Shown here piece by piece: positions 1-64,000 of a stretch of 64,000 bases of DNA. Source of the stretch: Streptomyces durmitorensis. GTDB taxonomy: Bacteria > Actinomycetota > Actinomycetes > Streptomycetales > Streptomycetaceae. The number at the start of each line of letters is the position of its first letter. Position 1 is the first letter of the stretch. Under the pieces are notes generated by a model that was given only the letters and a program-made list of their open reading frames with translations, did no database searches and had not been told where the DNA came from. A program made the position numbers and the translations under genes. The stretch is from contig NZ_CP097289.1 in assembly GCF_023498005.1 (NCBI RefSeq), positions 9,651,410 to 9,715,409 on the forward strand. Direction: 5' to 3'.

Positions 1-1831
1 GAAGGTGGGCGGGAAGTGGACCGCGCCGGTCCTCGACGAGGACACCGAGGCCCGGTCCCCCTGGGTCGCCACCGGATATGTGCCCGGACCTGACCTGACC
101 ACCGTGGTCGCCGAGGACTTCGGGCCGCTGCCCGAGGCCTCGGTACGTGCCCTCGCGAGCGGCCTGGCACGGGCCCTGGCCGAGATCCATGCAGCGGGGC
201 TGATCCACCGCGACTTGAAGCCGTCGAACGTCCTGATCACCATCGACGGGCCGCGGGTCATCGACTTCGGCATCGCGCGGGCGCTTGAGACCCTGGCTGA
301 GGGCGCGTTGACGCGTACCGGTGCGGTGATCGGTTCGCCTGGGTTCATGTCGCCTGAGCAGGTGCGGGGGCAGAGGCTCACTCCCGCCTCCGACGTGTTC
401 TGCCTCGGCTCGGTCCTCGCGTACGCTGCCACCGGACGCTCCCCGTTCGGGACGACGGCCAGCGGGTTGCACGCGCTGATGTACCGCGTCGCGGAAGAGC
501 ACCCCGACCTCAGCGGCATACCGGAACCCCTCCTCGACCTCGTACAGCAATGCCTGCACAAGGACCCCACCCAGCGGCCCACCCCCCAGGACGTCCTGGC
601 CCGCACTGCCACGGACCCCGATGAGCCCTGGCTGCCGGGGAAGGTGCTCAGCCAACTAGGCCGCCAGTCCGCACAGTTGCTGGACTTCGCGCCCAGTCGG
701 GCCCCGGAGCCAACGGTCCTCGCAGGCCCGGCACCGGATTCGGCGATCGGCTTCGGCCCGGCTCCCGCCCCGGTCCTGCCCTATACGCCGACTGCCACGC
801 CCACACACCAGAACCCGCCTCAACCTTCCTGGCAGCCTCCCGCGCAGGCACCCCCACTGCCGCCCGCTCCCTCCCTGCACAGCGCACCCAGTAACGTGCC
901 ATCCGGCCCCGCTGCCCCAACTCGGTTCGGTAGACGCCGTGTTGTCGTGGCCGCCGTGGCCGCCACCGCCTTCGCCGTGCTCGTGGGCGGGCTCTTCGTG
1001 ATCCGCCCCTGGGACACCGGCTCCCCGAAGACCGGTGGCGAAAAGAACAAGCCCAGCATCCTGCCCGACGGGTACGCCGGTACCTGGACCGGCGCGTTCG
1101 TGAACGGCACGGGCAATCGGACCCCTGTCCGCCTCAAGATCACCGGGGGCGGGCGCGGCGACAAGGTTGCCGAGTACTCCACGTGGCTGGAGGGTCACGT
1201 GTGCGTCTACAGCGGCCGCCTCACCTCCGCGTCCACCGGGTCCGGGATCAAGATCGCCGCAGGCACCTTGGAGCGCTCCGAACCGAAAGCCGCCACCGAG
1301 GACTGCGCCAAGCTGCAGCCCGGGATGACCCTTACCCACTCGTCCGACGACACCATCGAGCGGGCTACGGGCGAGGAGGACCCTGTGGTCTTCAAGAAGC
1401 ATCCGCTGTCCGATCCGGGCAGCAGGATCATGGATCCCTTTGGAGGGCAGCGGAGCGCCAAGCCCGGCAAGCTCACTCATTACGAGGAGTTCGACATGAG
1501 GGTCTTCACCCCTGGAGAGGACGGTATAACTTTCCGCATCAAGGAGTACGGCAACACCTGCCACTACATCACTGAAGCGTTCTCCCTCGTGGACATCGAC
1601 AACACCAACGACCCCAAGACCACCCTTTACACCGCCCCGGCACAACTACGGACAGCCGGCAACGACGGCAATGCGCCCAAGTCCGACCCCGGCTGCCGCA
1701 AGGATGGTCCGCTCCTGGAGATCACCCACTTCTCCGGTGTCGACGGCAAGTGGGTCAGCATGGACGCGTTCAGTACGCCCGAAGGGGACACATCGGAGAG
1801 CGAGATCAGGTTGGACAGGTCCACCGGCTGA
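1..1831 (+). CDS. Ser/Thr protein kinase, transmembrane (5'-truncated by window edge)
   Basis: Actinobacterial Hanks-type (PknB-like) membrane kinase that would phosphorylate Ser/Thr on cytoplasmic partners. Counting from the GTG at position 5, the catalytic loop HRDLKPSN lies at residues 68-75, DFG at 87-89 and the activation-segment end SPGFMSPEQ at 111-119. A Pro-rich linker (about 230-310) leads to one membrane segment (about 313-333), followed by a roughly 270-residue extracellular domain I do not recognise. The glycine loop and catalytic lysine are missing because they lie upstream of base 1, and the frame stays open through base 2, so the GTG at 5 is not the true start. Stop TGA is at 1829-1831. 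The ligand of the outer domain is unknown. Confidence 0.9.
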   Translation, partial: KVGGKWTAPVLDEDTEARSPWVATGYVPGPDLTTVVAEDFGPLPEASVRALASGLARALAEIHAAGLIHRDLKPSNVLITIDGPRVIDFGIARALETLAEGALTRTGAVIGSPGFMSPEQVRGQRLTPASDVFCLGSVLAYAATGRSPFGTTASGLHALMYRVAEEHPDLSGIPEPLLDLVQQCLHKDPTQRPTPQDVLARTATDPDEPWLPGKVLSQLGRQSAQLLDFAPSRAPEPTVLAGPAPDSAIGFGPAPAPVLPYTPTATPTHQNPPQPSWQPPAQAPPLPPAPSLHSAPSNVPSGPAAPTRFGRRRVVVAAVAATAFAVLVGGLFVIRPWDTGSPKTGGEKNKPSILPDGYAGTWTGAFVNGTGNRTPVRLKITGGGRGDKVAEYSTWLEGHVCVYSGRLTSASTGSGIKIAAGTLERSEPKAATEDCAKLQPGMTLTHSSDDTIERATGEEDPVVFKKHPLSDPGSRIMDPFGGQRSAKPGKLTHYEEFDMRVFTPGEDGITFRIKEYGNTCHYITEAFSLVDIDNTNDPKTTLYTAPAQLRTAGNDGNAPKSDPGCRKDGPLLEITHFSGVDGKWVSMDAFSTPEGDTSESEIRLDRSTG

Positions 1832-2114
1832 TCCGGAGGGGCGCCTCTTATGTCTCTGGTCAAAGGATTCAGGATTTTGGGGTGCTCGGTCCTTAGGGGT
1901 GCTCAGGCATATCTGACCGGCCTTCGCACGCACCGAGAACAACGGTGACCAGATCGGCTGAAGTGCCCTCGGCTCGTGCAGTGGCCCGACTGGTGACGGT
2001 GTTGACCACCAACCGGACGCCCTCGGCCGGCAGTGCAGCTGACGTACTCGGTGACATGCACGCAATCCAGGAGCATGGTCGTGCGCATGCTGTGCACACA
2101 TCGAACGGTTCGGA
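1832..2114. other. Gap with transposase scraps
   Basis: No intact gene. The stretch starts a zone of broken mobile DNA that runs to about 3000. The only recognisable content is the ISKra4-like scrap near 2040-2090. Confidence 0.4.
2036..2092 (-). pseudogene. Scrap of an ISKra4-type transposase
   Basis: The minus strand encodes LLDCVHVTEYV. This matches LLDFVHVTEYV in the larger ISKra4-type transposase remnant near 30.95-31.0 kb, and the DNA also matches over about 50 bases with scattered differences. Only this block survives; the flanking reading frames do not align. It is evidence of an old, mostly deleted copy of the same family. The assignment is tentative because it is short. Confidence 0.35.
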
Positions 2115-2345
2115 GTGGCGTCGGACGGCCGATTGTTCCGGAACCAGGCGGGCAACGACGTGGAGCCAGCGGGGTACGGCACGACGTGGGCGCGGGCACG
2201 CAAGTACGTCCTGACCGAACGGAACTCGCCTCCGGGTTGGCCAAGAGGCCCTACGATCTCCGGCACGCCGGGATCTCGTTGTGGCTGTACTCCCGTGTGG
2301 ACCCGGCCGAGTGCGCTCGCCGTGCGGGCCACGTCGTTCTTCGTC
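2115..2345 (+). pseudogene. Tyrosine recombinase (phage-type integrase) C-terminal remnant
   Basis: Two frames together give the C-terminal catalytic part of a Streptomyces phage-type integrase. The 2115 frame has DGRLFRNQAGN and TTWARARKYVLT; the frame of 2033-2377 then supplies RPYDLRHAGISLWLY and VDPAECARRAGH. The box II RHAG is seen, but the terminal tyrosine segment (usually VLFRxYAK) is not. At least one frameshift and loss of both ends make it non-functional. It is followed directly by an IS5-type transposase fragment. Confidence 0.6.
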
Positions 2346-2396
2346 TGCTGGTGGTGCACCGCACGTGTGCTGGCTGACCTGCGAAAATGGTGGATC

Positions 2397-3000
2397 GTGT
2401 CGGATGAACTGTGGTCGCTCATCGAGCCGTTGCTGCCCGAACCGGGACCCAAGCTGGTGGAGGGCAGGCCTAGGGTGCAGGACCCGCAGGTGCTGTGCGG
2501 GATCTTGTTCGTGCTGCACACCGGTATCCAATGGGAGTACCTGCCCCAGCAGTTGGGCTTCGGCTCGGGAATGACCTGCTGGCGACGCCTGGCAGCCTGG
2601 AACGAGGCGGGCGTCTGGGACGAGTCGCACGCGGTGTTGCTGGAGAAGCTGCGGTCGAAGAACCAGCGGGACTGGTCCGGGCGGTGATCGACTCCTCGCA
2701 TGTGCGGGCGGCCCGACGGGGCCCAGAAGCGGGCCCAGCCCGGTCGACCGAGCACGGCCGGGCAGCATGCATCACCTCATCGTCGACGGCCAGGGCATCC
2801 CACTCGCGGTGTCACTGACCGGCGGAAACCGCAACGACGTCACCAACTGCTGCCGCTGCTCGACAAGCGGCTCGAAGCTGCCAGCGGCCGACCGCGAGAG
2901 CCGCTGGAAGGCCGACGAGGGCGACAGTGGCTGCGGGCCCCGCCCCGATTCCCTGGAGATCCATGAGCTGATGATCGCGCCTCATTGGATCGCGGTCCTG
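2397..3000 (+). pseudogene. IS5-family transposase, frameshifted and 3'-truncated
   Basis: DDE transposase of the IS5 family. The N-terminal helix-turn-helix region (SDELWSLIEPLLPEPGPK, then GILFVLHTGIQWEYLP and GMTCWRRLAAWNEAGVW) is in one frame to 2687. The catalytic block continues in other frames: VIDSSHVRAARRGP at about 2681-2726 and HHLIVDGQGIPLAVSLTGG at about 2770-2826. The frame then drifts again (TNCCRCS in place of TQLLPLL), and similarity ends near 2990, before the last catalytic residues. Two or more frameshifts plus the missing C-terminus make it inactive. The minus-strand Lrp gene starts its 3' end only 10 bases further on. Confidence 0.75.
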
Positions 3001-3009
3001 CCCCGCCCC

Positions 3010-4119
3010 TCAAACGTCCCCGCTGCGCTCCGGTGGCCGGGCGGCGCTCCGGGGCGCCCCGGACCGGGGGATCGCTCCGGCCGTGCGCACGTCCAGAGGG
3101 ACTCCGCCGATGCGGTATCCCTCTTCGTCGAGCAGATGGCCGCTGAGCTTCAGCGGCCACAGCGCCACGGCCCGGTCGGTGATCTCCAGGCCGGGTACGC
3201 GCTGGGCGAGTCGTACCTCGAAGCGCTGCACGTCGGCGAGGGACTTCACCCAGGCGACGACGAGGACATTGTTCCGGCCGGTGACGCCGGCGCACAGCCG
3301 CACCTCACGCGCGCCGGTGACACCACGGGAGACGCGTTCCAGCTCTCCCGCGGCCGCCCGCCCCCATTGGATCACCGTGATCGGCCACTCGGACAAGGGG
3401 CGTGCGACCTCGCAGCGGGTCTGGAGCATGCCGGCGGCGAACAGCCGGCCGAGCCGTCGGCGGACCGTGTCCGGGCTCGCCCCGCAGGCGTCGGCGAGCG
3501 CGCGGTAGGTGGCGCGGCCGTTCATGGACAAGGCGGCGACGAGGGCGTGGTCCAGATCGGTGAGCGGGAAGACGGGGGCCTCGGCGCGGGTGGCGCCGGT
3601 GTCGGCGAGGCGGGCGATCTGGGTACGGTCCAGGACGCGCAGCCGCCAGCGGCTGCCCTCCGCGTAGACGGTGTTCGCGAGGTGGGTACGGGTGGCGACG
3701 ATGCCCGGCATGGCGCCGATGCCGCGGGTCACCCAGTGGGTGAGCGCCGCGAGGTCCGGGGCCATCACGGTGAGCAGCAGGTCGCGGTCTCCGCTGACGT
3801 GTTCGACGGTCGAGACGTGGGGAAGCTGGGCGAGGGACTGGGCCACGGTCAGCAGGCTGCCGCTGGCGCAGTCCACCTCGACGAAGGCGAGCAGTCCCTG
3901 TCCCGCCGAGGCGAGGGCGGGTGACGGGGAGCAGCTGATCCAGGCGGCACCGGCTTCGGTGAGCCGGTGCCAGCGGCGGGCCACGGTGACAGCGTCGAGG
4001 CCGAGTACGGCGCCGATCTCGTTCCACCCGGCCCGTGGGGCGATCTGCAGTGCGTGCACCAGGGCCTGGTCGACGTCGTCGAGCGTCCGTACCGGACTGT
4101 GCCCGGAATGCTGCGTCAT
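3010..4119 (-). CDS. Lrp/AsnC-family transcriptional regulator, two-repeat type
   Basis: A 369-residue DNA-binding regulator, about twice the length of a classical Lrp. It carries two tandem Lrp units: a helix-turn-helix at about residues 13-57 followed by an effector-binding alpha/beta domain, then a second helix-turn-helix at about 187-234 and a second effector domain. Lrp proteins usually sense amino acids or related small molecules. It diverges from an M20 amidohydrolase/MFS pair across a 104-bp intergenic region, so the likely role is control of that pair. ATG start at 4117-4119. The C-terminus is Pro/Arg-rich and adjoins the transposase remnant, so the last 20 or so residues may be a junction product. 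Confidence 0.88.
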   Translation of the reverse strand: MTQHSGHSPVRTLDDVDQALVHALQIAPRAGWNEIGAVLGLDAVTVARRWHRLTEAGAAWISCSPSPALASAGQGLLAFVEVDCASGSLLTVAQSLAQLPHVSTVEHVSGDRDLLLTVMAPDLAALTHWVTRGIGAMPGIVATRTHLANTVYAEGSRWRLRVLDRTQIARLADTGATRAEAPVFPLTDLDHALVAALSMNGRATYRALADACGASPDTVRRRLGRLFAAGMLQTRCEVARPLSEWPITVIQWGRAAAGELERVSRGVTGAREVRLCAGVTGRNNVLVVAWVKSLADVQRFEVRLAQRVPGLEITDRAVALWPLKLSGHLLDEEGYRIGGVPLDVRTAGAIPRSGAPRSAARPPERSGDV

Positions 4120-4223
4120 TCGAAGTCCCTTGCGCGTTTCCTGCGATTCGGTGCCGACGGAAGGGTCAGGACTTCAGTCTTGCCCCACCGAAAGCCGGAA
4201 CCGTATCAGGAGGTCGACGCAGC

Positions 4224-5426
4224 ATGTCCGTACTGGAACGCGCCAGGGAACTCCAGCCCGATCTCGTGCGGCTGCGCCGCTCCCTGCATCGCGAGCCGGA
4301 GCTCGGCCTGCGGCTGCCGCGTACGCAGGAGAAGGTCCTCGCCGCGCTCGACGGTCTCCCGCTCGACATCGCGCTCGGCCGGGAGCTGTCCTCCGTCACG
4401 GCTGTCCTGCGCGGTGGCCGCCCCGGTGGGGCGGTCCTGCTGCGGGGCGACATGGACGCACTGCCGGTGGACGAACTCACCGGGGTGGAGTACGCCTCCG
4501 AGATGCCGGGTCGGATGCACGGCTGTGGGCATGATCTGCACACCGCCGGACTCGTCGGCGCGGCGACGCTGCTCGCGGAGCGCCGGGAGAGCCTCCAGGG
4601 CGACGTGGTGTTCATGTTCCAGCCGGGTGAGGAGGGGCACAACGGCGCGGGCGCGATGATCGCCGAGGGTGTCCTGGACGCGGCGGGCAAGCCGCTCGAC
4701 GCGGCCTTCGCTCTCCATGTGTCGGCCAACCGGCTGCCGGGCGGCTGGGTCGCGTCCCGTCCCGGCACCGTCATGACGGCGTCCGACGTCCTGCGGGTGA
4801 CGGTGCGGGGCGAGGGCGGGCATGGTTCGGCTCCGCACCACGCCAAGGACCCGGTGCCCGCGGTCTGCGAGATGGTGACCGCGCTGCAGAACTGGGTGAC
4901 GCGCACCTTCGACGTCTTCGACCCGGTGGTGGTGACCGTCGGACAGCTGCACGCCGGTACGCAGCAGAACGTCATCCCCGACACGGCCGAGTTCCAGGCG
5001 ACCGTACGCAGCTACTCGGAAGCGAACCACGAACGGCTGGCCCAGGGGCTGCCACGCCTTGTGCGCGGGATCGCGGCCGCGCACGGCCTGGAGGCAGAGG
5101 TGGAGTACGAGATGCTCTACCCGGTCACGGTCAACGAGCCGGTCGCCACGGAGTTCGCCCTGGAGACGGCGCGCGAGCTGTTCGGCGCGGGCGAGGTGTG
5201 GCATGCCCCGCAGCCCGCGAGCGGTTCGGAGGACTTCTCCCTGGTCCTGAACGAGGTGCCCGGCGCGATGCTGCTGGTCGGCGCGGCGCCCGAGGGCGTG
5301 GACGTGGAGAAGGCGCCGCAGAACCACTCCCCGCGGGCCGAGTTCGACGACCGGGTGCTCCACCGCCAGGCGGCGCTGCTCGCCGAACTCGCGGAGCGTC
5401 GGCTCGCCGCCGGGGCGTCCGCATGA
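4224..5426 (+). CDS. M20-family metal-dependent amidohydrolase
   Basis: A 400-residue amidohydrolase of the M20D type (IAA-amino-acid hydrolase/hippuricase/N-acyl-amino-acid deacetylase group). It would hydrolyse an amide in the cytoplasm using two metal ions. Visible metal-binding motifs are HGCGHDLHTAGL (about 97-108), PGEEGHNGAGAM and a C-terminal NHSPRAEFDD. The ATG at 4224 was chosen because AGGAGG lies at 4208-4213; an upstream in-frame extension to 4035 overlaps the divergent regulator and looks non-coding. The stop overlaps the next start (ATGA), so the MFS gene is translationally coupled. The natural substrate cannot be read from the sequence. Confidence 0.88.
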   Translation: MSVLERARELQPDLVRLRRSLHREPELGLRLPRTQEKVLAALDGLPLDIALGRELSSVTAVLRGGRPGGAVLLRGDMDALPVDELTGVEYASEMPGRMHGCGHDLHTAGLVGAATLLAERRESLQGDVVFMFQPGEEGHNGAGAMIAEGVLDAAGKPLDAAFALHVSANRLPGGWVASRPGTVMTASDVLRVTVRGEGGHGSAPHHAKDPVPAVCEMVTALQNWVTRTFDVFDPVVVTVGQLHAGTQQNVIPDTAEFQATVRSYSEANHERLAQGLPRLVRGIAAAHGLEAEVEYEMLYPVTVNEPVATEFALETARELFGAGEVWHAPQPASGSEDFSLVLNEVPGAMLLVGAAPEGVDVEKAPQNHSPRAEFDDRVLHRQAALLAELAERRLAAGASA

Positions 5427-6913
5427 GAGCGCCTGGCGGGACACAGGAGGTGGCGGCGCCCCGGGTCACCGCCGTCGTCGGTCTGCTGGTCGTCTTCGAG
5501 CTGGTCAGCGGCTTCCTTCAGGGGTCGGGCCCGGCGCTGGTGCCGGCCGTACAGGACTGGCAGTCCATCAGCGCGTCGCAGGCGCAGTGGTACATGGCGG
5601 TCCAGTTCCTGGCCGCCGCGGTGGGAGTACCGGTGTTCGGGCGGCTCGGCGATCTGTACGGGCACCGTCGGCTGATCCGGGTCGCCCTGGCCTGCGTCGC
5701 GGTGGGCACTGTTCTGGTGGCCCTCGCACCGAATCTGACGGTGCTCCTTGTGGGTCGTGCCCTGATGGGTCCGCTGGCGGCACTGCTGCCACTGGAAATC
5801 GGCCTCGTACGGGACCGGCTCGACCTCGAGGGCGCGCGGCGTGCCGTAGGGCTTCTCGTCGGCGCACTCACCCTCGGCTCGCTCCTCGGCCACAGCCTGG
5901 CGGGCCCGCTGCTCGAACTCACCGGTGGCGTCCAGGCGACGCTCTGCGTCCTCGCCGCGATCGCGTGTGCCTGTCTGGCCCTCTCGTACTGCGCGATCCC
6001 CGAGTCCCGCACACGCGCGCCCGGCCGGATGGACTGGACCGGCGCGCTGCTGCTCGGCCTGGCGCTGCTGCTGTTCCTCGGCACGACGGCACGCGGCCAG
6101 GCGTGGGGCTGGACTTCGCCGCTCACCCTGGGCGGCCTCGCCATCTCCCTGTCCCTGCTCGCCTGGTGGGTCCGGCTCGAACGGGGCCGGCCACACGCCC
6201 TGGTCGACGTCCGCACGGTGGCCCACCCCCGGTCCGCGCCGTACTACATCTCCGGTTTCGTCTTCGGCGCCGTGATGCTGGGCGGACAGGCAGTCGCCAT
6301 CTCGTACCTTGCCGCCTCACCGGCCGACGAGGGGTACGGATTCGGGCTCACGACCTGGGAGATCAGCGCATGGGGCGCGGTGCCCCACGTCCTGGCCTTC
6401 GCCGGGGCGAGCCTCGTGGCCAAAGTGGCGGCCCACACCGGCTACCGGCGCGTCCTGCTGCTCGCCTTCACGCTGATGGCGGCCGGCAGCGGGGGGCTTA
6501 TCGCCGCCCACACCACACTGCCGCTGTTCGCCCTGGCCTCCGCCGTCGCCGGCTTCGGCATGGGCCTGGCCATGGGCGGCCTGCCCACACTGATCGCGGA
6601 GCGCAGCACCACGGACCGCACGGCGAGCGCGACCGCCGTCTACAACAACCTCAAGACCCTGGGCGGCAGCGTCGCGGGCGCGGGCTCGGCGGTCATCCTC
6701 GGCTCCCTGGTCGTCGGGGATACGGACGTCCCGGCGCTCTCCGCCTATCTGACGATCTGGGGACTGAGCGCGCTGTTGTGCGTGGGCGCGCTCATACTCC
6801 AGGCTCTGACCAATCGTCAGGCGGATGACTCAGGTACGGCGCGGAACCCTGGTCCGCTTGACCGGAACACCTCACCAAGATGGAATGCGGGATCTCAGGG
6901 TGGCACGACATAG
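5423..6913 (+). CDS. MFS transporter, drug:H+ antiporter (DHA2) type
   Basis: A 496-residue polytopic membrane protein of the major facilitator superfamily. The first helix follows a short N-terminus (VTAVVGLLVVFELVSGF), and the motif-A-like GRLGDLYGHRRLIR sits in the loop after the second helix. About 14 hydrophobic segments fit the DHA2 group, which exports small molecules with proton exchange. The ATG at 5423 overlaps the amidohydrolase stop by 4 bp (ATGA). The coupling suggests it moves the substrate or product of the amidohydrolase. Both are likely controlled by the divergent Lrp protein. Confidence 0.88.
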   Translation: MRAPGGTQEVAAPRVTAVVGLLVVFELVSGFLQGSGPALVPAVQDWQSISASQAQWYMAVQFLAAAVGVPVFGRLGDLYGHRRLIRVALACVAVGTVLVALAPNLTVLLVGRALMGPLAALLPLEIGLVRDRLDLEGARRAVGLLVGALTLGSLLGHSLAGPLLELTGGVQATLCVLAAIACACLALSYCAIPESRTRAPGRMDWTGALLLGLALLLFLGTTARGQAWGWTSPLTLGGLAISLSLLAWWVRLERGRPHALVDVRTVAHPRSAPYYISGFVFGAVMLGGQAVAISYLAASPADEGYGFGLTTWEISAWGAVPHVLAFAGASLVAKVAAHTGYRRVLLLAFTLMAAGSGGLIAAHTTLPLFALASAVAGFGMGLAMGGLPTLIAERSTTDRTASATAVYNNLKTLGGSVAGAGSAVILGSLVVGDTDVPALSAYLTIWGLSALLCVGALILQALTNRQADDSGTARNPGPLDRNTSPRWNAGSQGGTT

Positions 6914-7036
6914 CCGAGCAATGCCCGACGCCCGCGTCGATTGGGACTCGCCGCTTGGTGAGCGCCAATGGCTGGTTCAGTGTTCGTGGTTGAGGGCGTC
7001 CTGAACCGTGGCGAGGGTCCGGCACATGGACAGCAA

Positions 7037-7074
7037 TGTGGGCCCGACCGGCACGCGCGCTGGTCGGGCCCACA
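7037..7074. terminator. Bidirectional terminator hairpin
   Basis: A perfect 13-bp inverted repeat (TGTGGGCCCGACC at 7037-7049 and its complement at 7062-7074) around a 12-base loop. It lies between the convergent MFS gene and the gene ending at 7109 and should stop transcription from both sides. Confidence 0.8.
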
Positions 7075-7108
7075 GTGAGTGCGGCGGGTTCTTGTTGAGT
7101 GGCTGTGC

Positions 7109-7468
7109 TCAGTGGTCGGAATAGCTGAAGTCGCCCACGGTCCAGGTGCTGATGTCTTCGATCGCCACGCGGTACATCCCGCCTGTCTCGGGGATTCCCA
7201 CGGTCCCCTGCAGGATCCGGGCGACATGGAAGTGCAGATACGTAGGCGGCCCGTCCTTCTTCGCCGGGGTATCGAAGACGGCGGAGAACTCTGCCAAGCG
7301 GTCCGAATCCGTCAGCACCTCCGCCACCCTCTGCCGCCACACTGCTTCGGGAGCTAGACGGCCGGTGATGACAGCACCACCGGTTACCACGGTCAGGGAC
7401 ATCTGGTTGCTCTGCCCGGATTCCACCAGGGCGGCGACCTCAACGAGCAGCTCGTCAGGCTTCGACAT
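7109..7468 (-). CDS. Conserved hypothetical protein
   Basis: A 119-residue acidic soluble protein starting MSKPDELLVEVAALVESG; ATG at 7466-7468, with a TTG two codons upstream as an alternative. It has no signal peptide or membrane segment. The pattern of a beta-rich core (SLTVVTGGAVITGRL) followed by a WRQRVAEVL helix and a late PPTYLHFHVARIL strand loosely recalls GvpU-type accessory proteins, but I would not assign that. Good codon use and the downstream terminator support a real gene. Function unknown. Confidence 0.7.
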   Translation of the reverse strand: MSKPDELLVEVAALVESGQSNQMSLTVVTGGAVITGRLAPEAVWRQRVAEVLTDSDRLAEFSAVFDTPAKKDGPPTYLHFHVARILQGTVGIPETGGMYRVAIEDISTWTVGDFSYSDH

Positions 7469-7654
7469 GCGCAAGATTATATTCGCCGGCCGGCCAACTG
7501 CTTGAACCGCGGTGCTGGGGTGCTACCGAGGAAGGCGAGCGCTCACAGTCTTGCTGCCGGCGGCCCGGCTGGTGGCCGCGGTGGAGCGGGCGAGGCGGTT
7601 GACCATGGGCCGGCCGAAGCCTCCGGTGCCGCCGTTCAGGTCAGGGGTGCGCAG

Positions 7655-7800
7655 TCAGCTTCCCCCTGTGCAGCGGCACCCGTCGTGGCGCAGGGCGTTG
7701 GTGACGAGTTCGGACACGACCAGGACCACGGTGTCCGCCGCGTCAGGGGCCGGGATCGGCTGTGGCAGGCATGCCCCGGCCTGACTGCGGCCTCCGGGCT
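7655..7800 (-). pseudogene. RsbW-like anti-sigma/ATPase remnant
   Basis: The minus strand reads DAADTVVLVVSELVTNALRH followed by DGCRCTGGS and a stop at 7655-7657. VSELVTNAxRH is the N-box of the small Streptomyces HATPase_c (RsbW-like) proteins. The N-terminus and the ATP-lid half are absent, so only about 45 codons remain. No start codon or ribosome-binding site can be found. Confidence 0.6.
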
Positions 7801-7862
7801 CTATCTGCCGGGGCAACGGCAACCGACGGCCGGGAGGGGGTAGGGCTCGTCCGGCGGGTCAT

Positions 7863-7906
7863 GGGCCGATCCAGGGCCGATCCGGGGCCGATCCGGGGCC
7901 GGACCG
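7863..7906. repeat. 11-bp tandem repeat, four units
   Basis: Units GGGCCGATCCA, GGGCCGATCCG, GGGCCGATCCG and GGGCCGGACCG follow head to tail, 67 bp upstream of the methyltransferase start. No function is evident; it could bind a regulator or be slippage-prone filler. Confidence 0.7.
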
Positions 7907-7972
7907 AGGTGAAGACCGGCCGGTGCCCTAATCGTGTTGACCGCTCCTGGCAGGCAGTGCTGGAGTCGGTGC

Positions 7973-8713
7973 GTGGACAGCATCCCCGCCAACCGGCGGC
8001 TCTGGAATCAGATCAGCAGCGCTTACCAGCACGAGCACGATCCGCAGATCGGTGCCACACCCCGGCTGTGGGGCATGTACTCCATCCCCGACGCGCACCT
8101 GCACGCGCTGGGTGACGTCACGGGCAAGCGCGTCCTTGAGCTCGGCTGCGGCGCCGGCCAGTGGTCCAGGGCGCTGGCCGCCGAGGGCGCAGACGTGGTC
8201 GGGCTCGACCTGTCCGAGGCCCAACTCGCGGCAGCGGGCCGCGCGATGGGAGCGTCCCGCTACGCGCTGGTGCAAGGCGCCGCCGAACAACTCCCTTTCG
8301 CCGCCGAGAGCTTCGACCTGGTGTTCTGCGATTTCGGTGGGCTCAGCTGGGCGCCCCCGCATCTGGCCGTCCCGCAGGCCGCACGCGTCCTGGTCCGAGG
8401 CGGGCGGCTGGTGTTCAACGTCGCCAGCCCATGGTTCGAAGCTTGCTACGACGAAGCTGCCAGCCGCGTGACCACGACGCTGCGGCAGGACTACTTCGGG
8501 CTGAACACCATCGCCGAAGACGACGGCGCGAGCAGCTATCAGCTCACCTACGGCGACTGGGTCAAGGTCCTGCGCGGCGCGGGTCTCGTCATCGACGACC
8601 TCATCGAGCCGCGGCCCGACCTCGGAACACCCAACGGCTACAACGAAACCGACCCACCCGACTGGGCACACCGCTGGCCGGCGGAACTGCTCTGGGTAAC
8701 CCACAAACCGTAA
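7973..8713 (+). CDS. SAM-dependent class I methyltransferase
   Basis: A 246-residue Rossmann-fold methyltransferase (Methyltransf_11/25 type), cytoplasmic. Motif I VLELGCGAGQWSRAL is near residues 46-60, the acidic residue of motif II is in VVGLDLSEAQ, and motif IV is FDLVFCDFGG. The start is taken as the GTG at 7973, with a weak GGAG about 10 bases upstream; an in-frame upstream codon exists at 7934 but adds unconserved sequence. The acceptor substrate is unknown. It is transcribed alone and ends at a strong hairpin. Confidence 0.88.
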   Translation: MDSIPANRRLWNQISSAYQHEHDPQIGATPRLWGMYSIPDAHLHALGDVTGKRVLELGCGAGQWSRALAAEGADVVGLDLSEAQLAAAGRAMGASRYALVQGAAEQLPFAAESFDLVFCDFGGLSWAPPHLAVPQAARVLVRGGRLVFNVASPWFEACYDEAASRVTTTLRQDYFGLNTIAEDDGASSYQLTYGDWVKVLRGAGLVIDDLIEPRPDLGTPNGYNETDPPDWAHRWPAELLWVTHKP

Positions 8714-8734
8714 GTTCCCCCGCGCCGAGACGTG

Positions 8735-8768
8735 AGCCGTCCGCCGCGGGGGAGCCTGGCGGACGGCT
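8735..8768 (+). terminator. Terminator hairpin after the methyltransferase
   Basis: An 11-bp perfect inverted repeat (AGCCGTCCGCC at 8735-8745, complement at 8758-8768) with a 12-base loop, 21 bp after the methyltransferase stop. Confidence 0.75.
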
Positions 8769-9860
8769 TCGCCATGCCGGTGTCCCTCCTGGTGGTTCGG
8801 TGCTGCCCGTGCTCGAGCCAGGTGAGAGCCTCCGGTGCGCCGGTGACACGGACTTGCAGGCCGTCAAATCCGCCCAGCCGGCGCGCAGGCTGCCGTCGAT
8901 GAGGCGGGGCGGCGCCAGCGGCGAGCCGACGCCGTCATCGAGACCGGTGTCGACCTGGCCCAGCTTGTCGGCATGTCGCCGACCGGGTGAGGACGCCGTA
9001 TGCCAATGCCCTCCGCGCAACCGGGTGTCGAGCTGCTCTGCGAGCGCGAGCAAGGAGCGCCGGTGCTGGTCGGCATCGAGCTCGTCGCGGTCGAGGCGAT
9101 GCTCGCAGCCAGGAGCGCGGGTGGAGGTCTGGGGGACAAGGGACCGGCGGTCGGGCGCGGGACAGGCTCGCGTCCAGGCCCGGCACTCCGGCCTTCGGAC
9201 AAGGTGCGGCTCCGCCTGTCTCCGGCGTCACCGCCTTCCAGGCCCTCAGCGGCAGGGCGCGCCCGAAGCCAGGGTCGCGGGTGCAGGGGAGATGCAGAGC
9301 AGGTGGGGGCCCCGCTACGGCGGCAGGGCAGGCGAACGGCCGGTGCCGGCAGGTCACGCCGGGCAGAGGGATGGCCCACAGACCAAAAGATGAACCTGGC
9401 CGCCCCCTTCTGTGGACAGGCTCCTCCCCTCCATCCCCGCCCGGGGCTGGAGTGGCCCCGGGTGCTCGCGGAAGGTCTGGTCTGTTGCCGGGAGGGCGGA
9501 AGGCGTGAGCTTTTAGGAACGAGTCGTTGGGGCCCTGGGCAGGGAACGGGCCGACCGTGTTCAGGCGGCAGCCCGGCAGTTGATGACGCTGGCCGACGAT
9601 GATGCCCAAAGCACGCAGTCCGTGGTTCACATCAATGTGCCGTTGCCCGTTGCCCGTTGCCCGCTGCACGCACGCAACGCCCACGACGCGACAACCGAGT
9701 TCGCCAACCTGCTCAACGCGGCCGCACTGGAGGAGACCTGGACGTTCGTCACCGTCTCCTATCCCGACGGCAAGTGGTCGGGCAAGGCGAGCCCGTTCAT
9801 CAGGGCGATTCATTCCGAAGGGTGGAATATTCATCCTCGCTGCGCGGCAACTTCCGAATC
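8769..9860. other. Gene-poor degenerate stretch
   Basis: About 1.1 kb with no frame I can support. Open frames exist on both strands, but none has a recognisable motif, ribosome-binding site or consistent codon bias. A short plus-strand run near 8893-8990 (ADAVIETGVDLAQLVGMSPTG and a stop) could be the end of a lost gene. Confidence 0.5.
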
Positions 9861-9974
9861 ATGAAGATGATCAAGGCTGCATCGGCGGCCATCGCAGTAG
9901 CCGCCCTCTTCGCCTTGCCAGCTTCCCCTGCCTCGGCAGGCCTCTACTGGAAGCTCTCGGCCTGGGCGGTATGA
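9861..9974 (+). pseudogene. Orphan signal-peptide stub
   Basis: A 37-codon frame, MKMIKAASAAIAVAALFALP then ASPASAGLYWKLSAWAV. It has a lysine-rich N-region, a hydrophobic core and an ASA-G cleavage site, so it is a complete Sec signal peptide. Only about 10 residues of mature chain remain before TGA at 9972. It directly abuts an antisense fragment of another secreted protein, so the mature part was probably lost at a rearrangement junction. It could instead be a real tiny secreted peptide. Confidence 0.5.
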
Positions 9975-10190
9975 GTTCCCTTTCCGAGGTTGTCCGGGGC
10001 CTCGCCGGTCACCGGGTTGGGGAACACGACAACGGCGCCGTCATCGTAGGCAACGGCGCAGTCAGGGACTTGCGTTCCGCCGTACTCGGCTATCTGCTCA
10101 TCGATCGACCTCTGTAGGCGCTCGCTGGCCGCGTCGGCTTGGGCGGAGGAGGTGGTCAGGGCACTGAGGGCGAGTACGGCAGCTGCCGTA
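9944..10190 (-). pseudogene. Secreted inhibitor-like protein, N-terminal fragment
   Basis: The minus strand encodes a signal-peptide core (STAAAVLALSALTTSSAQAD), then ERLQRSIDEQIAEYGGTQV and VAYDDGAVVVFPNP. The DEQIxxxGGTQV/VAYxxGxVVxxFP arrangement is that of Streptomyces secreted proteins related to peptidase inhibitor family I36. The start codon is lost at the junction near 10190 and the cysteine-rich C-terminal domain is absent. It overlaps the end of the signal-peptide stub on the other strand. Confidence 0.5.
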
Positions 10191-10375
10191 CTCGGAGACA
10201 GCGACGAACTGGCCGGGATCACCAACGGCCACGACATCGGTGCGGCGCCCGGCGGACGGCTGGCAACCTCCGTCATCACCGAGACGGGAAACCTCAAGGT
10301 CATTCTCTGGCAGGTGACCGGTTCCGGAACGGTGACCCGGTGGGGAGACAGCGACGACCTCGCGGGGGCGCCCCG
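10191..10375 (+). pseudogene. Fragment of a repeat-containing secreted protein
   Basis: The plus strand encodes ITNGHDIGAAPGGRLATSVI, TETGNLKVILWQV and VTRWGDSDDLAGAP. The alternation of a VxTxV strand, a GNLxxIxW strand and a TRxGDS turn resembles one blade of a beta-propeller-like repeat seen in Streptomyces exported proteins. Both flanks are other gene scraps, so this is a single orphan repeat unit. Confidence 0.4.
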
Positions 10376-11284
10376 GTCAGGTCGGTGCCCGTCAGAACCG
10401 CGCCGCGCAGATCAGCCAGCTCGAATCGCGCGGCACCGATGACGGCCGCTGTCAGGTCGGCATTGCTCAAGTCCGCCGCGCGCAGGTCGGCGTCGTCGAG
10501 CCGGGCGTGGCACAGCAAGACGGACCGCATCGAGGCCTGTCGCAGGTCGGTTCCCAGTTGCTCTGACCAGCCACGTTCCGGACAGGTCGACTCGTTGCAG
10601 CCGGGCCCCCTGGAGATGCACGTTTGTCAGATCGGCGTAGTGCAGGTCCGCGTCGACGAGATCCGCGTGGTCCAGCATCGAGCGTCGGAGGTCCACCCGC
10701 TGGAGACGAAGTGTCAGCCCCTCGGGGCGTGGAGCACGGCCGAGCACGGTGACCGCCGCGTGCACATCCGGGGAGCGTAGGACCAGCAAGGTGTCACCCG
10801 CGTGCGCCAGGGCCACTTCACCGCTTCTCGCTATCTCGCCAGGGGTGGGGCGGGCTTCGAGTGGTGTGGCGAGTGCGATGCGTCGTGCGAACAGTCAGAG
10901 CACCTCGGCGACGGTCCCGCGATCGTCCCGTGAGTCGACAGCGACCCTCTCCAGAGCGAAGACCGCTCCGATGCGCACCTCCACGCTAGGGTTGCCCAAC
11001 TGCTCCACCGCCGCGGTAAACCGCTCGCTGAGCTGTCCGTACCGCGTCACCTGCAATTGCCGCCAAGTGAAGAAGGCTCCAACAAGCAATGCCACCCCGG
11101 CCAGCCCCTGCAGCAGCGTGGTCCGAATGTCGTTGATTGCCTTCGCGCGGTCCGGAACGCGGGCGCCGGCAGTTTCCCAGGCCAGGAGATGGCGCGGCGC
11201 CACGACGACGATCAGCGCGACGAGCAACACGCTCACGACTGCCGCACCGAGGCCAAGCACCCACGCCCGGCCGGGCTTTCGCAC
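10376..11284 (-). pseudogene. Membrane pentapeptide-repeat protein, frameshifted
   Basis: The N-terminal part (11284 down to 10895) has two membrane segments (about VLGLGAAVVSVLLVALIVVV and LLQGLAGVALLVGAFFTW), then SERFTAAVEQLGNPSVEVRI and GAVFALERVAVDSR. This is the standard start of actinobacterial membrane pentapeptide-repeat proteins. The frame stops at 10895. Repeat units then follow in other frames: LDHADLVDADLHYADLTNVH near 10650, and ARLDDADLRAADLSNADLTA near 10490. At least two frameshifts and an internal deletion make it a pseudogene. Confidence 0.75.
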
Positions 11285-11709
11285 CCCCGAGCCCGCGCCG
11301 CAGGCGGCGACACGTCCCGCACGAGGTGCCCTGGCAACGCTGCGGGCCTTCTCCTTCTACGCGCCAACCCAGAAGGCTGCGTCCCCGCGCCCGAACCCAA
11401 ACGCGGGGCGCGGAAACCGCGCCGCTGACTTCAACTTCGTTCGCAAGGCAGGCCGGTGGGCTGAGAGTGACGTCACGAACCACCGCACCGGGTACTGCCC
11501 AGACGTCACCTCCTGGCCGACCGTCGCTCGCGCCCTGGAAGATTTGGGGCTCGGTCGGCTGGCGGCGGCAGCCGAATCCGGACGTTGTCACGGCTGCGGA
11601 ACAGCACCGCACGCCTCACGGTTCACCCCGGATTCCCGGCTAGCGTTCCCGTCGCCAGCTCTGGAGACCCGGCGGCCGTCAACGGCCGCGGGACATGGAA
11701 GGGAACCTC
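11285..11709. other. Intergenic stretch
   Basis: About 420 bp upstream of the secreted protein at 11710. A plus-strand frame near 11430-11590 is open but shows no family I know. No convincing promoter or RNA gene is visible. Confidence 0.4.
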
Positions 11710-12180
11710 ATGAGGCTCAAGCAACTCGGCCGGATCGGTACGGCTGGTGGGCTCACCGTCGCAGCGGTGGGCGCATCGATCGTCTTCACACCGTCCATGG
11801 CGTCCGCGGACAGCACCTGGGAGTGCTACGGCAAGCAGGTCAAGCGCTGTGCGACCGTATGGTGGGACGACGAGGCCGACACATACCGGGCACGGGCGAA
11901 GATCACCGACACCGCCGGCGGTGGCAACTACACGGTCGCGGTCAACGACGTGAAGCTCCTGCGCTTCAACGGCACCAGGACGCTCACGGTGAAGTCCGCC
12001 AAGGACAACGACGGCTGGCACCGAACCCAAGACCTGGCAGGCACCTCGTCGGTCAATCCGTGCAGGTGGCCGACGAACAGTTTCCAGGTACAGGCGAAGT
12101 TCACCTGGAAGAAGCAGGGCGGGACCGCGAGCACCAAGACCTGGCGCCCCGACATGGGCTGGGGCCACGCCTGCAACTGA
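11710..12180 (+). CDS. Secreted hypothetical protein
   Basis: A 156-residue exported protein. The N-terminus MRLKQLGRIGTAGGLTVAAV carries basic residues and a hydrophobic core ending with an ASA-D cleavage site near residue 35. The mature domain has four cysteines (near positions 40, 48, 118 and the penultimate residue), is rich in aromatic residues and is probably a small disulphide-stabilised beta fold. ATG at 11710 has GGAAGGG about 8 bases upstream. I do not recognise the family. It is a single transcription unit between two regions of broken genes. Confidence 0.75.
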   Translation: MRLKQLGRIGTAGGLTVAAVGASIVFTPSMASADSTWECYGKQVKRCATVWWDDEADTYRARAKITDTAGGGNYTVAVNDVKLLRFNGTRTLTVKSAKDNDGWHRTQDLAGTSSVNPCRWPTNSFQVQAKFTWKKQGGTASTKTWRPDMGWGHACN

Positions 12181-12339
12181 CGATGTCCGCTCCGGTTCCC
12201 TGCCCGAAGCGAACCATCGCGCTCTCGCTCCGGCCAGGGGCACCTGCCCGCCGCCCCTGGCCGGTCCCCGTACGCACGCATTGAGGACACGGTTATCGTC
12301 TCCTGACCCCTCGCGCTGCGATGTACCCGCCCCTCGCGC

Positions 12340-13162
12340 TCAGCGGGGAGAGCCAACGACATGCTGCGCGTCCATTTCAGCCACGCCGATGTCAAGACGC
12401 TCGATCTGTACTTGTTCGAGCGGTTCGGGGACGACGTGGAGAGGTGCGGCTTCGTTCCAGAGCAGGGCGCGGTCGAGGAGTTCACGGCGCAGGCTGCGAA
12501 CCCAGCGTTCCATGATTGAGTTCATGCGTGGCGTGCGGAGGGCGGTGAGCACGGTACGGATCCCGGCCTGAGAGAGGATCTCGTCGATGACGGCGGGGTA
12601 TGTCGCGTCGCGGTCGCGGATCATGAACTTGATGGCGGCGAGGATGTACTGACGTTGCCCGGTGAGGGTGACGGTCTCGATGAAGTCCATCGCGAGGATC
12701 GCCTCGGCCTGGGACTGCAGGAAGGTGGCCCAGGTGACGTTCGAGCGTCGGGTTGCAGGGTCGATGCCTTCGGCCTTGAGGATTTCCCAGACGGTGGAGG
12801 GCGCCAGCTTGATGCCGAGGAGCGCGAGTTCGCCGTGGATGCGCCGGTATCCCCAGCCTGGGTTTTCCGAGGCGAGGCGGAGTGTGAGGCGGCGGACGGA
12901 GGCGATTGTGCGGGGGCGGCCGGGACGCGGGTTGCGGCTGAGGCGGATGTGACGGTTATTCATGAAGTCGCGCTGCCAGGAAGGCGCGGTCGGCCGCCTG
13001 CAATCCGGGGCGCTGATTGCCGAGCCGACGTTGCAGGACGGCGAGCTGGTGACGCAGCGCGAGGATCTCGACGTCCTTGTCGTGGTCGTTCATCGGGATC
13101 AGCCGCAGGGCGGTGAAGGCGTGAGTGACGGCGATGCAGGCCAGTCGGAGGAGCATGGGCAT
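12340..13162 (-). pseudogene. DDE integrase-core transposase, frameshifted and internally deleted
   Basis: The N-terminal block (13162-12956) encodes DVEILALRHQLAVLQRRLGN and ADRAFLAARLHE, the start of a common Streptomyces integrase-core transposase. After a frame break, 12963-12340 continues with NPGWGYRRIHGELALLGIKL and LAPSTVWEILKAEGIDPA. The first catalytic Asp (AILAMDF), second Asp (RDRDATY) and Glu (RMNSIMERW) are all present. The roughly 60 residues normally lying between the first two are deleted, and the C-terminus ends in foreign sequence. Inactive. Confidence 0.75.
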
Positions 13163-13417
13163 TGATCATTGCCGACCGCTGTCGTTGGCGCGATAGCGGT
13201 GCTGAACTGCACCGACGTAATATTCGGCACCCACAACCCTCATCCAGCAGCCGGGCGGCTTCGGACAGCTTGCTGATCCACCGGTAGGGGTCCCGAGCAT
13301 GCCCGTTGACCATGCTGCCACCGGGAAACTCCAAGATCCCCGACAGAGTCGAGCTCAAGAAGTGGGAGCCGGCGCTGCCGGCCCCACTCTTGCGCGAAGC
13401 GACGTGTCGAGTAGAGA

Positions 13418-14791
13418 TCAGCCGCCGGACTGCACGGGCTCCAGCTTGATGCTGAAATGGCGAAGGATCGGCGACTGACCCACGATGCGGTAGCCGTGCA
13501 CCGATTCGGGGTTTTTGGCTATGTCGGCCAGGGTGGCGGCGACATGGTCGTAGTGGCTGCGGGTGTAGACCCGACGGGGGAGTGCCAGCCGCACGAGTTC
13601 ATAAGGTGCGGTCTTGATGGAGTTGCCTTGTTCGTCCTCTTCCCCGAGGTACAGGCTGCCCAGCTCCGCCGAGCGGATGCCTCCGCGTAGGTAGAGCTCA
13701 CAGACCAGTGCGGTGCCCGGGTACTGGTGCGGGGGGATGTGGGGCAACAGCCGCCCGGCGTTGACGTAGAGGGCGTGCAGGCCTGCCGGCTCCACGATGT
13801 CGACTCCGGCCTCGCGGATGCGCTCGGCGAGGTAGGCGGCAATGTCGGCGCGTTCGGCGAGGTAGGCCGGTTCGGTGACTTCCACAAGTCCGCGGGCCAT
13901 CATGTCGAGGTCACGGCCGGCCAGGCCGCCGTAGGTGGTGAAGCCCTCGGTGGCGATGAGCAGGCCCGCGCACTTCTCGGCGAGTTCAGGGTCCTTGAGA
14001 CCGATGAAGCCGCCGATGTGGACGATGCCGTCCTTCTTCGCGCTCATGACGCAGCCGTCCGCGAGGCGGAAGGCTTCTTCGGCGACCTGGCGGGGGGTGC
14101 GGTTGGCGTAGCCGGGCTCGCGCTGGGTCACCAGCCAGGCGTTCTCCGCGAAACGTGCGGCATCCAGGATCAGGGGGACGTCGTGGCGGCGGCACAGTTC
14201 GGCGGTCCGGTACAGGTTCTCCATGCTGACCGGCTGGCCACCGCCACCATTGTTGGTGATGGTCATCAGCACGGCCGCCACGGGCGCTTGATGCGCGTTC
14301 TCCAACGCCTGCTCAAGGGCGATCAGGTCGATGTTGCCCTTGAACGGGTAATCGCTGTCGAGGTCCTTCGCCTCGGCGCAGGGCAGGTCGTAGGCCTGGC
14401 AGCCGGTCAGTTCGACGTTGGCGCGGGTGGTGTCGAAGTGGGTGTTGGACAGCACGCTCGTGCCGGGCTTGAGCAGGGCGGCGAACAGGATGCGCTCGGC
14501 GGCGCGGCCCTGGTGTGTCGGCAGGATGTGGGGGTATCCGGTGAGTTCGGAGACGACCTCGTGCCACCGGTAGTAGCTGCGGCTGCCGGCGTAGGACTCG
14601 TCGCCGTGCATGCCCGCGGCGAGCTGGTCCGCGGAGATGGCACCGGTCCCCGAGTCGCTCAGCAGGTCGATGGTGACCTCGTCGGCACGCAGATCGAAGG
14701 GGTTGTAAGCGACCCGCTTCAGCGCGGCCTCGCGCTCCGCCCGGGTGGTGAACGCGATCGGCTCTACAACTTTGATGCGGTACGGCTCCAC
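13418..14791 (-). CDS. tnaA: Tryptophanase (tryptophan indole-lyase)
   Basis: A 457-residue PLP-dependent beta-eliminating lyase, close to the usual 460-470. It would convert L-tryptophan to indole, pyruvate and ammonia. The PLP lysine is K253 in SAKKDG (250-255), with D210-AARFAENAW as the cofactor-pyridine pocket and THQGRAAER (92-100) for phosphate. Two positions separate it from tyrosine phenol-lyase. Where that enzyme has the specificity Arg of VRSMERG, this has Leu (IRSAELG, 372-378). It also keeps the tryptophanase-type His in RHFSIKL (about 445). GTG start at 14791 with AAAGGAAG upstream; its first 28 bp overlap the end of the prenyltransferase gene, so the two are co-translated. Confidence 0.9.
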   Translation of the reverse strand: MEPYRIKVVEPIAFTTRAEREAALKRVAYNPFDLRADEVTIDLLSDSGTGAISADQLAAGMHGDESYAGSRSYYRWHEVVSELTGYPHILPTHQGRAAERILFAALLKPGTSVLSNTHFDTTRANVELTGCQAYDLPCAEAKDLDSDYPFKGNIDLIALEQALENAHQAPVAAVLMTITNNGGGGQPVSMENLYRTAELCRRHDVPLILDAARFAENAWLVTQREPGYANRTPRQVAEEAFRLADGCVMSAKKDGIVHIGGFIGLKDPELAEKCAGLLIATEGFTTYGGLAGRDLDMMARGLVEVTEPAYLAERADIAAYLAERIREAGVDIVEPAGLHALYVNAGRLLPHIPPHQYPGTALVCELYLRGGIRSAELGSLYLGEEDEQGNSIKTAPYELVRLALPRRVYTRSHYDHVAATLADIAKNPESVHGYRIVGQSPILRHFSIKLEPVQSGG

Positions 14792-16020
14792 GTGACTTCC
14801 TTTGGTGCGGTGTGCGGGATGGCATGATCGGCGGCCTTGCGACCGGAGTTCAGAGCGCTCTGGGTGCGTTGTGCAGCTAACAGGCCGACTTGCGCGTACT
14901 GCTCTGTCGGCGCCCTGGTCAGATAGGCCTCAGAGGACAGATAGGCCGTGATGCGGGGCTGCCGGTTTCGCTCGTACACGAGAGCGAGGTAGGCGATCAG
15001 CCCCACACCGTCGGTGAGCTGTCGCTGTGTGAGAGCGCGCAGGCTCCGGCGCAGGACCGTGGGGTCCATGCCGAACCGGGTGAGCAGGGTGGTTGCCCGG
15101 TCGAGGGCCTCCTCGTCGTCGCGCACGTAGTCACGGACGGGGATGTGGAGCGTGAAGCCGCTGGGGTCGCTGTCGCTTTCGGTGAAGGAATGGCAGGTGA
15201 GCGCGGACCGCCGCAGCAGGCGCGGCGTACTGTCCCCGTGCTGCCCGGATGGCGGGAGGGGTCCGGCGGCCGCGTGGAAGAAGCGGCGGATGTCTGCCGC
15301 TGCGGCCCCGGAGGCATGGCCGAGCGCGCAGGCGTCGTCGGCCGACATACGCGGGTGCTTCACGTAGACCTTGACGCGAGGTGACTCCCAGGAGCCCAGG
15401 TCCAGTGCGAGGAACGGATAGCCCGCCGCGGGGGGAAGCTGCGCGAAGGCCTTGTCGTAGCCAAGTCGGCGTAACGCCTCTTGCACGGTGTGTGCAGCGT
15501 GCTCGGGTCCGGCGGCGGAGGGGTTCAGATAGACCTTGACGCCGGGGACCCCTCCCGCGCGCAGATCGAGCGCGTACCACAGGGACAGCGGCCCCTCGGC
15601 CGTGGCGGGGAGGAACAAGTCGTGCAGGGCGTCGAGTTGATGGGTGGAAAAGTTCCAGCGGGCGGCCATCGCGTGGATGGCCTCGAGTCCGGCGCGGCCG
15701 CTGTCGCCCATGTCCTCGTGGGTCCATCCGGGCTCCACGAGCACCCGCAGTGCCGGGGCGGCGTCCGACGTGCAGGCCAGGGAGAACTCGACGGGGGTGT
15801 GGTCGTCGGAGAGGAAGCTGGGCGACGCCGGGGGCAGAGACAACGGTCGCCGGGCGGAGTCCGCGAGGGAGTCGAGCAGGACCTGCCCGTACAGCGCGGT
15901 GTCCGCCTCGCTCAGGCCCACCGCGGCGCCGAGGCGCTGTAGTTGACCCAGCACGTGATCGCCGAGCGTGGCCTTACCGGGTTCGTCTGCCGGTATGCCC
16001 GCCTCCGGCAGGGACGTCAT
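14764..16020 (-). CDS. DMATS-type aromatic (indole/tryptophan) prenyltransferase
   Basis: A 418-residue ABBA-fold prenyltransferase of the bacterial DMATS group. Members transfer dimethylallyl diphosphate to the indole ring of tryptophan or a relative, without a DDxxD motif, in the cytoplasm. It is recognised from family features: FSTHQLDALHDLFLPA, LWYALDLRAGGVPGVKVYLN, PRVKVYVKHPRMSADDAC and the late RQPRITAYLSSEAYL. These alternating RxKxYxxP-type strands line the diphosphate site. ATG at 16018-16020 overlaps the stop of a small upstream gene (ATGA), and the 3' end overlaps the tryptophanase start. Pairing of DMATS with tryptophanase matches published actinomycete prenyl-indole clusters. 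Prenylation position (C5, C6 or C7) cannot be told. Confidence 0.88.
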   Translation of the reverse strand: MTSLPEAGIPADEPGKATLGDHVLGQLQRLGAAVGLSEADTALYGQVLLDSLADSARRPLSLPPASPSFLSDDHTPVEFSLACTSDAAPALRVLVEPGWTHEDMGDSGRAGLEAIHAMAARWNFSTHQLDALHDLFLPATAEGPLSLWYALDLRAGGVPGVKVYLNPSAAGPEHAAHTVQEALRRLGYDKAFAQLPPAAGYPFLALDLGSWESPRVKVYVKHPRMSADDACALGHASGAAAADIRRFFHAAAGPLPPSGQHGDSTPRLLRRSALTCHSFTESDSDPSGFTLHIPVRDYVRDDEEALDRATTLLTRFGMDPTVLRRSLRALTQRQLTDGVGLIAYLALVYERNRQPRITAYLSSEAYLTRAPTEQYAQVGLLAAQRTQSALNSGRKAADHAIPHTAPKEVTWSRTASKL

Positions 16021-16250
16021 CGCGTTCCTCGCACGGCACGGCGCAAGAAGCTTCTGTATGGCGCGGAGGTACGGGGACGTGCTGCGCCAACGAGGCGGGA
16101 GACGAGGGCCGATCCGTCGTAAGCCACGGCTATTCGGCCCTGCGCCTTTTCGGGGTCGTCGCACCCGCACGAGTTGCTGCTGCTGGATGTGGTGCGCCGT
16201 TGGCCCGGCCGGTTGCCTGCGGAACGGGGCGCGGAGGTTGCGAGGTTCAC
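16017..16250 (-). CDS. Small hypothetical protein coupled to the prenyltransferase
   Basis: A 77-codon frame starting GTG at 16250, preceded by a strong ribosome-binding site (AAGGAGAGG, 5 bases upstream). It ends at TGA 16017-16019, which overlaps the DMATS start codon as ATGA. It reads MNLATSAPRSAGNRPGQRRT, then a Ser/Cys patch TTSSSSNSCGCDDPEKAQG and a basic tail ending RSFLRRAVRGTR. It has no membrane segment and no recognised domain. Third-position GC looks lower (roughly 70 percent) than in the neighbouring genes, which argues for caution. It may be a translational lead-in for the prenyltransferase, a leader peptide or a genuine small protein. Confidence 0.5.
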   Translation of the reverse strand: MNLATSAPRSAGNRPGQRRTTSSSSNSCGCDDPEKAQGRIAVAYDGSALVSRLVGAARPRTSAPYRSFLRRAVRGTR

Positions 16251-16368
16251 TGCCTCTCCTTCATCTCGTGTCACTCCAGACACTCCGCGCTGTCCTACCC
16301 CAGCAGTTGATCTTTCATGCAGGCTACAACAACTGCCCGTGTCGCCTACATCACAGGGGGTGCACCGG

Positions 16369-17727
16369 CTACTGGCCCGTCAGCCACCTCACGAAGCTGC
16401 TCCAGCGCGCCGGCTTGCCGGTGGCCTGCGGCTCCGCAGGCGTGGGCGTGGGTGTGGGCGCTAGGGGAGGGTGCGCCTGGTGGCGAGGGGACGCGGCCGT
16501 CGGCTCGGGCGCGGCCGCGGGGCGCGGGGTGACCGCACCGAAGCGGACGGGCAGGCTGGCCAGAGCTCGGTTGAAGGGGCCGGGCCGCCAGGCGAGGCTG
16601 TCCGCGGGGACCGCGAGTTCAACGTCCGGCAGCGCGTTGAACAGAGCCTCCAGGCCGGTCAGGGCGATGAGCCTGGCCGGTTCCTTGGACGGGCAGGCGT
16701 GCGGGCCTGCGCTCCAGGCCAGGTGACCGCGGGTGTCGGCCCCCTGGTCCGCGAGCGCCGTATTGGCGGCACCGAAGGACACCAGGACCAGCTCACCGGC
16801 GCGGACCTTGTCGCCGGCCACGTCTGTGTCGGAGACCGGGTAGTGCGGCGCGTAGTTGGACATGGGCGCGTTACGCCACAGGGTGTCATCGAGGGCCTTG
16901 TCGAACTGCCCGTTGCGCGCGTACTCCTCAACGGTCAGCATCGTGTAGAAGGCGTTGCCGATGAGGTTGCCTTCCGGCTCGCCGCCCGCGCCGAGGAGCA
17001 GCACCAGCGTGTGCGCCAGTTCCTCGTCGGTCAGCTGTGCCGGGTGCTGCATCAGGTAGGACGTGATGTCCTCCCCGGGATGGACGCGCTTGAGTGCCAC
17101 CAGCTCGCCGACCGCCTGGAGCAGGACCTGGCTGGCCTGCTCGGCATTGACGCCGTCGAACATGCCGGAGATGCCGAACAGGACCCGGTCGCCGATCTCC
17201 GCCGGGCAGCCGAAGAGTTCGTTGAAGACGTACAGGGGGAGCTGTTGCGCGTAGTCCCTGAGCAGGTCGGCACTGCCGCGAGCGCTGAACTGGTTGATGA
17301 GGAACTGGGCGGCCTGGTTGACGATGCGGCTCAGCCGGCTGTTGCTGACGCGGGCGAAGCTCTCGGTGATGGCCTGCCGCAGTCGCACGTGCTCGGCGCC
17401 GTCGGTGAACATGCAGTTCGGCCGGTAGGCCAGCAACGGCAGGACCGGGCTGTCGGGGCGGATGAGGCCCTCGTTGAGCGCACGCCAGCGGCGCGCGTCC
17501 TTGCGGAAGGTAGTGGGATCCTGCAGCAGCTCAAGAGCCGCGTTGTAGTCGGTCACCAGGGTCGCCTCCACGCCGGGCGCGATGGTGACCGGCGCCGTGG
17601 GGCCGAGCTGGTGCATGTAACGGTAGTACGCGTGCGGGTTGGCGGCGAACTCCGGGGTGTCAAGGGATATGCGCTGCCCGCTGCCGTGTGCGGGGCAGCC
17701 GGGCGGAGGTACGGGAGGGGTTGTCAT
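16369..17727 (-). CDS. cvnE: Cytochrome P450, CYP157-like (CvnE of a conservon)
   Basis: A 452-residue P450 in the terminal slot of a conservon. The haem loop HLAWSAGPHACPSKEPARL holds the cysteine ligand, and the I-helix is LLLGAGGEPEGN. The usually invariant K-helix ExxR is replaced by DDTLWRN. Loss of ExxR is the signature I recall for the CYP157 family that accompanies conservons, so the replacement supports that identity rather than decay. A Pro-rich tail of about 50 residues follows the P450 fold. The start overlaps the CvnD stop (ATGA at 17724-17727). It may be tethered to the CvnD signalling complex. Substrate unknown. Confidence 0.88.
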   Translation of the reverse strand: MTTPPVPPPGCPAHGSGQRISLDTPEFAANPHAYYRYMHQLGPTAPVTIAPGVEATLVTDYNAALELLQDPTTFRKDARRWRALNEGLIRPDSPVLPLLAYRPNCMFTDGAEHVRLRQAITESFARVSNSRLSRIVNQAAQFLINQFSARGSADLLRDYAQQLPLYVFNELFGCPAEIGDRVLFGISGMFDGVNAEQASQVLLQAVGELVALKRVHPGEDITSYLMQHPAQLTDEELAHTLVLLLGAGGEPEGNLIGNAFYTMLTVEEYARNGQFDKALDDTLWRNAPMSNYAPHYPVSDTDVAGDKVRAGELVLVSFGAANTALADQGADTRGHLAWSAGPHACPSKEPARLIALTGLEALFNALPDVELAVPADSLAWRPGPFNRALASLPVRFGAVTPRPAAAPEPTAASPRHQAHPPLAPTPTPTPAEPQATGKPARWSSFVRWLTGQ

Positions 17728-18329
17728 GCGTGCTCCAGGGCGGCGCGCTTTTGCAGATAGCGGACCATGGTGATCAGGGCGTTGACGGACGACGCTTTGT
17801 CGCGCGCGTCGATGGTGACGACCGGGGTGTCGGGCAGCAGATCGAGCGCCTCCCGGACTGCTTCGGGGGTGTGTACCGCGCTGCCGTCGAACTGGTTGAG
17901 GGCCACAGCGAAGTCGAGGCCGTAGCTCTCGACCAGATCCATGACCTCGAAACTGTCGGCCAGTCGCTCGGGGTCCACCAGGACCAGGGCGCCCAGCGCT
18001 CCGCGGGCCATGTCGTCCCACAGATTGACGAACCGCTGCTGGCCCGGTGACCCGAACAGATACAGCACGATGCGCTCGCTGAGGGTCAGGCGACCGAAGT
18101 CCAGGGCGACCGTCGTCGTGGTCTTCCCCTGCACTCCCTTGAGGTCGTCGACTCTCTCCGAGAGGCTCGTCATCTGCTCCTCGGTGGACAGCGGCGCGAT
18201 CTCGGAGAGCGAGCCGATCAGAGTGGTCTTGCCGACGGCGAAGTGCCCGACGACCAGGATTTTCACCGCAGTCTGCTGTGCACCGCTGCGCACGTAGGCG
18301 TCCTCAGACAGAGAGAGCCTTGAGACCAT
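17724..18329 (-). CDS. cvnD: Conservon GTP-binding protein CvnD
   Basis: A 201-residue small GTPase of the actinobacterial conservon type. The P-loop GHFAVGKTTLIGSLS lies near residues 24-38. A Thr-rich switch I (GKTTTTVALDFGRL), switch II LFGSPGQQRF and a guanine-specificity-like ALNQFDG follow. Conservon GTPases act with CvnA (kinase-like), CvnB (roadblock) and CvnC (DUF742) at the membrane in a G-protein-like switch. ATG at 18327-18329; its 5' end overlaps the cvnC 3' end by 26 bp. The bound effector is unknown. Confidence 0.93.
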   Translation of the reverse strand: MVSRLSLSEDAYVRSGAQQTAVKILVVGHFAVGKTTLIGSLSEIAPLSTEEQMTSLSERVDDLKGVQGKTTTTVALDFGRLTLSERIVLYLFGSPGQQRFVNLWDDMARGALGALVLVDPERLADSFEVMDLVESYGLDFAVALNQFDGSAVHTPEAVREALDLLPDTPVVTIDARDKASSVNALITMVRYLQKRAALEHA

Positions 18330-18693
18330 CGAGCACCTCCTGAAGCAAGGCCTTGTTGGCGAGACGAGCCGAGGGAACCGGCGCACGGGTGACCAGATAG
18401 CCCCCCTCGGCGAGGGAACTGAGCAGCACCTTGACGACACCCAGAGGCAGCTGAGAATGGGCGGCGATCTCAGCGACCGAGAGGTAGCCGCTGGAGCACA
18501 TCTCCAGGATCTGCTGCTCCTCGGGCGAGAGCCGCTGGGGGCGCTGCTGCTCATCGGTGGATGTCGTGACGAGGGTGATGAGGGCGAACGCGCCCTCGTC
18601 GAGCAGGTCACGTCCACGGGTGATGACATAGGGCCGGACTAATTCGCCGGCCTCGGACACGAGCTCGGGCTCGGTGCGGTCCGGATCCGTCAT
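18304..18693 (-). CDS. cvnC: Conservon DUF742 protein CvnC
   Basis: A 129-residue DUF742 protein with a winged-helix-like fold. Conserved features are GELVRPYVITRGRD near the start, then SPEEQQILEMCSSGYLSVAE and LPLGVVKVLLSSLAEGGYL. These proteins bind the conservon partner proteins rather than having enzymatic activity. It overlaps cvnB at its start (ATGA) and cvnD at its end. Confidence 0.93.
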   Translation of the reverse strand: MTDPDRTEPELVSEAGELVRPYVITRGRDLLDEGAFALITLVTTSTDEQQRPQRLSPEEQQILEMCSSGYLSVAEIAAHSQLPLGVVKVLLSSLAEGGYLVTRAPVPSARLANKALLQEVLDGLKALSV

Positions 18694-19088
18694 GAGGTGA
18701 CCGTGTCGGTGCGGCGGGCGGTCGACATGGCCTTGCCCAGTCGGCTGACCAGCTGCTGCATCCGATACGTGATGTCTCCCATGTCGACCTCGGCGGACGC
18801 TGCCACGGCGAGGTAGGAGCCACCTCCTGCGGCATTCAGGAACACCCAGCCACCGTCGAACTCGATGAGCGTCTGGCGCCAGGTCGTGCCGTCGTCACCA
18901 CAAAAGAATCCGACGGACCGGCTGAGCGACTGCAGTCCGCTCACGGCGGCGGCCACCTTGTCGGCGTCGTCCCGGCCGATCTCCGCGGTGCGGGACATCT
19001 GCAGGCCGTCAGCAGAGATCAGGACCGCGTGCAGGGCATGGGGAATCGCCAGCGCGTCCTCGAGCATCCAGGACAGGTCGTCGCTCAC
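18690..19088 (-). CDS. cvnB: Conservon roadblock/LC7 protein CvnB
   Basis: A 132-residue Roadblock/LC7 protein with the typical HALHAVLISADGLQMSRT opening, a DDADKVAAAVSGLQSLSRSV helix and the SYLAVAASAEVDMGDITYRM strand-helix end. Roadblock proteins regulate small GTPases, here CvnD. Both ends overlap their neighbours by 4 bp (ATGA with cvnA and with cvnC), so the four signalling genes are translated as one unit. Confidence 0.93.
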   Translation of the reverse strand: MSDDLSWMLEDALAIPHALHAVLISADGLQMSRTAEIGRDDADKVAAAVSGLQSLSRSVGFFCGDDGTTWRQTLIEFDGGWVFLNAAGGGSYLAVAASAEVDMGDITYRMQQLVSRLGKAMSTARRTDTVTS

Positions 19089-20284
19089 GGGGCATCGAAT
19101 CCTTCGTGTGTATCGGCAGGAGTGTCGCGTTCGGCGGCCGGTACCCCCGCACTTCGGCCGCTGAGAGTGCCGCGCTGAAATGCGCCCATGGCCGCCACCC
19201 GTGCCTCCGCCGACCGGGCCGGCGGCGCAGTCGCTTCATCGGGCTGGTTGTCCGGCACGAGTGCCATGGCGCGGCGCTTGTTCTGTCGCCGGGGCAGGTC
19301 GCCCGCCGTCGTCGCGGGAGCCGAACCGCTGTCCCCTGTGCCCGCGTTGGCCCCTTGCGTTGCGGCGGGCCTCGCGGGTTCCGGCATGTCGGTCAACAAC
19401 TCCTTCGGCACCATCACCACCGCTCGGACGCCGCCGTAGGGAGAAGTGCTGTCGATGGTGACCGTGAACCCGAAGCGCGCGCACAGCGCACCGATCACCG
19501 CGAAACCGAACGCGGGAGGATTGCCGAGTTCGGAGACGCTCACCGCGGACCCACTGGACAGCAGAGCTGTGGCGGCCGTCTTCTCTTCCTCGCTCATCCC
19601 GACGCCTGCATCGTCGATCACGATGCACATGCCCTTGGGCACCGTCCGCACTTCGACGTCGACCATGGAGGACGGCGCCGAATAGCTGGTGGCGTTGTCG
19701 AGCAGTTCGGCCACCGTCAGCGCGACCGGCTCGACGGCGCGGCTGGTCACCGCGATGTCCACCCGCGAGGCGATGTCGATGCGCTGGTAGTGCCGGATAC
19801 GGCCCTGAGCTGCGCGGATCACGTCGTAGATGGATGCCGCATCCCGCTGCCGGCCGAGCCACCCGCCGCAGAGCACGGCAATGGACTGTGCACGCCGGTT
19901 GAACTGCGAGTTCATGTGGTCGACGTCCAGAAGATCCCGCAGCACGGCCGAATCGCCGTACTTCTTCTGCAGCCCGGAGATGGCCCGCTGCTGTTCCGCC
20001 GCGAGGCCCTGAAGGGTCTGCATCGCAGACTTCAGTACGGTATTGGTGGCGTTCTCCGCCTCTTCCTTTGCCTGTCGGACCACCTCGTCGTAGCCCCTGC
20101 GGAGCTCTGCGATGGTGGACTGGAGGTCAGCGTGGCTGCCCTGAAGTTCGGTCAGATCGCTTTCGAGTCCCCGCTTCTGACGGCGCAACGACTCAGTCGT
20201 TTTTCGCTGGCGAACGACCACCATGGTGGCGACAGGGACGCCGGCAGCAAGCGCCCAGACCGTCGGATCCTGCAAAATTGTCAT
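19085..20284 (-). CDS. cvnA: Conservon sensor kinase-like protein CvnA
   Basis: A 399-residue membrane-anchored histidine-kinase-like protein. One N-terminal membrane segment (about residues 8-24) is followed by a long coiled coil (about 30-110), then HMNSQFNRRAQSIAVLCGGW in the position of the dimerisation/His helix. The ATPase domain has an N-box VAELLDNATSYSAP, a G1 DDAGVGMS and a G2 GFAVIGALCARFG. The last 100 residues are low-complexity. The ATG at 20282-20284 starts right before the membrane segment. It heads the conservon; ligand unknown. Confidence 0.92.
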   Translation of the reverse strand: MTILQDPTVWALAAGVPVATMVVVRQRKTTESLRRQKRGLESDLTELQGSHADLQSTIAELRRGYDEVVRQAKEEAENATNTVLKSAMQTLQGLAAEQQRAISGLQKKYGDSAVLRDLLDVDHMNSQFNRRAQSIAVLCGGWLGRQRDAASIYDVIRAAQGRIRHYQRIDIASRVDIAVTSRAVEPVALTVAELLDNATSYSAPSSMVDVEVRTVPKGMCIVIDDAGVGMSEEEKTAATALLSSGSAVSVSELGNPPAFGFAVIGALCARFGFTVTIDSTSPYGGVRAVVMVPKELLTDMPEPARPAATQGANAGTGDSGSAPATTAGDLPRRQNKRRAMALVPDNQPDEATAPPARSAEARVAAMGAFQRGTLSGRSAGVPAAERDTPADTHEGFDAP

Positions 20285-20423
20285 GTGACTCTCTTTGAGC
20301 GGCTGGAGTCCAGCTCTCGGAATCTGTCCATGCGGACCCTCGGCGTGGGCAGCCTTCACCACCCGGAGAGCCCCCTGGCTGTAGCCAAGCCGAGGAAAAA
20401 GTCCACGTGGCATGTGCCCGAGA

Positions 20424-20456
20424 TCGTAACACCAAACGATCATGACACTTTGTCAA
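20424..20456 (-). promoter_or_regulatory. Possible promoter of the conservon operon
   Basis: On the minus strand TTGACA (20451-20456) is a perfect -35, and TACGAT (20424-20429) resembles a -10. The 22-base spacer is too long for a standard sigma-HrdB promoter, so only the -35 is persuasive. It lies about 140 bp upstream of the cvnA start. Confidence 0.3.
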
Positions 20457-20894
20457 GTACGCCACGCCGTGGCCACGTTGGCGAAAAAGCCATGCTTAGG
20501 TCAGTGAAGAAGATGTGAGCGCGACGTGGAGACTCGCGGCAGCCGGCCGCGCACTGAGTCGCCCAGCAGTGTGCTGTCCGAGTTTCCGCAGCGCAAAGAG
20601 CCCTCACCTGGTGACCGGATGCCCGCACCGGAACACGGGCCGGCAAGGCGAAGCATGGACGAGAGGCGTCCGCTCAGCGCAAGTTGGCTAATTTGGGCGC
20701 GGCTGGGGGAGTGCGAGGTGTCGACGCAGGCGTGCGCGCAGCGAGGCATCAAGTCACCACGCCCTGGCCGACATTGACGCCCTCGTGGGCCTGGGATTTA
20801 CTGCCCGCCGGCAGATCCGGATTGCGGAATCCGTGCCGTCAGATGAACTGTCCGAGGAGCAGGATCAGGCACGGCCGACGGGGGCGGAGGGCGG
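20457..20894. other. Gene-poor stretch left of the IS3 element
   Basis: No confident gene. On the plus strand, about 20752-20910, the frame reads ALADIDALVGLGFTARRQI and SVPSDELSEEQDQA and stops in the IS end. Its codon choice looks protein-like, so it may be the tail of a gene that was interrupted or deleted next to the IS. The upstream part is not readable. Confidence 0.4.
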
Positions 20895-20965
20895 GGGCCT
20901 TGACCCCTGATGTCGGACACACGAGACGCTGGTTCCTGAGGACCTGAGAACGGACATCTCGGGTC

Positions 20966-21265
20966 ATGAAGCATTACCCGCCGGAGTTCAAGGCGGACGC
21001 GGTCGCGCTCTACGAGTCGCGGCCGGAGGCGACGATCAGGTCGGTCGCTGCCGATCTGGGGATCAACCCGGAGACGTTGCGGAACTGCGTGAGGGCTGCC
21101 GGAGCAAGCCGTCCGCGGGGACGCCGGTCGCCGGAGGCGGCCCAGCCGCCGGCCCCGCTGGAGGCGGAGAGCGCGGCTTCGCGGAACAAGGTCCGCGAGC
21201 TGGAGGAGGAACGCGAGATCCTGCGGAAGGCGGCAAAGTACTTCGCCGGGGAGACGCGCTGGTGA
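20966..21265 (+). CDS. IS3-family transposase OrfA
   Basis: A 99-residue DNA-binding protein of the IS3 family. The N-terminal helix-turn-helix (YPPEFKADAVALYESRPEAT, then SVAADLGINPETLRNCVRAA) is followed by a leucine-zipper-like helix (KVRELEEEREILRKAAKYF) for multimerisation with OrfAB. ATG at 20966. Its stop overlaps the GTG start of orfB (GTGA at 21262-21265). Confidence 0.92.
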   Translation: MKHYPPEFKADAVALYESRPEATIRSVAADLGINPETLRNCVRAAGASRPRGRRSPEAAQPPAPLEAESAASRNKVRELEEEREILRKAAKYFAGETRW

Positions 21266-22173
21266 ACCGCTTCCAGTGCGTCGCTGACCTGCAGTGCCGC
21301 TACGGCGTGAAGCGGCTCTGCAGCGTCCTTGGCGTCAGCCGCTCGAGCTTCTCCTACTGGCGCCGGACAGCCGCCGACCGGGCCGCCCGGCAGGCGGCCG
21401 AGGCACAGCTGGCCGTCCGGATACGGGCGGTGCACCAGGAATCGGACGGCACCTACGGAGCGCCGAGGATCACCGCCGAGCTCCGGGAGACGATCGGTGA
21501 GGCGGTCAATCACAAGCGGGTCGCCAGGATCATGCGGGAGTCCGGGATCGAAGGGGTCCGGTTGCGCCGCCGGCACCGCACCACCATCCCCGATCCGGCT
21601 GCAGCCAGGGCCCCAGATCTGATCGTCCGCGACTTCACCGCAGCCAAGCCGAACACGAAGTACGTCGGCGACATCACCTACCTGCCCATCGAGGGCGGGA
21701 AGTTCTCCTACCTGGCGACCGTCATCGACCTCGCCTCGCGCCGTCTGGCCGGCTGGGCGATCGCCGACCACATGCGCGCGGACCTCGTGGTCGACGCCCT
21801 GGCCGCGGCCGTCCGCACCCGCGGCAGCCTCGCCGGATCGATCATGCACACCGACCACGGAGCCCAGTACACGAGCAACTCGAGCAGTGCCTTCGTTGAA
21901 GCCTGCAGGTCAGCAGGGGTCCGGCGAAGCATGAGCGCGGTCGGGTCCAGCGCGGACAACGCACTCGCCGAGTCTTTCAACGCAACCTTCAAACGCGAGA
22001 CCCTGCAGGGACGCAAGAGCTGGCCAGGCGGGCGAGAGGCCCGACTCGACGCGTTCAGATGGCTCCACCGCTACAACACCCGGCGCCGACACTCCCGCCT
22101 CGGACAACGATCACCGATCGCCTTCGAGAACGCCTTCCACCTCACACCAACTACGCTGACACCAGCCGCATAA
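21262..22173 (+). CDS. IS3-family transposase OrfB (DDE integrase core)
   Basis: A 303-residue catalytic subunit. An N-terminal HTH_21-like region (GTYGAPRITAELRE near 63-76) precedes the rve core. The catalytic triad is the Asp in YVGDITYLP (about 136), the Asp in MHTDHGAQYTS (about 196) and the Glu in NALAESFNATFKRE (about 232), followed by the usual YNTRRRHSRLG. GTG at 21262 overlaps the orfA stop. In IS3 elements OrfAB is normally made by -1 frameshifting; I did not verify a slippery site, and here stop-start coupling is also possible. Confidence 0.92.
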   Translation: MNRFQCVADLQCRYGVKRLCSVLGVSRSSFSYWRRTAADRAARQAAEAQLAVRIRAVHQESDGTYGAPRITAELRETIGEAVNHKRVARIMRESGIEGVRLRRRHRTTIPDPAAARAPDLIVRDFTAAKPNTKYVGDITYLPIEGGKFSYLATVIDLASRRLAGWAIADHMRADLVVDALAAAVRTRGSLAGSIMHTDHGAQYTSNSSSAFVEACRSAGVRRSMSAVGSSADNALAESFNATFKRETLQGRKSWPGGREARLDAFRWLHRYNTRRRHSRLGQRSPIAFENAFHLTPTTLTPAA

Positions 22174-22331
22174 CCCGTGTTCAGGATTCGGGGTCGAGGC
22201 CCAAGTCCGGCAGCCCGTCGGGCCCCGCCGCCGGGGACTGACTCTATTTTCGTGTCAGTCCCGTTTTGGGTGGGGGCCCGGTATTGGCGGTGGGGGCTGT
22301 GCTTCAGGCCGTGGCCGGTTAGGTGGGGTGG

Positions 22332-23018
22332 CTATTTCGTGTAGTTGTAGACAGTTGCCCGGGAGACGCCGAGCCGGTCGGCGATGTGCTGTGCGGAACT
22401 GCGGGCCTCAAAGAATCCCTCGTGATGCAGATGCCGGACCAGTTCGCGCTTCTGGTCGCGGTTAAGGCTGCGGGGGGTGCTGGAGCGCTGGGCCGCGAAG
22501 GAGTCGATGGCCGACCGCAGTTCGCGTCCCGTGCGGTCGCGCAGCGTCTCCAACGCCTCACCCGTATTTTCGTTGTCCGTGGCGACGAGGTTGGCCAGGG
22601 TCAGTGCCAGCGGGGACAGCGTGCTGACGTCCAGGTTCAGGCAGAGTGCCGCGACGTAACGCCCGTCAGCGTTCTTGATGCCGATCGAGGTGCTCTTCGC
22701 CGGGCGTCCGTCGGGGAACTGGTTGCTGTAGTTCTGGATGACGCTGGGGTAGTCGGGATCAGCGATGCGGCGCAGCCCCAACTCAGTGGCGGAGTCGCCG
22801 ACCTGCCGCCCGGAGAGGTTGTTCTCGATGGCGCGGATGGCGCTGTCGGGTCGGCGCAGATCGTGCAGGACGACTTCGCACAGGCCCGGGAACATGCGGC
22901 CGATGGCGACGGCGATGCGCTCAGCTTCCTGTACCAGGTGCTCGTCCTCCGCTACGAGAAATGCATCCTTCCGCACGGGGTGTGCGTCGGTGAGATCGTC
23001 TGGGGAGGGGTGTGCCAT
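22332..23018 (-). CDS. YheO/DauR-like transcriptional regulator (PAS-like plus HTH)
   Basis: A 228-residue regulator. The N-terminal YheO-type PAS-like domain contains FPGLCEVVLHDLRRPDSAIR, and the later part has STSIGIKNADGRYVAALCLN. The C-terminal DNA-binding domain has the conserved RDQKRELVRHLHHEGFF and IADRLGVSRATVYNYTK ending. Relatives such as DauR control amino-acid catabolic genes. It lies 25 bp downstream of the PLP enzyme gene in the same direction, so the two form an operon and the protein probably controls it. Confidence 0.88.
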   Translation of the reverse strand: MAHPSPDDLTDAHPVRKDAFLVAEDEHLVQEAERIAVAIGRMFPGLCEVVLHDLRRPDSAIRAIENNLSGRQVGDSATELGLRRIADPDYPSVIQNYSNQFPDGRPAKSTSIGIKNADGRYVAALCLNLDVSTLSPLALTLANLVATDNENTGEALETLRDRTGRELRSAIDSFAAQRSSTPRSLNRDQKRELVRHLHHEGFFEARSSAQHIADRLGVSRATVYNYTK

Positions 23019-23043
23019 CGCGCTTTCCTTTGCTGGTATCGGC

Positions 23044-24201
23044 TCAGTCGCTGGGCCCGGCGAAGACCGAGGCCAGCTGCTCGGCGGACTTCAGCCCCGC
23101 ACCGGTGAGGACGACCACGGTCGTCTCGCCCGGCGCGATGTCGCCCGTCGCGAGGAAGTGGTCGAGGGCTGCCGCGGCAACGCTGCTGGTCGGCTCGGCG
23201 TACAGGCCTCGCGCGCTCAGCGCACGGACCGCGGTGTGAATCCCCGCCTCCGGGACGGCGTAGGCGGCGCCATCGGAGCGGCGGATGGCCGCCACGGCCT
23301 CCGGCAGTCGGACCGGGCGGGCGATCGACGCGCCCTCGGCGATCGTCGGTACCCGCTCGCCGCGGCTGGAGGGGGCGATGCCGTTGAACGTGTCGGCAAT
23401 GGTCGCCCAGTGCTCGGGCTGCCCGACGAACAGGCGCGGGCGCCGGTCGATCTGGCCCGCCTCGAGCAGCTCGCCGAAGGCGAGGTCGCACCCGAGGATG
23501 TTGCTGCCCGCGCCGGCCACCAGGACGACGTTGTCGGGTGCGGTGAAGCCGAGGGACTCCCACATCTCGTAGGCGATGGTCTTGGTGCCCTGGAGGAACA
23601 TGGGGTGCCAGTTGTGGCTGGCGTAGGGGATCTGCTCCGACTGGCGGATCGCCTCGTCCGCGACCTCGTCGCGGGTACCGCCCACCAGCTCGACCTCCGC
23701 TCCGTAGGCGCGGGTTTGGAGGATCTTGGCCTCCGAGGTGAGGGCGGGAACGATCACCTTGGCTCGGATGCCGGCAGCGGCGGCGTAGGCGGCCACCGCA
23801 GAACCGCCGTTGCCCGAACTGTCCTCGAGGACGCGATCGGCGCCGTGCGCCACGAGGTGGGACATCATCACCGATACGCCCCGGTCCTTGAAGCTGGAGG
23901 TCGGGTTGAACCACTCCAGCTTGAAGTGCACGCGTCGGCCGGCCCAGTCGACCGGGACCATCGGCGTACACCCTTCTCCCAGGCTCACCCGGCGGGCGGC
24001 GTCGACGGGCAGGGCCGCGTGGTAGCGCCACAGGGACCGTTCGGCGGTGTCGATCTGCTCGGGCCGCAGGCCCGGCAGTGCACTGACGGCGAGAGGGCTG
24101 CCGTCCTTGCCCCGCCAGCGGGGCTCGTCCAGGGGGTAGCGCTGTCCGGACCGGTCGTACAGGTCGGGGGCAGTGGCGGCTGAGTGCTGTTCGGCATTCA
24201 T
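23044..24201 (-). CDS. PLP-dependent threonine synthase/ammonia-lyase-like enzyme
   Basis: A 385-residue fold-type II PLP enzyme. The Schiff-base lysine is K105 in NPTSSFKDRG and the phosphate loop is SSGNGGSA (128-135). A C-terminal VVLTGAGLKSAEQL completes the family pattern. It aligns with threonine synthase-like and diaminopropionate-type lyases. The neighbouring DauR-like regulator argues for an amino-acid catabolic rather than biosynthetic role, but the substrate cannot be fixed. The start at 24201 is followed by MNAEQHSAATAPDLYDRSG. The upstream 100 bp is AT-richer and probably holds the promoter. Confidence 0.85.
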   Translation of the reverse strand: MNAEQHSAATAPDLYDRSGQRYPLDEPRWRGKDGSPLAVSALPGLRPEQIDTAERSLWRYHAALPVDAARRVSLGEGCTPMVPVDWAGRRVHFKLEWFNPTSSFKDRGVSVMMSHLVAHGADRVLEDSSGNGGSAVAAYAAAAGIRAKVIVPALTSEAKILQTRAYGAEVELVGGTRDEVADEAIRQSEQIPYASHNWHPMFLQGTKTIAYEMWESLGFTAPDNVVLVAGAGSNILGCDLAFGELLEAGQIDRRPRLFVGQPEHWATIADTFNGIAPSSRGERVPTIAEGASIARPVRLPEAVAAIRRSDGAAYAVPEAGIHTAVRALSARGLYAEPTSSVAAAALDHFLATGDIAPGETTVVVLTGAGLKSAEQLASVFAGPSD

Positions 24202-24520
24202 GGACGGTTCCGGCTTCTCCTCGCTCGACGTGCGGTCGTGGGGTCCTGCGACCCGGCAGGCACGCTGCCATCCGCATGCTAGAGGAGGAGTCCAGATTTA
24301 AACAATGAGTCTAACTGGGTGCTTGGCGCTGTTTCATGGCCATGCATGGTGTTCTGGCGGCCTAGCCGCATTGGGGCGGGAGGGGGCAGTGAGCGAGCAG
24401 GCGGTGATGCGTCGGCAGGGGACTGTTTCGTCCCGGCACCTCCTGTCTCCTCCCAACTCGGCCCGGCCCACCACCCTGTGCCTGCTGGCCAGGCCGCTCG
24501 CCGCGCGGTACATCCAAAAC
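24202..24520. other. Upstream region and IS left flank
   Basis: Contains an AT-richer stretch (24280-24315), the likely promoter of the minus-strand PLP operon. The remainder leads into the transposase start at 24521 and should contain the left end of that element, which I could not delimit. Confidence 0.35.
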
Positions 24521-25285
24521 ATGACCCCGCACACCGGGTATCCCAGCGACCTGTCCGATGAACGCGATGAACGCTGGGAGCTGACCGCACCCGTACTCGC
24601 CGCCCGGCGGGCCCGGCGCCGCCGCGATGCCCTGGACATCGGCCGGCCGCCCGAGCACGACCTGCGACAGATCATGAATGCCATCCTGTACGTGGACCGC
24701 ACCGGGATCCCCTGGCGATATCTGCCGCACGATTTCGCCCCCTGGGCCACGACGTACGGCTACTTCACCACGTGGCAACAGGACGGCGTGTTCGAACAGC
24801 TCACCGGCCTGCTGCCGCTCCTGGTCCGGGAGGCCGAGGGCCGCGGGCCGCGGGCCCGAGCCCTCCGCCCGCATGCTGGACTCCCAGACCATCAAGACCT
24901 CCGCCAACGTGCACCTCGCCGACCAGGGCACGACGCGGGCAAACGCATCACCGGCCGCAAGCGCCATCTCGGCTGCGACACGTTGGGTCTGCTGCTGACC
25001 GTGCTGGTCACCGCGGCCAGCGTGTCCGACACCGCGGCCGGCGCCACCCTGCTGTCCCGCATCGCCGCCGCCCACCCGCGGGTGACCAAGGCACGGGTGG
25101 ACGCCGGCTACCGCACCACCGCCATCAACCACGGCGCCCGCCTCGGCATCGACGTCCACCCCGTCCAACGCCCGCCGGGCGTCCGCGGGTTCACCATCAT
25201 TGCGCGCCGCTGGACCATCGAGCGCAGCATCGGCTGGCTCATGCACCACCGCAGACTCACCCGCGACACCACCACGACGACGTCC
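24521..25285 (+). pseudogene. IS5-family transposase, double-frameshifted and fused to a foreign tail
   Basis: IS5-type DDE transposase from ATG 24521. The front half is intact (LRQIMNAILYVDRTGIPWRY, then WATTYGYFTTWQQDGVFEQL). Between about 24846 and 24945 the frame is shifted and then restored: the expected MLDSQTIKTSANVHLADQG appears in a neighbouring frame, so the first catalytic Asp is lost. The rear half is in frame (GKRITGRKRHLGCDTLGLLL, KARVDAGYRTT, WTIERSIGWLMHHRRLTRD). After about 25285 the typical transposase C-terminus is replaced by unrelated sequence while the frame stays open. Confidence 0.8.
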
Positions 25286-25678
25286 CGCGAGCGGCTGAAG
25301 AAGAGCGGCACGGAGACTGCGGCGAACGGCGTCTTCGCAGTGGTCACGATGAAGGACAAGGCCATGACCGGGGTACCGGCGGACGAGGTGGCGCCGATCA
25401 GCGGCGGGGGCTGGTCGTGGATCGCCCCGGACGGGGAGGCGGTCGGCTTCGACAGCGGCAACTCGACGAGCATCACCGTCGACAAGTACAACAACGCGGA
25501 TGCGGTGCAGCCGGGCACCTACCAGTGGCGTCTCCAGGCGTTCGACCTCACGCCCGCCCGGGCGAAAGGCGGCACCCTGATCTACGTGGACGGCGAGGAG
25601 AGCGCCCACCGCTGGAAGATTCCCGCTACCGACTCCGGGCCGCGCGCCGGCGAGCTGAAGAAGCAGCTCGCGGAGTAG
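25286..25678 (+). pseudogene. C-terminal fragment of a DUF4352-like (Ig-like) exported protein
   Basis: In frame with the preceding transposase but clearly from another gene: NGVFAVVTMKDKAMTGVPAD, GGGWSWIAPDGEAVGFDSGN, GTYQWRLQAFDL, TLIYVDGEESAHRWKIP and the end ELKKQLAE. The order of beta strands resembles the Ig-like C-terminal half of Streptomyces DUF4352 lipoproteins. The N-terminal lipobox part is missing, so the piece was captured by the transposon or left by a deletion. Confidence 0.55.
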
Positions 25679-25695
25679 ACGCCAAATGGCCCCCG

Positions 25696-25800
25696 TCAGC
25701 CGGTGCGTACCTTGAAGCGGTGCAGCATGTCCGGCAGGAACTGCTCCAGAAGTGCCTCGAGGCCGGCACCATGTGCGGCGGCCGCCAGCCGACGGCTCTC
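25696..25800 (-). pseudogene. C-terminal remnant of an unidentified gene
   Basis: The minus strand reads SRRLAAAAHGAGLEALLEQF then LPDMLHRFKVRTG and a stop at 25696-25698. It looks like a genuine helical C-terminus, but the upstream part is gone. The family is not recognised. Confidence 0.35.
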
Positions 25801-25846
25801 CTGGGGTCCACCGATCCTACGAATGACCGGCGTGGGCCCGAGCTAA

Positions 25847-26347
25847 AACGGTAGGACAAGCTTACGGCGAGCAGCCCCAGCCCACCTACTACCCGACGCC
25901 GCTGACCCCGAGTCCCTGCCGGCCGTCCGGGACATCGACGTCTACGACAGCGACGACTTCCCCGTCTACCGCTGGAGGCAGGCCCCCAAAGGCCTGGACA
26001 CCATGCGGCAGTTGCGGGAGCGGCGCCTACGGCCCGGCGGCCAGGAACCGGTCGCCGCGATCGAGTGCCGGGGCGGCAAGCGCAAGGCATGGCTGTACGA
26101 GATCGACAAGACGCTGCCGATACGGCCGATGACCTTCGCCAAGGAGGTCGCGCTTGACTGGGCGATGGCCCAACGGCAGACCTGCCCCTCGTGCTCCAGG
26201 CGGTATCACCGCTGCCTCCCGCTCAAGACCCTCGGATCCTGCCTGGAGTGCTACGACGGCACCCCGGCCGACCCTGACAGCTACACATACCCGCCCGCTG
26301 CTCCGGCGGCTTCCCGTCAGGCACCTTTGTACGCTGCTGCTGTGTAG
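25847..26347 (+). pseudogene. RRQRL-motif zinc-binding protein, 5' end uncertain
   Basis: Similar to the RRQRL-motif zinc-binding proteins carried by Streptomyces integrative elements. Family-like sequence starts at about 25929 (DIDVYDSDDFPVYRWRQAPK), then MRQLRERRLRPGGQEPVAAI and GGKRKAWLYEID. A two-knuckle zinc site follows (CPSC near 26190, CLEC near 26240). The frame is open from 25847, but the only ATG is at 26003, inside the conserved part. The start was therefore probably lost at a junction, unless a rare start is used. It lies near an integrase remnant, as in intact elements. Confidence 0.55.
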
Positions 26348-26486
26348 GCCACGCGCCGCTCAGACCCTTTTCGTAGACCACTTTCTTCGCCAGCGCTGAC
26401 CTCGAGCAGACCGCGCCCCGTGATGCCGCGCGAACGTCGCGGGCCGACGAGGGCCCCTTTGAATGCCTGGCAGAGGCTCATCTCGT

Positions 26487-27074
26487 CTATGCCGGACGGA
26501 GGGTGAGCGACCAGGGCACCAGGCAGTCCACCTCGATCAGTCCCGGTCCTGGAATGACGACCTTCCCGCGGAAGGGCCCGGTCCCGACGGACTGCAGCTC
26601 CGCCCGCTTCCCCTCCGTGCCTCTGGCGGGCGATCGGCGGCTGGGAAGTGCGCGGTGGTACAGCCGCGCGTACCCCTTCCCGTGCACCTCGAAGACGGCC
26701 GTCGCGCCGCCGCCCTCGTACAGGAGCACGTCTGGGTGCTTCCCGGCCGCTGTCTCCTTCAGCCCGCGGCAGGTGTCGGAGGAGCGGAAGCCGGCTTTCC
26801 AGCGCGGTTTGCTCTTGCGGCTGCCGGGGTCGACGGCGATGTGTGTGTACTGCCGTGGGATGACGGCGCGTGCGCGTTCCCGGCTGAAGGAGTTGACGGT
26901 GCACAGCATGTCGCCGCGCGCCAGGGTGTCCGGGGTGTCGACCAGGCCGTAGACGTAGAGCGCCCCGTAGAAGTTGCTCTTGATCTCCAATACGGTCGCC
27001 GTCCCGCCCGGCACGTGCAGCACCGGTACGGTTCCGTCGCCGCGGCCCTTATGCGGTAGCGCGATCTCGTCCAT
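26487..27074 (-). CDS. Hypothetical protein
   Basis: A 195-residue protein starting MDEIALPHKGRGDGTVPVLH with ATG at 27072-27074. It has no signal peptide or membrane helix. The sequence alternates beta-like strands (ATVLEIKSNFYGALYVYGLV, then AVFEVHGKGYARLYHRALP), suggesting a compact beta-rich domain. The family is not recognised. It starts within the degenerate 3' end of the integrase gene and has no obvious ribosome-binding site, so it may have been part of an integrative element. Confidence 0.55.
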   Translation of the reverse strand: MDEIALPHKGRGDGTVPVLHVPGGTATVLEIKSNFYGALYVYGLVDTPDTLARGDMLCTVNSFSRERARAVIPRQYTHIAVDPGSRKSKPRWKAGFRSSDTCRGLKETAAGKHPDVLLYEGGGATAVFEVHGKGYARLYHRALPSRRSPARGTEGKRAELQSVGTGPFRGKVVIPGPGLIEVDCLVPWSLTLRPA

Positions 27075-27110
27075 GACGTACGAGTGTCGACGGTCGAGGG
27101 CACGGCGGGA

Positions 27111-28161
27111 TCACGCTTTTGTGCACGGTTCGTACAGCTCCCGCCACACGGAGGCGGGAGCGGGCCAGCAGCATCGGAGTGGAGGTGCCGTCTTCCGCGT
27201 CGTGCGTCAGGGCACTGTGCCGGAGCCGGTGCAGGGTCCAGCCGTCCAGGTCCTCGATGTCCTCGGGTGAGGCGAGCGGGTTGGCCAGCAGCCGGGTGTT
27301 CTCCTCGAAGATCTCCTCAGCGCGGCGGTAGGAGAGCCGGGCTCGTCCGGTCTCCGGGCACACGTCGAGCGTCGGCGTTCCGGCCGGGGCCTTGCGGTCG
27401 GTGAGAAACAGTGGGCCGCGAGTGCGGCGGGCGATCAGGCGGGGCAGGAGTTGGGCGGTGCCGGACTGCCAGTGAATCCACTCGGTCGCCCCGCCCTTGG
27501 CGGTGATCTTCCCGCGTTTGTCCTGCGGGTACAGGTCTTCCACGTTCAGGCACAGCACCTCGTCGGCCCGTGCGGCGGGCTCGTAGAGCATCTTCCACCG
27601 CGTCTTCTCCCGCAGCGCCACGTCCAGCCGCCACAGAGCGGCGATCTGGTTCTCCGCCAGGGCCTTGGTGCGGTCCGGCGGTGCCGGCCGCCGCTCGATG
27701 CCGATCGTGGGATCGCCTTCGATCCAGCCTTGGCGCTGCCACCAGCCGATCGCCTTGCGCGCGATGGACAGCTCCCGGTTGACGGTGTCGGCGTCCATCT
27801 CGTCAGCCCTCGCCGCCGCCAGTTCGGCCAGCACCTCCGGCAGCGTCGGGTCGTCGATCGCGGCGACGGGGAAGGCGGGCGGCTTCGCGCCCCGGCGGGC
27901 GGATCCGGTCGGCGCCGGTTCGCCGGCGAGCATCCATCCCCACGTCGTCAGCGAGATCCGGCAGATCCGCGCGAACGACTTCGCGATGCCCGCGCCGGTG
28001 AGGTACCGCTCGACCGCCGCGGTGTACGACGCGGGAGGGGCGGACAGAGGTGCGACCCGAGCACGCGGCAACCGAAGTGCGCCCCCGCTCTCAAGCTCGG
28101 TCACTGGTTCGATCGTCACGCCGTCCCGCCCTTCCGGCGCTGCCGCAGTAAATGCGTACAC
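27111..28161 (-). pseudogene. Tyrosine recombinase (site-specific integrase) with a frameshift before the catalytic tyrosine
   Basis: An integrase with a SAM-like N-terminal DNA-binding domain (AAVERYLTGAGIAKSFARI) and a catalytic domain. The first catalytic Arg is in YEPAARADEVLCLNVEDL and the box II is LHRLRHSALTHDAEDG. The original frame then reads RLRVAGAVRTVHKS and runs on to 27049. A one-base shift near 27156 instead gives ASVWRELYEPCTKA and a stop at 27111-27113, which supplies the missing tyrosine segment (family form ASVRSLxxYxxP). It is therefore a recent frameshift pseudogene of an integrative element, or a sequencing error. Confidence 0.75.
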
Positions 28162-28240
28162 CTCGCCCCGGTGGCCGGATTGGTCCGCCGCAGGTCGCGA
28201 TGATCACGGTAGGGGCTCCGGAATCTCCGATCTGGGGTAC

Positions 28241-29122
28241 TCAGGGTGTCGGTGGAGCGGCGACGGCCCGCAAGGATTGCAGGTTGGCTGCCAGGAAGTC
28301 GTCGAATGTGCGCGCTGGCCGGCCGGTTATATCGCGGACTGTGGTCGTGGTCGTGGCCTGGGATCCGGCGGCGACCTCCTTAACCAGGAAAGCGACATCG
28401 TCGGCAAACCGGGGCGGTAGGCCCTGGGACCTCATGGCGGCGGCCAGAGAGTCGGGGGGCAGTTCCGCACGTCCCACAGGCCGGCCCAGCGCGGACGAAA
28501 CCTTGTCGGCGACCTCGGCGTCAGTGAGCGCCTCAGGGCCGGTGAGGACGAAAGCCTTCTCCTGGGCCAGCGACCCTGCCAGCAGGACGGCCGCGCAGGC
28601 CGCGATGTCATGGCAGTCGATGTGGGCGACGGGAGTGCTGCCGTAACTGCTGATCAGGTTTCCGTCAGAGGTGAACGCTTCCGGCGTGAGGAAGTTCTGC
28701 ATGAAGCCAGCGGGCTGCAGCAGCGACCAGGCGAGACCAGACGCCTGCAGATACTCCTCGATTTCCCCGTGCGCGCCCTGGGAGAGCTTCGCCCCCTGGC
28801 GAGCCTGCCAGACCGACACCTTCACCACATGCGTGATGCCGGTCTCGCGCGCTGCGTCGATCACGGTCTTCTGCTGACGGATCATCGGCTGCTCCCCATC
28901 CACCGGCTGCGCGCCCGCGCTGTTGAGGAACAGCCGGTCCGCGCCGTCAAGCGCTGCGATGATCGAGTTCGGGTCGTCGAAGTCGCCGACGACGAAATCG
29001 CAGCCCATTGCCCGCCCCTTGGCCTCGTCGCGGACCAGTGCCCGAAACGCCGCGCCGGCCTGACGCAGCTGGCCCGCCAAGGACCTGCCGATGGAGCCGG
29101 TGGCTCCCGTTATCAAGATCAT
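28241..29122 (-). CDS. NmrA/SDR-type NAD(P)-binding oxidoreductase
   Basis: A 293-residue atypical short-chain dehydrogenase of the NmrA/quinone-reductase (QorB-like) group. The nucleotide-binding glycine motif ITGATGSIGRSL is at residues 4-15 and FDDPNSIIAALDGADRLFLN forms strand 4. There is no classical YxxxK, as usual for NmrA-like proteins that sense or use NAD(P)H. It faces a TetR gene across 104 bp that holds two copies of an operator-like sequence, a classical arrangement for a repressor and its target. Confidence 0.88.
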   Translation of the reverse strand: MILITGATGSIGRSLAGQLRQAGAAFRALVRDEAKGRAMGCDFVVGDFDDPNSIIAALDGADRLFLNSAGAQPVDGEQPMIRQQKTVIDAARETGITHVVKVSVWQARQGAKLSQGAHGEIEEYLQASGLAWSLLQPAGFMQNFLTPEAFTSDGNLISSYGSTPVAHIDCHDIAACAAVLLAGSLAQEKAFVLTGPEALTDAEVADKVSSALGRPVGRAELPPDSLAAAMRSQGLPPRFADDVAFLVKEVAAGSQATTTTTVRDITGRPARTFDDFLAANLQSLRAVAAPPTP

Positions 29123-29161
29123 GTAATTCCCCTCAACGGGTACGGCGGCCCCCAAAACGGC

Positions 29162-29210
29162 TAACCTGAGGGACCCTCGGAAAGAGTTAACCTGAGGCTT
29201 CCTCGAATTA
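29162..29210. promoter_or_regulatory. Two operator-like boxes between the oxidoreductase and TetR genes
   Basis: TAACCTGAGGGACCCTCGGA (from 29162) and TAACCTGAGGCTTCCTCGAA (from 29188) repeat the same imperfect palindrome, CCTGAGG-N3-CCTCG, 26 bp apart. Both sit in the short divergent intergenic region. They are the likely binding sites of the adjacent TetR protein, controlling both genes. Confidence 0.7.
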
Positions 29211-29226
29211 GCAAGGAGCGAAGAAG

Positions 29227-29841
29227 ATGACCGAGCCCCCGCGCCGCCGGCTGCGTGCCGACGCTCGGCGCAACCGCGATCGCCTCCTGGCCGAGGCCGA
29301 CGCGGTCTTCCGTCAAGAGGGCACGGACGCGCCCTTGGACAGCGTCGCCCGACGGGCTGGCGTCGCGATCGGCACGCTGTACGGCCATTTCCCCAACCGT
29401 CGCGCCCTCGTCGGCTCACTGCTACGCGAACGCAATCAGGCCCTTTTCCAGCACGGGCAGGAACTGCTCACCAGCTCCCCGCCCGCGCAAGCGCTCATCC
29501 GGTGGGTGTACGCGGTAGTCGAGCACGCCGCCGCCTACCAGGGGCTGGCCGCTGTGCTGGCTGACGGCCTGGGTGACCAGGAGTCCGAACTCCATGCCTC
29601 TTGCGTGCGTATGACAGACATCAGCGACCAGCTGATCGCCAACGCCCGAGCGGTCGGCGCACTCCGCCGGGACGTGACCGGCGCCGACATCTTCGCCCTG
29701 ATGAACGCCGCCGCCTGGACCCGCGAGCACTTGCCCCTTGAGCAGGCGGACCGGCTCGTGGCACTGACCATGGACGGCATGTTGACCCGGGCACCGAACA
29801 GGAACACAACGACGAAGCAAGATCGCAGTCAGAACTCTTGA
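29227..29841 (+). CDS. TetR-family transcriptional repressor
   Basis: A 204-residue TetR regulator. The N-terminal helix-turn-helix is RRRLRADARRNRDRLLAEAD to LDSVARRAGVAIGTLYGHFP (residues about 4-57); the all-helical ligand domain follows. ATG at 29227 with AAGGAGCG about 9 bases upstream. It is divergent from the NmrA-type oxidoreductase and most likely represses it and itself through the two boxes at 29162-29210. The ligand is probably an electrophile or quinone-like compound by analogy only. Confidence 0.92.
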   Translation: MTEPPRRRLRADARRNRDRLLAEADAVFRQEGTDAPLDSVARRAGVAIGTLYGHFPNRRALVGSLLRERNQALFQHGQELLTSSPPAQALIRWVYAVVEHAAAYQGLAAVLADGLGDQESELHASCVRMTDISDQLIANARAVGALRRDVTGADIFALMNAAAWTREHLPLEQADRLVALTMDGMLTRAPNRNTTTKQDRSQNS

Positions 29842-30085
29842 CCACCGGCAGGTCAGTCGCTCGGAGAGGCCCCGCGGACAAAGAACCGAAGAACGGTCCC
29901 CTACACCGACCAGCCGTCGCACTCGCCTCGACGCGGCTTCTCAGAGCTACATGCCACCTGGTCGGCTATATGGAGAACAGAGCCGTCGTGGTGTTACCGC
30001 TGGCGTAGAAGTGCAGGACGTCATAGCCAAAGCCGTTGGGTGCGGCTCGTTCTGAGGGAGGGCGACGGCGATAGAGTGCGCCCTC

Positions 30086-30457
30086 GTGAAATACGCTGAA
30101 GAGGCAGGCCGGATCTGGCGGACGTATGTCCCTGAACGGGGGCAGGCGGTCACCGTGCAGGGTGAACTGATCCGGGCCGTGGAGAAGTTGCGCGACGAGG
30201 CTGGCCGTAATGGCAACGTCAACTGGGACGACGGCTTCGAGCGGCTGGTCCTGTTCCTTCGGCGGACTTTGGACGAACCGCTGGTCTTCGATGCATCGGC
30301 GTCCCGAGAGATCGCTGGCGACTTGGCCGTGATCAGCAATCTGGAGGTTCCTGCTGATGACGGGCCCTTCGATCGTCTGACAGATCGTCTTGTGGAATGG
30401 TGCAGGGCTCATCCGGATCCGGTCGCTCATTCACATGACCCGTATCTGCACCGGTAG
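30086..30457 (+). CDS. Conserved hypothetical protein
   Basis: A 123-residue soluble, acidic protein starting at GTG 30086 (VKYAEEAGRIWRTYVPERGQ). It is largely helical and has no known motif. Similar proteins of this length (ERGQAxTVQGELxRAxEKLRxEA) are common in Streptomyces and possibly immunity-like, but no toxin gene is next to it. The ribosome-binding site is weak. Function unknown. Confidence 0.65.
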   Translation: MKYAEEAGRIWRTYVPERGQAVTVQGELIRAVEKLRDEAGRNGNVNWDDGFERLVLFLRRTLDEPLVFDASASREIAGDLAVISNLEVPADDGPFDRLTDRLVEWCRAHPDPVAHSHDPYLHR

Positions 30458-30490
30458 TTGTTCGAGTCCGTGGCGTGAGGGAGCTTGTGA

Positions 30491-32027
30491 TCAAGCCGTG
30501 AGACTGTACTTCTGCTGGGCAGGCCCCGGATAGAGACGTTGGTGCTCGCGCGCGGTGTGGTGGCGCCAGTAGGAATCGAAGTCGCCGTTATCGATCAATG
30601 TGCGGAGTCGGAGGACGGCTTCGGCTCCGTCGAGGCCCCAGCGGGCTCCGGTGATGTCCAGGCGATCGCCGATCAGGTGTCGGCAGGCGCCCTCGATCGC
30701 GCCGGTGGCGATGGGCCAGCCCGCGGCCAGAGCGATGTCGTAGCGGAGCTGGTCGAGGCGGCCGGTCAGATAGCGACGGCAGGTATCGACGGCCTCTCGC
30801 CGGCTGGCCCGGAGGCCGGCCTGGTCGGCTTGGGTGGTCATCTCCTGGGCGGCGCGGTCGGCTTGGCCCGCGAGGATCGTGTTCAGATGGCCGGCGACCC
30901 AGGCATCCGCTTCGGGGTGCCGGGTTTGTGGAAGGCGTGGGCTGCCGTCCAGACGTACTCGGTGACGTGCACGAAGTCGAGGAGCACGTTGATCGTGCAG
31001 CCGCGTCGGGTGACTTCGCGCTGGATCAGGTCGAGTTGGTGGCGGGCGGCGTCGACCAGGACGATCCAGCAACGGTGGTGGCCGGCGTCGCGGGCTTCGG
31101 CCTGGGCGAAGACGTCGGCGATGACCTTCTCGGCCGGGTGGAGGAGGGAGGCGGTGCACCACTTGCGTGTCGCGGCCGGGCCGCGGCGGATCCGACGGCG
31201 GTTGCTGCGGCCGCCGGGCGGATGCGATGGATCACGTCGTGTGGGCGCCGGGGAGTGGGGACGGCGTCGAAGACGCAGGCCACGGAGGCCATCCGCTTGC
31301 GGTTGGGCTTCTCGCCCGGCGTGAGTCGGCTGCGATGTCCGGCCTCGGCGGCGATGCGGGCCTTCTGGGTGGCGGGCCGTAACGCTTCCGGTCGTATGAC
31401 CACGCCCTTGCCGTCGACCTCGATGACCAGCAGGACGTCCCGGCTGCAGGGGACGGGAATGTGCTGTTGGTAGAAGGAGTCGATGTCATTGGAGGCGGCG
31501 GCCACGAGCTGTTCAAGGCGGCGTTTGCCCAGTACTCGTCCGCAGCGTCGCTCGATCGCCGTCTGGGCCTGGTCGAATGAGCCTCGCACCGCCTCGGTCA
31601 CCGCGAGTCGCCGCAAGCCCATCGAGTGCTGGCCCGCGGGAAGCGAGAGCGTCGCATCGGCCGGATGGACATTGGCCATCAACGGGCCCCGATAGGCCAT
31701 GCGTTCCACTCGCACCAGGCCGAACATGCAGGCCAGCCAGCGTGCGTGGCCCGTCTCCCGCCACGGTCGCGGCCGCCCGTCCGAGCCGATCACTCGTGGC
31801 GGCACTTCCCGCCGGGCTGCCTCTTCTTCCCTGCGGGCACGCAGGTCCAGGTGATCTTGCAGTAGCTGCCGCATCAGTTGACGTCCGGCTTGTTCCAGGT
31901 GTTCTTCCAGCTCAGCGTGGGTGAACGACTGGGCCGGCTTGCCTTGCAGGGTGCGTAACAGCGATTCGAAGGCACTGACCGAGCGGGCAAACAGGTCAGC
32001 ACTCACGCTTGTGTCATACGGTTCCAT
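30491..32027 (-). pseudogene. ISKra4-type transposase, multiply frameshifted
   Basis: The start ATG is at 32025-32027 and the N-terminal half is open to about 31170 (VIGSDGRPRPWRETGHARW, VERMAYRGPLMANVHPADAT, LLVIEVDGKGVVIRPEAL with the first Asp, then VFDAVPTPRRPHDVIHRI). After that the family sequence continues in another frame (EKVIADVFAQAEARDAGHHR, CWIVLVDAARHQLDLIQ, LLDFVHVTEYVWTAAHAFH). It returns in a third frame from about 30920 (PEADAWVAGHLNTILAGQAD, ATGAIEGACRHLIGDRLDIT). At least three frame breaks make it inactive. It sits inside a transposon-associated gene whose N-terminal half lies just to its right. Confidence 0.8.
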
Positions 32028-32169
32028 TCCGGGGCTCTTCTCGGCGAGCGTCGATTTGGTTGGCACCTTCGACTCTAGGGAGAAGAGCCCTTCTCTCATG
32101 AGGAGTTGGGCCCCATTGCCGCCTCGCGATGGGCCGGAGTGAACAGGTCCGGACCACCTCCACGATGTC

Positions 32170-32508
32170 CCGGTAGATCTTCGGGAGTGCACTCGTGTCC
32201 ATTCCCGGCCGCCAGTGGGGTACCGCCAGCACCCTCACCATCTGCCGCTCGGTTCCGGCGTACGCAGATGCCCCCTCGGTCTCGTCCGGCCCGACGACTT
32301 CCGGCTCCGCATCCACCGGGGCAGGCGCATCCGCCGACATCTCGGCCATCACCTCGGACACCGTCTCCCGAGCGATGCGCAACCGGTCCAGATTCTCCCG
32401 AGCCTCTTCCAGCCGGCCCGTCACCTCGGCCAGTTGCTCCTCAAGCTCGTCCACCCGCACCCGGGCAGTCGCCTCCCGGGCCTCCAACTCCTTGAACAAC
32501 GAGCCCAT
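32170..32508 (-). pseudogene. Transposon-associated coiled-coil/winged-helix protein, 3'-truncated
   Basis: From ATG 32508: MGSLFKELEAREATARVRVD, a coiled coil to about residue 50 (ELEEQLAEVTGRLEEARENL), a Pro/Glu-rich linker and the start of the C-terminal domain (WRPGMDTSALPKIYRDIVEV). Similarity stops at 32170, where the ISKra4 remnant flank begins. The missing C-terminal winged-helix part of a relative is found as a separate scrap at 54.4 kb. Proteins like this commonly neighbour Streptomyces transposase genes; the function is unknown. Confidence 0.6.
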
Positions 32509-32538
32509 CAGGATCGCCTCCTCCACCACCCACGGGCG

Positions 32539-32930
32539 GGGAGTCGAAGTTCGTGTCGATGAACCGGCGCATCTGCACCCGGTAGAGACGTTGCAGCCAG
32601 CTGCGCAGCCGACGGTAGCCCAAGGCGTCCCTGGCTCCCGCGAAGCGGGCGATCTCGGCTTCCATGGCCTGTGCGCCGGTGTGGACGTCGAGGACGCCGC
32701 CGTCGGCGAAACGCGTCCGGTAAGCCGGATGCAGCGGGATCAGGTCCACGCGGTCGGCGAGCCGTTCGCCCACGGCCGCGAACGCCTCGTCCGCGATGTC
32801 GGGCATGGTCAGGACCGTCGGCCCAGTGTCGATCCGGTACCCGCCCTGTTCGAGGAGACCGGCGCGGCCTCCGGGCACCGCGGCACGTTCCACGACGGTC
32901 ACGCGGCGCCCGGCGCCGAGCCGCCGAGCG
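32539..32930 (-). pseudogene. crtI: Phytoene desaturase (CrtI), internal fragment
   Basis: The minus strand encodes GAGRRVTVVERAAVPGGRAG, LLEQGGYRIDTGPTVLTMPD and YRVQMRRFIDTNFDSP, which is residues about 25-155 of a bacterial phytoene desaturase. The N-terminal FAD dinucleotide motif (GxGxxG) is missing at the crtE side, and everything after FDSP is missing at the other side. The enzyme is therefore destroyed. Its position immediately after crtE fits the crtE-crtI order of Streptomyces isorenieratene clusters. Confidence 0.8.
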
Positions 32931-34179
32931 CGTGAGGCGGGCCGACCGCGGCATCGGGCGCGGCGGCCGCAGGGAGGCCCGCGACGGTGCAGAACAGGTC
33001 CCTCAACGGGGCGGCCGCAGGGCGTGCGGGAGCGGCGCGGTCGAGGTGCCGCACGCTCTGGGCGAGGAGCCGGCGGATCTTGGTCTCGACGGTGTTGCGC
33101 GCGCCGCTGGTCACCAACGCGTCCCGTACGCGCTCCAGGTCGCCCTCCGTCAGTGCGGCGCCGCCGCCCACCCGGGTGTCCAGGAGCCGCAGCACGGCGC
33201 GGCTGCCGGTCGCCTGCGCGCGGGTCCGCGCCACCGCGAGGAGATAGGTGACCTTGCCTTCCCTGATGTCGTCGCCCGAGGGTTTGCCGGTGTGCCGGGG
33301 GTCGCCGAACGCTCCGAGCAGGTCGTCCCTGAGCTGGAAGGCGATGCCCGCGCAGCGGCCGGCCGAGCACAGTGCCCGGGTCGTGCGCCGGTCGGCTCCG
33401 GCGAGAGCCGCGCCGAAGGCCAACGGCCGTTCCACGGAGTAGAGACCGCTCTTGAGCGAGGCCGTCTTGATGGCCAGGGAAGTCGAGCGGGAACCCGTCG
33501 CCTGCCCGTACAGGTCGAGGTACTGACCGGCCACCATCTCCGACCGCATCGCCTGCCAGAGCGCTCGCACCTCGCGCGCCCTGTGCGTCGGGAACTCCGT
33601 GGCAGCCGCCACGTCGTCGGCCCAGGCCAGGGCCAGATCGCCGACCAGGATCGCGGCGCCCGTACCGAACGAAGCGCCTGACCCAGAGGCGTGGGCGCCG
33701 GGCGTGGCCGCGAGGTCCACATGGACGGCGGCCCGGCCACGGCGGACGGCCGAACCGTCCAGCACGTCGTCGTGGACCAGCGCGCACGTCTGGATCAGTT
33801 CGATGCCCGCGGCCAAGCGCAGGGCCGCCCGCACGGAAGCGTCGTCCACCGGGCTACCGCACGCCCGCAGGCCCCACCACAGGAACCGCGAGCGCATGCG
33901 TTTTCCGCCGTCCAGCGTGAAGGCGACGACATGTTCGGCCACGCCCTGGGCGAAGGCCGGGTCGACGACGACCGCCGCGTCGAGCCGCTCCTGGAGGACA
34001 TCACCGACGTCGGCGCCCCACCGCGGCGCCGACGTCGGAGTCGACCGCGGCTGCCGTGTGCGAGGCGCTGGAGCGGCCGCGGCCCGCGGGATGCCGGCCG
34101 AGTGGGTCCTGGACGTGTGGGTCCGAGGAGTGTGGATCAGGGGCGAGTGGCTCCCGTGACAGCAGCTGGACGTTCGCAT
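32899..34179 (-). CDS. crtE: Geranylgeranyl diphosphate synthase (CrtE-type polyprenyl synthase)
   Basis: A 426-residue trans-isoprenyl diphosphate synthase that condenses IPP with allylic diphosphates to make GGPP, the carotenoid/diterpenoid precursor. The first Asp-rich motif is LVHDDVLDGSAVRRGRAA (DDxxD) and the second region is FQLRDDLLGAFGDP, with GGKRMRSRF binding IPP. ATG at 34177-34179 was chosen. The open frame runs far upstream (to about 35667), but that part is low-complexity and antisense to other genes. The C-terminal 30 residues (Ala/Pro-rich) are close to the crtI junction and may be altered. No crtB, crtI, crtU or crtY remains here, so its product may be unused or feed another pathway. 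Confidence 0.85.
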   Translation of the reverse strand: MRTSSCCHGSHSPLIHTPRTHTSRTHSAGIPRAAAAPAPRTRQPRSTPTSAPRWGADVGDVLQERLDAAVVVDPAFAQGVAEHVVAFTLDGGKRMRSRFLWWGLRACGSPVDDASVRAALRLAAGIELIQTCALVHDDVLDGSAVRRGRAAVHVDLAATPGAHASGSGASFGTGAAILVGDLALAWADDVAAATEFPTHRAREVRALWQAMRSEMVAGQYLDLYGQATGSRSTSLAIKTASLKSGLYSVERPLAFGAALAGADRRTTRALCSAGRCAGIAFQLRDDLLGAFGDPRHTGKPSGDDIREGKVTYLLAVARTRAQATGSRAVLRLLDTRVGGGAALTEGDLERVRDALVTSGARNTVETKIRRLLAQSVRHLDRAAPARPAAAPLRDLFCTVAGLPAAAAPDAAVGPPHALGGSAPGAA

Positions 34180-34379
34180 GCTCGGGTCCGAGGGTTCGCG
34201 CGCCCTCGCCGCCGACGACGGGTGGTGGAGCCTCCGCCCGGGTGCGGCGCATCGCGGTTCCTCTCCTGGGGTGCGGTCGGCATGGGGCCACGGCATTGTC
34301 CGTACGACCCTTTCCGTACGGACCCGCCTTGTGGATGCACTTGCCGAGCAAGCACGTGTGAGGAGAGGCGAAGAGACGC

Positions 34380-34559
34380 TCAGAGTCCTACGAGGCGCAC
34401 GATGAAGAACGCCGCTATCAGAGCGGCGCCGATCACGATGAGCGAAAGCCACCACGCCGGGTGCTGCCACACTCCGCCGTCGGGCAGCTCCTGATGAGCC
34501 TCCGCCGTCGAACCCTCGACCGGCGGCATCTCCGTAGGAGGGACATGTGAATCCTTCAT
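34380..34559 (-). CDS. Small membrane protein (DUF6480-like)
   Basis: A 59-residue protein, MKDSHVPPTEMPPVEGSTAE, then a single hydrophobic C-terminal helix (AWWLSLIVIGAALIAAFFIV). The Pro/Glu-rich N-terminus with GSTAEAHQELPDGG and the C-terminal helix match small actinobacterial DUF6480-type proteins as I remember them. AGGAGGG precedes the ATG at 34557-34559. Function unknown. Confidence 0.65.
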   Translation of the reverse strand: MKDSHVPPTEMPPVEGSTAEAHQELPDGGVWQHPAWWLSLIVIGAALIAAFFIVRLVGL

Positions 34560-34755
34560 GGGTCCACTGTCCCGCCACAAGCACCTCCACGCACATCGAA
34601 GACCAGGTCACGCCGGGTCGGACCGGGCAGGTCAGTGCCGCCTCAGCGGGCAGGGCGGACTGCGCCGCGCCGCCAACTGCATTGTCTGGCAGGCGTGTTG
34701 GCCGACGTGTAACGTCCCGCGCGGCGAACCGGCGCCACGAGAGTGAGGACACGTC

Positions 34756-35268
34756 GTGACCAACCCACCGCGTAACCCCTACGACGGCCGCCCCGCGTCC
34801 ACCCCCACCCCCGCGCCCACCCCGGCCGCCCGACGGCGGCCGGCCGTCGCGACGGCCGCCGGGGTCTATTCGATGCTGATCGGCGGGGTCATGGCCTGTT
34901 ACGCCGTGTACACCGGCATCAAGACGTTCGAGTCCGGCTTCGGCCCGCTCATCTGCCTGGTGCTCCTGCTCTTCGGGCTCTCCATAGCGCGCAACGCGTA
35001 CCGGCTCCTCGCGGCCGACGCGGACGGGGCCGAGCGACTGACCATGCAGCTCGGCATCATCGCCGCCCTGTCCGGAGTGGCGATCGGCTCGATGATCGCG
35101 CAGGCCGACTTCAGCACCGACACGGCACAGGCCCAACTCGCTGGCTTCATCAGTGGGTTGATCCTTTCGGTGGTCGCCATCGTCCTGTGCTCGCAGCAGG
35201 GCACGAAGGCGTACGTCGAGGGTGGTGGCCGCTTCTCCGGGCGCGGCAGGCCCGGCCGCATCGGCTGA
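34756..35268 (+). CDS. Membrane protein of unknown function
   Basis: A 170-residue protein, GTG start at 34756 after GTGAGGAC. A Pro/Thr-rich cytoplasmic N-terminus (about 35 residues) is followed by four predicted membrane helices (about 38-58, 65-85, 96-112 and 130-150) and a Gly/Arg-rich tail. No transporter or enzyme motif is visible. It is transcribed in the same direction as the MpaB-type gene 100 bp downstream but seems independent. Confidence 0.7.
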   Translation: MTNPPRNPYDGRPASTPTPAPTPAARRRPAVATAAGVYSMLIGGVMACYAVYTGIKTFESGFGPLICLVLLLFGLSIARNAYRLLAADADGAERLTMQLGIIAALSGVAIGSMIAQADFSTDTAQAQLAGFISGLILSVVAIVLCSQQGTKAYVEGGGRFSGRGRPGRIG

Positions 35269-35368
35269 CGATCCCGGACAAAGAATGCGGTGTCCGTGCA
35301 TCCGAAGTCCGGACGCACGGCGAAGTACCTGTGTGATGGTGAAACAGCAGGGAGCACCGTAGGCCGTC

Positions 35369-36211
35369 ATGTCGCTCCTCGATCCGCTGCGCGAGCGTGC
35401 CGGCTCCCTGCTGTTCGCACGGGTCGCGGGCCCGGACGGCCCGCGAAACCGCGAAAAGATCCATCTGTCTCCCGGGCCGCGGTGGTTCCCGCCCGACAGC
35501 CCGATCCGCCGCGTCCACGGCGACAGCTCGATGTTCATCGGCGGGCTCTCCGCGCTGCTCATGCAGTCGCTCCACCCGGTCGCCATGGCCGCGGTCGCCG
35601 GGCACTCCGGCTTCAGGGGCGACCCCTGGGGACGCCTCCAGCGGACCAGCACGTTCCTCGCCACCACGACCTACGGCACCGCGTCGAGCGCCGAAGCGGC
35701 CTGCGCACGCGTGCGAGGTGTCCACGAGCGGATCCGTGGATTCACGGACGAAGGAATCGCCTACCGCGCATCGGATCCCCACTTGCTGGAATGGGTGCAT
35801 GTGGCCGAGGCCGACAGTTTCTTGCGGGCGCATCAGAAGTACGGGGCGCGCCCCCTGAGCATTGCGGAGTGCGACACGTATGTGGCGCAGACGGCCCGTA
35901 TCGCCCAGGCTCTCGGCGTGCTCGAGCCTCCGCGATCCTTGTCCGCCCTTAAGGCTCGCATCGGGGACTACCGCAGCGAACTGGCCTGCACCCCGGCGGC
36001 GTTGGAAACCACCCGCTACCTCCTGCTACGGCCGCCCATACCCGTCGTGGCGCTGCCCTTCTACGGTGTGCTCGCGTCCAACGCCGTGGCCCTGCTGCCT
36101 CCGTGGGCATCTTCGGAATTGCGGTTCACCCGCTGCGAGCGGGTGGAGCAGTGGGCGGTGCGGCCGGCGGGCAGAGCGGCTACCGGTCTCATTCGATGGG
36201 CGATGAGGTAG
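35369..36211 (+). CDS. MpaB-type oxygenase (DUF2236 family)
   Basis: A 280-residue protein of the latex-clearing/MpaB oxygenase family (DUF2236), which is haem-associated and oxidises hydrophobic substrates in characterised members. Conserved parts are IRRVHGDSSMFIGGLSALLM, QSLHPVAMAAVAGHSGFRGD, LATTTYGTASSAEAAC and LLEWVHVAEADSFLRAHQKY. The ATG at 35369 gives the family-typical MSLLDPLRERAGSLLFARV. The C-terminus GRAATGLIRWAMR is close to the family end. It is flanked by broken genes on the right. Substrate unknown. Confidence 0.85.
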   Translation: MSLLDPLRERAGSLLFARVAGPDGPRNREKIHLSPGPRWFPPDSPIRRVHGDSSMFIGGLSALLMQSLHPVAMAAVAGHSGFRGDPWGRLQRTSTFLATTTYGTASSAEAACARVRGVHERIRGFTDEGIAYRASDPHLLEWVHVAEADSFLRAHQKYGARPLSIAECDTYVAQTARIAQALGVLEPPRSLSALKARIGDYRSELACTPAALETTRYLLLRPPIPVVALPFYGVLASNAVALLPPWASSELRFTRCERVEQWAVRPAGRAATGLIRWAMR

Positions 36212-36224
36212 CGCCGTTGTTCGT

Positions 36225-36656
36225 CCGGGACCGGGCTGGTGTCGGCGAGCAGGTCAGACTCGCTGGCCCGGCTATGCCGCAGCTCTTCCAGGTTGGTGAT
36301 GAGCTGCTGGCGGGTGCGCACCAGCACGCCCAAGGCCAGAGGGGGCCCGATGCTTCTGCCGAAGTTCAGCAGGATCATCGGGATGCTGTCCACCGTGGAC
36401 CAGTCCGCTGCGTCGGGCGACCAGGGAATTTGCAGACCGTCGCGAACAGGACGCTGGCGAGAATCAGGATCCACCGACGTGTGCAGGTAGTTGCGAGGTT
36501 GCAGAGCGCCACGCCTGGCGCCCACACCACCCATGTGTAGGCATGGCACGGCATGGTGGCGAAGAACGTGATCAAGGGGAAGCGTCTGCGCAGGAGCAGG
36601 ACGGGTGCCGTACCCGCCGCAACGCCAAAGCTGGTAGCTGTGTTTTCGGTGTCCAT
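36225..36656 (-). pseudogene. Sensor histidine kinase, N-terminal membrane fragment
   Basis: The minus strand from 36656 encodes the membrane part of a Streptomyces two-component kinase (LLLRRRFPLITFFATMPCHA, then ALCNLATTCTRRWILILASV). It shifts frame near 36440 and continues as NFGRSIGPPLALGVLVRTRQ and QLITNLEELRHSRASESDLL, the linker that precedes the His-box. The sequence then degenerates and no His-box, ATPase domain or response regulator follows. Confidence 0.65.
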
Positions 36657-36746
36657 AATCAGGGGCTCGAGCAGAGCGATGATCAGGCAGTGCCAGCATG
36701 GCAGCTGATCGCCAGAAGCGGTGCCGGCCCACCGGCCATGACCGCC

Positions 36747-37160
36747 TCAGGTGAAGTCTGCTGCTGTGATGCCGTCGGGATGTCCAGATGGCCACTGCAC
36801 CAACTCGATCCGGTATCCGTCCGGGTCCGTGAGCCACGACGTCTTCGGGCCGTGAGAGCCGCCCGGGTACTGAAGGGGTTCGGGTCCCAGGCCGGCTTCG
36901 GTCAGGGTCTTCAGGGTGGTCGCGAGCGCTTCCACCTGGATCGCGAGGTGGTCGAAACCGCTGCCCACATCGACCGGTCCGTTGCCGGGGCGGTGGACCA
37001 GTTCGAGCGAGGCCGACGGTTCGCCGGGGAACCTGAGGACCACGAGGCGAGCCCCGTCGCCGACCTCGACCCTGCCCAGTTCGACGTGGCCCAGGGCGGT
37101 GTAGAAGCCGAGCGAGCGGTTCAGCTCGGTCACGCGGTAGGAGACGAAGAGCGTCTTCAT
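36747..37160 (-). CDS. VOC-family protein (glyoxalase/dioxygenase fold)
   Basis: A 137-residue vicinal-oxygen-chelate protein: N-terminal betaalphabetabetabeta (TLFVSYRVTELNRSLGFYTA) and C-terminal half with FDHLAIQVEALATTLKTL and WLTDPDGYRIELVQW. The metal-ligand positions typical of lactoylglutathione lyase (HL...E near the ends) are present, so an isomerase/lyase or resistance role is possible. The ATG at 37158-37160 overlaps the stop of the upstream reductase-like gene (ATGA), so the two are co-translated. Confidence 0.85.
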   Translation of the reverse strand: MKTLFVSYRVTELNRSLGFYTALGHVELGRVEVGDGARLVVLRFPGEPSASLELVHRPGNGPVDVGSGFDHLAIQVEALATTLKTLTEAGLGPEPLQYPGGSHGPKTSWLTDPDGYRIELVQWPSGHPDGITAADFT

Positions 37161-37741
37161 GCTGCCTCCTCGGGTCGGCACACGCGGTAGCGGAGGTGCG
37201 TGACGTCTCGGTCCTCGAGTCGTCGGACGAGGTCGAGTTCGATGTGATCACCACCGAGGTGGTCGAACAGCCGTCGGCCGTCCCCGAGGAGGACCGGAAT
37301 CAGGTGGATCTCCATCTCGTCGACCTGCCCGGTTCGGAGAAGCGCTTGGGCCGCCCCGGCCCGTGCACCATGACCGGCCGGTCGCCTGCCGCTGCGCGAG
37401 CTTGACGGGCGCAACTCGACATCGGTGACGAATCGCGCGTGACCGGGTGGCACGTCCTCGTCATACACCTGGTGGGTGAGGACGAAGATCGGCACGCCGT
37501 CGTGGTGGTCGCCCTGCCAGCGCCCGGCGAGTTCGAAAGTGCGACGGCCGGAGATCACCGCGCCGGTCGCCGGCGCCTCGCGATAGACCTGTCCACTGGG
37601 ACCGTTGGACTCCCGGTCGTCGAGCCAGTTGAAAAGACGTCCACCGGCGCGTCCGAGCTCCTGGCCAGGCTGGTCGTCCGGGCCGGCGATATAGCCGTCG
37701 AGCGACACTGCAGTGGCCGCCTTATAACCGCAGGTCAGCAC
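37157..37741 (-). CDS. RibD C-terminal/dihydrofolate reductase-like protein, possibly defective
   Basis: A 194-codon frame of the RibD_C/DHFR-like reductase family. The N-terminus AATAVSLDGYIAGPDDQPGQ, middle AVISGRRTFELAGRWQGDHH and end DEMEIHLIPVLLGDGRRLFD match the family. The start is a GTG at 37741 with a poor ribosome-binding site. Between FVTDVE and AQALL the expected helix is replaced by Ser/Arg-rich residues (RPSSSRSGRRPAG), which is what a pair of compensating frameshifts would produce, so activity is doubtful. It is coupled to the VOC gene by an ATGA overlap. Confidence 0.65.
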   Translation of the reverse strand: MLTCGYKAATAVSLDGYIAGPDDQPGQELGRAGGRLFNWLDDRESNGPSGQVYREAPATGAVISGRRTFELAGRWQGDHHDGVPIFVLTHQVYDEDVPPGHARFVTDVELRPSSSRSGRRPAGHGARAGAAQALLRTGQVDEMEIHLIPVLLGDGRRLFDHLGGDHIELDLVRRLEDRDVTHLRYRVCRPEEAA

Positions 37742-37746
37742 CTGAA

Positions 37747-37774
37747 CATGCCCCGGCCTTCGGGCCGGGGCATG
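37747..37774 (-). terminator. Strong terminator with a TTCG tetraloop
   Basis: A perfect 12-bp stem (CATGCCCCGGCC at 37747-37758, complement at 37763-37774) closed by a TTCG loop. It lies 14 bp after the phoD stop on the minus strand, so it ends the phoD operon and insulates the reductase gene. Confidence 0.85.
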
Positions 37775-37787
37775 TCGGTGCCTGATG

Positions 37788-39353
37788 TCAGTCCCTGCGG
37801 TACTGCGCGGGTGACCCCTTGGTGTCCTCGTCCTCGTAGGACCCGGCCTTGCCCCGGTCCACATGGAATGTCGTCAGCGTGCTGACGGGCGAGTGCGGGT
37901 CCCTGCGGTCACTGATGACCCGCATGTGCGCGCTGAACCGCTCCGGCGTCACCTCGTACACGTCGTAGCCGTATCGGTTGCCCTCGAAGTACTTCAGGTG
38001 CGGATTGGCCTGGCCCATCAGAGGGCCGTTGGCCGCGTTCCAGTCCGCGGAGTACGCGCCGGACGTCACCGAGTGCGCGGTGAACTCCGTACCCACCAAG
38101 GGGGAGTCCGGCTCGTCGAAGTCGGTACGGATGTCGTCGACGAACGCCGAGTGCCAGTCACCGGTGATGACGACCAGGTCCTCCAGACCGCTGTCGTGCA
38201 CGTGCCCGAGGACCTCCTTGCGCTCGGCGAGGAATCCGTCCCACTGGTCGGTGAACATGTACGAGCCGCCAGGACGGCCCCGGAGCTGGCTCAGCATGAT
38301 CGAGTTGGCCCATATGTGCCAGGCGTCGGGGGCGCGGTCGACGGTCTTCTTCAGCCACGCCTTCTGCTCGGTGCCCAGGATGGTGCCGTCGGGGAGGTTC
38401 TGCGCCGAGCGGTACGAGCGCAGGTCGAGCACGGCGAGCTCCAACAGGTCGCCCCAGCGCCGCACTCGGTGGATCTCCGGGTCGGGCAGTGCGGACCCGC
38501 CGAAGGAGTCGCGGTGCGGCATGTGCTCGAACCACGCCTGGTACGCGGCCGCGCGGCGCCGCATGAACGCGGCGTCGCCGCCGGTGCCGCTGTAGTCATT
38601 GACGACCTCGTGGTCGTCCCAGGTCAGGAACCACGGATGGGCGGCGTGCGCTTCGCGCAGCGACTTGTCGCCCTTGTACAGGGCGTGCCGCTTGCGGTAG
38701 TCGGCGAGTGTGAGGATCTCCGGTCCGTCGTGGTCCCGCACATGATTCTCGGGTACGCCGCCGACCTGGCCGTGCTCGTAGATGTAGTCGCCGAGGTGCA
38801 TGACGAAGTCGACGTTCTCGCGAGCGATGCCACGATGGGCGGCGTAGAAACCGTCGTGGAACGCCTGGCAGTTGGCGGCGGCGAAGGTGACCTTGGAGAC
38901 GCGGCCGCTCGGCGCCGTCTTCGTACGGCCGACCCGGCTGGTCCTTCCGAGTGCCTTGAACGCGTACCAGTAGTGCTTACCCGGAGCGAGGCCGCTCACC
39001 GGGACGTGGATGCTGTGGCCGAGCGTCGCCGACGCGGGTGCCGTGCCCCGGGCGACGACGCGGCGCAGCCGGGCGTCCTTGGCGACGACCCACTCGACCT
39101 CCACGACCTCGGGAAGTCTCTGCTCGGCGGCGAGCGGTTCGGGGGCGAGTCTGGTCCACAGCACGACGGAGTGCGGCTGCGGATCACCGGAGGCGACGCC
39201 GAGCGTGAAGGGCGCGCGGTCGTACTCGGCACCCAGGTTCTCGGCGGCCTCGCGGGCCTGAGCCGGGGTGAGGCCTGTGGCGAGCGGCCAGGCGAGACCG
39301 AGCGCTCCGGCGGCCGCGGCGGACTTGAGCAGGTCACGTCGGTTGACGGTCAT
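37788..39353 (-). CDS. phoD: Alkaline phosphatase PhoD, Tat-exported
   Basis: A 521-residue PhoD-family phosphomonoesterase/diesterase. The N-terminus MTVNRRDLLKSAAAAGALGL has a twin-arginine motif (N-R-R-D-L-L-K), so it is exported folded. A PhoD_N beta domain (about 45-145) precedes the metallophosphatase domain. That domain has AAANCQAFHDGFYAAHRGIA, MHLGDYIYEHGQ (metal-binding Asp/Tyr), LTWDDHEVVNDYSG and ITGDWHSAFVDDI, the Fe/Ca-site ligands known for PhoD. It releases phosphate from organic esters outside the cell. The ATG overlaps the stop of the upstream gene (39350-39353). In Streptomyces phoD is usually under PhoP control; I did not find a clear PHO box. Confidence 0.93.
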   Translation of the reverse strand: MTVNRRDLLKSAAAAGALGLAWPLATGLTPAQAREAAENLGAEYDRAPFTLGVASGDPQPHSVVLWTRLAPEPLAAEQRLPEVVEVEWVVAKDARLRRVVARGTAPASATLGHSIHVPVSGLAPGKHYWYAFKALGRTSRVGRTKTAPSGRVSKVTFAAANCQAFHDGFYAAHRGIARENVDFVMHLGDYIYEHGQVGGVPENHVRDHDGPEILTLADYRKRHALYKGDKSLREAHAAHPWFLTWDDHEVVNDYSGTGGDAAFMRRRAAAYQAWFEHMPHRDSFGGSALPDPEIHRVRRWGDLLELAVLDLRSYRSAQNLPDGTILGTEQKAWLKKTVDRAPDAWHIWANSIMLSQLRGRPGGSYMFTDQWDGFLAERKEVLGHVHDSGLEDLVVITGDWHSAFVDDIRTDFDEPDSPLVGTEFTAHSVTSGAYSADWNAANGPLMGQANPHLKYFEGNRYGYDVYEVTPERFSAHMRVISDRRDPHSPVSTLTTFHVDRGKAGSYEDEDTKGSPAQYRRD

Positions 39354-39928
39354 CGGCGGCCTCCGGTGGCGCTGAGGGTGAGGGAAAGGGCATCCGCGTA
39401 GCCGTCGTTGGAGGTGCCGCTGCCGCTGCGCGTGAAGACGAGCAGGACGCGGGCCGAGCGGGCGGTGGGCGGCACGGCGGCCTCGGCCGTGCGCTCCAGG
39501 AGCCCGGTCTTACCCTGCCGGTCGGCCGCGCTGAGGGGGCCGAGGACGCTGAGAGCGACCGGGGTGCCCTTGGCGTCGCGGAACTCCACGGAGAGGCGCG
39601 CGCCGTCCTCCTGTCCGGCGAAGCCGCCGAGCCAGCCGGCCAGTGTGTAGCGGACCTTGCCCGCGTCGACGGCGCGGCGTCCAGTCGGGCCGCTCCTGGG
39701 CAGGTCGATGTCCTGTACCAGAGCTGTGCGCGGGCTGTTGCCGCCCGAGAAGAAGCGGCTGCCGCGGCGGGCCGGGCCGGGGTCCGACGCGGTCGGGTAG
39801 CCGCCGCCGAGACTGTAGGCGATGAGCGCCGGGGCTCCCTGGGCGACCTTCCAGCCGCGGACCTTCGAGACGGGGTCGGCACTGCCGCCGGACCCGCTCT
39901 CCGCGTCGCCGTTGACGACGAGATTCAC
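39350..39928 (-). CDS. Conserved protein coupled to phoD
   Basis: A 192-residue protein with a beta-sandwich, carbohydrate-binding-module look: MNLVVNGDAESGSGGSADPV, a middle YTLAGWLGGFAGQEDGARLS and the end GYADALSLTLSATGGRR. NLVxNGDAE...W at the N-terminus is typical of CBM-like domains that follow a signal peptide, but no signal peptide is present here. GTG start at 39926-39928, preceded by AGGAGG. The stop overlaps phoD by 4 bp, so it is the first gene of that operon and may help PhoD bind or be secreted. Confidence 0.75.
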   Translation of the reverse strand: MNLVVNGDAESGSGGSADPVSKVRGWKVAQGAPALIAYSLGGGYPTASDPGPARRGSRFFSGGNSPRTALVQDIDLPRSGPTGRRAVDAGKVRYTLAGWLGGFAGQEDGARLSVEFRDAKGTPVALSVLGPLSAADRQGKTGLLERTAEAAVPPTARSARVLLVFTRSGSGTSNDGYADALSLTLSATGGRR

Positions 39929-40456
39929 GCACGCCTCCTGTGATCGGTGAGTTGAGCGCGGTCAGCCCACCAGCCCCGCATGAACCAGGAGAAGCATTGC
40001 GGCGAATTCTGTTACGTCGTACATCGCTGAGCATGGCTGAATGTGCCCGGTTCGCCGGCTCGAGCACGCTCGCATCACCTATCTGGCGCTGCTCGCGTCC
40101 CTCCGCCTTCTCTCTTGTCGGTTCGTCAACCTCGTGCCCTCGGCCTCGACATCGACGGCGTCGTCCCGAGCGGGTCCATGCGGGATGGTCGGCTCACTCC
40201 GTGTCAGGGCGCGAGAGGCTGCTGCGGGGAGCGGAGTACGAGCAGCGGGATCTCGCTGGGGGCGAAGACACGGAACGGCGGGCCCCAGAACGCGGCTCGG
40301 CTTCGCGGCCTCAGCCGTGCAGCCGGACTACGACGGCCCCGGACCCGATCGAGTGGCGTTCACCCTCGACCTCTCCGCGGACCCGACGGCCAACCACTAA
40401 CGGGACGAAGCCCCCAGTGCGCCCGTTAACCGCAGCCCTGGGAGACCCCCTATCAC
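39929..40456. other. Gene-poor stretch upstream of the phoD operon
   Basis: Holds the promoter region of the minus-strand phoD operon (39930-40030, relatively AT-rich near 39990-40020). To its right, a plus-strand frame at about 40310-40400 (VQPDYDGPGPDRVAFTLDLS, ADPTANH and a stop) looks like the end of a lost gene. Nothing else is supportable. Confidence 0.4.
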
Positions 40457-41050
40457 ATGCGCGGCCACGCGCCTCGGTCGTACGCGGCCGTGCGCGAACT
40501 CGCCGAGCAGAAGGGCTTCGGCAGCTTCTCGGTGGTCTTCCCGATCGGCATCGACGCGGGCATCTGCGTCCTGCTGGCGCTCGACCTCCTGCTTACCTGG
40601 ATCCGTATCCCCTTCCCGCTGCTGCGCCAGACGGCGTGGCTCCTGACGGCGGCGACGATCGCCTTCAACGGCGCGGCGGCCTGGCCCGACCCGCTGGGCG
40701 TGGGCATGCACGCGGTCATCCCGATCCTGTTCGTGGTCGCCGTCGAGGCGGCGCGGCACGCGGTGGGCCGGATCGCGGACATCACGGCCGACAAGCACAT
40801 GGAGGGCGTGCGTCTGACGCGCTGGCTCCTGTCTCCCGTGCCCACGTTCAAGCTGTGGCGCCGGATGAAGCTGTGGGAGATCCGCTCCTACGAGCAGGTC
40901 ATCCAGCTGGAGCAGGACCGCCTCATCTACCAGGCCCGCCTCCAGGCCCGCTTCGGCCGCTCCTGGCGCCGCAAGGCCCCGGTGGAGTCCCTGATGCCGC
41001 TGCGCCTGGCGCGCTTCGGCGTACCGCTCGCCCAGACCGCCGGAAAGCGA
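40457..41050 (+). pseudogene. DUF2637 membrane protein, both ends lost
   Basis: A DUF2637 protein, common on Streptomyces integrative and conjugative elements. Conserved sequence runs from YAAVRELAEQKGFGSFSVVF through FPIGIDAGICVLLALDLLLT, WLLTAATIAFNGAAAWPDPL and ITADKHMEGVRLTRWLLSPV to PVESLMPLRLARFGVPLAQT. Three hydrophobic helices are visible. The expected first membrane helix before YAAVREL is missing. After about 41040 the frame passes a run of eight G and loses all similarity, although it stays open for 1.7 kb antisense to the SulP gene. The real protein would be longer. Confidence 0.65.
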
Positions 41051-41133
41051 TCGAACCGCCTTGTCGGCGCTGGGGGGGGCGGCGACACCAGGACACTCCG
41101 CGGTGCCCGGAACCTGAGCCCCGATCGCCGACC

Positions 41134-41188
41134 AGCGTCCCTCTCTCGGGCCCTGCCACGTCAGACAGGGGCCCGAGCGAGGGACGCT
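41134..41188 (-). terminator. Terminator of the carbonic anhydrase-SulP operon
   Basis: A 20-bp inverted repeat with one mismatch (AGCGTCCCTCTCTCGGGCCC at 41134-41153; matching arm 41169-41188) and a 15-base loop. It lies 22 bp beyond the SulP stop codon. Confidence 0.8.
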
Positions 41189-41209
41189 ACGCTCCCGCGA
41201 GAGGGTGCG

Positions 41210-42709
41210 TCAGCCGGACGTTGCCCGCTCCAACGGCAGCTCAGTGACCTTCACCGGCTCGGTCCCGGCCGCACTGTGCCGCGTCGACCAGTTCTCCAGC
41301 GCCGTCCCGCATGCGTGGTCGAGGTGGTGCAGGCCCGAGAGATCCAGCCGGATGGGACGGTCTTGAGGCAGCGCCTCCAGGTTGTCGAGGATCTTCGGCA
41401 GCCGCAGGAAGGTCGCATTGCCCGTCAGGCACGCCTCGATGGGGCCGGCGCCCTTGTCGGTGACCTCCAGCCTGATGTGCGAGGCCTGCCAGGCGGTCTT
41501 CGCCACGGACAGCGCCAGGCCGATCAGAACACCCTCGAACATGTTCACCGCGACGATCGCCACCGCGGTGACCACCAGGATCAGCGCCTCGCCCCGGTGC
41601 GCGCGCCACAGCGTCACTGTCGAACGCAGCGGGATGAGCTTCCACCCCGCATGGACGAGGATGCCCGCGAGGGCCGGGATCGGGATGAGCGCCAGTGCGA
41701 AGGGGAGCAACGCCGCGAACAGCAGCAGCCATACGCCATGAAGGACGCGCGAGGCCTTGGTCCGCGCGCCTGCCTGGACGTTGGCGGAGCTGCGCACGAT
41801 GACCGCGGTCATCGGCAGCGCGCCGAGGAACCCGCTCACGACGTTGCCTGTGCCCTGGGCGATGAGCTCCTTGTCGTACTCGGTGCGCGGCCCGTCGTGC
41901 AGCCGGTCCACGGCCGCCGCGCTGAACAGGCTCTCGGCCGACGCGATCAGGGTGAAGGCCAGAACTGTCCCGAGCATGCTCACGTCGGCGAGCCCACCGA
42001 TGGCGTCGAGCCCGGGCAGTTGAATGGAGCCGGCCAGCCCTTGCACCTCGACCGTGTCGACCGGCATGGCGAATGCCAGAGACGCCAGTGTGGCCAGCGC
42101 GACCGCGGCGAGCGCCGCCGGAACGGACCGTACGGGCCGCGGCAGCCGCTTCCACACCAGCATGACGGCGATGGTGCCCGCGCCGAGAGCGAGGGATGCG
42201 AGGGCAGTAGCGCTCCCGGCGGCATCGACCAGTGCCCGGGGCAGCCCGGAGATCTTACCCAGGCCGGAGGCCGGGGCCGTCATGCCGGCCGCCGCGTACA
42301 ACTGGCCCGCGATGATCACGAGTCCGATGCCGGCGAGCATGCCCTCGACGACCGAGACCGAGATGGCCCGGAACCAGCTCCCCAGCCTGAAGGCTCCCAT
42401 GGCCAGTTGGAGAAGGCCGGACGCGAGCACGATTATCCCGAGTGCGGGCAGCCCGAATTCCTGCACGGCCTCGAAGACCAGAACGGTCAGTCCGGCGGCA
42501 GGGCCCGAGACCTGGAAGCTGCTGCCACGCATCATGCCGGTGACCAGACCGCCCACGATGCCGGTGATCAGGCCCAGTTCGGCCGGCACACCGGAGGCCA
42601 CGGCGACGCCCACGCACAGCGGCAGGGCGACCAGGAACACGACGAGCGAGGCGGCGAAGTCCTGCCGCAGATGAGGGAATTTCGTCCGGTGGTCCACGGT
42701 CGCGCTCAC
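41210..42709 (-). CDS. SulP-family anion (likely bicarbonate) transporter
   Basis: A 499-residue SLC26/SulP membrane transporter. Helix 1 has the family signature FAASLVVFLVALPLCVGVAV, helix 3 has QVSGPAAGLTVLV and a later helix has ALPMTAVIVRSSANVQAGAR. Residues beyond about 410 form a short STAS-like domain (IEACLTGNATFLRLPKILDN). It would carry sulfate, bicarbonate or a related anion with Na+ or H+. Its stop-start overlap with a carbonic anhydrase (ATGA at 42706-42709) strongly suggests bicarbonate, as in SulP-carbonic anhydrase fusion proteins. Confidence 0.9.
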   Translation of the reverse strand: MSATVDHRTKFPHLRQDFAASLVVFLVALPLCVGVAVASGVPAELGLITGIVGGLVTGMMRGSSFQVSGPAAGLTVLVFEAVQEFGLPALGIIVLASGLLQLAMGAFRLGSWFRAISVSVVEGMLAGIGLVIIAGQLYAAAGMTAPASGLGKISGLPRALVDAAGSATALASLALGAGTIAVMLVWKRLPRPVRSVPAALAAVALATLASLAFAMPVDTVEVQGLAGSIQLPGLDAIGGLADVSMLGTVLAFTLIASAESLFSAAAVDRLHDGPRTEYDKELIAQGTGNVVSGFLGALPMTAVIVRSSANVQAGARTKASRVLHGVWLLLFAALLPFALALIPIPALAGILVHAGWKLIPLRSTVTLWRAHRGEALILVVTAVAIVAVNMFEGVLIGLALSVAKTAWQASHIRLEVTDKGAGPIEACLTGNATFLRLPKILDNLEALPQDRPIRLDLSGLHHLDHACGTALENWSTRHSAAGTEPVKVTELPLERATSG

Positions 42710-43296
42710 AGGGCCTGGAAGGTGTCGCCGTGCACGTCATGGGCCAGTACGGACCCCGTGTGCACTTCGTAGAACCAACCGTGCAGGCGGAGTTGGTTTT
42801 GCGCGAGGCGGCTTTCGACGTAAGGATGGGAACGAAGTCGCAACAGCTGTGTCAGCACGTGGTTCTGCACGGCCTGGGCGACGGCCGGGTCTCCCACCAC
42901 CCCGTCGGGCCGGGGCGTCGCGTGCGCGAGCCAGTCGCGCACCGCCGGGACGGAGGTCAGGTCGTCACCGCGTAGCAGCGCGCCCACCGCGCCGCAGTGC
43001 GAGTGGCCGCAGACGACGATGTCCTGGACTCCGAGCACCTCCACCGCGTACTCGATGGTGGCCGCCTCGCCCGTGGGCTGCTCGGAGGTGTACGGAGGGA
43101 CGATGTTGCCCGCGGTCCGCAGCTCGAAGAGCTCACCAGGACGGGCCCCAGTGATCAATGAGGGGACGACCCGGGAGTCGGAACAGGTGATGAACAGAAC
43201 CTGCGGGGACTGGCCCTCGGCCAGCCGGGCAAACTCCTCGGGTCGTGCCGCGGACTGTAGGTGGAAGGACCGGGCGTGATCGATGAGGGGCTGCAT
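42706..43296 (-). CDS. Beta-class carbonic anhydrase
   Basis: A 196-residue zinc enzyme interconverting CO2 and bicarbonate. The zinc ligands are in FITCSDSRVVPS (Cys, with the Asp/Arg dyad) and GHSHCGAVGALL (His and Cys). ATG at 43294-43296 is preceded by AGGAGGAA. A longer in-frame extension to 43407 lacks similarity and a ribosome-binding site and was rejected. It is coupled to the downstream SulP gene, so the pair likely supplies bicarbonate for carboxylation or adjusts pH. Confidence 0.92.
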   Translation of the reverse strand: MQPLIDHARSFHLQSAARPEEFARLAEGQSPQVLFITCSDSRVVPSLITGARPGELFELRTAGNIVPPYTSEQPTGEAATIEYAVEVLGVQDIVVCGHSHCGAVGALLRGDDLTSVPAVRDWLAHATPRPDGVVGDPAVAQAVQNHVLTQLLRLRSHPYVESRLAQNQLRLHGWFYEVHTGSVLAHDVHGDTFQAL

Positions 43297-43403
43297 ATCG
43301 GAAAGTTCCTCCTGGCACGCCAATTGACGGCGCGTCGGTTGGTGCGAGGCGGTGGGCTCGACAAGATCCACAGTGGCGGAGTGATCCTGAAGACAACCTG
43401 AAG

Positions 43404-43427
43404 CCACCTGAAGCCGTCTTCAGGTGG
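43404..43427 (-). terminator. Hairpin after the NRPS remnant
   Basis: A 10-bp perfect stem (CCACCTGAAG at 43404-43413, complement at 43418-43427) with a CCGT loop. It is downstream of the truncated NRPS and upstream of the carbonic anhydrase, so it may insulate the two. Three CCTGAAG copies occur within the surrounding 30 bases. Confidence 0.55.
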
Positions 43428-43482
43428 CCGGTGGCAGGGTGGGGGGCCGACTCACCGCTCGCCGTCCCCCCCCACCTCCCGC

Positions 43483-51771
<8,289 letters not shown>

Positions 51772-51783
51772 CAGTGGGGGCAA

Positions 51784-52496
51784 GACCAGTACGCCCCCTG
51801 CGCGGTAGCACAGCCGGGACTGGCGGCGGGAACATCCACTGACGATGCCGGACAGAGCGCCCTACGGGTCGATTTCTCCGGTCGCTCGGAAGCCCGCCTC
51901 AAGCTGGAGTCAAGTTCCGCTTATTGCCGGGATGGATCGAGACTCCCGTACGACGCGCTCTGCCGGGGAATCGCCCCCGACTTCGTCGGTCCCACCGATC
52001 TGGACCGTGCGCGTCGCGAGTGGCAGGTCCTGGATGGGCGCCGCTGTCTTCTGCCGATGGCGCGGCCGCGTCAGATGACCGGTGACGATCCCTCGCCGCG
52101 CACCAGGCCGGGTCGAGGGTCGGGCATCAGCCATGGCGAATGCCCTCGCGGGACCGGTCAGGAGGGCATTGCCGATGCGGTAGCGCCGTGCTCGTTCGTC
52201 CCGCTGGAGCAGAGGACCCGCGCCTTGCGGCCCAAGACGGCGCTGCACCGCCTTGATGCTGGTCAGCGTCCCGCCGGTGCGGGACGGCGGAATCGGGAGG
52301 GATGGGTGCTCGGCGAAGTGCTGCGGGATGGCGTCGTGCGACGCCGCGCCGCCCGGGTCGGTGATCCGGTGCAGCCCGACCGGGGATCGAATCGAGCGCG
52401 ACAGGTGGGCGGCGGGTGGGCAGACCACCGAGGTTCAAACAAGCGTATTAAACGAATGTCTTGTACGTGTGTATAGATCTGCTCTACGGTGAAGCC
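51784..52496. other. Gene-poor stretch upstream of the NRPS
   Basis: No supportable gene in about 700 bp. Frames on both strands are open but have no motif. An AT-richer run at 52435-52490 just before the hydrolase start is the likely promoter of that gene. Confidence 0.4.
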
Positions 52497-53290
52497 ATGG
52501 ATACCGACATCGCCAAGCGATCCGCGCTCACCATCGACGGCCGCACACTTTCCTACATGGACTTCGGCGGCACCGGCCGCCCGCTGCTGGCCCTGCACGG
52601 GCACATGTCCGAGGGCCTGTCGTACGCCGGTCTCGCCGCACGTCTCGCCCCAAAGTGGCGGGTCATAGCCCCCGATCAGCGCGGCCACGGCGAGTCCGGG
52701 CGGGCGGCCGACTACAGCCGGGAGGGCTACCTCGCCGACCTGAAGGCCCTCATGGATCACCTGGGTCTGGACCGGGCGGCGCTCCTTGGCCACTCGCTCG
52801 GCGCGATCAACGCCTACCAGTTCGCAGCCCGCCACCCCGAGCGCGTCACCGCGCTGATCAATGCCGAGGGATGCGCCGAACTCGGCCTGGACGGCAGCAA
52901 TCCGCTGGCGTTCGTCCTGAGTCTGCCGGAGGGCGGCGCCCTGACCGGGAGACGTTCGTCGCGCAACTCGGCCCGTTCGCACCGCACTTCGAGTCAGCCG
53001 TGCGTGAGCGGCCGGAGGGCGTCTGGGGCCTGCACTTCCACCCCCAGGACATCTACGACTCCGAGGACCAGGTGCACGGCGACCACTGGGCCGACTGGAC
53101 CGGCTCCGCCTGTCCGGCGCTGCTGCTACGTGGCGCCAAGGGCGGCGTCCTGCCGGCGGAGCAGGCAGAGCAGATGGTCACCCGGCGCCCCGGCACCCAC
53201 CTCGTCGAGCTGGAGACCGACCACTTCGTCTACGCCAACGACCCGGCCGCCTTCGCTACTGCGGTCCGCGGCTTCCTCGACGCGGTCTGA
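52497..53290 (+). pseudogene. Alpha/beta hydrolase with a single frameshift
   Basis: Starts MDTDIAKRSALTIDGRTLSY at ATG 52497. The oxyanion HGHMSEGLSYAGLA, the DQRGHGESGRAADYSREGYL region and the nucleophile elbow LLGHSLGAINAYQFAARHPE are in frame. Near 52950 the frame is broken. The rest (ETFVAQLGPFAPHFESAVRE, PALLLRGAKGGVLPAEQAE, LVELETDHFVYANDPAAF with the catalytic His) is in another frame ending at TGA 53288-53290. All catalytic elements exist, so one indel separates it from an intact gene. Confidence 0.8.
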
Positions 53291-53369
53291 CACAGGCCCG
53301 CAGCCGTCCCCGAGACCAAAGGCCAGCGGATGGTGGGCGGCCTCTGGTTGAGCGCTTTACGTCCTGAGT

Positions 53370-53400
53370 GCTGTAGTTGGCGAATCCCGCCAACTACAGC
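53370..53400 (+). terminator. Terminator hairpin after the hydrolase
   Basis: A perfect 13-bp stem (GCTGTAGTTGGCG at 53370-53382, complement at 53388-53400) with a 5-base loop. Confidence 0.75.
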
Positions 53401-53424
53401 GCTCGGTCACAGTGTGTGACTGAG
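53401..53424. repeat. Second inverted repeat adjoining the terminator
   Basis: GCTCGGTCAC and GTGACTGAGC form a 10-bp stem with one mismatch and a short loop, immediately after the first hairpin. The two stacked hairpins may act together. Confidence 0.5.
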
Positions 53425-53613
53425 CGTTTCAGTTGGCCCCTGAGCGTTGCACTCGGCCCGGCTGAGAGTGACGGTCGGCCTGGGCCGTTCGAGGGTGGGC
53501 TGAGCTGGGGCTGTGGCAGGGCTCAAGCCCGCCGTCCCCACTCCATAGCGCGGCCGATGAGTTTGGATGTCGCGGCCGGTCCAAGCTTGTGACGCCTCAG
53601 GAAGGGAACCGCC

Positions 53614-54219
53614 ATGCCGGAGCTTCTCGTCGACTTCATCACGTCCCTCGACGGCCATGCCTCGGGAGAGGGGTGGCCCGGGTTCTGGGGCCTGGAGGGC
53701 CCGGAGTACCTTGCGTGGCTCGGTGAGCAGCCCGAGGTCACCTACCTGATGGGAGCAAACACCTACCGTCTGATGTCGGGTTTCGCCGCAGGCGAGGTCC
53801 CACATGGCCAAGACGAGTTCAGGCCCGAGGAAGAGGCGTCCGTCGACGAGCTCACGCAAGCGTCCAAGGTGGTGTTCTCCTCCTCGCTCGAGGAGGAACT
53901 GAAGTGGGCCAACTCCACGCTCGTCCGTGACGATGCCGTCGAGGCGGTCCGGGCCATGAAGTCCAGTGGCTCGGGGCTCCTCAGTACGATCGGCAGTCTT
54001 AGCCTGTGCCGGTCCCTGCTGCGAGCCGGACTCGTCGACCGCTTCCGGGTCGTGATGTTCCCGGTGATCACCGGGGCCACGGGTGAGGAACGCATCTACG
54101 ACGGCTATCCGGACGTTGCCCTGGAGATGATCGGGCACCGCACCTTCGACGGCCGCATCCAGCTGGTCGAGTACAAGCCTCGCGTGCTTGAGCACCCCCC
54201 GCTCGACGTCCCCGCGTGA
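53614..54219 (+). CDS. RibD C-terminal/dihydrofolate reductase-like protein
   Basis: A 201-residue protein of the bacterial DHFR-like (RibD_C) family: MPELLVDFITSLDGHASGEG, VTYLMGANTYRLMSGFAAGE, KVVFSSSLEEELKW and the LCRSLLRAGLVDRFRVVMFP VITG segment are all in order, and the NADPH-binding half is complete. ATG 53614 follows AGGAAGG by 7 bases. It is intact, in contrast to the doubtful relative at 37.2 kb. The exact substrate is unknown; these proteins reduce pteridine-like or other small heterocycles. Confidence 0.85.
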   Translation: MPELLVDFITSLDGHASGEGWPGFWGLEGPEYLAWLGEQPEVTYLMGANTYRLMSGFAAGEVPHGQDEFRPEEEASVDELTQASKVVFSSSLEEELKWANSTLVRDDAVEAVRAMKSSGSGLLSTIGSLSLCRSLLRAGLVDRFRVVMFPVITGATGEERIYDGYPDVALEMIGHRTFDGRIQLVEYKPRVLEHPPLDVPA

Positions 54220-54363
54220 CCTTGCCTTGTCCGCCGTTCGACTGCCCGCCAGGCCGGCGCTGGCGGGCGCGAAGCAAGACCTAGGAGTGCAGTAGGCGAG
54301 GTAATGCCCTGTTTCGGGCTCGGAGTTGGGTGAGGGGACCTGGCCAGTGGGGTGGATCGTCGA

Positions 54364-54560
54364 TCAGGTGCGGGGCTGTGCGAACAGGCCGGGTTCGGGT
54401 TCGGTGAGGACGCCTCGTGTGACCAGGCGCTTGAGCTTGGACCGGATGCCTTCGGTGTTCTTCGGGATGGTCGGCAGGTCGAGGGCCCCGCACAGGTCGC
54501 GGGCCCGCAACGGGTGACCCGCGACAGGGGCAGCCATCATCGCGGCGCCGAGGAAGGCAC
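54364..54560 (-). pseudogene. C-terminal winged-helix scrap of a transposon-associated protein
   Basis: The minus strand reads RARDLCGALDLPTIPKNTEG, IRSKLKRLVTRGVLTEPEPG and LFAQPRT with a stop at 54364-54366. Relatives form the C-terminal winged helix of the coiled-coil protein family represented by the N-terminal half at 32.2-32.5 kb. No N-terminal part is present here. Confidence 0.5.
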
Positions 54561-54566
54561 CAGCCC

Positions 54567-54931
54567 CATCCAGCTGGCCTCCGCATACATTTCATGCCCC
54601 GACAGGCGGTAACTGGGCCCCGCACTCACCTGCAACCGGACCCCGTTCTCGCTTACGAAGCCACTTGTCGGACCTGCGAGTTCGGGCCACGGTCCGGACG
54701 CATCGGCAGAGGTTCACGTCAGGTCGTCGCCGAGGGTCGGTCAGGAACCTGCTGGTCAGTACAGGGCGATCACGTCGACGACGATGGCCCGCCTGGAGAT
54801 GTAGGCGTGCACGTCCCGGGCGGGCAGGTCGAGTCCGACTCGAACCGCCCGAGCCAGGTTGGTGTGGGAAGGAGGTGGGCAGCGCGCGCCCGTACGTCGC
54901 GCGTAAGGGCGCTGCCCATGGATATGCCAGG
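54567..54931. other. Gene-poor stretch
   Basis: About 360 bp with no supportable gene or hairpin. Confidence 0.4.
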
Positions 54932-55312
54932 TCAGGAGGTGTACAGGTACACCTTGGCCTGGCTGCCCTTGCCGAGGTTCCAGTCGAAGGACTTGTCGGT
55001 GCCCACTCCGCAGGCCGACTTCTTCCTCTTCTCGTCGTTGCGGGGGTTCGTCGCCTTCACCCGGGCACACTTGCCGTCCATCCTGGTGTCCTTGACGTGG
55101 CCCCGAACGTGGACCTTGCCCCTCTCACAGGTGATATCCCACTCGGCCTTGCCGCCGGGGACGGTGACCTCGTTGCCGGTGTCCGGGCATGCACCCATGA
55201 CCGACGAGCCGCCATGGGGTGTACTGCTGGTGGCCGTGGCGGTCCCGGCGCTCACGCCGCCGGCCAGGAGCAAGGCGGCCGTCATGGACGTGACGAGTCG
55301 TTTGGTTCGCAT
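54932..55312 (-). CDS. Secreted hypothetical protein
   Basis: A 126-residue exported protein: MRTKRLVTSMTAALLLAGGV with a cleavage site near TATA-T (about 28). The mature part has four cysteines in CPDTGNEV, CERGKVHVRG, GKCARVKA and KSACGVGTD, and is basic, ending KVYLYTS. GGGGAAG lies 5 bases before the ATG at 55310-55312. Its size and cysteine pattern resemble small secreted Streptomyces proteins, but I know no specific family. Confidence 0.75.
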   Translation of the reverse strand: MRTKRLVTSMTAALLLAGGVSAGTATATSSTPHGGSSVMGACPDTGNEVTVPGGKAEWDITCERGKVHVRGHVKDTRMDGKCARVKATNPRNDEKRKKSACGVGTDKSFDWNLGKGSQAKVYLYTS

Positions 55313-55486
55313 CTGAGCTTCCCCCGTTGTGTGCCGTCTGGTCAGTTTGGGGCGGCACATCTCCCCGGTGGCATCGGCTGATGCACGTGGCTGACTTTTC
55401 CACCGTGCCCCGGCGGAGGTCATCGTGTTTCGGGCGTGCCCGAAACACTCAGAGTGCAGTACCTGATCTTCCGTCCGGCTTGTCAT

Positions 55487-55765
55487 CGCTCACTGGTCGA
55501 ACCCGTGATCACAGCACGGAAGGTCGCGCATCCGTCGGTCAGCGGCCACCAGGGCAGATACGCGATGCGCAAGACCGTGAACGCGATCTTGTACCAGAAC
55601 CGCAGCGGCTGCCAGTGGGACCTGCTGCCCCACGACCTGCCGCCTGCCGGGGCAGTGAAGTACTACTTCTACAAGTGGCGCGACAACGGCACCGACCAGA
55701 CCATCCACGGCCTGCTGCGGTGGCAACTACGGGAGAAGAAGCAGCGATTGGCCGCCCCGAGCCTC
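55487..55765 (+). pseudogene. IS5-family transposase, N-terminal fragment
   Basis: Encodes ARKVAHPSVSGHQGRYAMRK, TVNAILYQNRSGCQWDLLPH and DQTIHGLLRWQLREKKQRLA, the N-terminal third of a Streptomyces IS5-type transposase. The sequence stops near 55765, where it abuts a pentapeptide-repeat gene on the other strand. No catalytic residues remain. Confidence 0.7.
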
Positions 55766-56100
55766 AGTCGCCGAATCGAACCGGGCGGCACCAAAGCGGC
55801 TGTGTGCTGTGGCAGAGTCGCGGAGAGCTGTGAGAAGGGCGTCGAGTAGGGATTCAGTGAAGGTGGTGCCGCGATGGTCGATGTCGGTGCCGGGGGCCAG
55901 GCCGGCCAGGTGGGCCAAGCAGGCATCGCGGTCGACGTCGGCCAGGTGGGCCAGGCAGGAGGCGTGGTCTGGGACGTGGATGCCGCGGCAGCCGACGGGG
56001 TCCTCCGCGATGGCGCCCTGGCCACAATGAGCCAGGCAGGCGGAGTTTGGGACGGTTGGGACCTTGGGTGTGCCACGCCCAGAAGGCGATCCGTCACGGC
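55764..56100 (-). pseudogene. Pentapeptide-repeat protein, N-terminal fragment
   Basis: The minus strand gives DPVGCRGIHVPDHASCLAHL, ADVDRDACLAHLAGLAPGTD, IDHRGTTFTESLLDALLTAL and SRFGAARFDSAT. This is the N-terminal module (CxxGIxVPxHxxCLAHLAD) and first repeats of a Streptomyces pentapeptide-repeat protein. The frame then crosses into the IS5 fragment, which truncated the gene. The start codon upstream of about 56100 is unclear. Confidence 0.65.
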
Positions 56101-56455
56101 CGGGTAGCTGCCGCCTTCGCTGCCGTGGCTGCAGCACTGGAATCCTCGCTGCAGCACTGAAGGACGCACTGAAATGAATCGTGCGCTCCCGCGAGGGGGG
56201 CATGCCCAGGAGCATCACGCACGCGGGCGGACAGTTCGCGCCCCTGACCGTCGACACCGGTGCGCGGGACGGTCGTTGCGCGCAACTGTCCGCAACGCGC
56301 TCGAGGGGTCAAGGGCCGCTAGGACGTGCATCAAAGCGGATCTTGGTGATGGGCTTGCCTTACTCCAGAGGTAATCGCCTCGACCGACTTGCGCTGGCAA
56401 TGTCGGTGATCTCACCACGTCGACAGGGCGTGGACCTGGAGGGGAGAGGTCTGCC
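56101..56455. other. Gene-poor stretch
   Basis: About 350 bp before the SnoaL-like gene, with no supportable gene. GGAGGGGAG lies at 56438-56446, 10-18 bases before the next start and serves as its ribosome-binding site. Confidence 0.4.
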
Positions 56456-56899
56456 ATGCCTATAGCCGCACCTACAAACACGCGCACGGTGGTTGAGGAA
56501 CTGCTGCGCAGGATCGGCGAGGGCGACCCCGAGCGCATCTCCGAGCTGTATGCGGAGCGGGGCGATTGGAAGCTTGACTGGCCGGAGGCCGAGCACGGCC
56601 GCACTGCCACGCCGTGGATCCGTCACCGGTCCACCCGAGCCGACGCAGCCGCCCACTATCGCGAGCTCGCCGAATGCCACATCCCGGAACACGTGGCGAC
56701 CGAGGTCGAGTGCATCCTCATCGACGGAAATGAGGCGGTCGTGCTCGGCGAGATCCGCCAGACCGCCCGGCCGACCGGACGTGCCTATCGCGCGCGGTTC
56801 GCCCTGCACCTCACCGTCGAAGACGGCCTTGTCACTCGGCACCATGTCTACGAGGACAGCCTTGCTGTCGCCCAGGCGTTCGAGGCGGAGAGTCAGTAA
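56456..56899 (+). CDS. SnoaL-like/NTF2-fold protein
   Basis: A 147-residue protein of the SnoaL-like NTF2 fold: a first helix with TVVEELLRRIGEGDPERISE LYAERGDW, a Trp-rich loop and the closing sheet (GNEAVVLGEIRQTARPTGRA, RFALHLTVEDGLVTRHHVYE, DSLAVAQAF). Members include polyketide cyclases and small hydrolases/isomerases. ATG at 56456. No other biosynthetic gene is next to it, so a specific role is not assigned. Confidence 0.85.
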   Translation: MPIAAPTNTRTVVEELLRRIGEGDPERISELYAERGDWKLDWPEAEHGRTATPWIRHRSTRADAAAHYRELAECHIPEHVATEVECILIDGNEAVVLGEIRQTARPTGRAYRARFALHLTVEDGLVTRHHVYEDSLAVAQAFEAESQ

Positions 56900-56979
56900 A
56901 CGGCCGTAGGGACGATCGCGTATGGCTGCCGGGCGGCACCACCTTGAGGGCGACGATCCGGCCCCGGCCCCGGCCCTGG

Positions 56980-57255
56980 TCAGGAGGGCTCGGTGAGAAC
57001 CCACAACTCCCAGACTCCGGCGGCTCGGCACTCGTAGGCGCGTACGCCGTTCTCCAAGTACCACCGGCCGCGCTCATGACAGCGGTTCTCCTCGGTCGGA
57101 GGAAAATCCGCCACGTGGTGCCAGCCCGGCCCTGCTGCCGGCGTGGACTGTGCAGGCGTGGGTGCGGGCGCGGAGGCCACGGCCGCTGCGCCGTGGCTCG
57201 CCACCAGCAGCGATGCGGCCGCAGCCGCGAGGAGAACGCGTTTCATGGTTCGCAT
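56980..57255 (-). CDS. Small secreted protein
   Basis: A 91-residue exported protein: MRTMKRVLLAAAAASLLVAS with an Ala-rich h-region, an Ala/Pro linker to about 45, then a compact domain FPPTEENRCHERGRWYLENG and VRAYECRAAGVWELWVL. Two cysteines could form one disulphide. ATG at 57253-57255 follows GGAAGG; internal ATG at 57246 is an alternative. Function unknown. Confidence 0.7.
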   Translation of the reverse strand: MRTMKRVLLAAAAASLLVASHGAAAVASAPAPTPAQSTPAAGPGWHHVADFPPTEENRCHERGRWYLENGVRAYECRAAGVWELWVLTEPS

Positions 57256-57724
57256 GGAACGCATCCTTCCGCAGCCGGCGGGCCCACATCGATGGAGACC
57301 GCTCCGCCTTCCCCCGATTGGCCTAAAGGGTGATGCGGGCAGTCAGGGCAGCCAGGGCGCCCAGGTGTGCAACGTCGGCTGCGAAGGCAGCCAAGCGCCC
57401 CCTCATACCCAGCGGATACGAAGTGACCTGGCACCGCGCCGCAGCGCCGACCGCGCCGCGGCCGGTTCATGCCCGAGGAGCGGGCGTGCGACGTGCTGGG
57501 GCTTAGCTGGCCCTGAGTCATCAATCAAGGCAGCCTTAAGGATCACAGTTCGGGGCCGGCAGCGGGGGAGTGGCGCCGCACGGACGTCTACGTTCGATCT
57601 TGTGAGTTACCAAGCAGCCGCCCCGGACCCGTCCACGTACCCCGCGCTCTCCTCCTACCTGACGCAGACTTCGACGCGCGCGTCGCAACGACGTTCGCGT
57701 ACGGCGTTGGGAGTGCCGCGCCCG
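57256..57724. other. Gene-poor stretch
   Basis: About 470 bp with no confident gene. It includes the possible upstream extension of the peptidoglycan-binding gene from GTG 57602. Confidence 0.4.
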
Positions 57725-58357
57725 ATGGACGGGCTGACACACGTGGCATCCACCCCGGGCAGAAAGGGAAAGGGACACCACCGCGCGACCGCCTCCAAAG
57801 GCAGACAGCCTCGGTCCCGCCCCCATGCCCGCCATGGCGCGATCAAGCCCAAACGGGGCTTCCCGCCGCTCTCCTACGGCTATGCGTCCGCGGCGCTGCT
57901 CGCTCTCACCGCCGGGCTCCTAGCCCAGTCCCACGGCCACCCGGCCCCCGCCAGTCCGCACGCCGCGCCTCCCGCTCGGCAACCGCACGCTCCCGGTCAC
58001 GGGTCTTCGCCCGTACCCGACAAGGCACCCACCGCGCCCACCCCGCCCAGCAAGCCCGCACCACACCCAAGACTCCCGGGGAGCGCCGAGCACGACGCCC
58101 CGCCTGCCCGCTCGCATCAGGCAGCCGGCAGCGCAGCCGCGTCGAGCGTGCTGCACGTGGGCAGCACAGGCACCTCGGTTCGGCAGTTGCAGGAGCAGTT
58201 GGGCCGACTACGTCTCTACACCGGTCCCGTGGACGGCTACTACAGCCACGACGTCGCGACCGCGGTCGCGCGCATGCAACAGGCACGCGCCATCAACGAA
58301 CCCCTCGGCGTCTACGGCCCGGGCACCCGCAACGCCATCAGCACCGCGGCGATGTAA
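57725..58357 (+). CDS. Peptidoglycan-binding-domain protein, membrane-anchored
   Basis: A 210-residue protein with a basic N-terminus, one hydrophobic helix (YGYASAALLALTAGLLA, about 46-62), a long Pro/Ala/His linker and a C-terminal PG_binding_1 domain (VLHVGSTGTSVRQLQEQLGR, LYTGPVDGYYSHDVATAVAR, YGPGTRNAIS). It would bind cell-wall peptidoglycan outside the membrane. ATG 57725 with GGGAG about 12 bases upstream; GTG 57602 is a longer alternative. There is no catalytic domain. Confidence 0.75.
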   Translation: MDGLTHVASTPGRKGKGHHRATASKGRQPRSRPHARHGAIKPKRGFPPLSYGYASAALLALTAGLLAQSHGHPAPASPHAAPPARQPHAPGHGSSPVPDKAPTAPTPPSKPAPHPRLPGSAEHDAPPARSHQAAGSAAASSVLHVGSTGTSVRQLQEQLGRLRLYTGPVDGYYSHDVATAVARMQQARAINEPLGVYGPGTRNAISTAAM

Positions 58358-58640
58358 TTCTGGCTCCCCTGTGCCAGGGCTGCTGAGCAGAGGATCGGCG
58401 ATGAGCCCCGGGCCTCGTCAGCCGCCGTCGCCGACGCACTGGAGACGCGAGCGCGGGAAGTGGACCGCCGGATGCCCCGCTGAGCGGCACCGAACCGCAG
58501 AGCTTCGTCCGACGACGCCGCCGACCCTCAACCCCCGCAGCGCCCAAGCATTCCCGCGGCACCGGCGCCCACGGTTGAGGCGGGCCCGGCCAGGAGAGGA
58601 GCCCTCGCGGCCGGTACTGCCCACCCCAGCCTCCTCGGAG
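58358..58640. other. Gene-poor stretch
   Basis: About 280 bp between the peptidoglycan-binding gene and the oxygenase remnant; the lost N-terminus of the latter would have lain here. Nothing recognised. Confidence 0.35.
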
Positions 58641-59224
58641 CCGTCACCCGGCTTCTTCCACGAGCCGTTCGCGAACTGCTCCGCGCTGATCCAAAGCCTG
58701 GTGGTGCTGGGAGACCAACTCCTCGCGGCCTGCGCCCAAGACCTCGCGCTCAAGGGTGCGCTCACCGATTCCTGTCGGGCCTCACCCATGCACCACCTGG
58801 GCCTCAACTCCTACCGGCCCGGGCACGGCGCCGACATCGCCAACAACGTCGACTACGCGATGTCCCCGCACATCGACCACGCCTACTTCACCGTCGAGCT
58901 CCAGGACACGCCGGGCCTGCAGGTGCAGGACGAGGACGGCACCTGGCTCTCGGTTCCCCTGGTCCCTGACGCGGTGTTCGTCTCCCTTCCCGACTACCTG
59001 CAGCGGGCCACGAACGGCGTCTACCGTCGGGCGACGCACCGGGTCGGCACGGTGAGAGCGGCCGCATCTCCATCCAGTACAAACACCGCCCCGACTACAG
59101 CACCGTCGTCGCACCGCTGGCGCCGTGCACCAGCGCGGACACCCCGGCCCGCTACGCGCCGTTCGACACGGGCACCCGGTACGCAGCCCTACTCCAATCC
59201 CTCCTGAACCGGTACAACCGGTAG
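58640..59224 (+). pseudogene. 2-oxoglutarate/Fe(II) oxygenase (isopenicillin N synthase-like), truncated and frameshifted
   Basis: Encodes the catalytic core of an IPNS-like dioxygenase: LNSYRPGHGADIANNVDYAM, MSPHIDHAYFTVELQDTPGL (HxD iron ligands) and DAVFVSLPDYLQRATNGVYR followed by RATHRV (second His). One base is lost or gained near 59050, after which ESGRISIQYKHRPDYSTVVA carries the 2-oxoglutarate Arg (RxS). The protein ends at TAG 59222-59224. The N-terminal half (about 120 residues) is not present. All three iron ligands and the Arg survive despite the break. Confidence 0.75.
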
Positions 59225-59269
59225 AACCCGCCCCCGCGCTCTCGGCGTGCAGTGTTGCTGACACACCGC

Positions 59270-59610
59270 GGCGAGGAGGAAGTCACCGCGGAGCGGCATT
59301 CCGGCGCCCGGGAAGCCTCCCACCGGATTGGGGGCGCTGTGGTTGCGGCGATGCACTGCCGCAGGCCCCGCAGATGATGGTCCTTGAGCTCGACGCCGAA
59401 GGCCCGGGACGGGACACCGCCGTACTCGGCCATGCCGTCGCCGATCACGCCTCCGAGGTGATCGGCGACGGCCACAACGCCCTTGGCCAGCCCCCCCGAA
59501 TCCCCGGATCGGCGGTGTAGCGGTGATGCCGATCAGGCTCGCGAGCCCGGCGTAACTGATGCTGCCAAGGGAGCCACCGAACACCTCGTCAAGCCGACGT
59601 GAGCCAAAGG
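59270..59610 (-). pseudogene. Unidentified gene with a frameshift in a C7 run
   Basis: The minus strand from about 59605 reads MAFGSRRLDEVFGGSLGSIS, YAGLASLIGITATPPIRGFG. A one-base shift in the seven-C run at 59491-59497 then joins it to LAKGVVAVADHLGGVIGDGM, AEYGGVPSRAFGVELKDHHL and RGLRQC. Beyond this it loses protein character. Two coherent pieces joined by a homopolymer shift suggest a real gene that recently broke. The family is not recognised. Confidence 0.4.
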
Positions 59611-59835
59611 CCATACACACACTGCAGAGGGCTGCCCCGACTTCGAAAGGAGCTTCAGCGAACGGCTGGGGACGACGCCCGTGCCCTGACGGCACAGGTT
59701 CGCGGGGTTGCTGGTCGTGGCGGTTGGATCTGCGGCGGTGCAAGGATGACCACCAACCGCGCCGGGGCCGGAAAGCCATCAACCCATTGCCGAGAGCCCT
59801 GGCTTCATGGCCCCAGAGCGCAGACGGGAGCTCCC

Positions 59836-60462
59836 ATGTCCGGACGGCCCGATGACGAAGTCCCGCGCATACCCATGACCGCCGAGGAGATCGAGACAGC
59901 CCACCTTGTCGCTCCGCCCAAGCTCAACGGCCAGGTCACGCTGCGGGAGTACGACCCGCGGTGGCCCGCGGTCTTCGAGCAGGAGGCCGTCCCCATGAGT
60001 GAGCGCCTCGGCCACGTCGACCACCGGATCGAGCACGTCGGCTCCACCTCCGTGCCGGACCTGCCCGCCAAGCCGGTCATCGACATGCTCCTGACCGTCC
60101 CCGATCCCGGCGACGAGGCGTGCTACGTACCGGCCCTGGAAAACCTTGGCTTCACGCTCGTCATCCGAGAGCCCGAATGGTACGAGCACCGCGTTCTGCG
60201 CAAATACCACCTCGCCCCAGGCGTCGAATCGGCCAACCTGCACGTCCTGCCCGAAGGCTGCCAAGAAGCCGTCCGTATGCTGCGCTTCCGCGACCGGCTG
60301 CGCACCGTCAGCAGCGACCGCAAGCTATACGCCGACGCCAAACGGTCACTTTCCCTGCAGTCCTGGGAATACATGCAGAACTACGCCGACGCCAAGTCCG
60401 AAGTCGTTGCGGAAATCCTGGAACGGGCGATGGCGGGTGAGAGTTCCAGGCCGGACGCGTAG
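59836..60462 (+). CDS. GrpB family (UPF0157) nucleotidyltransferase-like protein
   Basis: A 208-residue protein of the GrpB/UPF0157 family, which adopts a nucleotidyltransferase fold. The core is VTLREYDPRWPAVFEQEAVP, then HRIEHVGSTSVPDLPAKPVI DMLL (the GSTxVPxLxAKPxID signature), WYEHRVLRKYHLAPGVESAN and FRDRLRTVSSDRKLYADAKR. ATG 59836 follows GGGAG. Function is not known; some relatives are fused to dephospho-CoA kinase. Confidence 0.9.
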   Translation: MSGRPDDEVPRIPMTAEEIETAHLVAPPKLNGQVTLREYDPRWPAVFEQEAVPMSERLGHVDHRIEHVGSTSVPDLPAKPVIDMLLTVPDPGDEACYVPALENLGFTLVIREPEWYEHRVLRKYHLAPGVESANLHVLPEGCQEAVRMLRFRDRLRTVSSDRKLYADAKRSLSLQSWEYMQNYADAKSEVVAEILERAMAGESSRPDA

Positions 60463-60595
60463 CGAGTCGGATTCGGCCTCAGCCATGACTCCAGGAGATC
60501 AGCGTTCAGGACGGCATGATGATCTACCGCATAGAGTGACCCTGCACCTGGCTGGTCTGTATGAGGGCTTCCGGCGGCGAACGAATGAGGCTGCA

Positions 60596-60976
60596 ATGAG
60601 TGAACTGACGAAGCCCGAGATCGACCTTCCGGAGGGTGACGCTCCCACCGAACTGACAATCCGCGACCTTGTCGTCGGGGACGGGCTTGAGGCGAAGCCG
60701 GGCAGGGTTGTCCGGGTTCACTACGTCGGGGTCACCCTCGAGTCCGGAAAAGAGTTCGACACCTCCTGGGGCCGGGGCCAGACGTTCAAGTTCGCCGTGG
60801 GCGGTGGCAAGGTCATCAAGGGCTGGGACCGCGGTGTCAGAGGGATGAAGGTCGGCGGCCGGCGCGAGATCATCGTTCCGCCGCGCCTCGGTTACGGCAA
60901 CCAGTCACCCTCGCCGTTGATCCCGGCGGGCTCGACACTCGTCTTCGTGGTGGATCTGTTCTCCGTCGCAGTCTGA
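60596..60976 (+). CDS. FKBP-type peptidyl-prolyl cis-trans isomerase
   Basis: A 126-residue cytoplasmic FKBP that catalyses proline isomerisation. Family core residues are VVRVHYVGVTLESGKEFDTS W, FKFAVGGGKVIKGWDRGVRG, MKVGGRREIIVPPRLGYGNQ and IPAGSTLVFVVDLFSV, with the active-site Tyr/Asp/Phe/Trp pocket visible. ATG at 60596; the upstream 130 bp hold its promoter. It is a standard single-domain FKBP as found in most Streptomyces. Confidence 0.95.
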   Translation: MSELTKPEIDLPEGDAPTELTIRDLVVGDGLEAKPGRVVRVHYVGVTLESGKEFDTSWGRGQTFKFAVGGGKVIKGWDRGVRGMKVGGRREIIVPPRLGYGNQSPSPLIPAGSTLVFVVDLFSVAV

Positions 60977-61095
60977 GGCCTTCTGCTACCCGGCTCTCCG
61001 TCCGGAACCAAGGCCGGGAAACACTCGCCGGCCGACGCCCTCCGCCGGGATCGACTGCGGGGCGCTGCTGACCGCGGGTTCAGCCTGGAGGGGGC

Positions 61096-63148
61096 TCACG
61101 AGATCAGCCTCACGGCCCAGCCCGCGCTGCACCGGGCGAGGTCGGCAGCACAGTCGCCTTGGTGCACGACGTCGCCCGGCTCGGTCGGCAGAGGCCGGCC
61201 GGCCTCCAGGTGGAGCAGGACGAGGTGGAAGGCACGCTGCCACTCCACCCGCCAGGACGCGTCGATGTCCTCCAGCTGCTCGCGCCGCTCGTCCGACATC
61301 GCCCCCGCCGACGACTTCACCGGCAGGCTCTCGGCCCGCCGCTGCTCGATCTCCTGCGCCTTGCGGGCGGCGGCCCGCGCGTTCTTCAGCCAAATCCCCA
61401 CCCGATAGCCCTGATGCGCGGCGTCCAGCGGGGCCAGCAGGTGCCCGTTCACCTCGGCCCATCCACGCGCCGCCGCGAGACCTTCCTCCCACGCGACGTC
61501 GAAGTGCGACCACACCATGCCTAGCTTGTCCAGCTGCTAGATGCGGTCCTCGTTCATGTCTCCGCGGGCGTAGAAGCGCCGGTTGTCGGCGATCCACTGC
61601 CCGAGGGGGAACGCGGCGAGCGAGGCCAGCCACCCGCCTGGTCCTCGCCACCGGGCACACGGTAGGTGAAGGGCACCTTCAGGTCGCCGTGCTCGCGGGC
61701 GTAGATGACGGCGGCCTCGACGCCGCGCCGCCAGTGCTCGTGGTCGGGGTTGAGGACTCGCAGGTTGATGAACGCTGCCAGCTGCGCCGGGTCGCGCGGC
61801 ACGGAGAACTTCAGCAGCTCTCGCGCGGACGCCGACGGGCCGCCGGACCCGTTCCCCTCGCCCGGCTCTCCTGGCCCTGCGCGGCCTTCTGGACGGGCTT
61901 GTAGTGGCTTGGGACCTGCTGTTCGGCGAGCTGTTCCACTACGCGTGCGTCGTGCGCCCAGAGCGCTTCCAGCAGCTTCGCCAACCCGCCGCATGCCCGG
62001 GAGGTGAGCATGTTGTCCGCTGTCTCGCCCGGCCCGAGCAGCACTGGCACCATGAACAAGGCGACCTTCCCCTCGCCTGGCTGCATCCGCAGTGCCCGTC
62101 CCACGGCCGGGACGAGGCCGGGCATGGAGCCGCGTACGTCGGCGAAGTAGACGGAGTCGCAGTTCTTGGTGTCGACGCCCTCGCGCAAGACCTTCACCGA
62201 GCTGAGGAAGCCCTTCTCCACGACTGTGCCGTCCGTGGCGATCCCGGCCGCGAACGCCTCGTCTTCCTTCACCACGTGATGGAAGACGAACGTGCGTCAG
62301 AAGCCTTCCTCGGACGACGCCTTGAGCAGCGCGGGCTGCAATCCGGGCCCCACGGACCTCGTCCGAGCGTCCCTCAGCACCCAGGAGCTGCGCAGCCTGG
62401 AGCTGGGTGTCGGTGATGTCCACGCACACCACCTGGTACGGCGCGCAGATCCCCCGGCCGATGGCCTCCGACAGCATCAGCGTGTAGCAGCGCGCGCCGA
62501 ACTGCCCGTCCGGGCTGTCCTCCATGCTTGCGACCAACTCGCCCGGCGCCCCTCGGTATCCTCGTCCCCGAGCTGCCACAGTCGGGGCGTGGCCGTCATG
62601 TAGAGGCGACGCAGGGACGGGATGCGGGTGTGTCGTGGACGACAGCCCAGGGCTTGCCCAGCCGACCCGACGTTCGGTGCGCCTCATCGACCACGATCAG
62701 CTCCCAGCCCGGGAGGCCTGCCTTGTGCGCGCTCCAGGGTGCCGAGCCCGAGGGACGCGTACGTGGCGAACACGGTGACCTTGTCGAACAGCCGGGCCCA
62801 GTCGACCAGTTCCTTCACGTCAGTGGTGTTGGGGAAGGTCACGTCCTCGCCCTGGAGGGACGAGACCCCGATCATCGGGCCCGTGTGGCCGCTCTCACGC
62901 CACGCGGCCTCGGTCTGGGCGAGCAGGTCCAGCGAGGGGGACGAGTACCAGCACACGGCCTGCGTGGAGCTTCTCTGCGCTGCGGGCCGCGACCCGGGTC
63001 TTCCCGGACCCGGTGGCCATGACACCTGAGTCCGGAGTCCTCGCTCAGGCACAAGCGATCTTGCAGGCAGTTCGAGGGCGCGCACGACCGCGTCAATGGT
63101 CTCTCGCTGGGCTGCCTCGCGTTGGTCAGCGTGGCCTGTGATGGACAT
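61096..63148 (-). pseudogene. Terminal DEAH helicase (TtrA-like), multiply broken
   Basis: A superfamily 2 helicase with helicase-associated domains, of the type placed next to Streptomyces telomeres. From the start at 63148: MSITGHADQREAAQRETIDA, Walker A MATGSGKTRVAARSAEKL near 63020, IGVSSLQGEDVTFPNTTDVK, the DEAH box VVDEAHRTSGRLGKPWAVVH near 62690, then TATPRLW, VCVDITDTQLQAAQLLGAEG and motif V/VI LREGVDTKNCDSVYFADVRG to AVGRALRMQPGEGKVALF (the motif VI Gln is Pro here). The C-terminus has two helicase-associated repeats (HWRRGVEAAVIYAREHGDLK and FPLGQWIADNRRFYARGDM). A TAG at 61537-61539 precedes QLDKLGMVWSHFDVAWEEG. At least four frame breaks and one nonsense codon make it a pseudogene. 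Intact relatives are about 800 residues and have been linked to conjugal transfer of linear replicons. Confidence 0.85.
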
Positions 63149-63400
63149 GCTTCGCCTGCCTTCTGCTGGGGTGTATCCGGTTTAAGAGGGGCCGTGAGGG
63201 TTGTGGTTGGACTGACGTGGCTGGCTGCTCTGCCCGTCATGGTCATCGGTACGGCTGTGGGATGGATCTCGATAATCCTTCGGAGCGGGCCTGGCGGATA
63301 GGCTCTGATTCCAGAGTCTATCCGATACTGAAAATGAAGCATGCTACCCTCATCTGATCGACACTGTTTCCTGGGAAGCACCCCGGGCACTCGGAGAAGC

Positions 63401-63664
63401 ATGAATCGCGACGCAGTCATTCAAGCCGCTTCCGACGGCGACAGCAGTCCAGTCCTCATCCCGCTCCTGTGCCTCTTCCTGATCATGGGGCTTGTGCAGG
63501 TCATACGGCCTCAACTGCTTTGGAGGATGAACAGAAACATGCAGAGAGGGTGGGTGAAGGATCCGGATGCGACCGAACCCACTAGTAAGGGGTACGCGAT
63601 GAAACGAGCGAGCGGGGTGCTGGTCCTGGGATTCGCCATATGGATGCTGGTGCAGCAGATCTGA
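63401..63664 (+). CDS. Small membrane protein, DUF6199-like
   Basis: An 87-residue protein with two hydrophobic segments (about 18-35, SPVLIPLLCLFLIMGLVQVI; and 69-87, ASGVLVLGFAIWMLVQQI) separated by RPQLLWRMNRNMQRGWVKDP and DATEPTSKGYAMKR. This RPQxLWRxNRxxQRGWVKxPxATEP pattern is a small Streptomyces membrane-protein family, DUF6199 as I remember it. ATG 63401 with GGAG 6 bases upstream. It is the last intact gene before the telomere. Confidence 0.75.
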   Translation: MNRDAVIQAASDGDSSPVLIPLLCLFLIMGLVQVIRPQLLWRMNRNMQRGWVKDPDATEPTSKGYAMKRASGVLVLGFAIWMLVQQI

Positions 63665-63800
63665 CTGGAACTCACGAACCCCCCAGCCCCTTCTGCTGCT
63701 AGGCCGTTAGGCCTGTGAACACCCGTCAAGGTCCGCCAACTAAAGCGGGTCGGGTGGGTGCTAGATCGGAGGCCCTGGAGGCGAAGCCGGAGGGGCCGTT

Positions 63801-63826
63801 GGGTGGGGGAGCGAAGCGGACCCACT
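63801..63826. repeat. Telomeric hairpin with GAA loop
   Basis: GTGGG (from 63803) pairs with CCCAC (63821-63825); the interior GGAGC-GAA-GCGGA can form GC pairs and sheared G-A contacts. It is one of the subterminal palindromes. Confidence 0.7.
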
Positions 63827-63871
63827 GGGCCGGAGCGCAGCGAAGGCCTGCACTCCGGAGCTGCAGCGGTG

Positions 63872-63898
63872 CACTCCGGGAGCGCAGCGGACGGAGTG
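63872..63898. repeat. Telomeric palindrome, 7-bp arms
   Basis: CACTCCG (63872-63878) and CGGAGTG (63892-63898) with an AGCGCAGCGG-type interior. Confidence 0.75.
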
Positions 63899-63899
63899 T

Positions 63900-63926
63900 C
63901 ACCCGCCTTGCGCAGCAAGGCGGGTG
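63900..63926. repeat. Telomeric palindrome, 12-bp arms, GCA loop
   Basis: CACCCGCCTTGC (63900-63911), loop GCA (63912-63914), complement 63915-63926; perfect. Confidence 0.9.
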
Positions 63927-63927
63927 A

Positions 63928-63948
63928 GCGTGGGGCGCAGCCCCACGC
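63928..63948. repeat. Telomeric palindrome, 9-bp arms, GCA loop
   Basis: GCGTGGGGC (63928-63936), loop GCA, complement 63940-63948; perfect. Confidence 0.9.
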
Positions 63949-63950
63949 CA

Positions 63951-63973
63951 GCGCTCCCGCGGAGCGGGAGCGC
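63951..63973. repeat. Telomeric palindrome, 10-bp arms, GGA loop
   Basis: GCGCTCCCGC (63951-63960), loop GGA, complement 63964-63973; perfect. Confidence 0.9.
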
Positions 63974-63998
63974 AACACCCGGGCGCAGCCCGGGTGTT
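63974..63998. repeat. Telomeric palindrome, 11-bp arms, GCA loop
   Basis: AACACCCGGGC (63974-63984), loop GCA, complement 63988-63998; perfect. It is the outermost complete palindrome visible. Confidence 0.9.
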
Positions 63999-64000
63999 CG

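Follow-up and report, generated by a model that had tools for sequence, protein, structure and literature searches.

The outer end of the DNA stretch analyzed here is, as judged from its sequence, almost certainly an archetypal telomere at the right-hand end of a linear Streptomyces chromosome, with the outermost 39 bases (palindromes I and II) absent from the assembly. This stretch (the window; 64,000 nucleotides) comprises bases 9651410-9715409 of contig C1 of S. durmitorensis, and its position 64000 is the final base of this 9,715,409-base contig. The genome consists of two contigs with a total of 9,862,620 bases; the second of these, C2, is a linear plasmid of 147,211 bases (about 147 kb). 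The end of C1 represents a known, ordinary kind of bacterial telomere. A previous sequence-only reading had placed a linear-replicon telomere at the window end and had named ordinary sequence continuing past position 64000 as the observation that would speak against it. The assembly contains no such sequence; the contig stops there, and the same sequence is present, in inverted orientation, at the other contig end.

Knowing the identity of this end fixes the location and the orientation of the window within the genome. In the last 280 bases, the loop heptamers GCGCAGC, GCGAAGC and GCGGAGC occur eight times on the plus strand and not once on the minus strand; across the whole 64-kb window, they are distributed about equally over both strands. 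Because of this strand bias and of the position at the contig end, the plus strand can be regarded as the strand with the 3' overhang and position 64000 as distal, an orientation that had already been proposed from the letters alone.

Four perfect hairpins with 3-base loops are present within the last 102 bases, and a fifth, weaker one is positioned further inward (Table 1); the strong part of the array covers positions 63872-63998. We named this fifth element palindrome VII according to its inward order. The previous suggestion of five or more stacked palindromes at the edge with GCA/GAA loops was thus correct for the array as such, which reaches to position 63998, and for the GCA triplet found in three of the main loops. 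However, only four of the palindromes are perfect, the fourth main loop is GGA, and the GAA loop motif (GCGAAGC) is restricted to the inner part. Collectively, closely packed palindromes with loops of the GCA type (sheared-pair loops) are found on the 3' strand. The 64-kb window contains ten perfect stems of 8 bp or longer that enclose a 3-nt loop, and four of these fall within its last 102 bases. When the last 300 bases were subjected to 1000 mononucleotide shuffles, such stems numbered 0.014 on average and at most 1. When region 63722-64000 was folded as DNA, a z-score of -5.79 was obtained, and none of 200 dinucleotide shuffles folded as well. Next to palindrome VII, a 21-base unit is present in two tandem copies that are 81% alike (63849-63890).

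Table 1. Features of the window, with positions counted from its first base.
Feature	Position	Strand	Description
Right copy of the chromosomal terminal inverted repeat (20.4 kb)	43576..64000		Aligned to the left end of C1 up to 63962
Nonribosomal peptide synthetase frame, 2766 aa	43483..51783	-	Inner repeat border falls within this frame
Subtelomeric helicase (ttrA-like) copy, inward-facing	61132..63160	-	Matches the C2 open frame in three reading frames
Inner telomeric region	63722..63871	+	Weaker, less regular stems; GCGAAGC loop motifs at 63781 and 63811
Palindrome VII, imperfect	63872..63898	+	CACTCCG/CGGAGTG 7-bp stem around a GCGCAGC core
Palindrome VI	63899..63927	+	13-bp perfect stem, GCA loop
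Palindrome V	63928..63948	+	9-bp perfect stem, GCA loop
Palindrome IV	63951..63973	+	10-bp perfect stem, GGA loop
Palindrome III	63974..63998	+	11-bp perfect stem, GCA loop

The sequence-only reading had advised a comparison with known telomeres, and this comparison bore it out. The last bases of the window align with the right end of the S. lividans plasmid SLP2 (NC_004933.1), and the telomere is matched by 107 plasmid records, of which 106 bear the name Streptomyces and one the name [Kitasatospora]; no matching record was found when a phage collection was searched with it. The right end of SLP2 and the window have palindromes III-VI in the same order and with the same loops, placed in both cases at the replicon end, whereas the stem sequences of V, of VI and of the middle of III differ, mostly through paired changes, and the outer 39 bases are absent from the S. 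durmitorensis assembly. Stem-loops with mostly 3-4-nt loops are described for all six telomere classes considered in PMC8743542, so that an array of this kind might also belong to one of the non-archetypal streptomycete classes (SCP1, Sg2247, Sg13350, pRL1 or pRL2 type). The direct alignment with the SLP2 right end, which served as the reference end for the class, the GCA triplet closing all but one of the four main stems, and the Tap and Tpg proteins of the archetypal families encoded in the genome render this assignment exceedingly unlikely.

The right ends of both SLP2 and C2 extend 39 bases further out than position 64000 and start with CCCGCGGAGCGGG, which is palindrome I of the published numbering; in this scheme, palindrome I corresponds to the first 13 nt and is followed by palindromes II-IV (PMC4513846). 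Since this numbering makes the outermost palindrome of the window palindrome III, both palindromes I and II are absent from it. The estimate that about 40 end bases are missing is therefore matched closely, and the archetypal class holds in view of the SLP2 right-end alignment, but the array begins at palindrome III and not, as had been thought, at palindrome II. For annotators, the comparison with known ends places only about 39 bases beyond the window. According to PMC4513846, palindrome III is one of two palindromes reported to be bound by Tap, and palindrome I pairs with palindrome IV; positions 63956-63968 within palindrome IV of the window form an intact 13-base stretch able to pair with a 3'-strand copy of palindrome I.

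On the chromosome, palindrome I would lie outside the window; on C2, it is seen at the right end. The left end of C2 reaches 27 bases beyond the right end of the chromosome, with one gap in the alignment. The right end of C2 finishes in the nanopore barcode BC14, which is joined directly to palindrome I (L008:17158-17211) and is surrounded by what we take to be adapter flanks. This arrangement suggests that the C2 reads reached the last base of the molecule and that the 39 bases missing from the chromosome were lost through assembly or coverage. In the cell, the chromosome would hence carry the full telomere; its left contig end is shorter by about 36 more bases. The BC14 sequence is that given in Table 2 of PMC9575581. 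Untrimmed nanopore sequence was also noticed on two further telomeric contig ends, with BC04 on the right end of G025:C3 (L062), and on the right end of G117:C1 (L071). The latter carries a 13-base piece that is presumably part of the ligation adapter. A scan of the genome contigs for the nanopore native-barcode adapter pattern yielded nine stretches, none of them from a streptomycete as judged by record title, and hence no further telomeres.

Among 199 genomes of the genus, 59 contain a match to the telomere at E ≤ 0.001 and 25 one of at least 100 bits (both counts include the S. durmitorensis genome itself). We located the match in 29 other genomes and tabulated 26 of these loci, leaving out L031, L034, and L038, in which the match does not start at query base 1. 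In 24 of the 26 tabulated loci, the outer edge of the match is positioned at most 61 bases from the contig end (39-40 bases in eight of them); it is 146 bases away in one locus and internal in another (L035, on contig G070:C71). The relatives' contigs also have weak matches (<72 bits) at internal places, and many of these involve the inner part of the query.

GC-rich palindromic DNA can break assemblies, and one might thus consider that the window ends in an internal pseudo-telomere, or that the chromosome is fused (circularized), with the contig merely broken at a hard palindromic stretch. The weak internal matches to the inner part of the telomere are in keeping with this idea, as is telomere sequence found inside three records (NZ_CP099470.1, NZ_CP101398.1, and G070:C71). 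However, both ends of C1 stop in the same sequence, inverted and accompanied by a 20.4-kb repeat, the match lies no more than 146 bases from a contig end in 25 of the 26 tabulated relatives, and the linear plasmid of the very same strain ends in telomere sequence joined directly to sequencing adapter. We therefore regard a pseudo-telomere or a fusion as very unlikely and retain the chromosomal telomere as our reading.

The three records with internal telomeres differ in their make-up. In the S. cavourensis plasmid NZ_CP101398.1 (L079, at about 97,700 of 194,662), two telomeres stand head to head, flanked on both sides by near-perfect inverted duplicates (99.8% identity over 5951 columns), and the copy in this plasmid is without palindrome I at the junction as read. 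Two telomeres are likewise placed head to head inside contig G070:C71 (L035), where the inverted duplicate is 92% identical over 490 columns. These two arrangements reflect either a fold-back assembly or a real telomere fusion. In the plasmid record NZ_CP099470.1 (L080, at about 10,500 of 21,680), a telomere starting from palindrome I is joined to other DNA, and the 6.2 kb examined contained no inverted duplicate.

To the right end of C1 we aligned both ends of C2, the right end of SLP2, and the 26 loci of the relatives, giving 30 telomeres; the left end of the chromosome, which starts inside palindrome IV, was left out. Standard base pairs are kept in 96.8% of 1274 cells of this alignment, and in 25 of the 43 stem pairs both partners have changed. 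The covariation score of 0.403 compares with a shuffle mean of 0.099 and was reached by none of 500 shuffles, a significance that is inflated because the aligned telomeres are related and were chosen by similarity. Sliding the pairing partners, a control that guards against such inflation, although the window row itself supplied the structure, gave at most 0.056. The number of further pair types (51) is only slightly above that in the shuffles (45.9; 25 of 500 reach it). Loop conservation is highest for the GGA of palindrome IV (29 of 30) and the GCA of palindrome III (28 of 30), followed by the GCA of palindrome V (26 of 30), while the GCA of palindrome VI is kept in only 19 of 30 telomeres. 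On the evidence of the paired changes in these aligned sequences, the telomere stems are under selection, and they offer a clear example of stems maintained in this way.

GC-rich hairpins can also terminate transcription. A cluster of terminators, or of other repeats, would leave both the contig-end position in the relatives and the loop-specific conservation unexplained; moreover, no T-runs follow the stems when these are read from the sequence, and a search of positions 60000-64000 against Rfam gave no match at the gathering score. We consequently give this explanation practically no weight.

The telomere forms the tip of a long, near-identical inverted repeat present at both chromosome ends. 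Positions 43576-63962 are 99.94% identical to the left contig end over 20,393 columns, with 3 mismatches and 9 gap openings; the last 38 bases of the window have no left counterpart, the left contig beginning about 36 bases further in. On its inner side, the repeat ends at position 43576, within a nonribosomal peptide synthetase frame. On the right, this frame runs for 93 bases past the border and then meets a stop; on the left (C1 left end, 12108-27217), the synthetase continues with further condensation and adenylation domains. We infer that a break followed by copying of one chromosome arm onto the other would give such a layout. In the assembly, the left synthetase copy is itself divided between two frames at about base 17,400. 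A plus-strand frame at 46039-48888 (949 aa) was rejected as a gene, since it has no Pfam or NCBIfam match and lies opposite the nonribosomal peptide synthetase frame.

The genome also possesses a cognate tap-tpg pair, whose genes are adjacent on the same strand of the plasmid C2. Tpg (C2:121414-121959, minus strand) scores 290.7 bits against a cut-off of 90 and is the only Tpg match of the genome; Tap (C2:122008-124176, minus strand) scores 1102.7 bits against a cut-off of 600 and is the only full-length Tap match. The Tpg protein retains the sequence Ser-Thr-Asp-Glu-Asp, the Thr of which is residue 114 when counted from the MSMFGDG start and residue 112 from the MFGDG start; the nucleotidylation site of Tpg has been mapped to Thr114 (PMC3572947). 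A search of the chromosome C1 for these two protein families revealed neither a Tpg nor a full-length Tap. A stretch at C1:4008006-4008506 was rejected as a second Tap, as it reaches only 71.6 bits against the cut-off of 600 and covers only profile positions 13-182; the Tap model gives matches below its cut-off in four of 14 control genomes, E. coli included. Across the 199 genomes, a Tpg match is present in 157, and in all 25 whose telomere match reaches 100 bits or more (Fisher p = 0.003), an association that is supportive only, given that the table was filled by hand and that many of the genomes are drafts without ends.

In the system described in PMC4513846 and PMC3572947, the 3' overhang is about 300 nt long and folds; palindromes II and III are bound by Tap, which together with Tpg deposits the initial 13 nt on residue Thr114 of Tpg. 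Protein-primed end patching by Tap and Tpg is most likely the mechanism operating on the S. durmitorensis chromosome as well. Bidirectional replication would leave the plus strand as a 3' overhang that would fold into the hairpins closed by GCA and GGA; Tap would bind these and, with the terminal protein Tpg, prime the copying of the overhang, and Tpg would remain on the 5' end of the complementary strand. The overhang, the binding of Tap and Tpg, and the 5' cap are carried over from the known family; seen here are the sequence and its place at the contig end, the inverted repeat, the conservation of the stems, and a single gene each for Tpg and full-length Tap on C2.

Given that the only Tpg and the only full-length Tap detected are encoded on C2, these plasmid-encoded proteins probably serve the chromosome ends in trans, as far as gene content can tell. 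Chromosome and plasmid also share their tips. The right end of C1 is 96.6% identical to the left end of C2 over the outer 146 bases and 92.5% over a further stretch of 67 bases; inward of this, no match is listed until 0.9 kb, and 78-82% identity is found at 0.9-2.8 kb (the helicase region). The two telomeres are thus alike in the tip and differ in the inward DNA and in a stretch, including one of the 21-base units, that is missing from the left telomere of C2. To the right telomere of C2, the right end of C1 is only 82.7% identical over 127 bases.

We compared five other multi-replicon genomes, chosen for matches both on the chromosome and on another contig (weaker doubles, e.g., G038, G054, G074, and G083, were omitted, as was the right end of G094:C1). 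In four of them (G067, G094, G101, and G117), a chromosome end and a plasmid end share at least 96.5% identity over 341-400 bases, while G025 reaches only 78.4%; the other end of the G117 chromosome resembles the plasmid ends to only about 72%. With the same settings, the S. durmitorensis genome itself yields 84.4% over 225 bases. Ends of different genomes have a median identity of 72.9% and a maximum of 90.1%, calculated from those 217 pairs among 27 ends that aligned at E ≤ 1e-5 near the outer end, so that unaligned pairs lie outside the median and the two ends of SLP2, if aligned, count as different.

The subtelomeric helicase gene, for which we use the name ttrA from PMC8743542, is annotated as a DEAD/DEAH box helicase in the SLP2 record. 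On C2 its frame is open over 878 codons from stop to stop; at the right chromosome end, the matches to this frame are spread over three different reading frames, and both chromosome ends align with the SLP2 helicase as the same set of broken pieces. The chromosomal ttrA-like gene thus appears broken as assembled, possibly through assembly indels. With the sole recognizable tap-tpg pair and the unbroken helicase frame on the 147-kb plasmid, and the helicases of the chromosome broken as assembled, we consider the chances evenly balanced that the chromosome is linear only through this plasmid and that a recent exchange or conversion took place between its tip and the left tip of the plasmid. If this were true, loss of the plasmid should bring about end deletion and circularization of the chromosome.

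A similar situation is known from S. clavuligerus, in which the tap-tpg pair is likewise carried by a linear plasmid, pSCL4, and not by the chromosome (PMC8743545). There, isolates cured of pSCL4 had end deletions in all clones and clear circularization in two (PMC8743545); for S. durmitorensis, plasmid dependence is deduced from gene content. A plasmid-borne tap-tpg arrangement in S. rochei is cited in PMC8743545, and PMC8743542 names more chromosomes without tap and tpg whose plasmids have both. The modest broader value of our analysis is to place beside these systems another chromosome whose recognized end-patching genes are found on a plasmid only.
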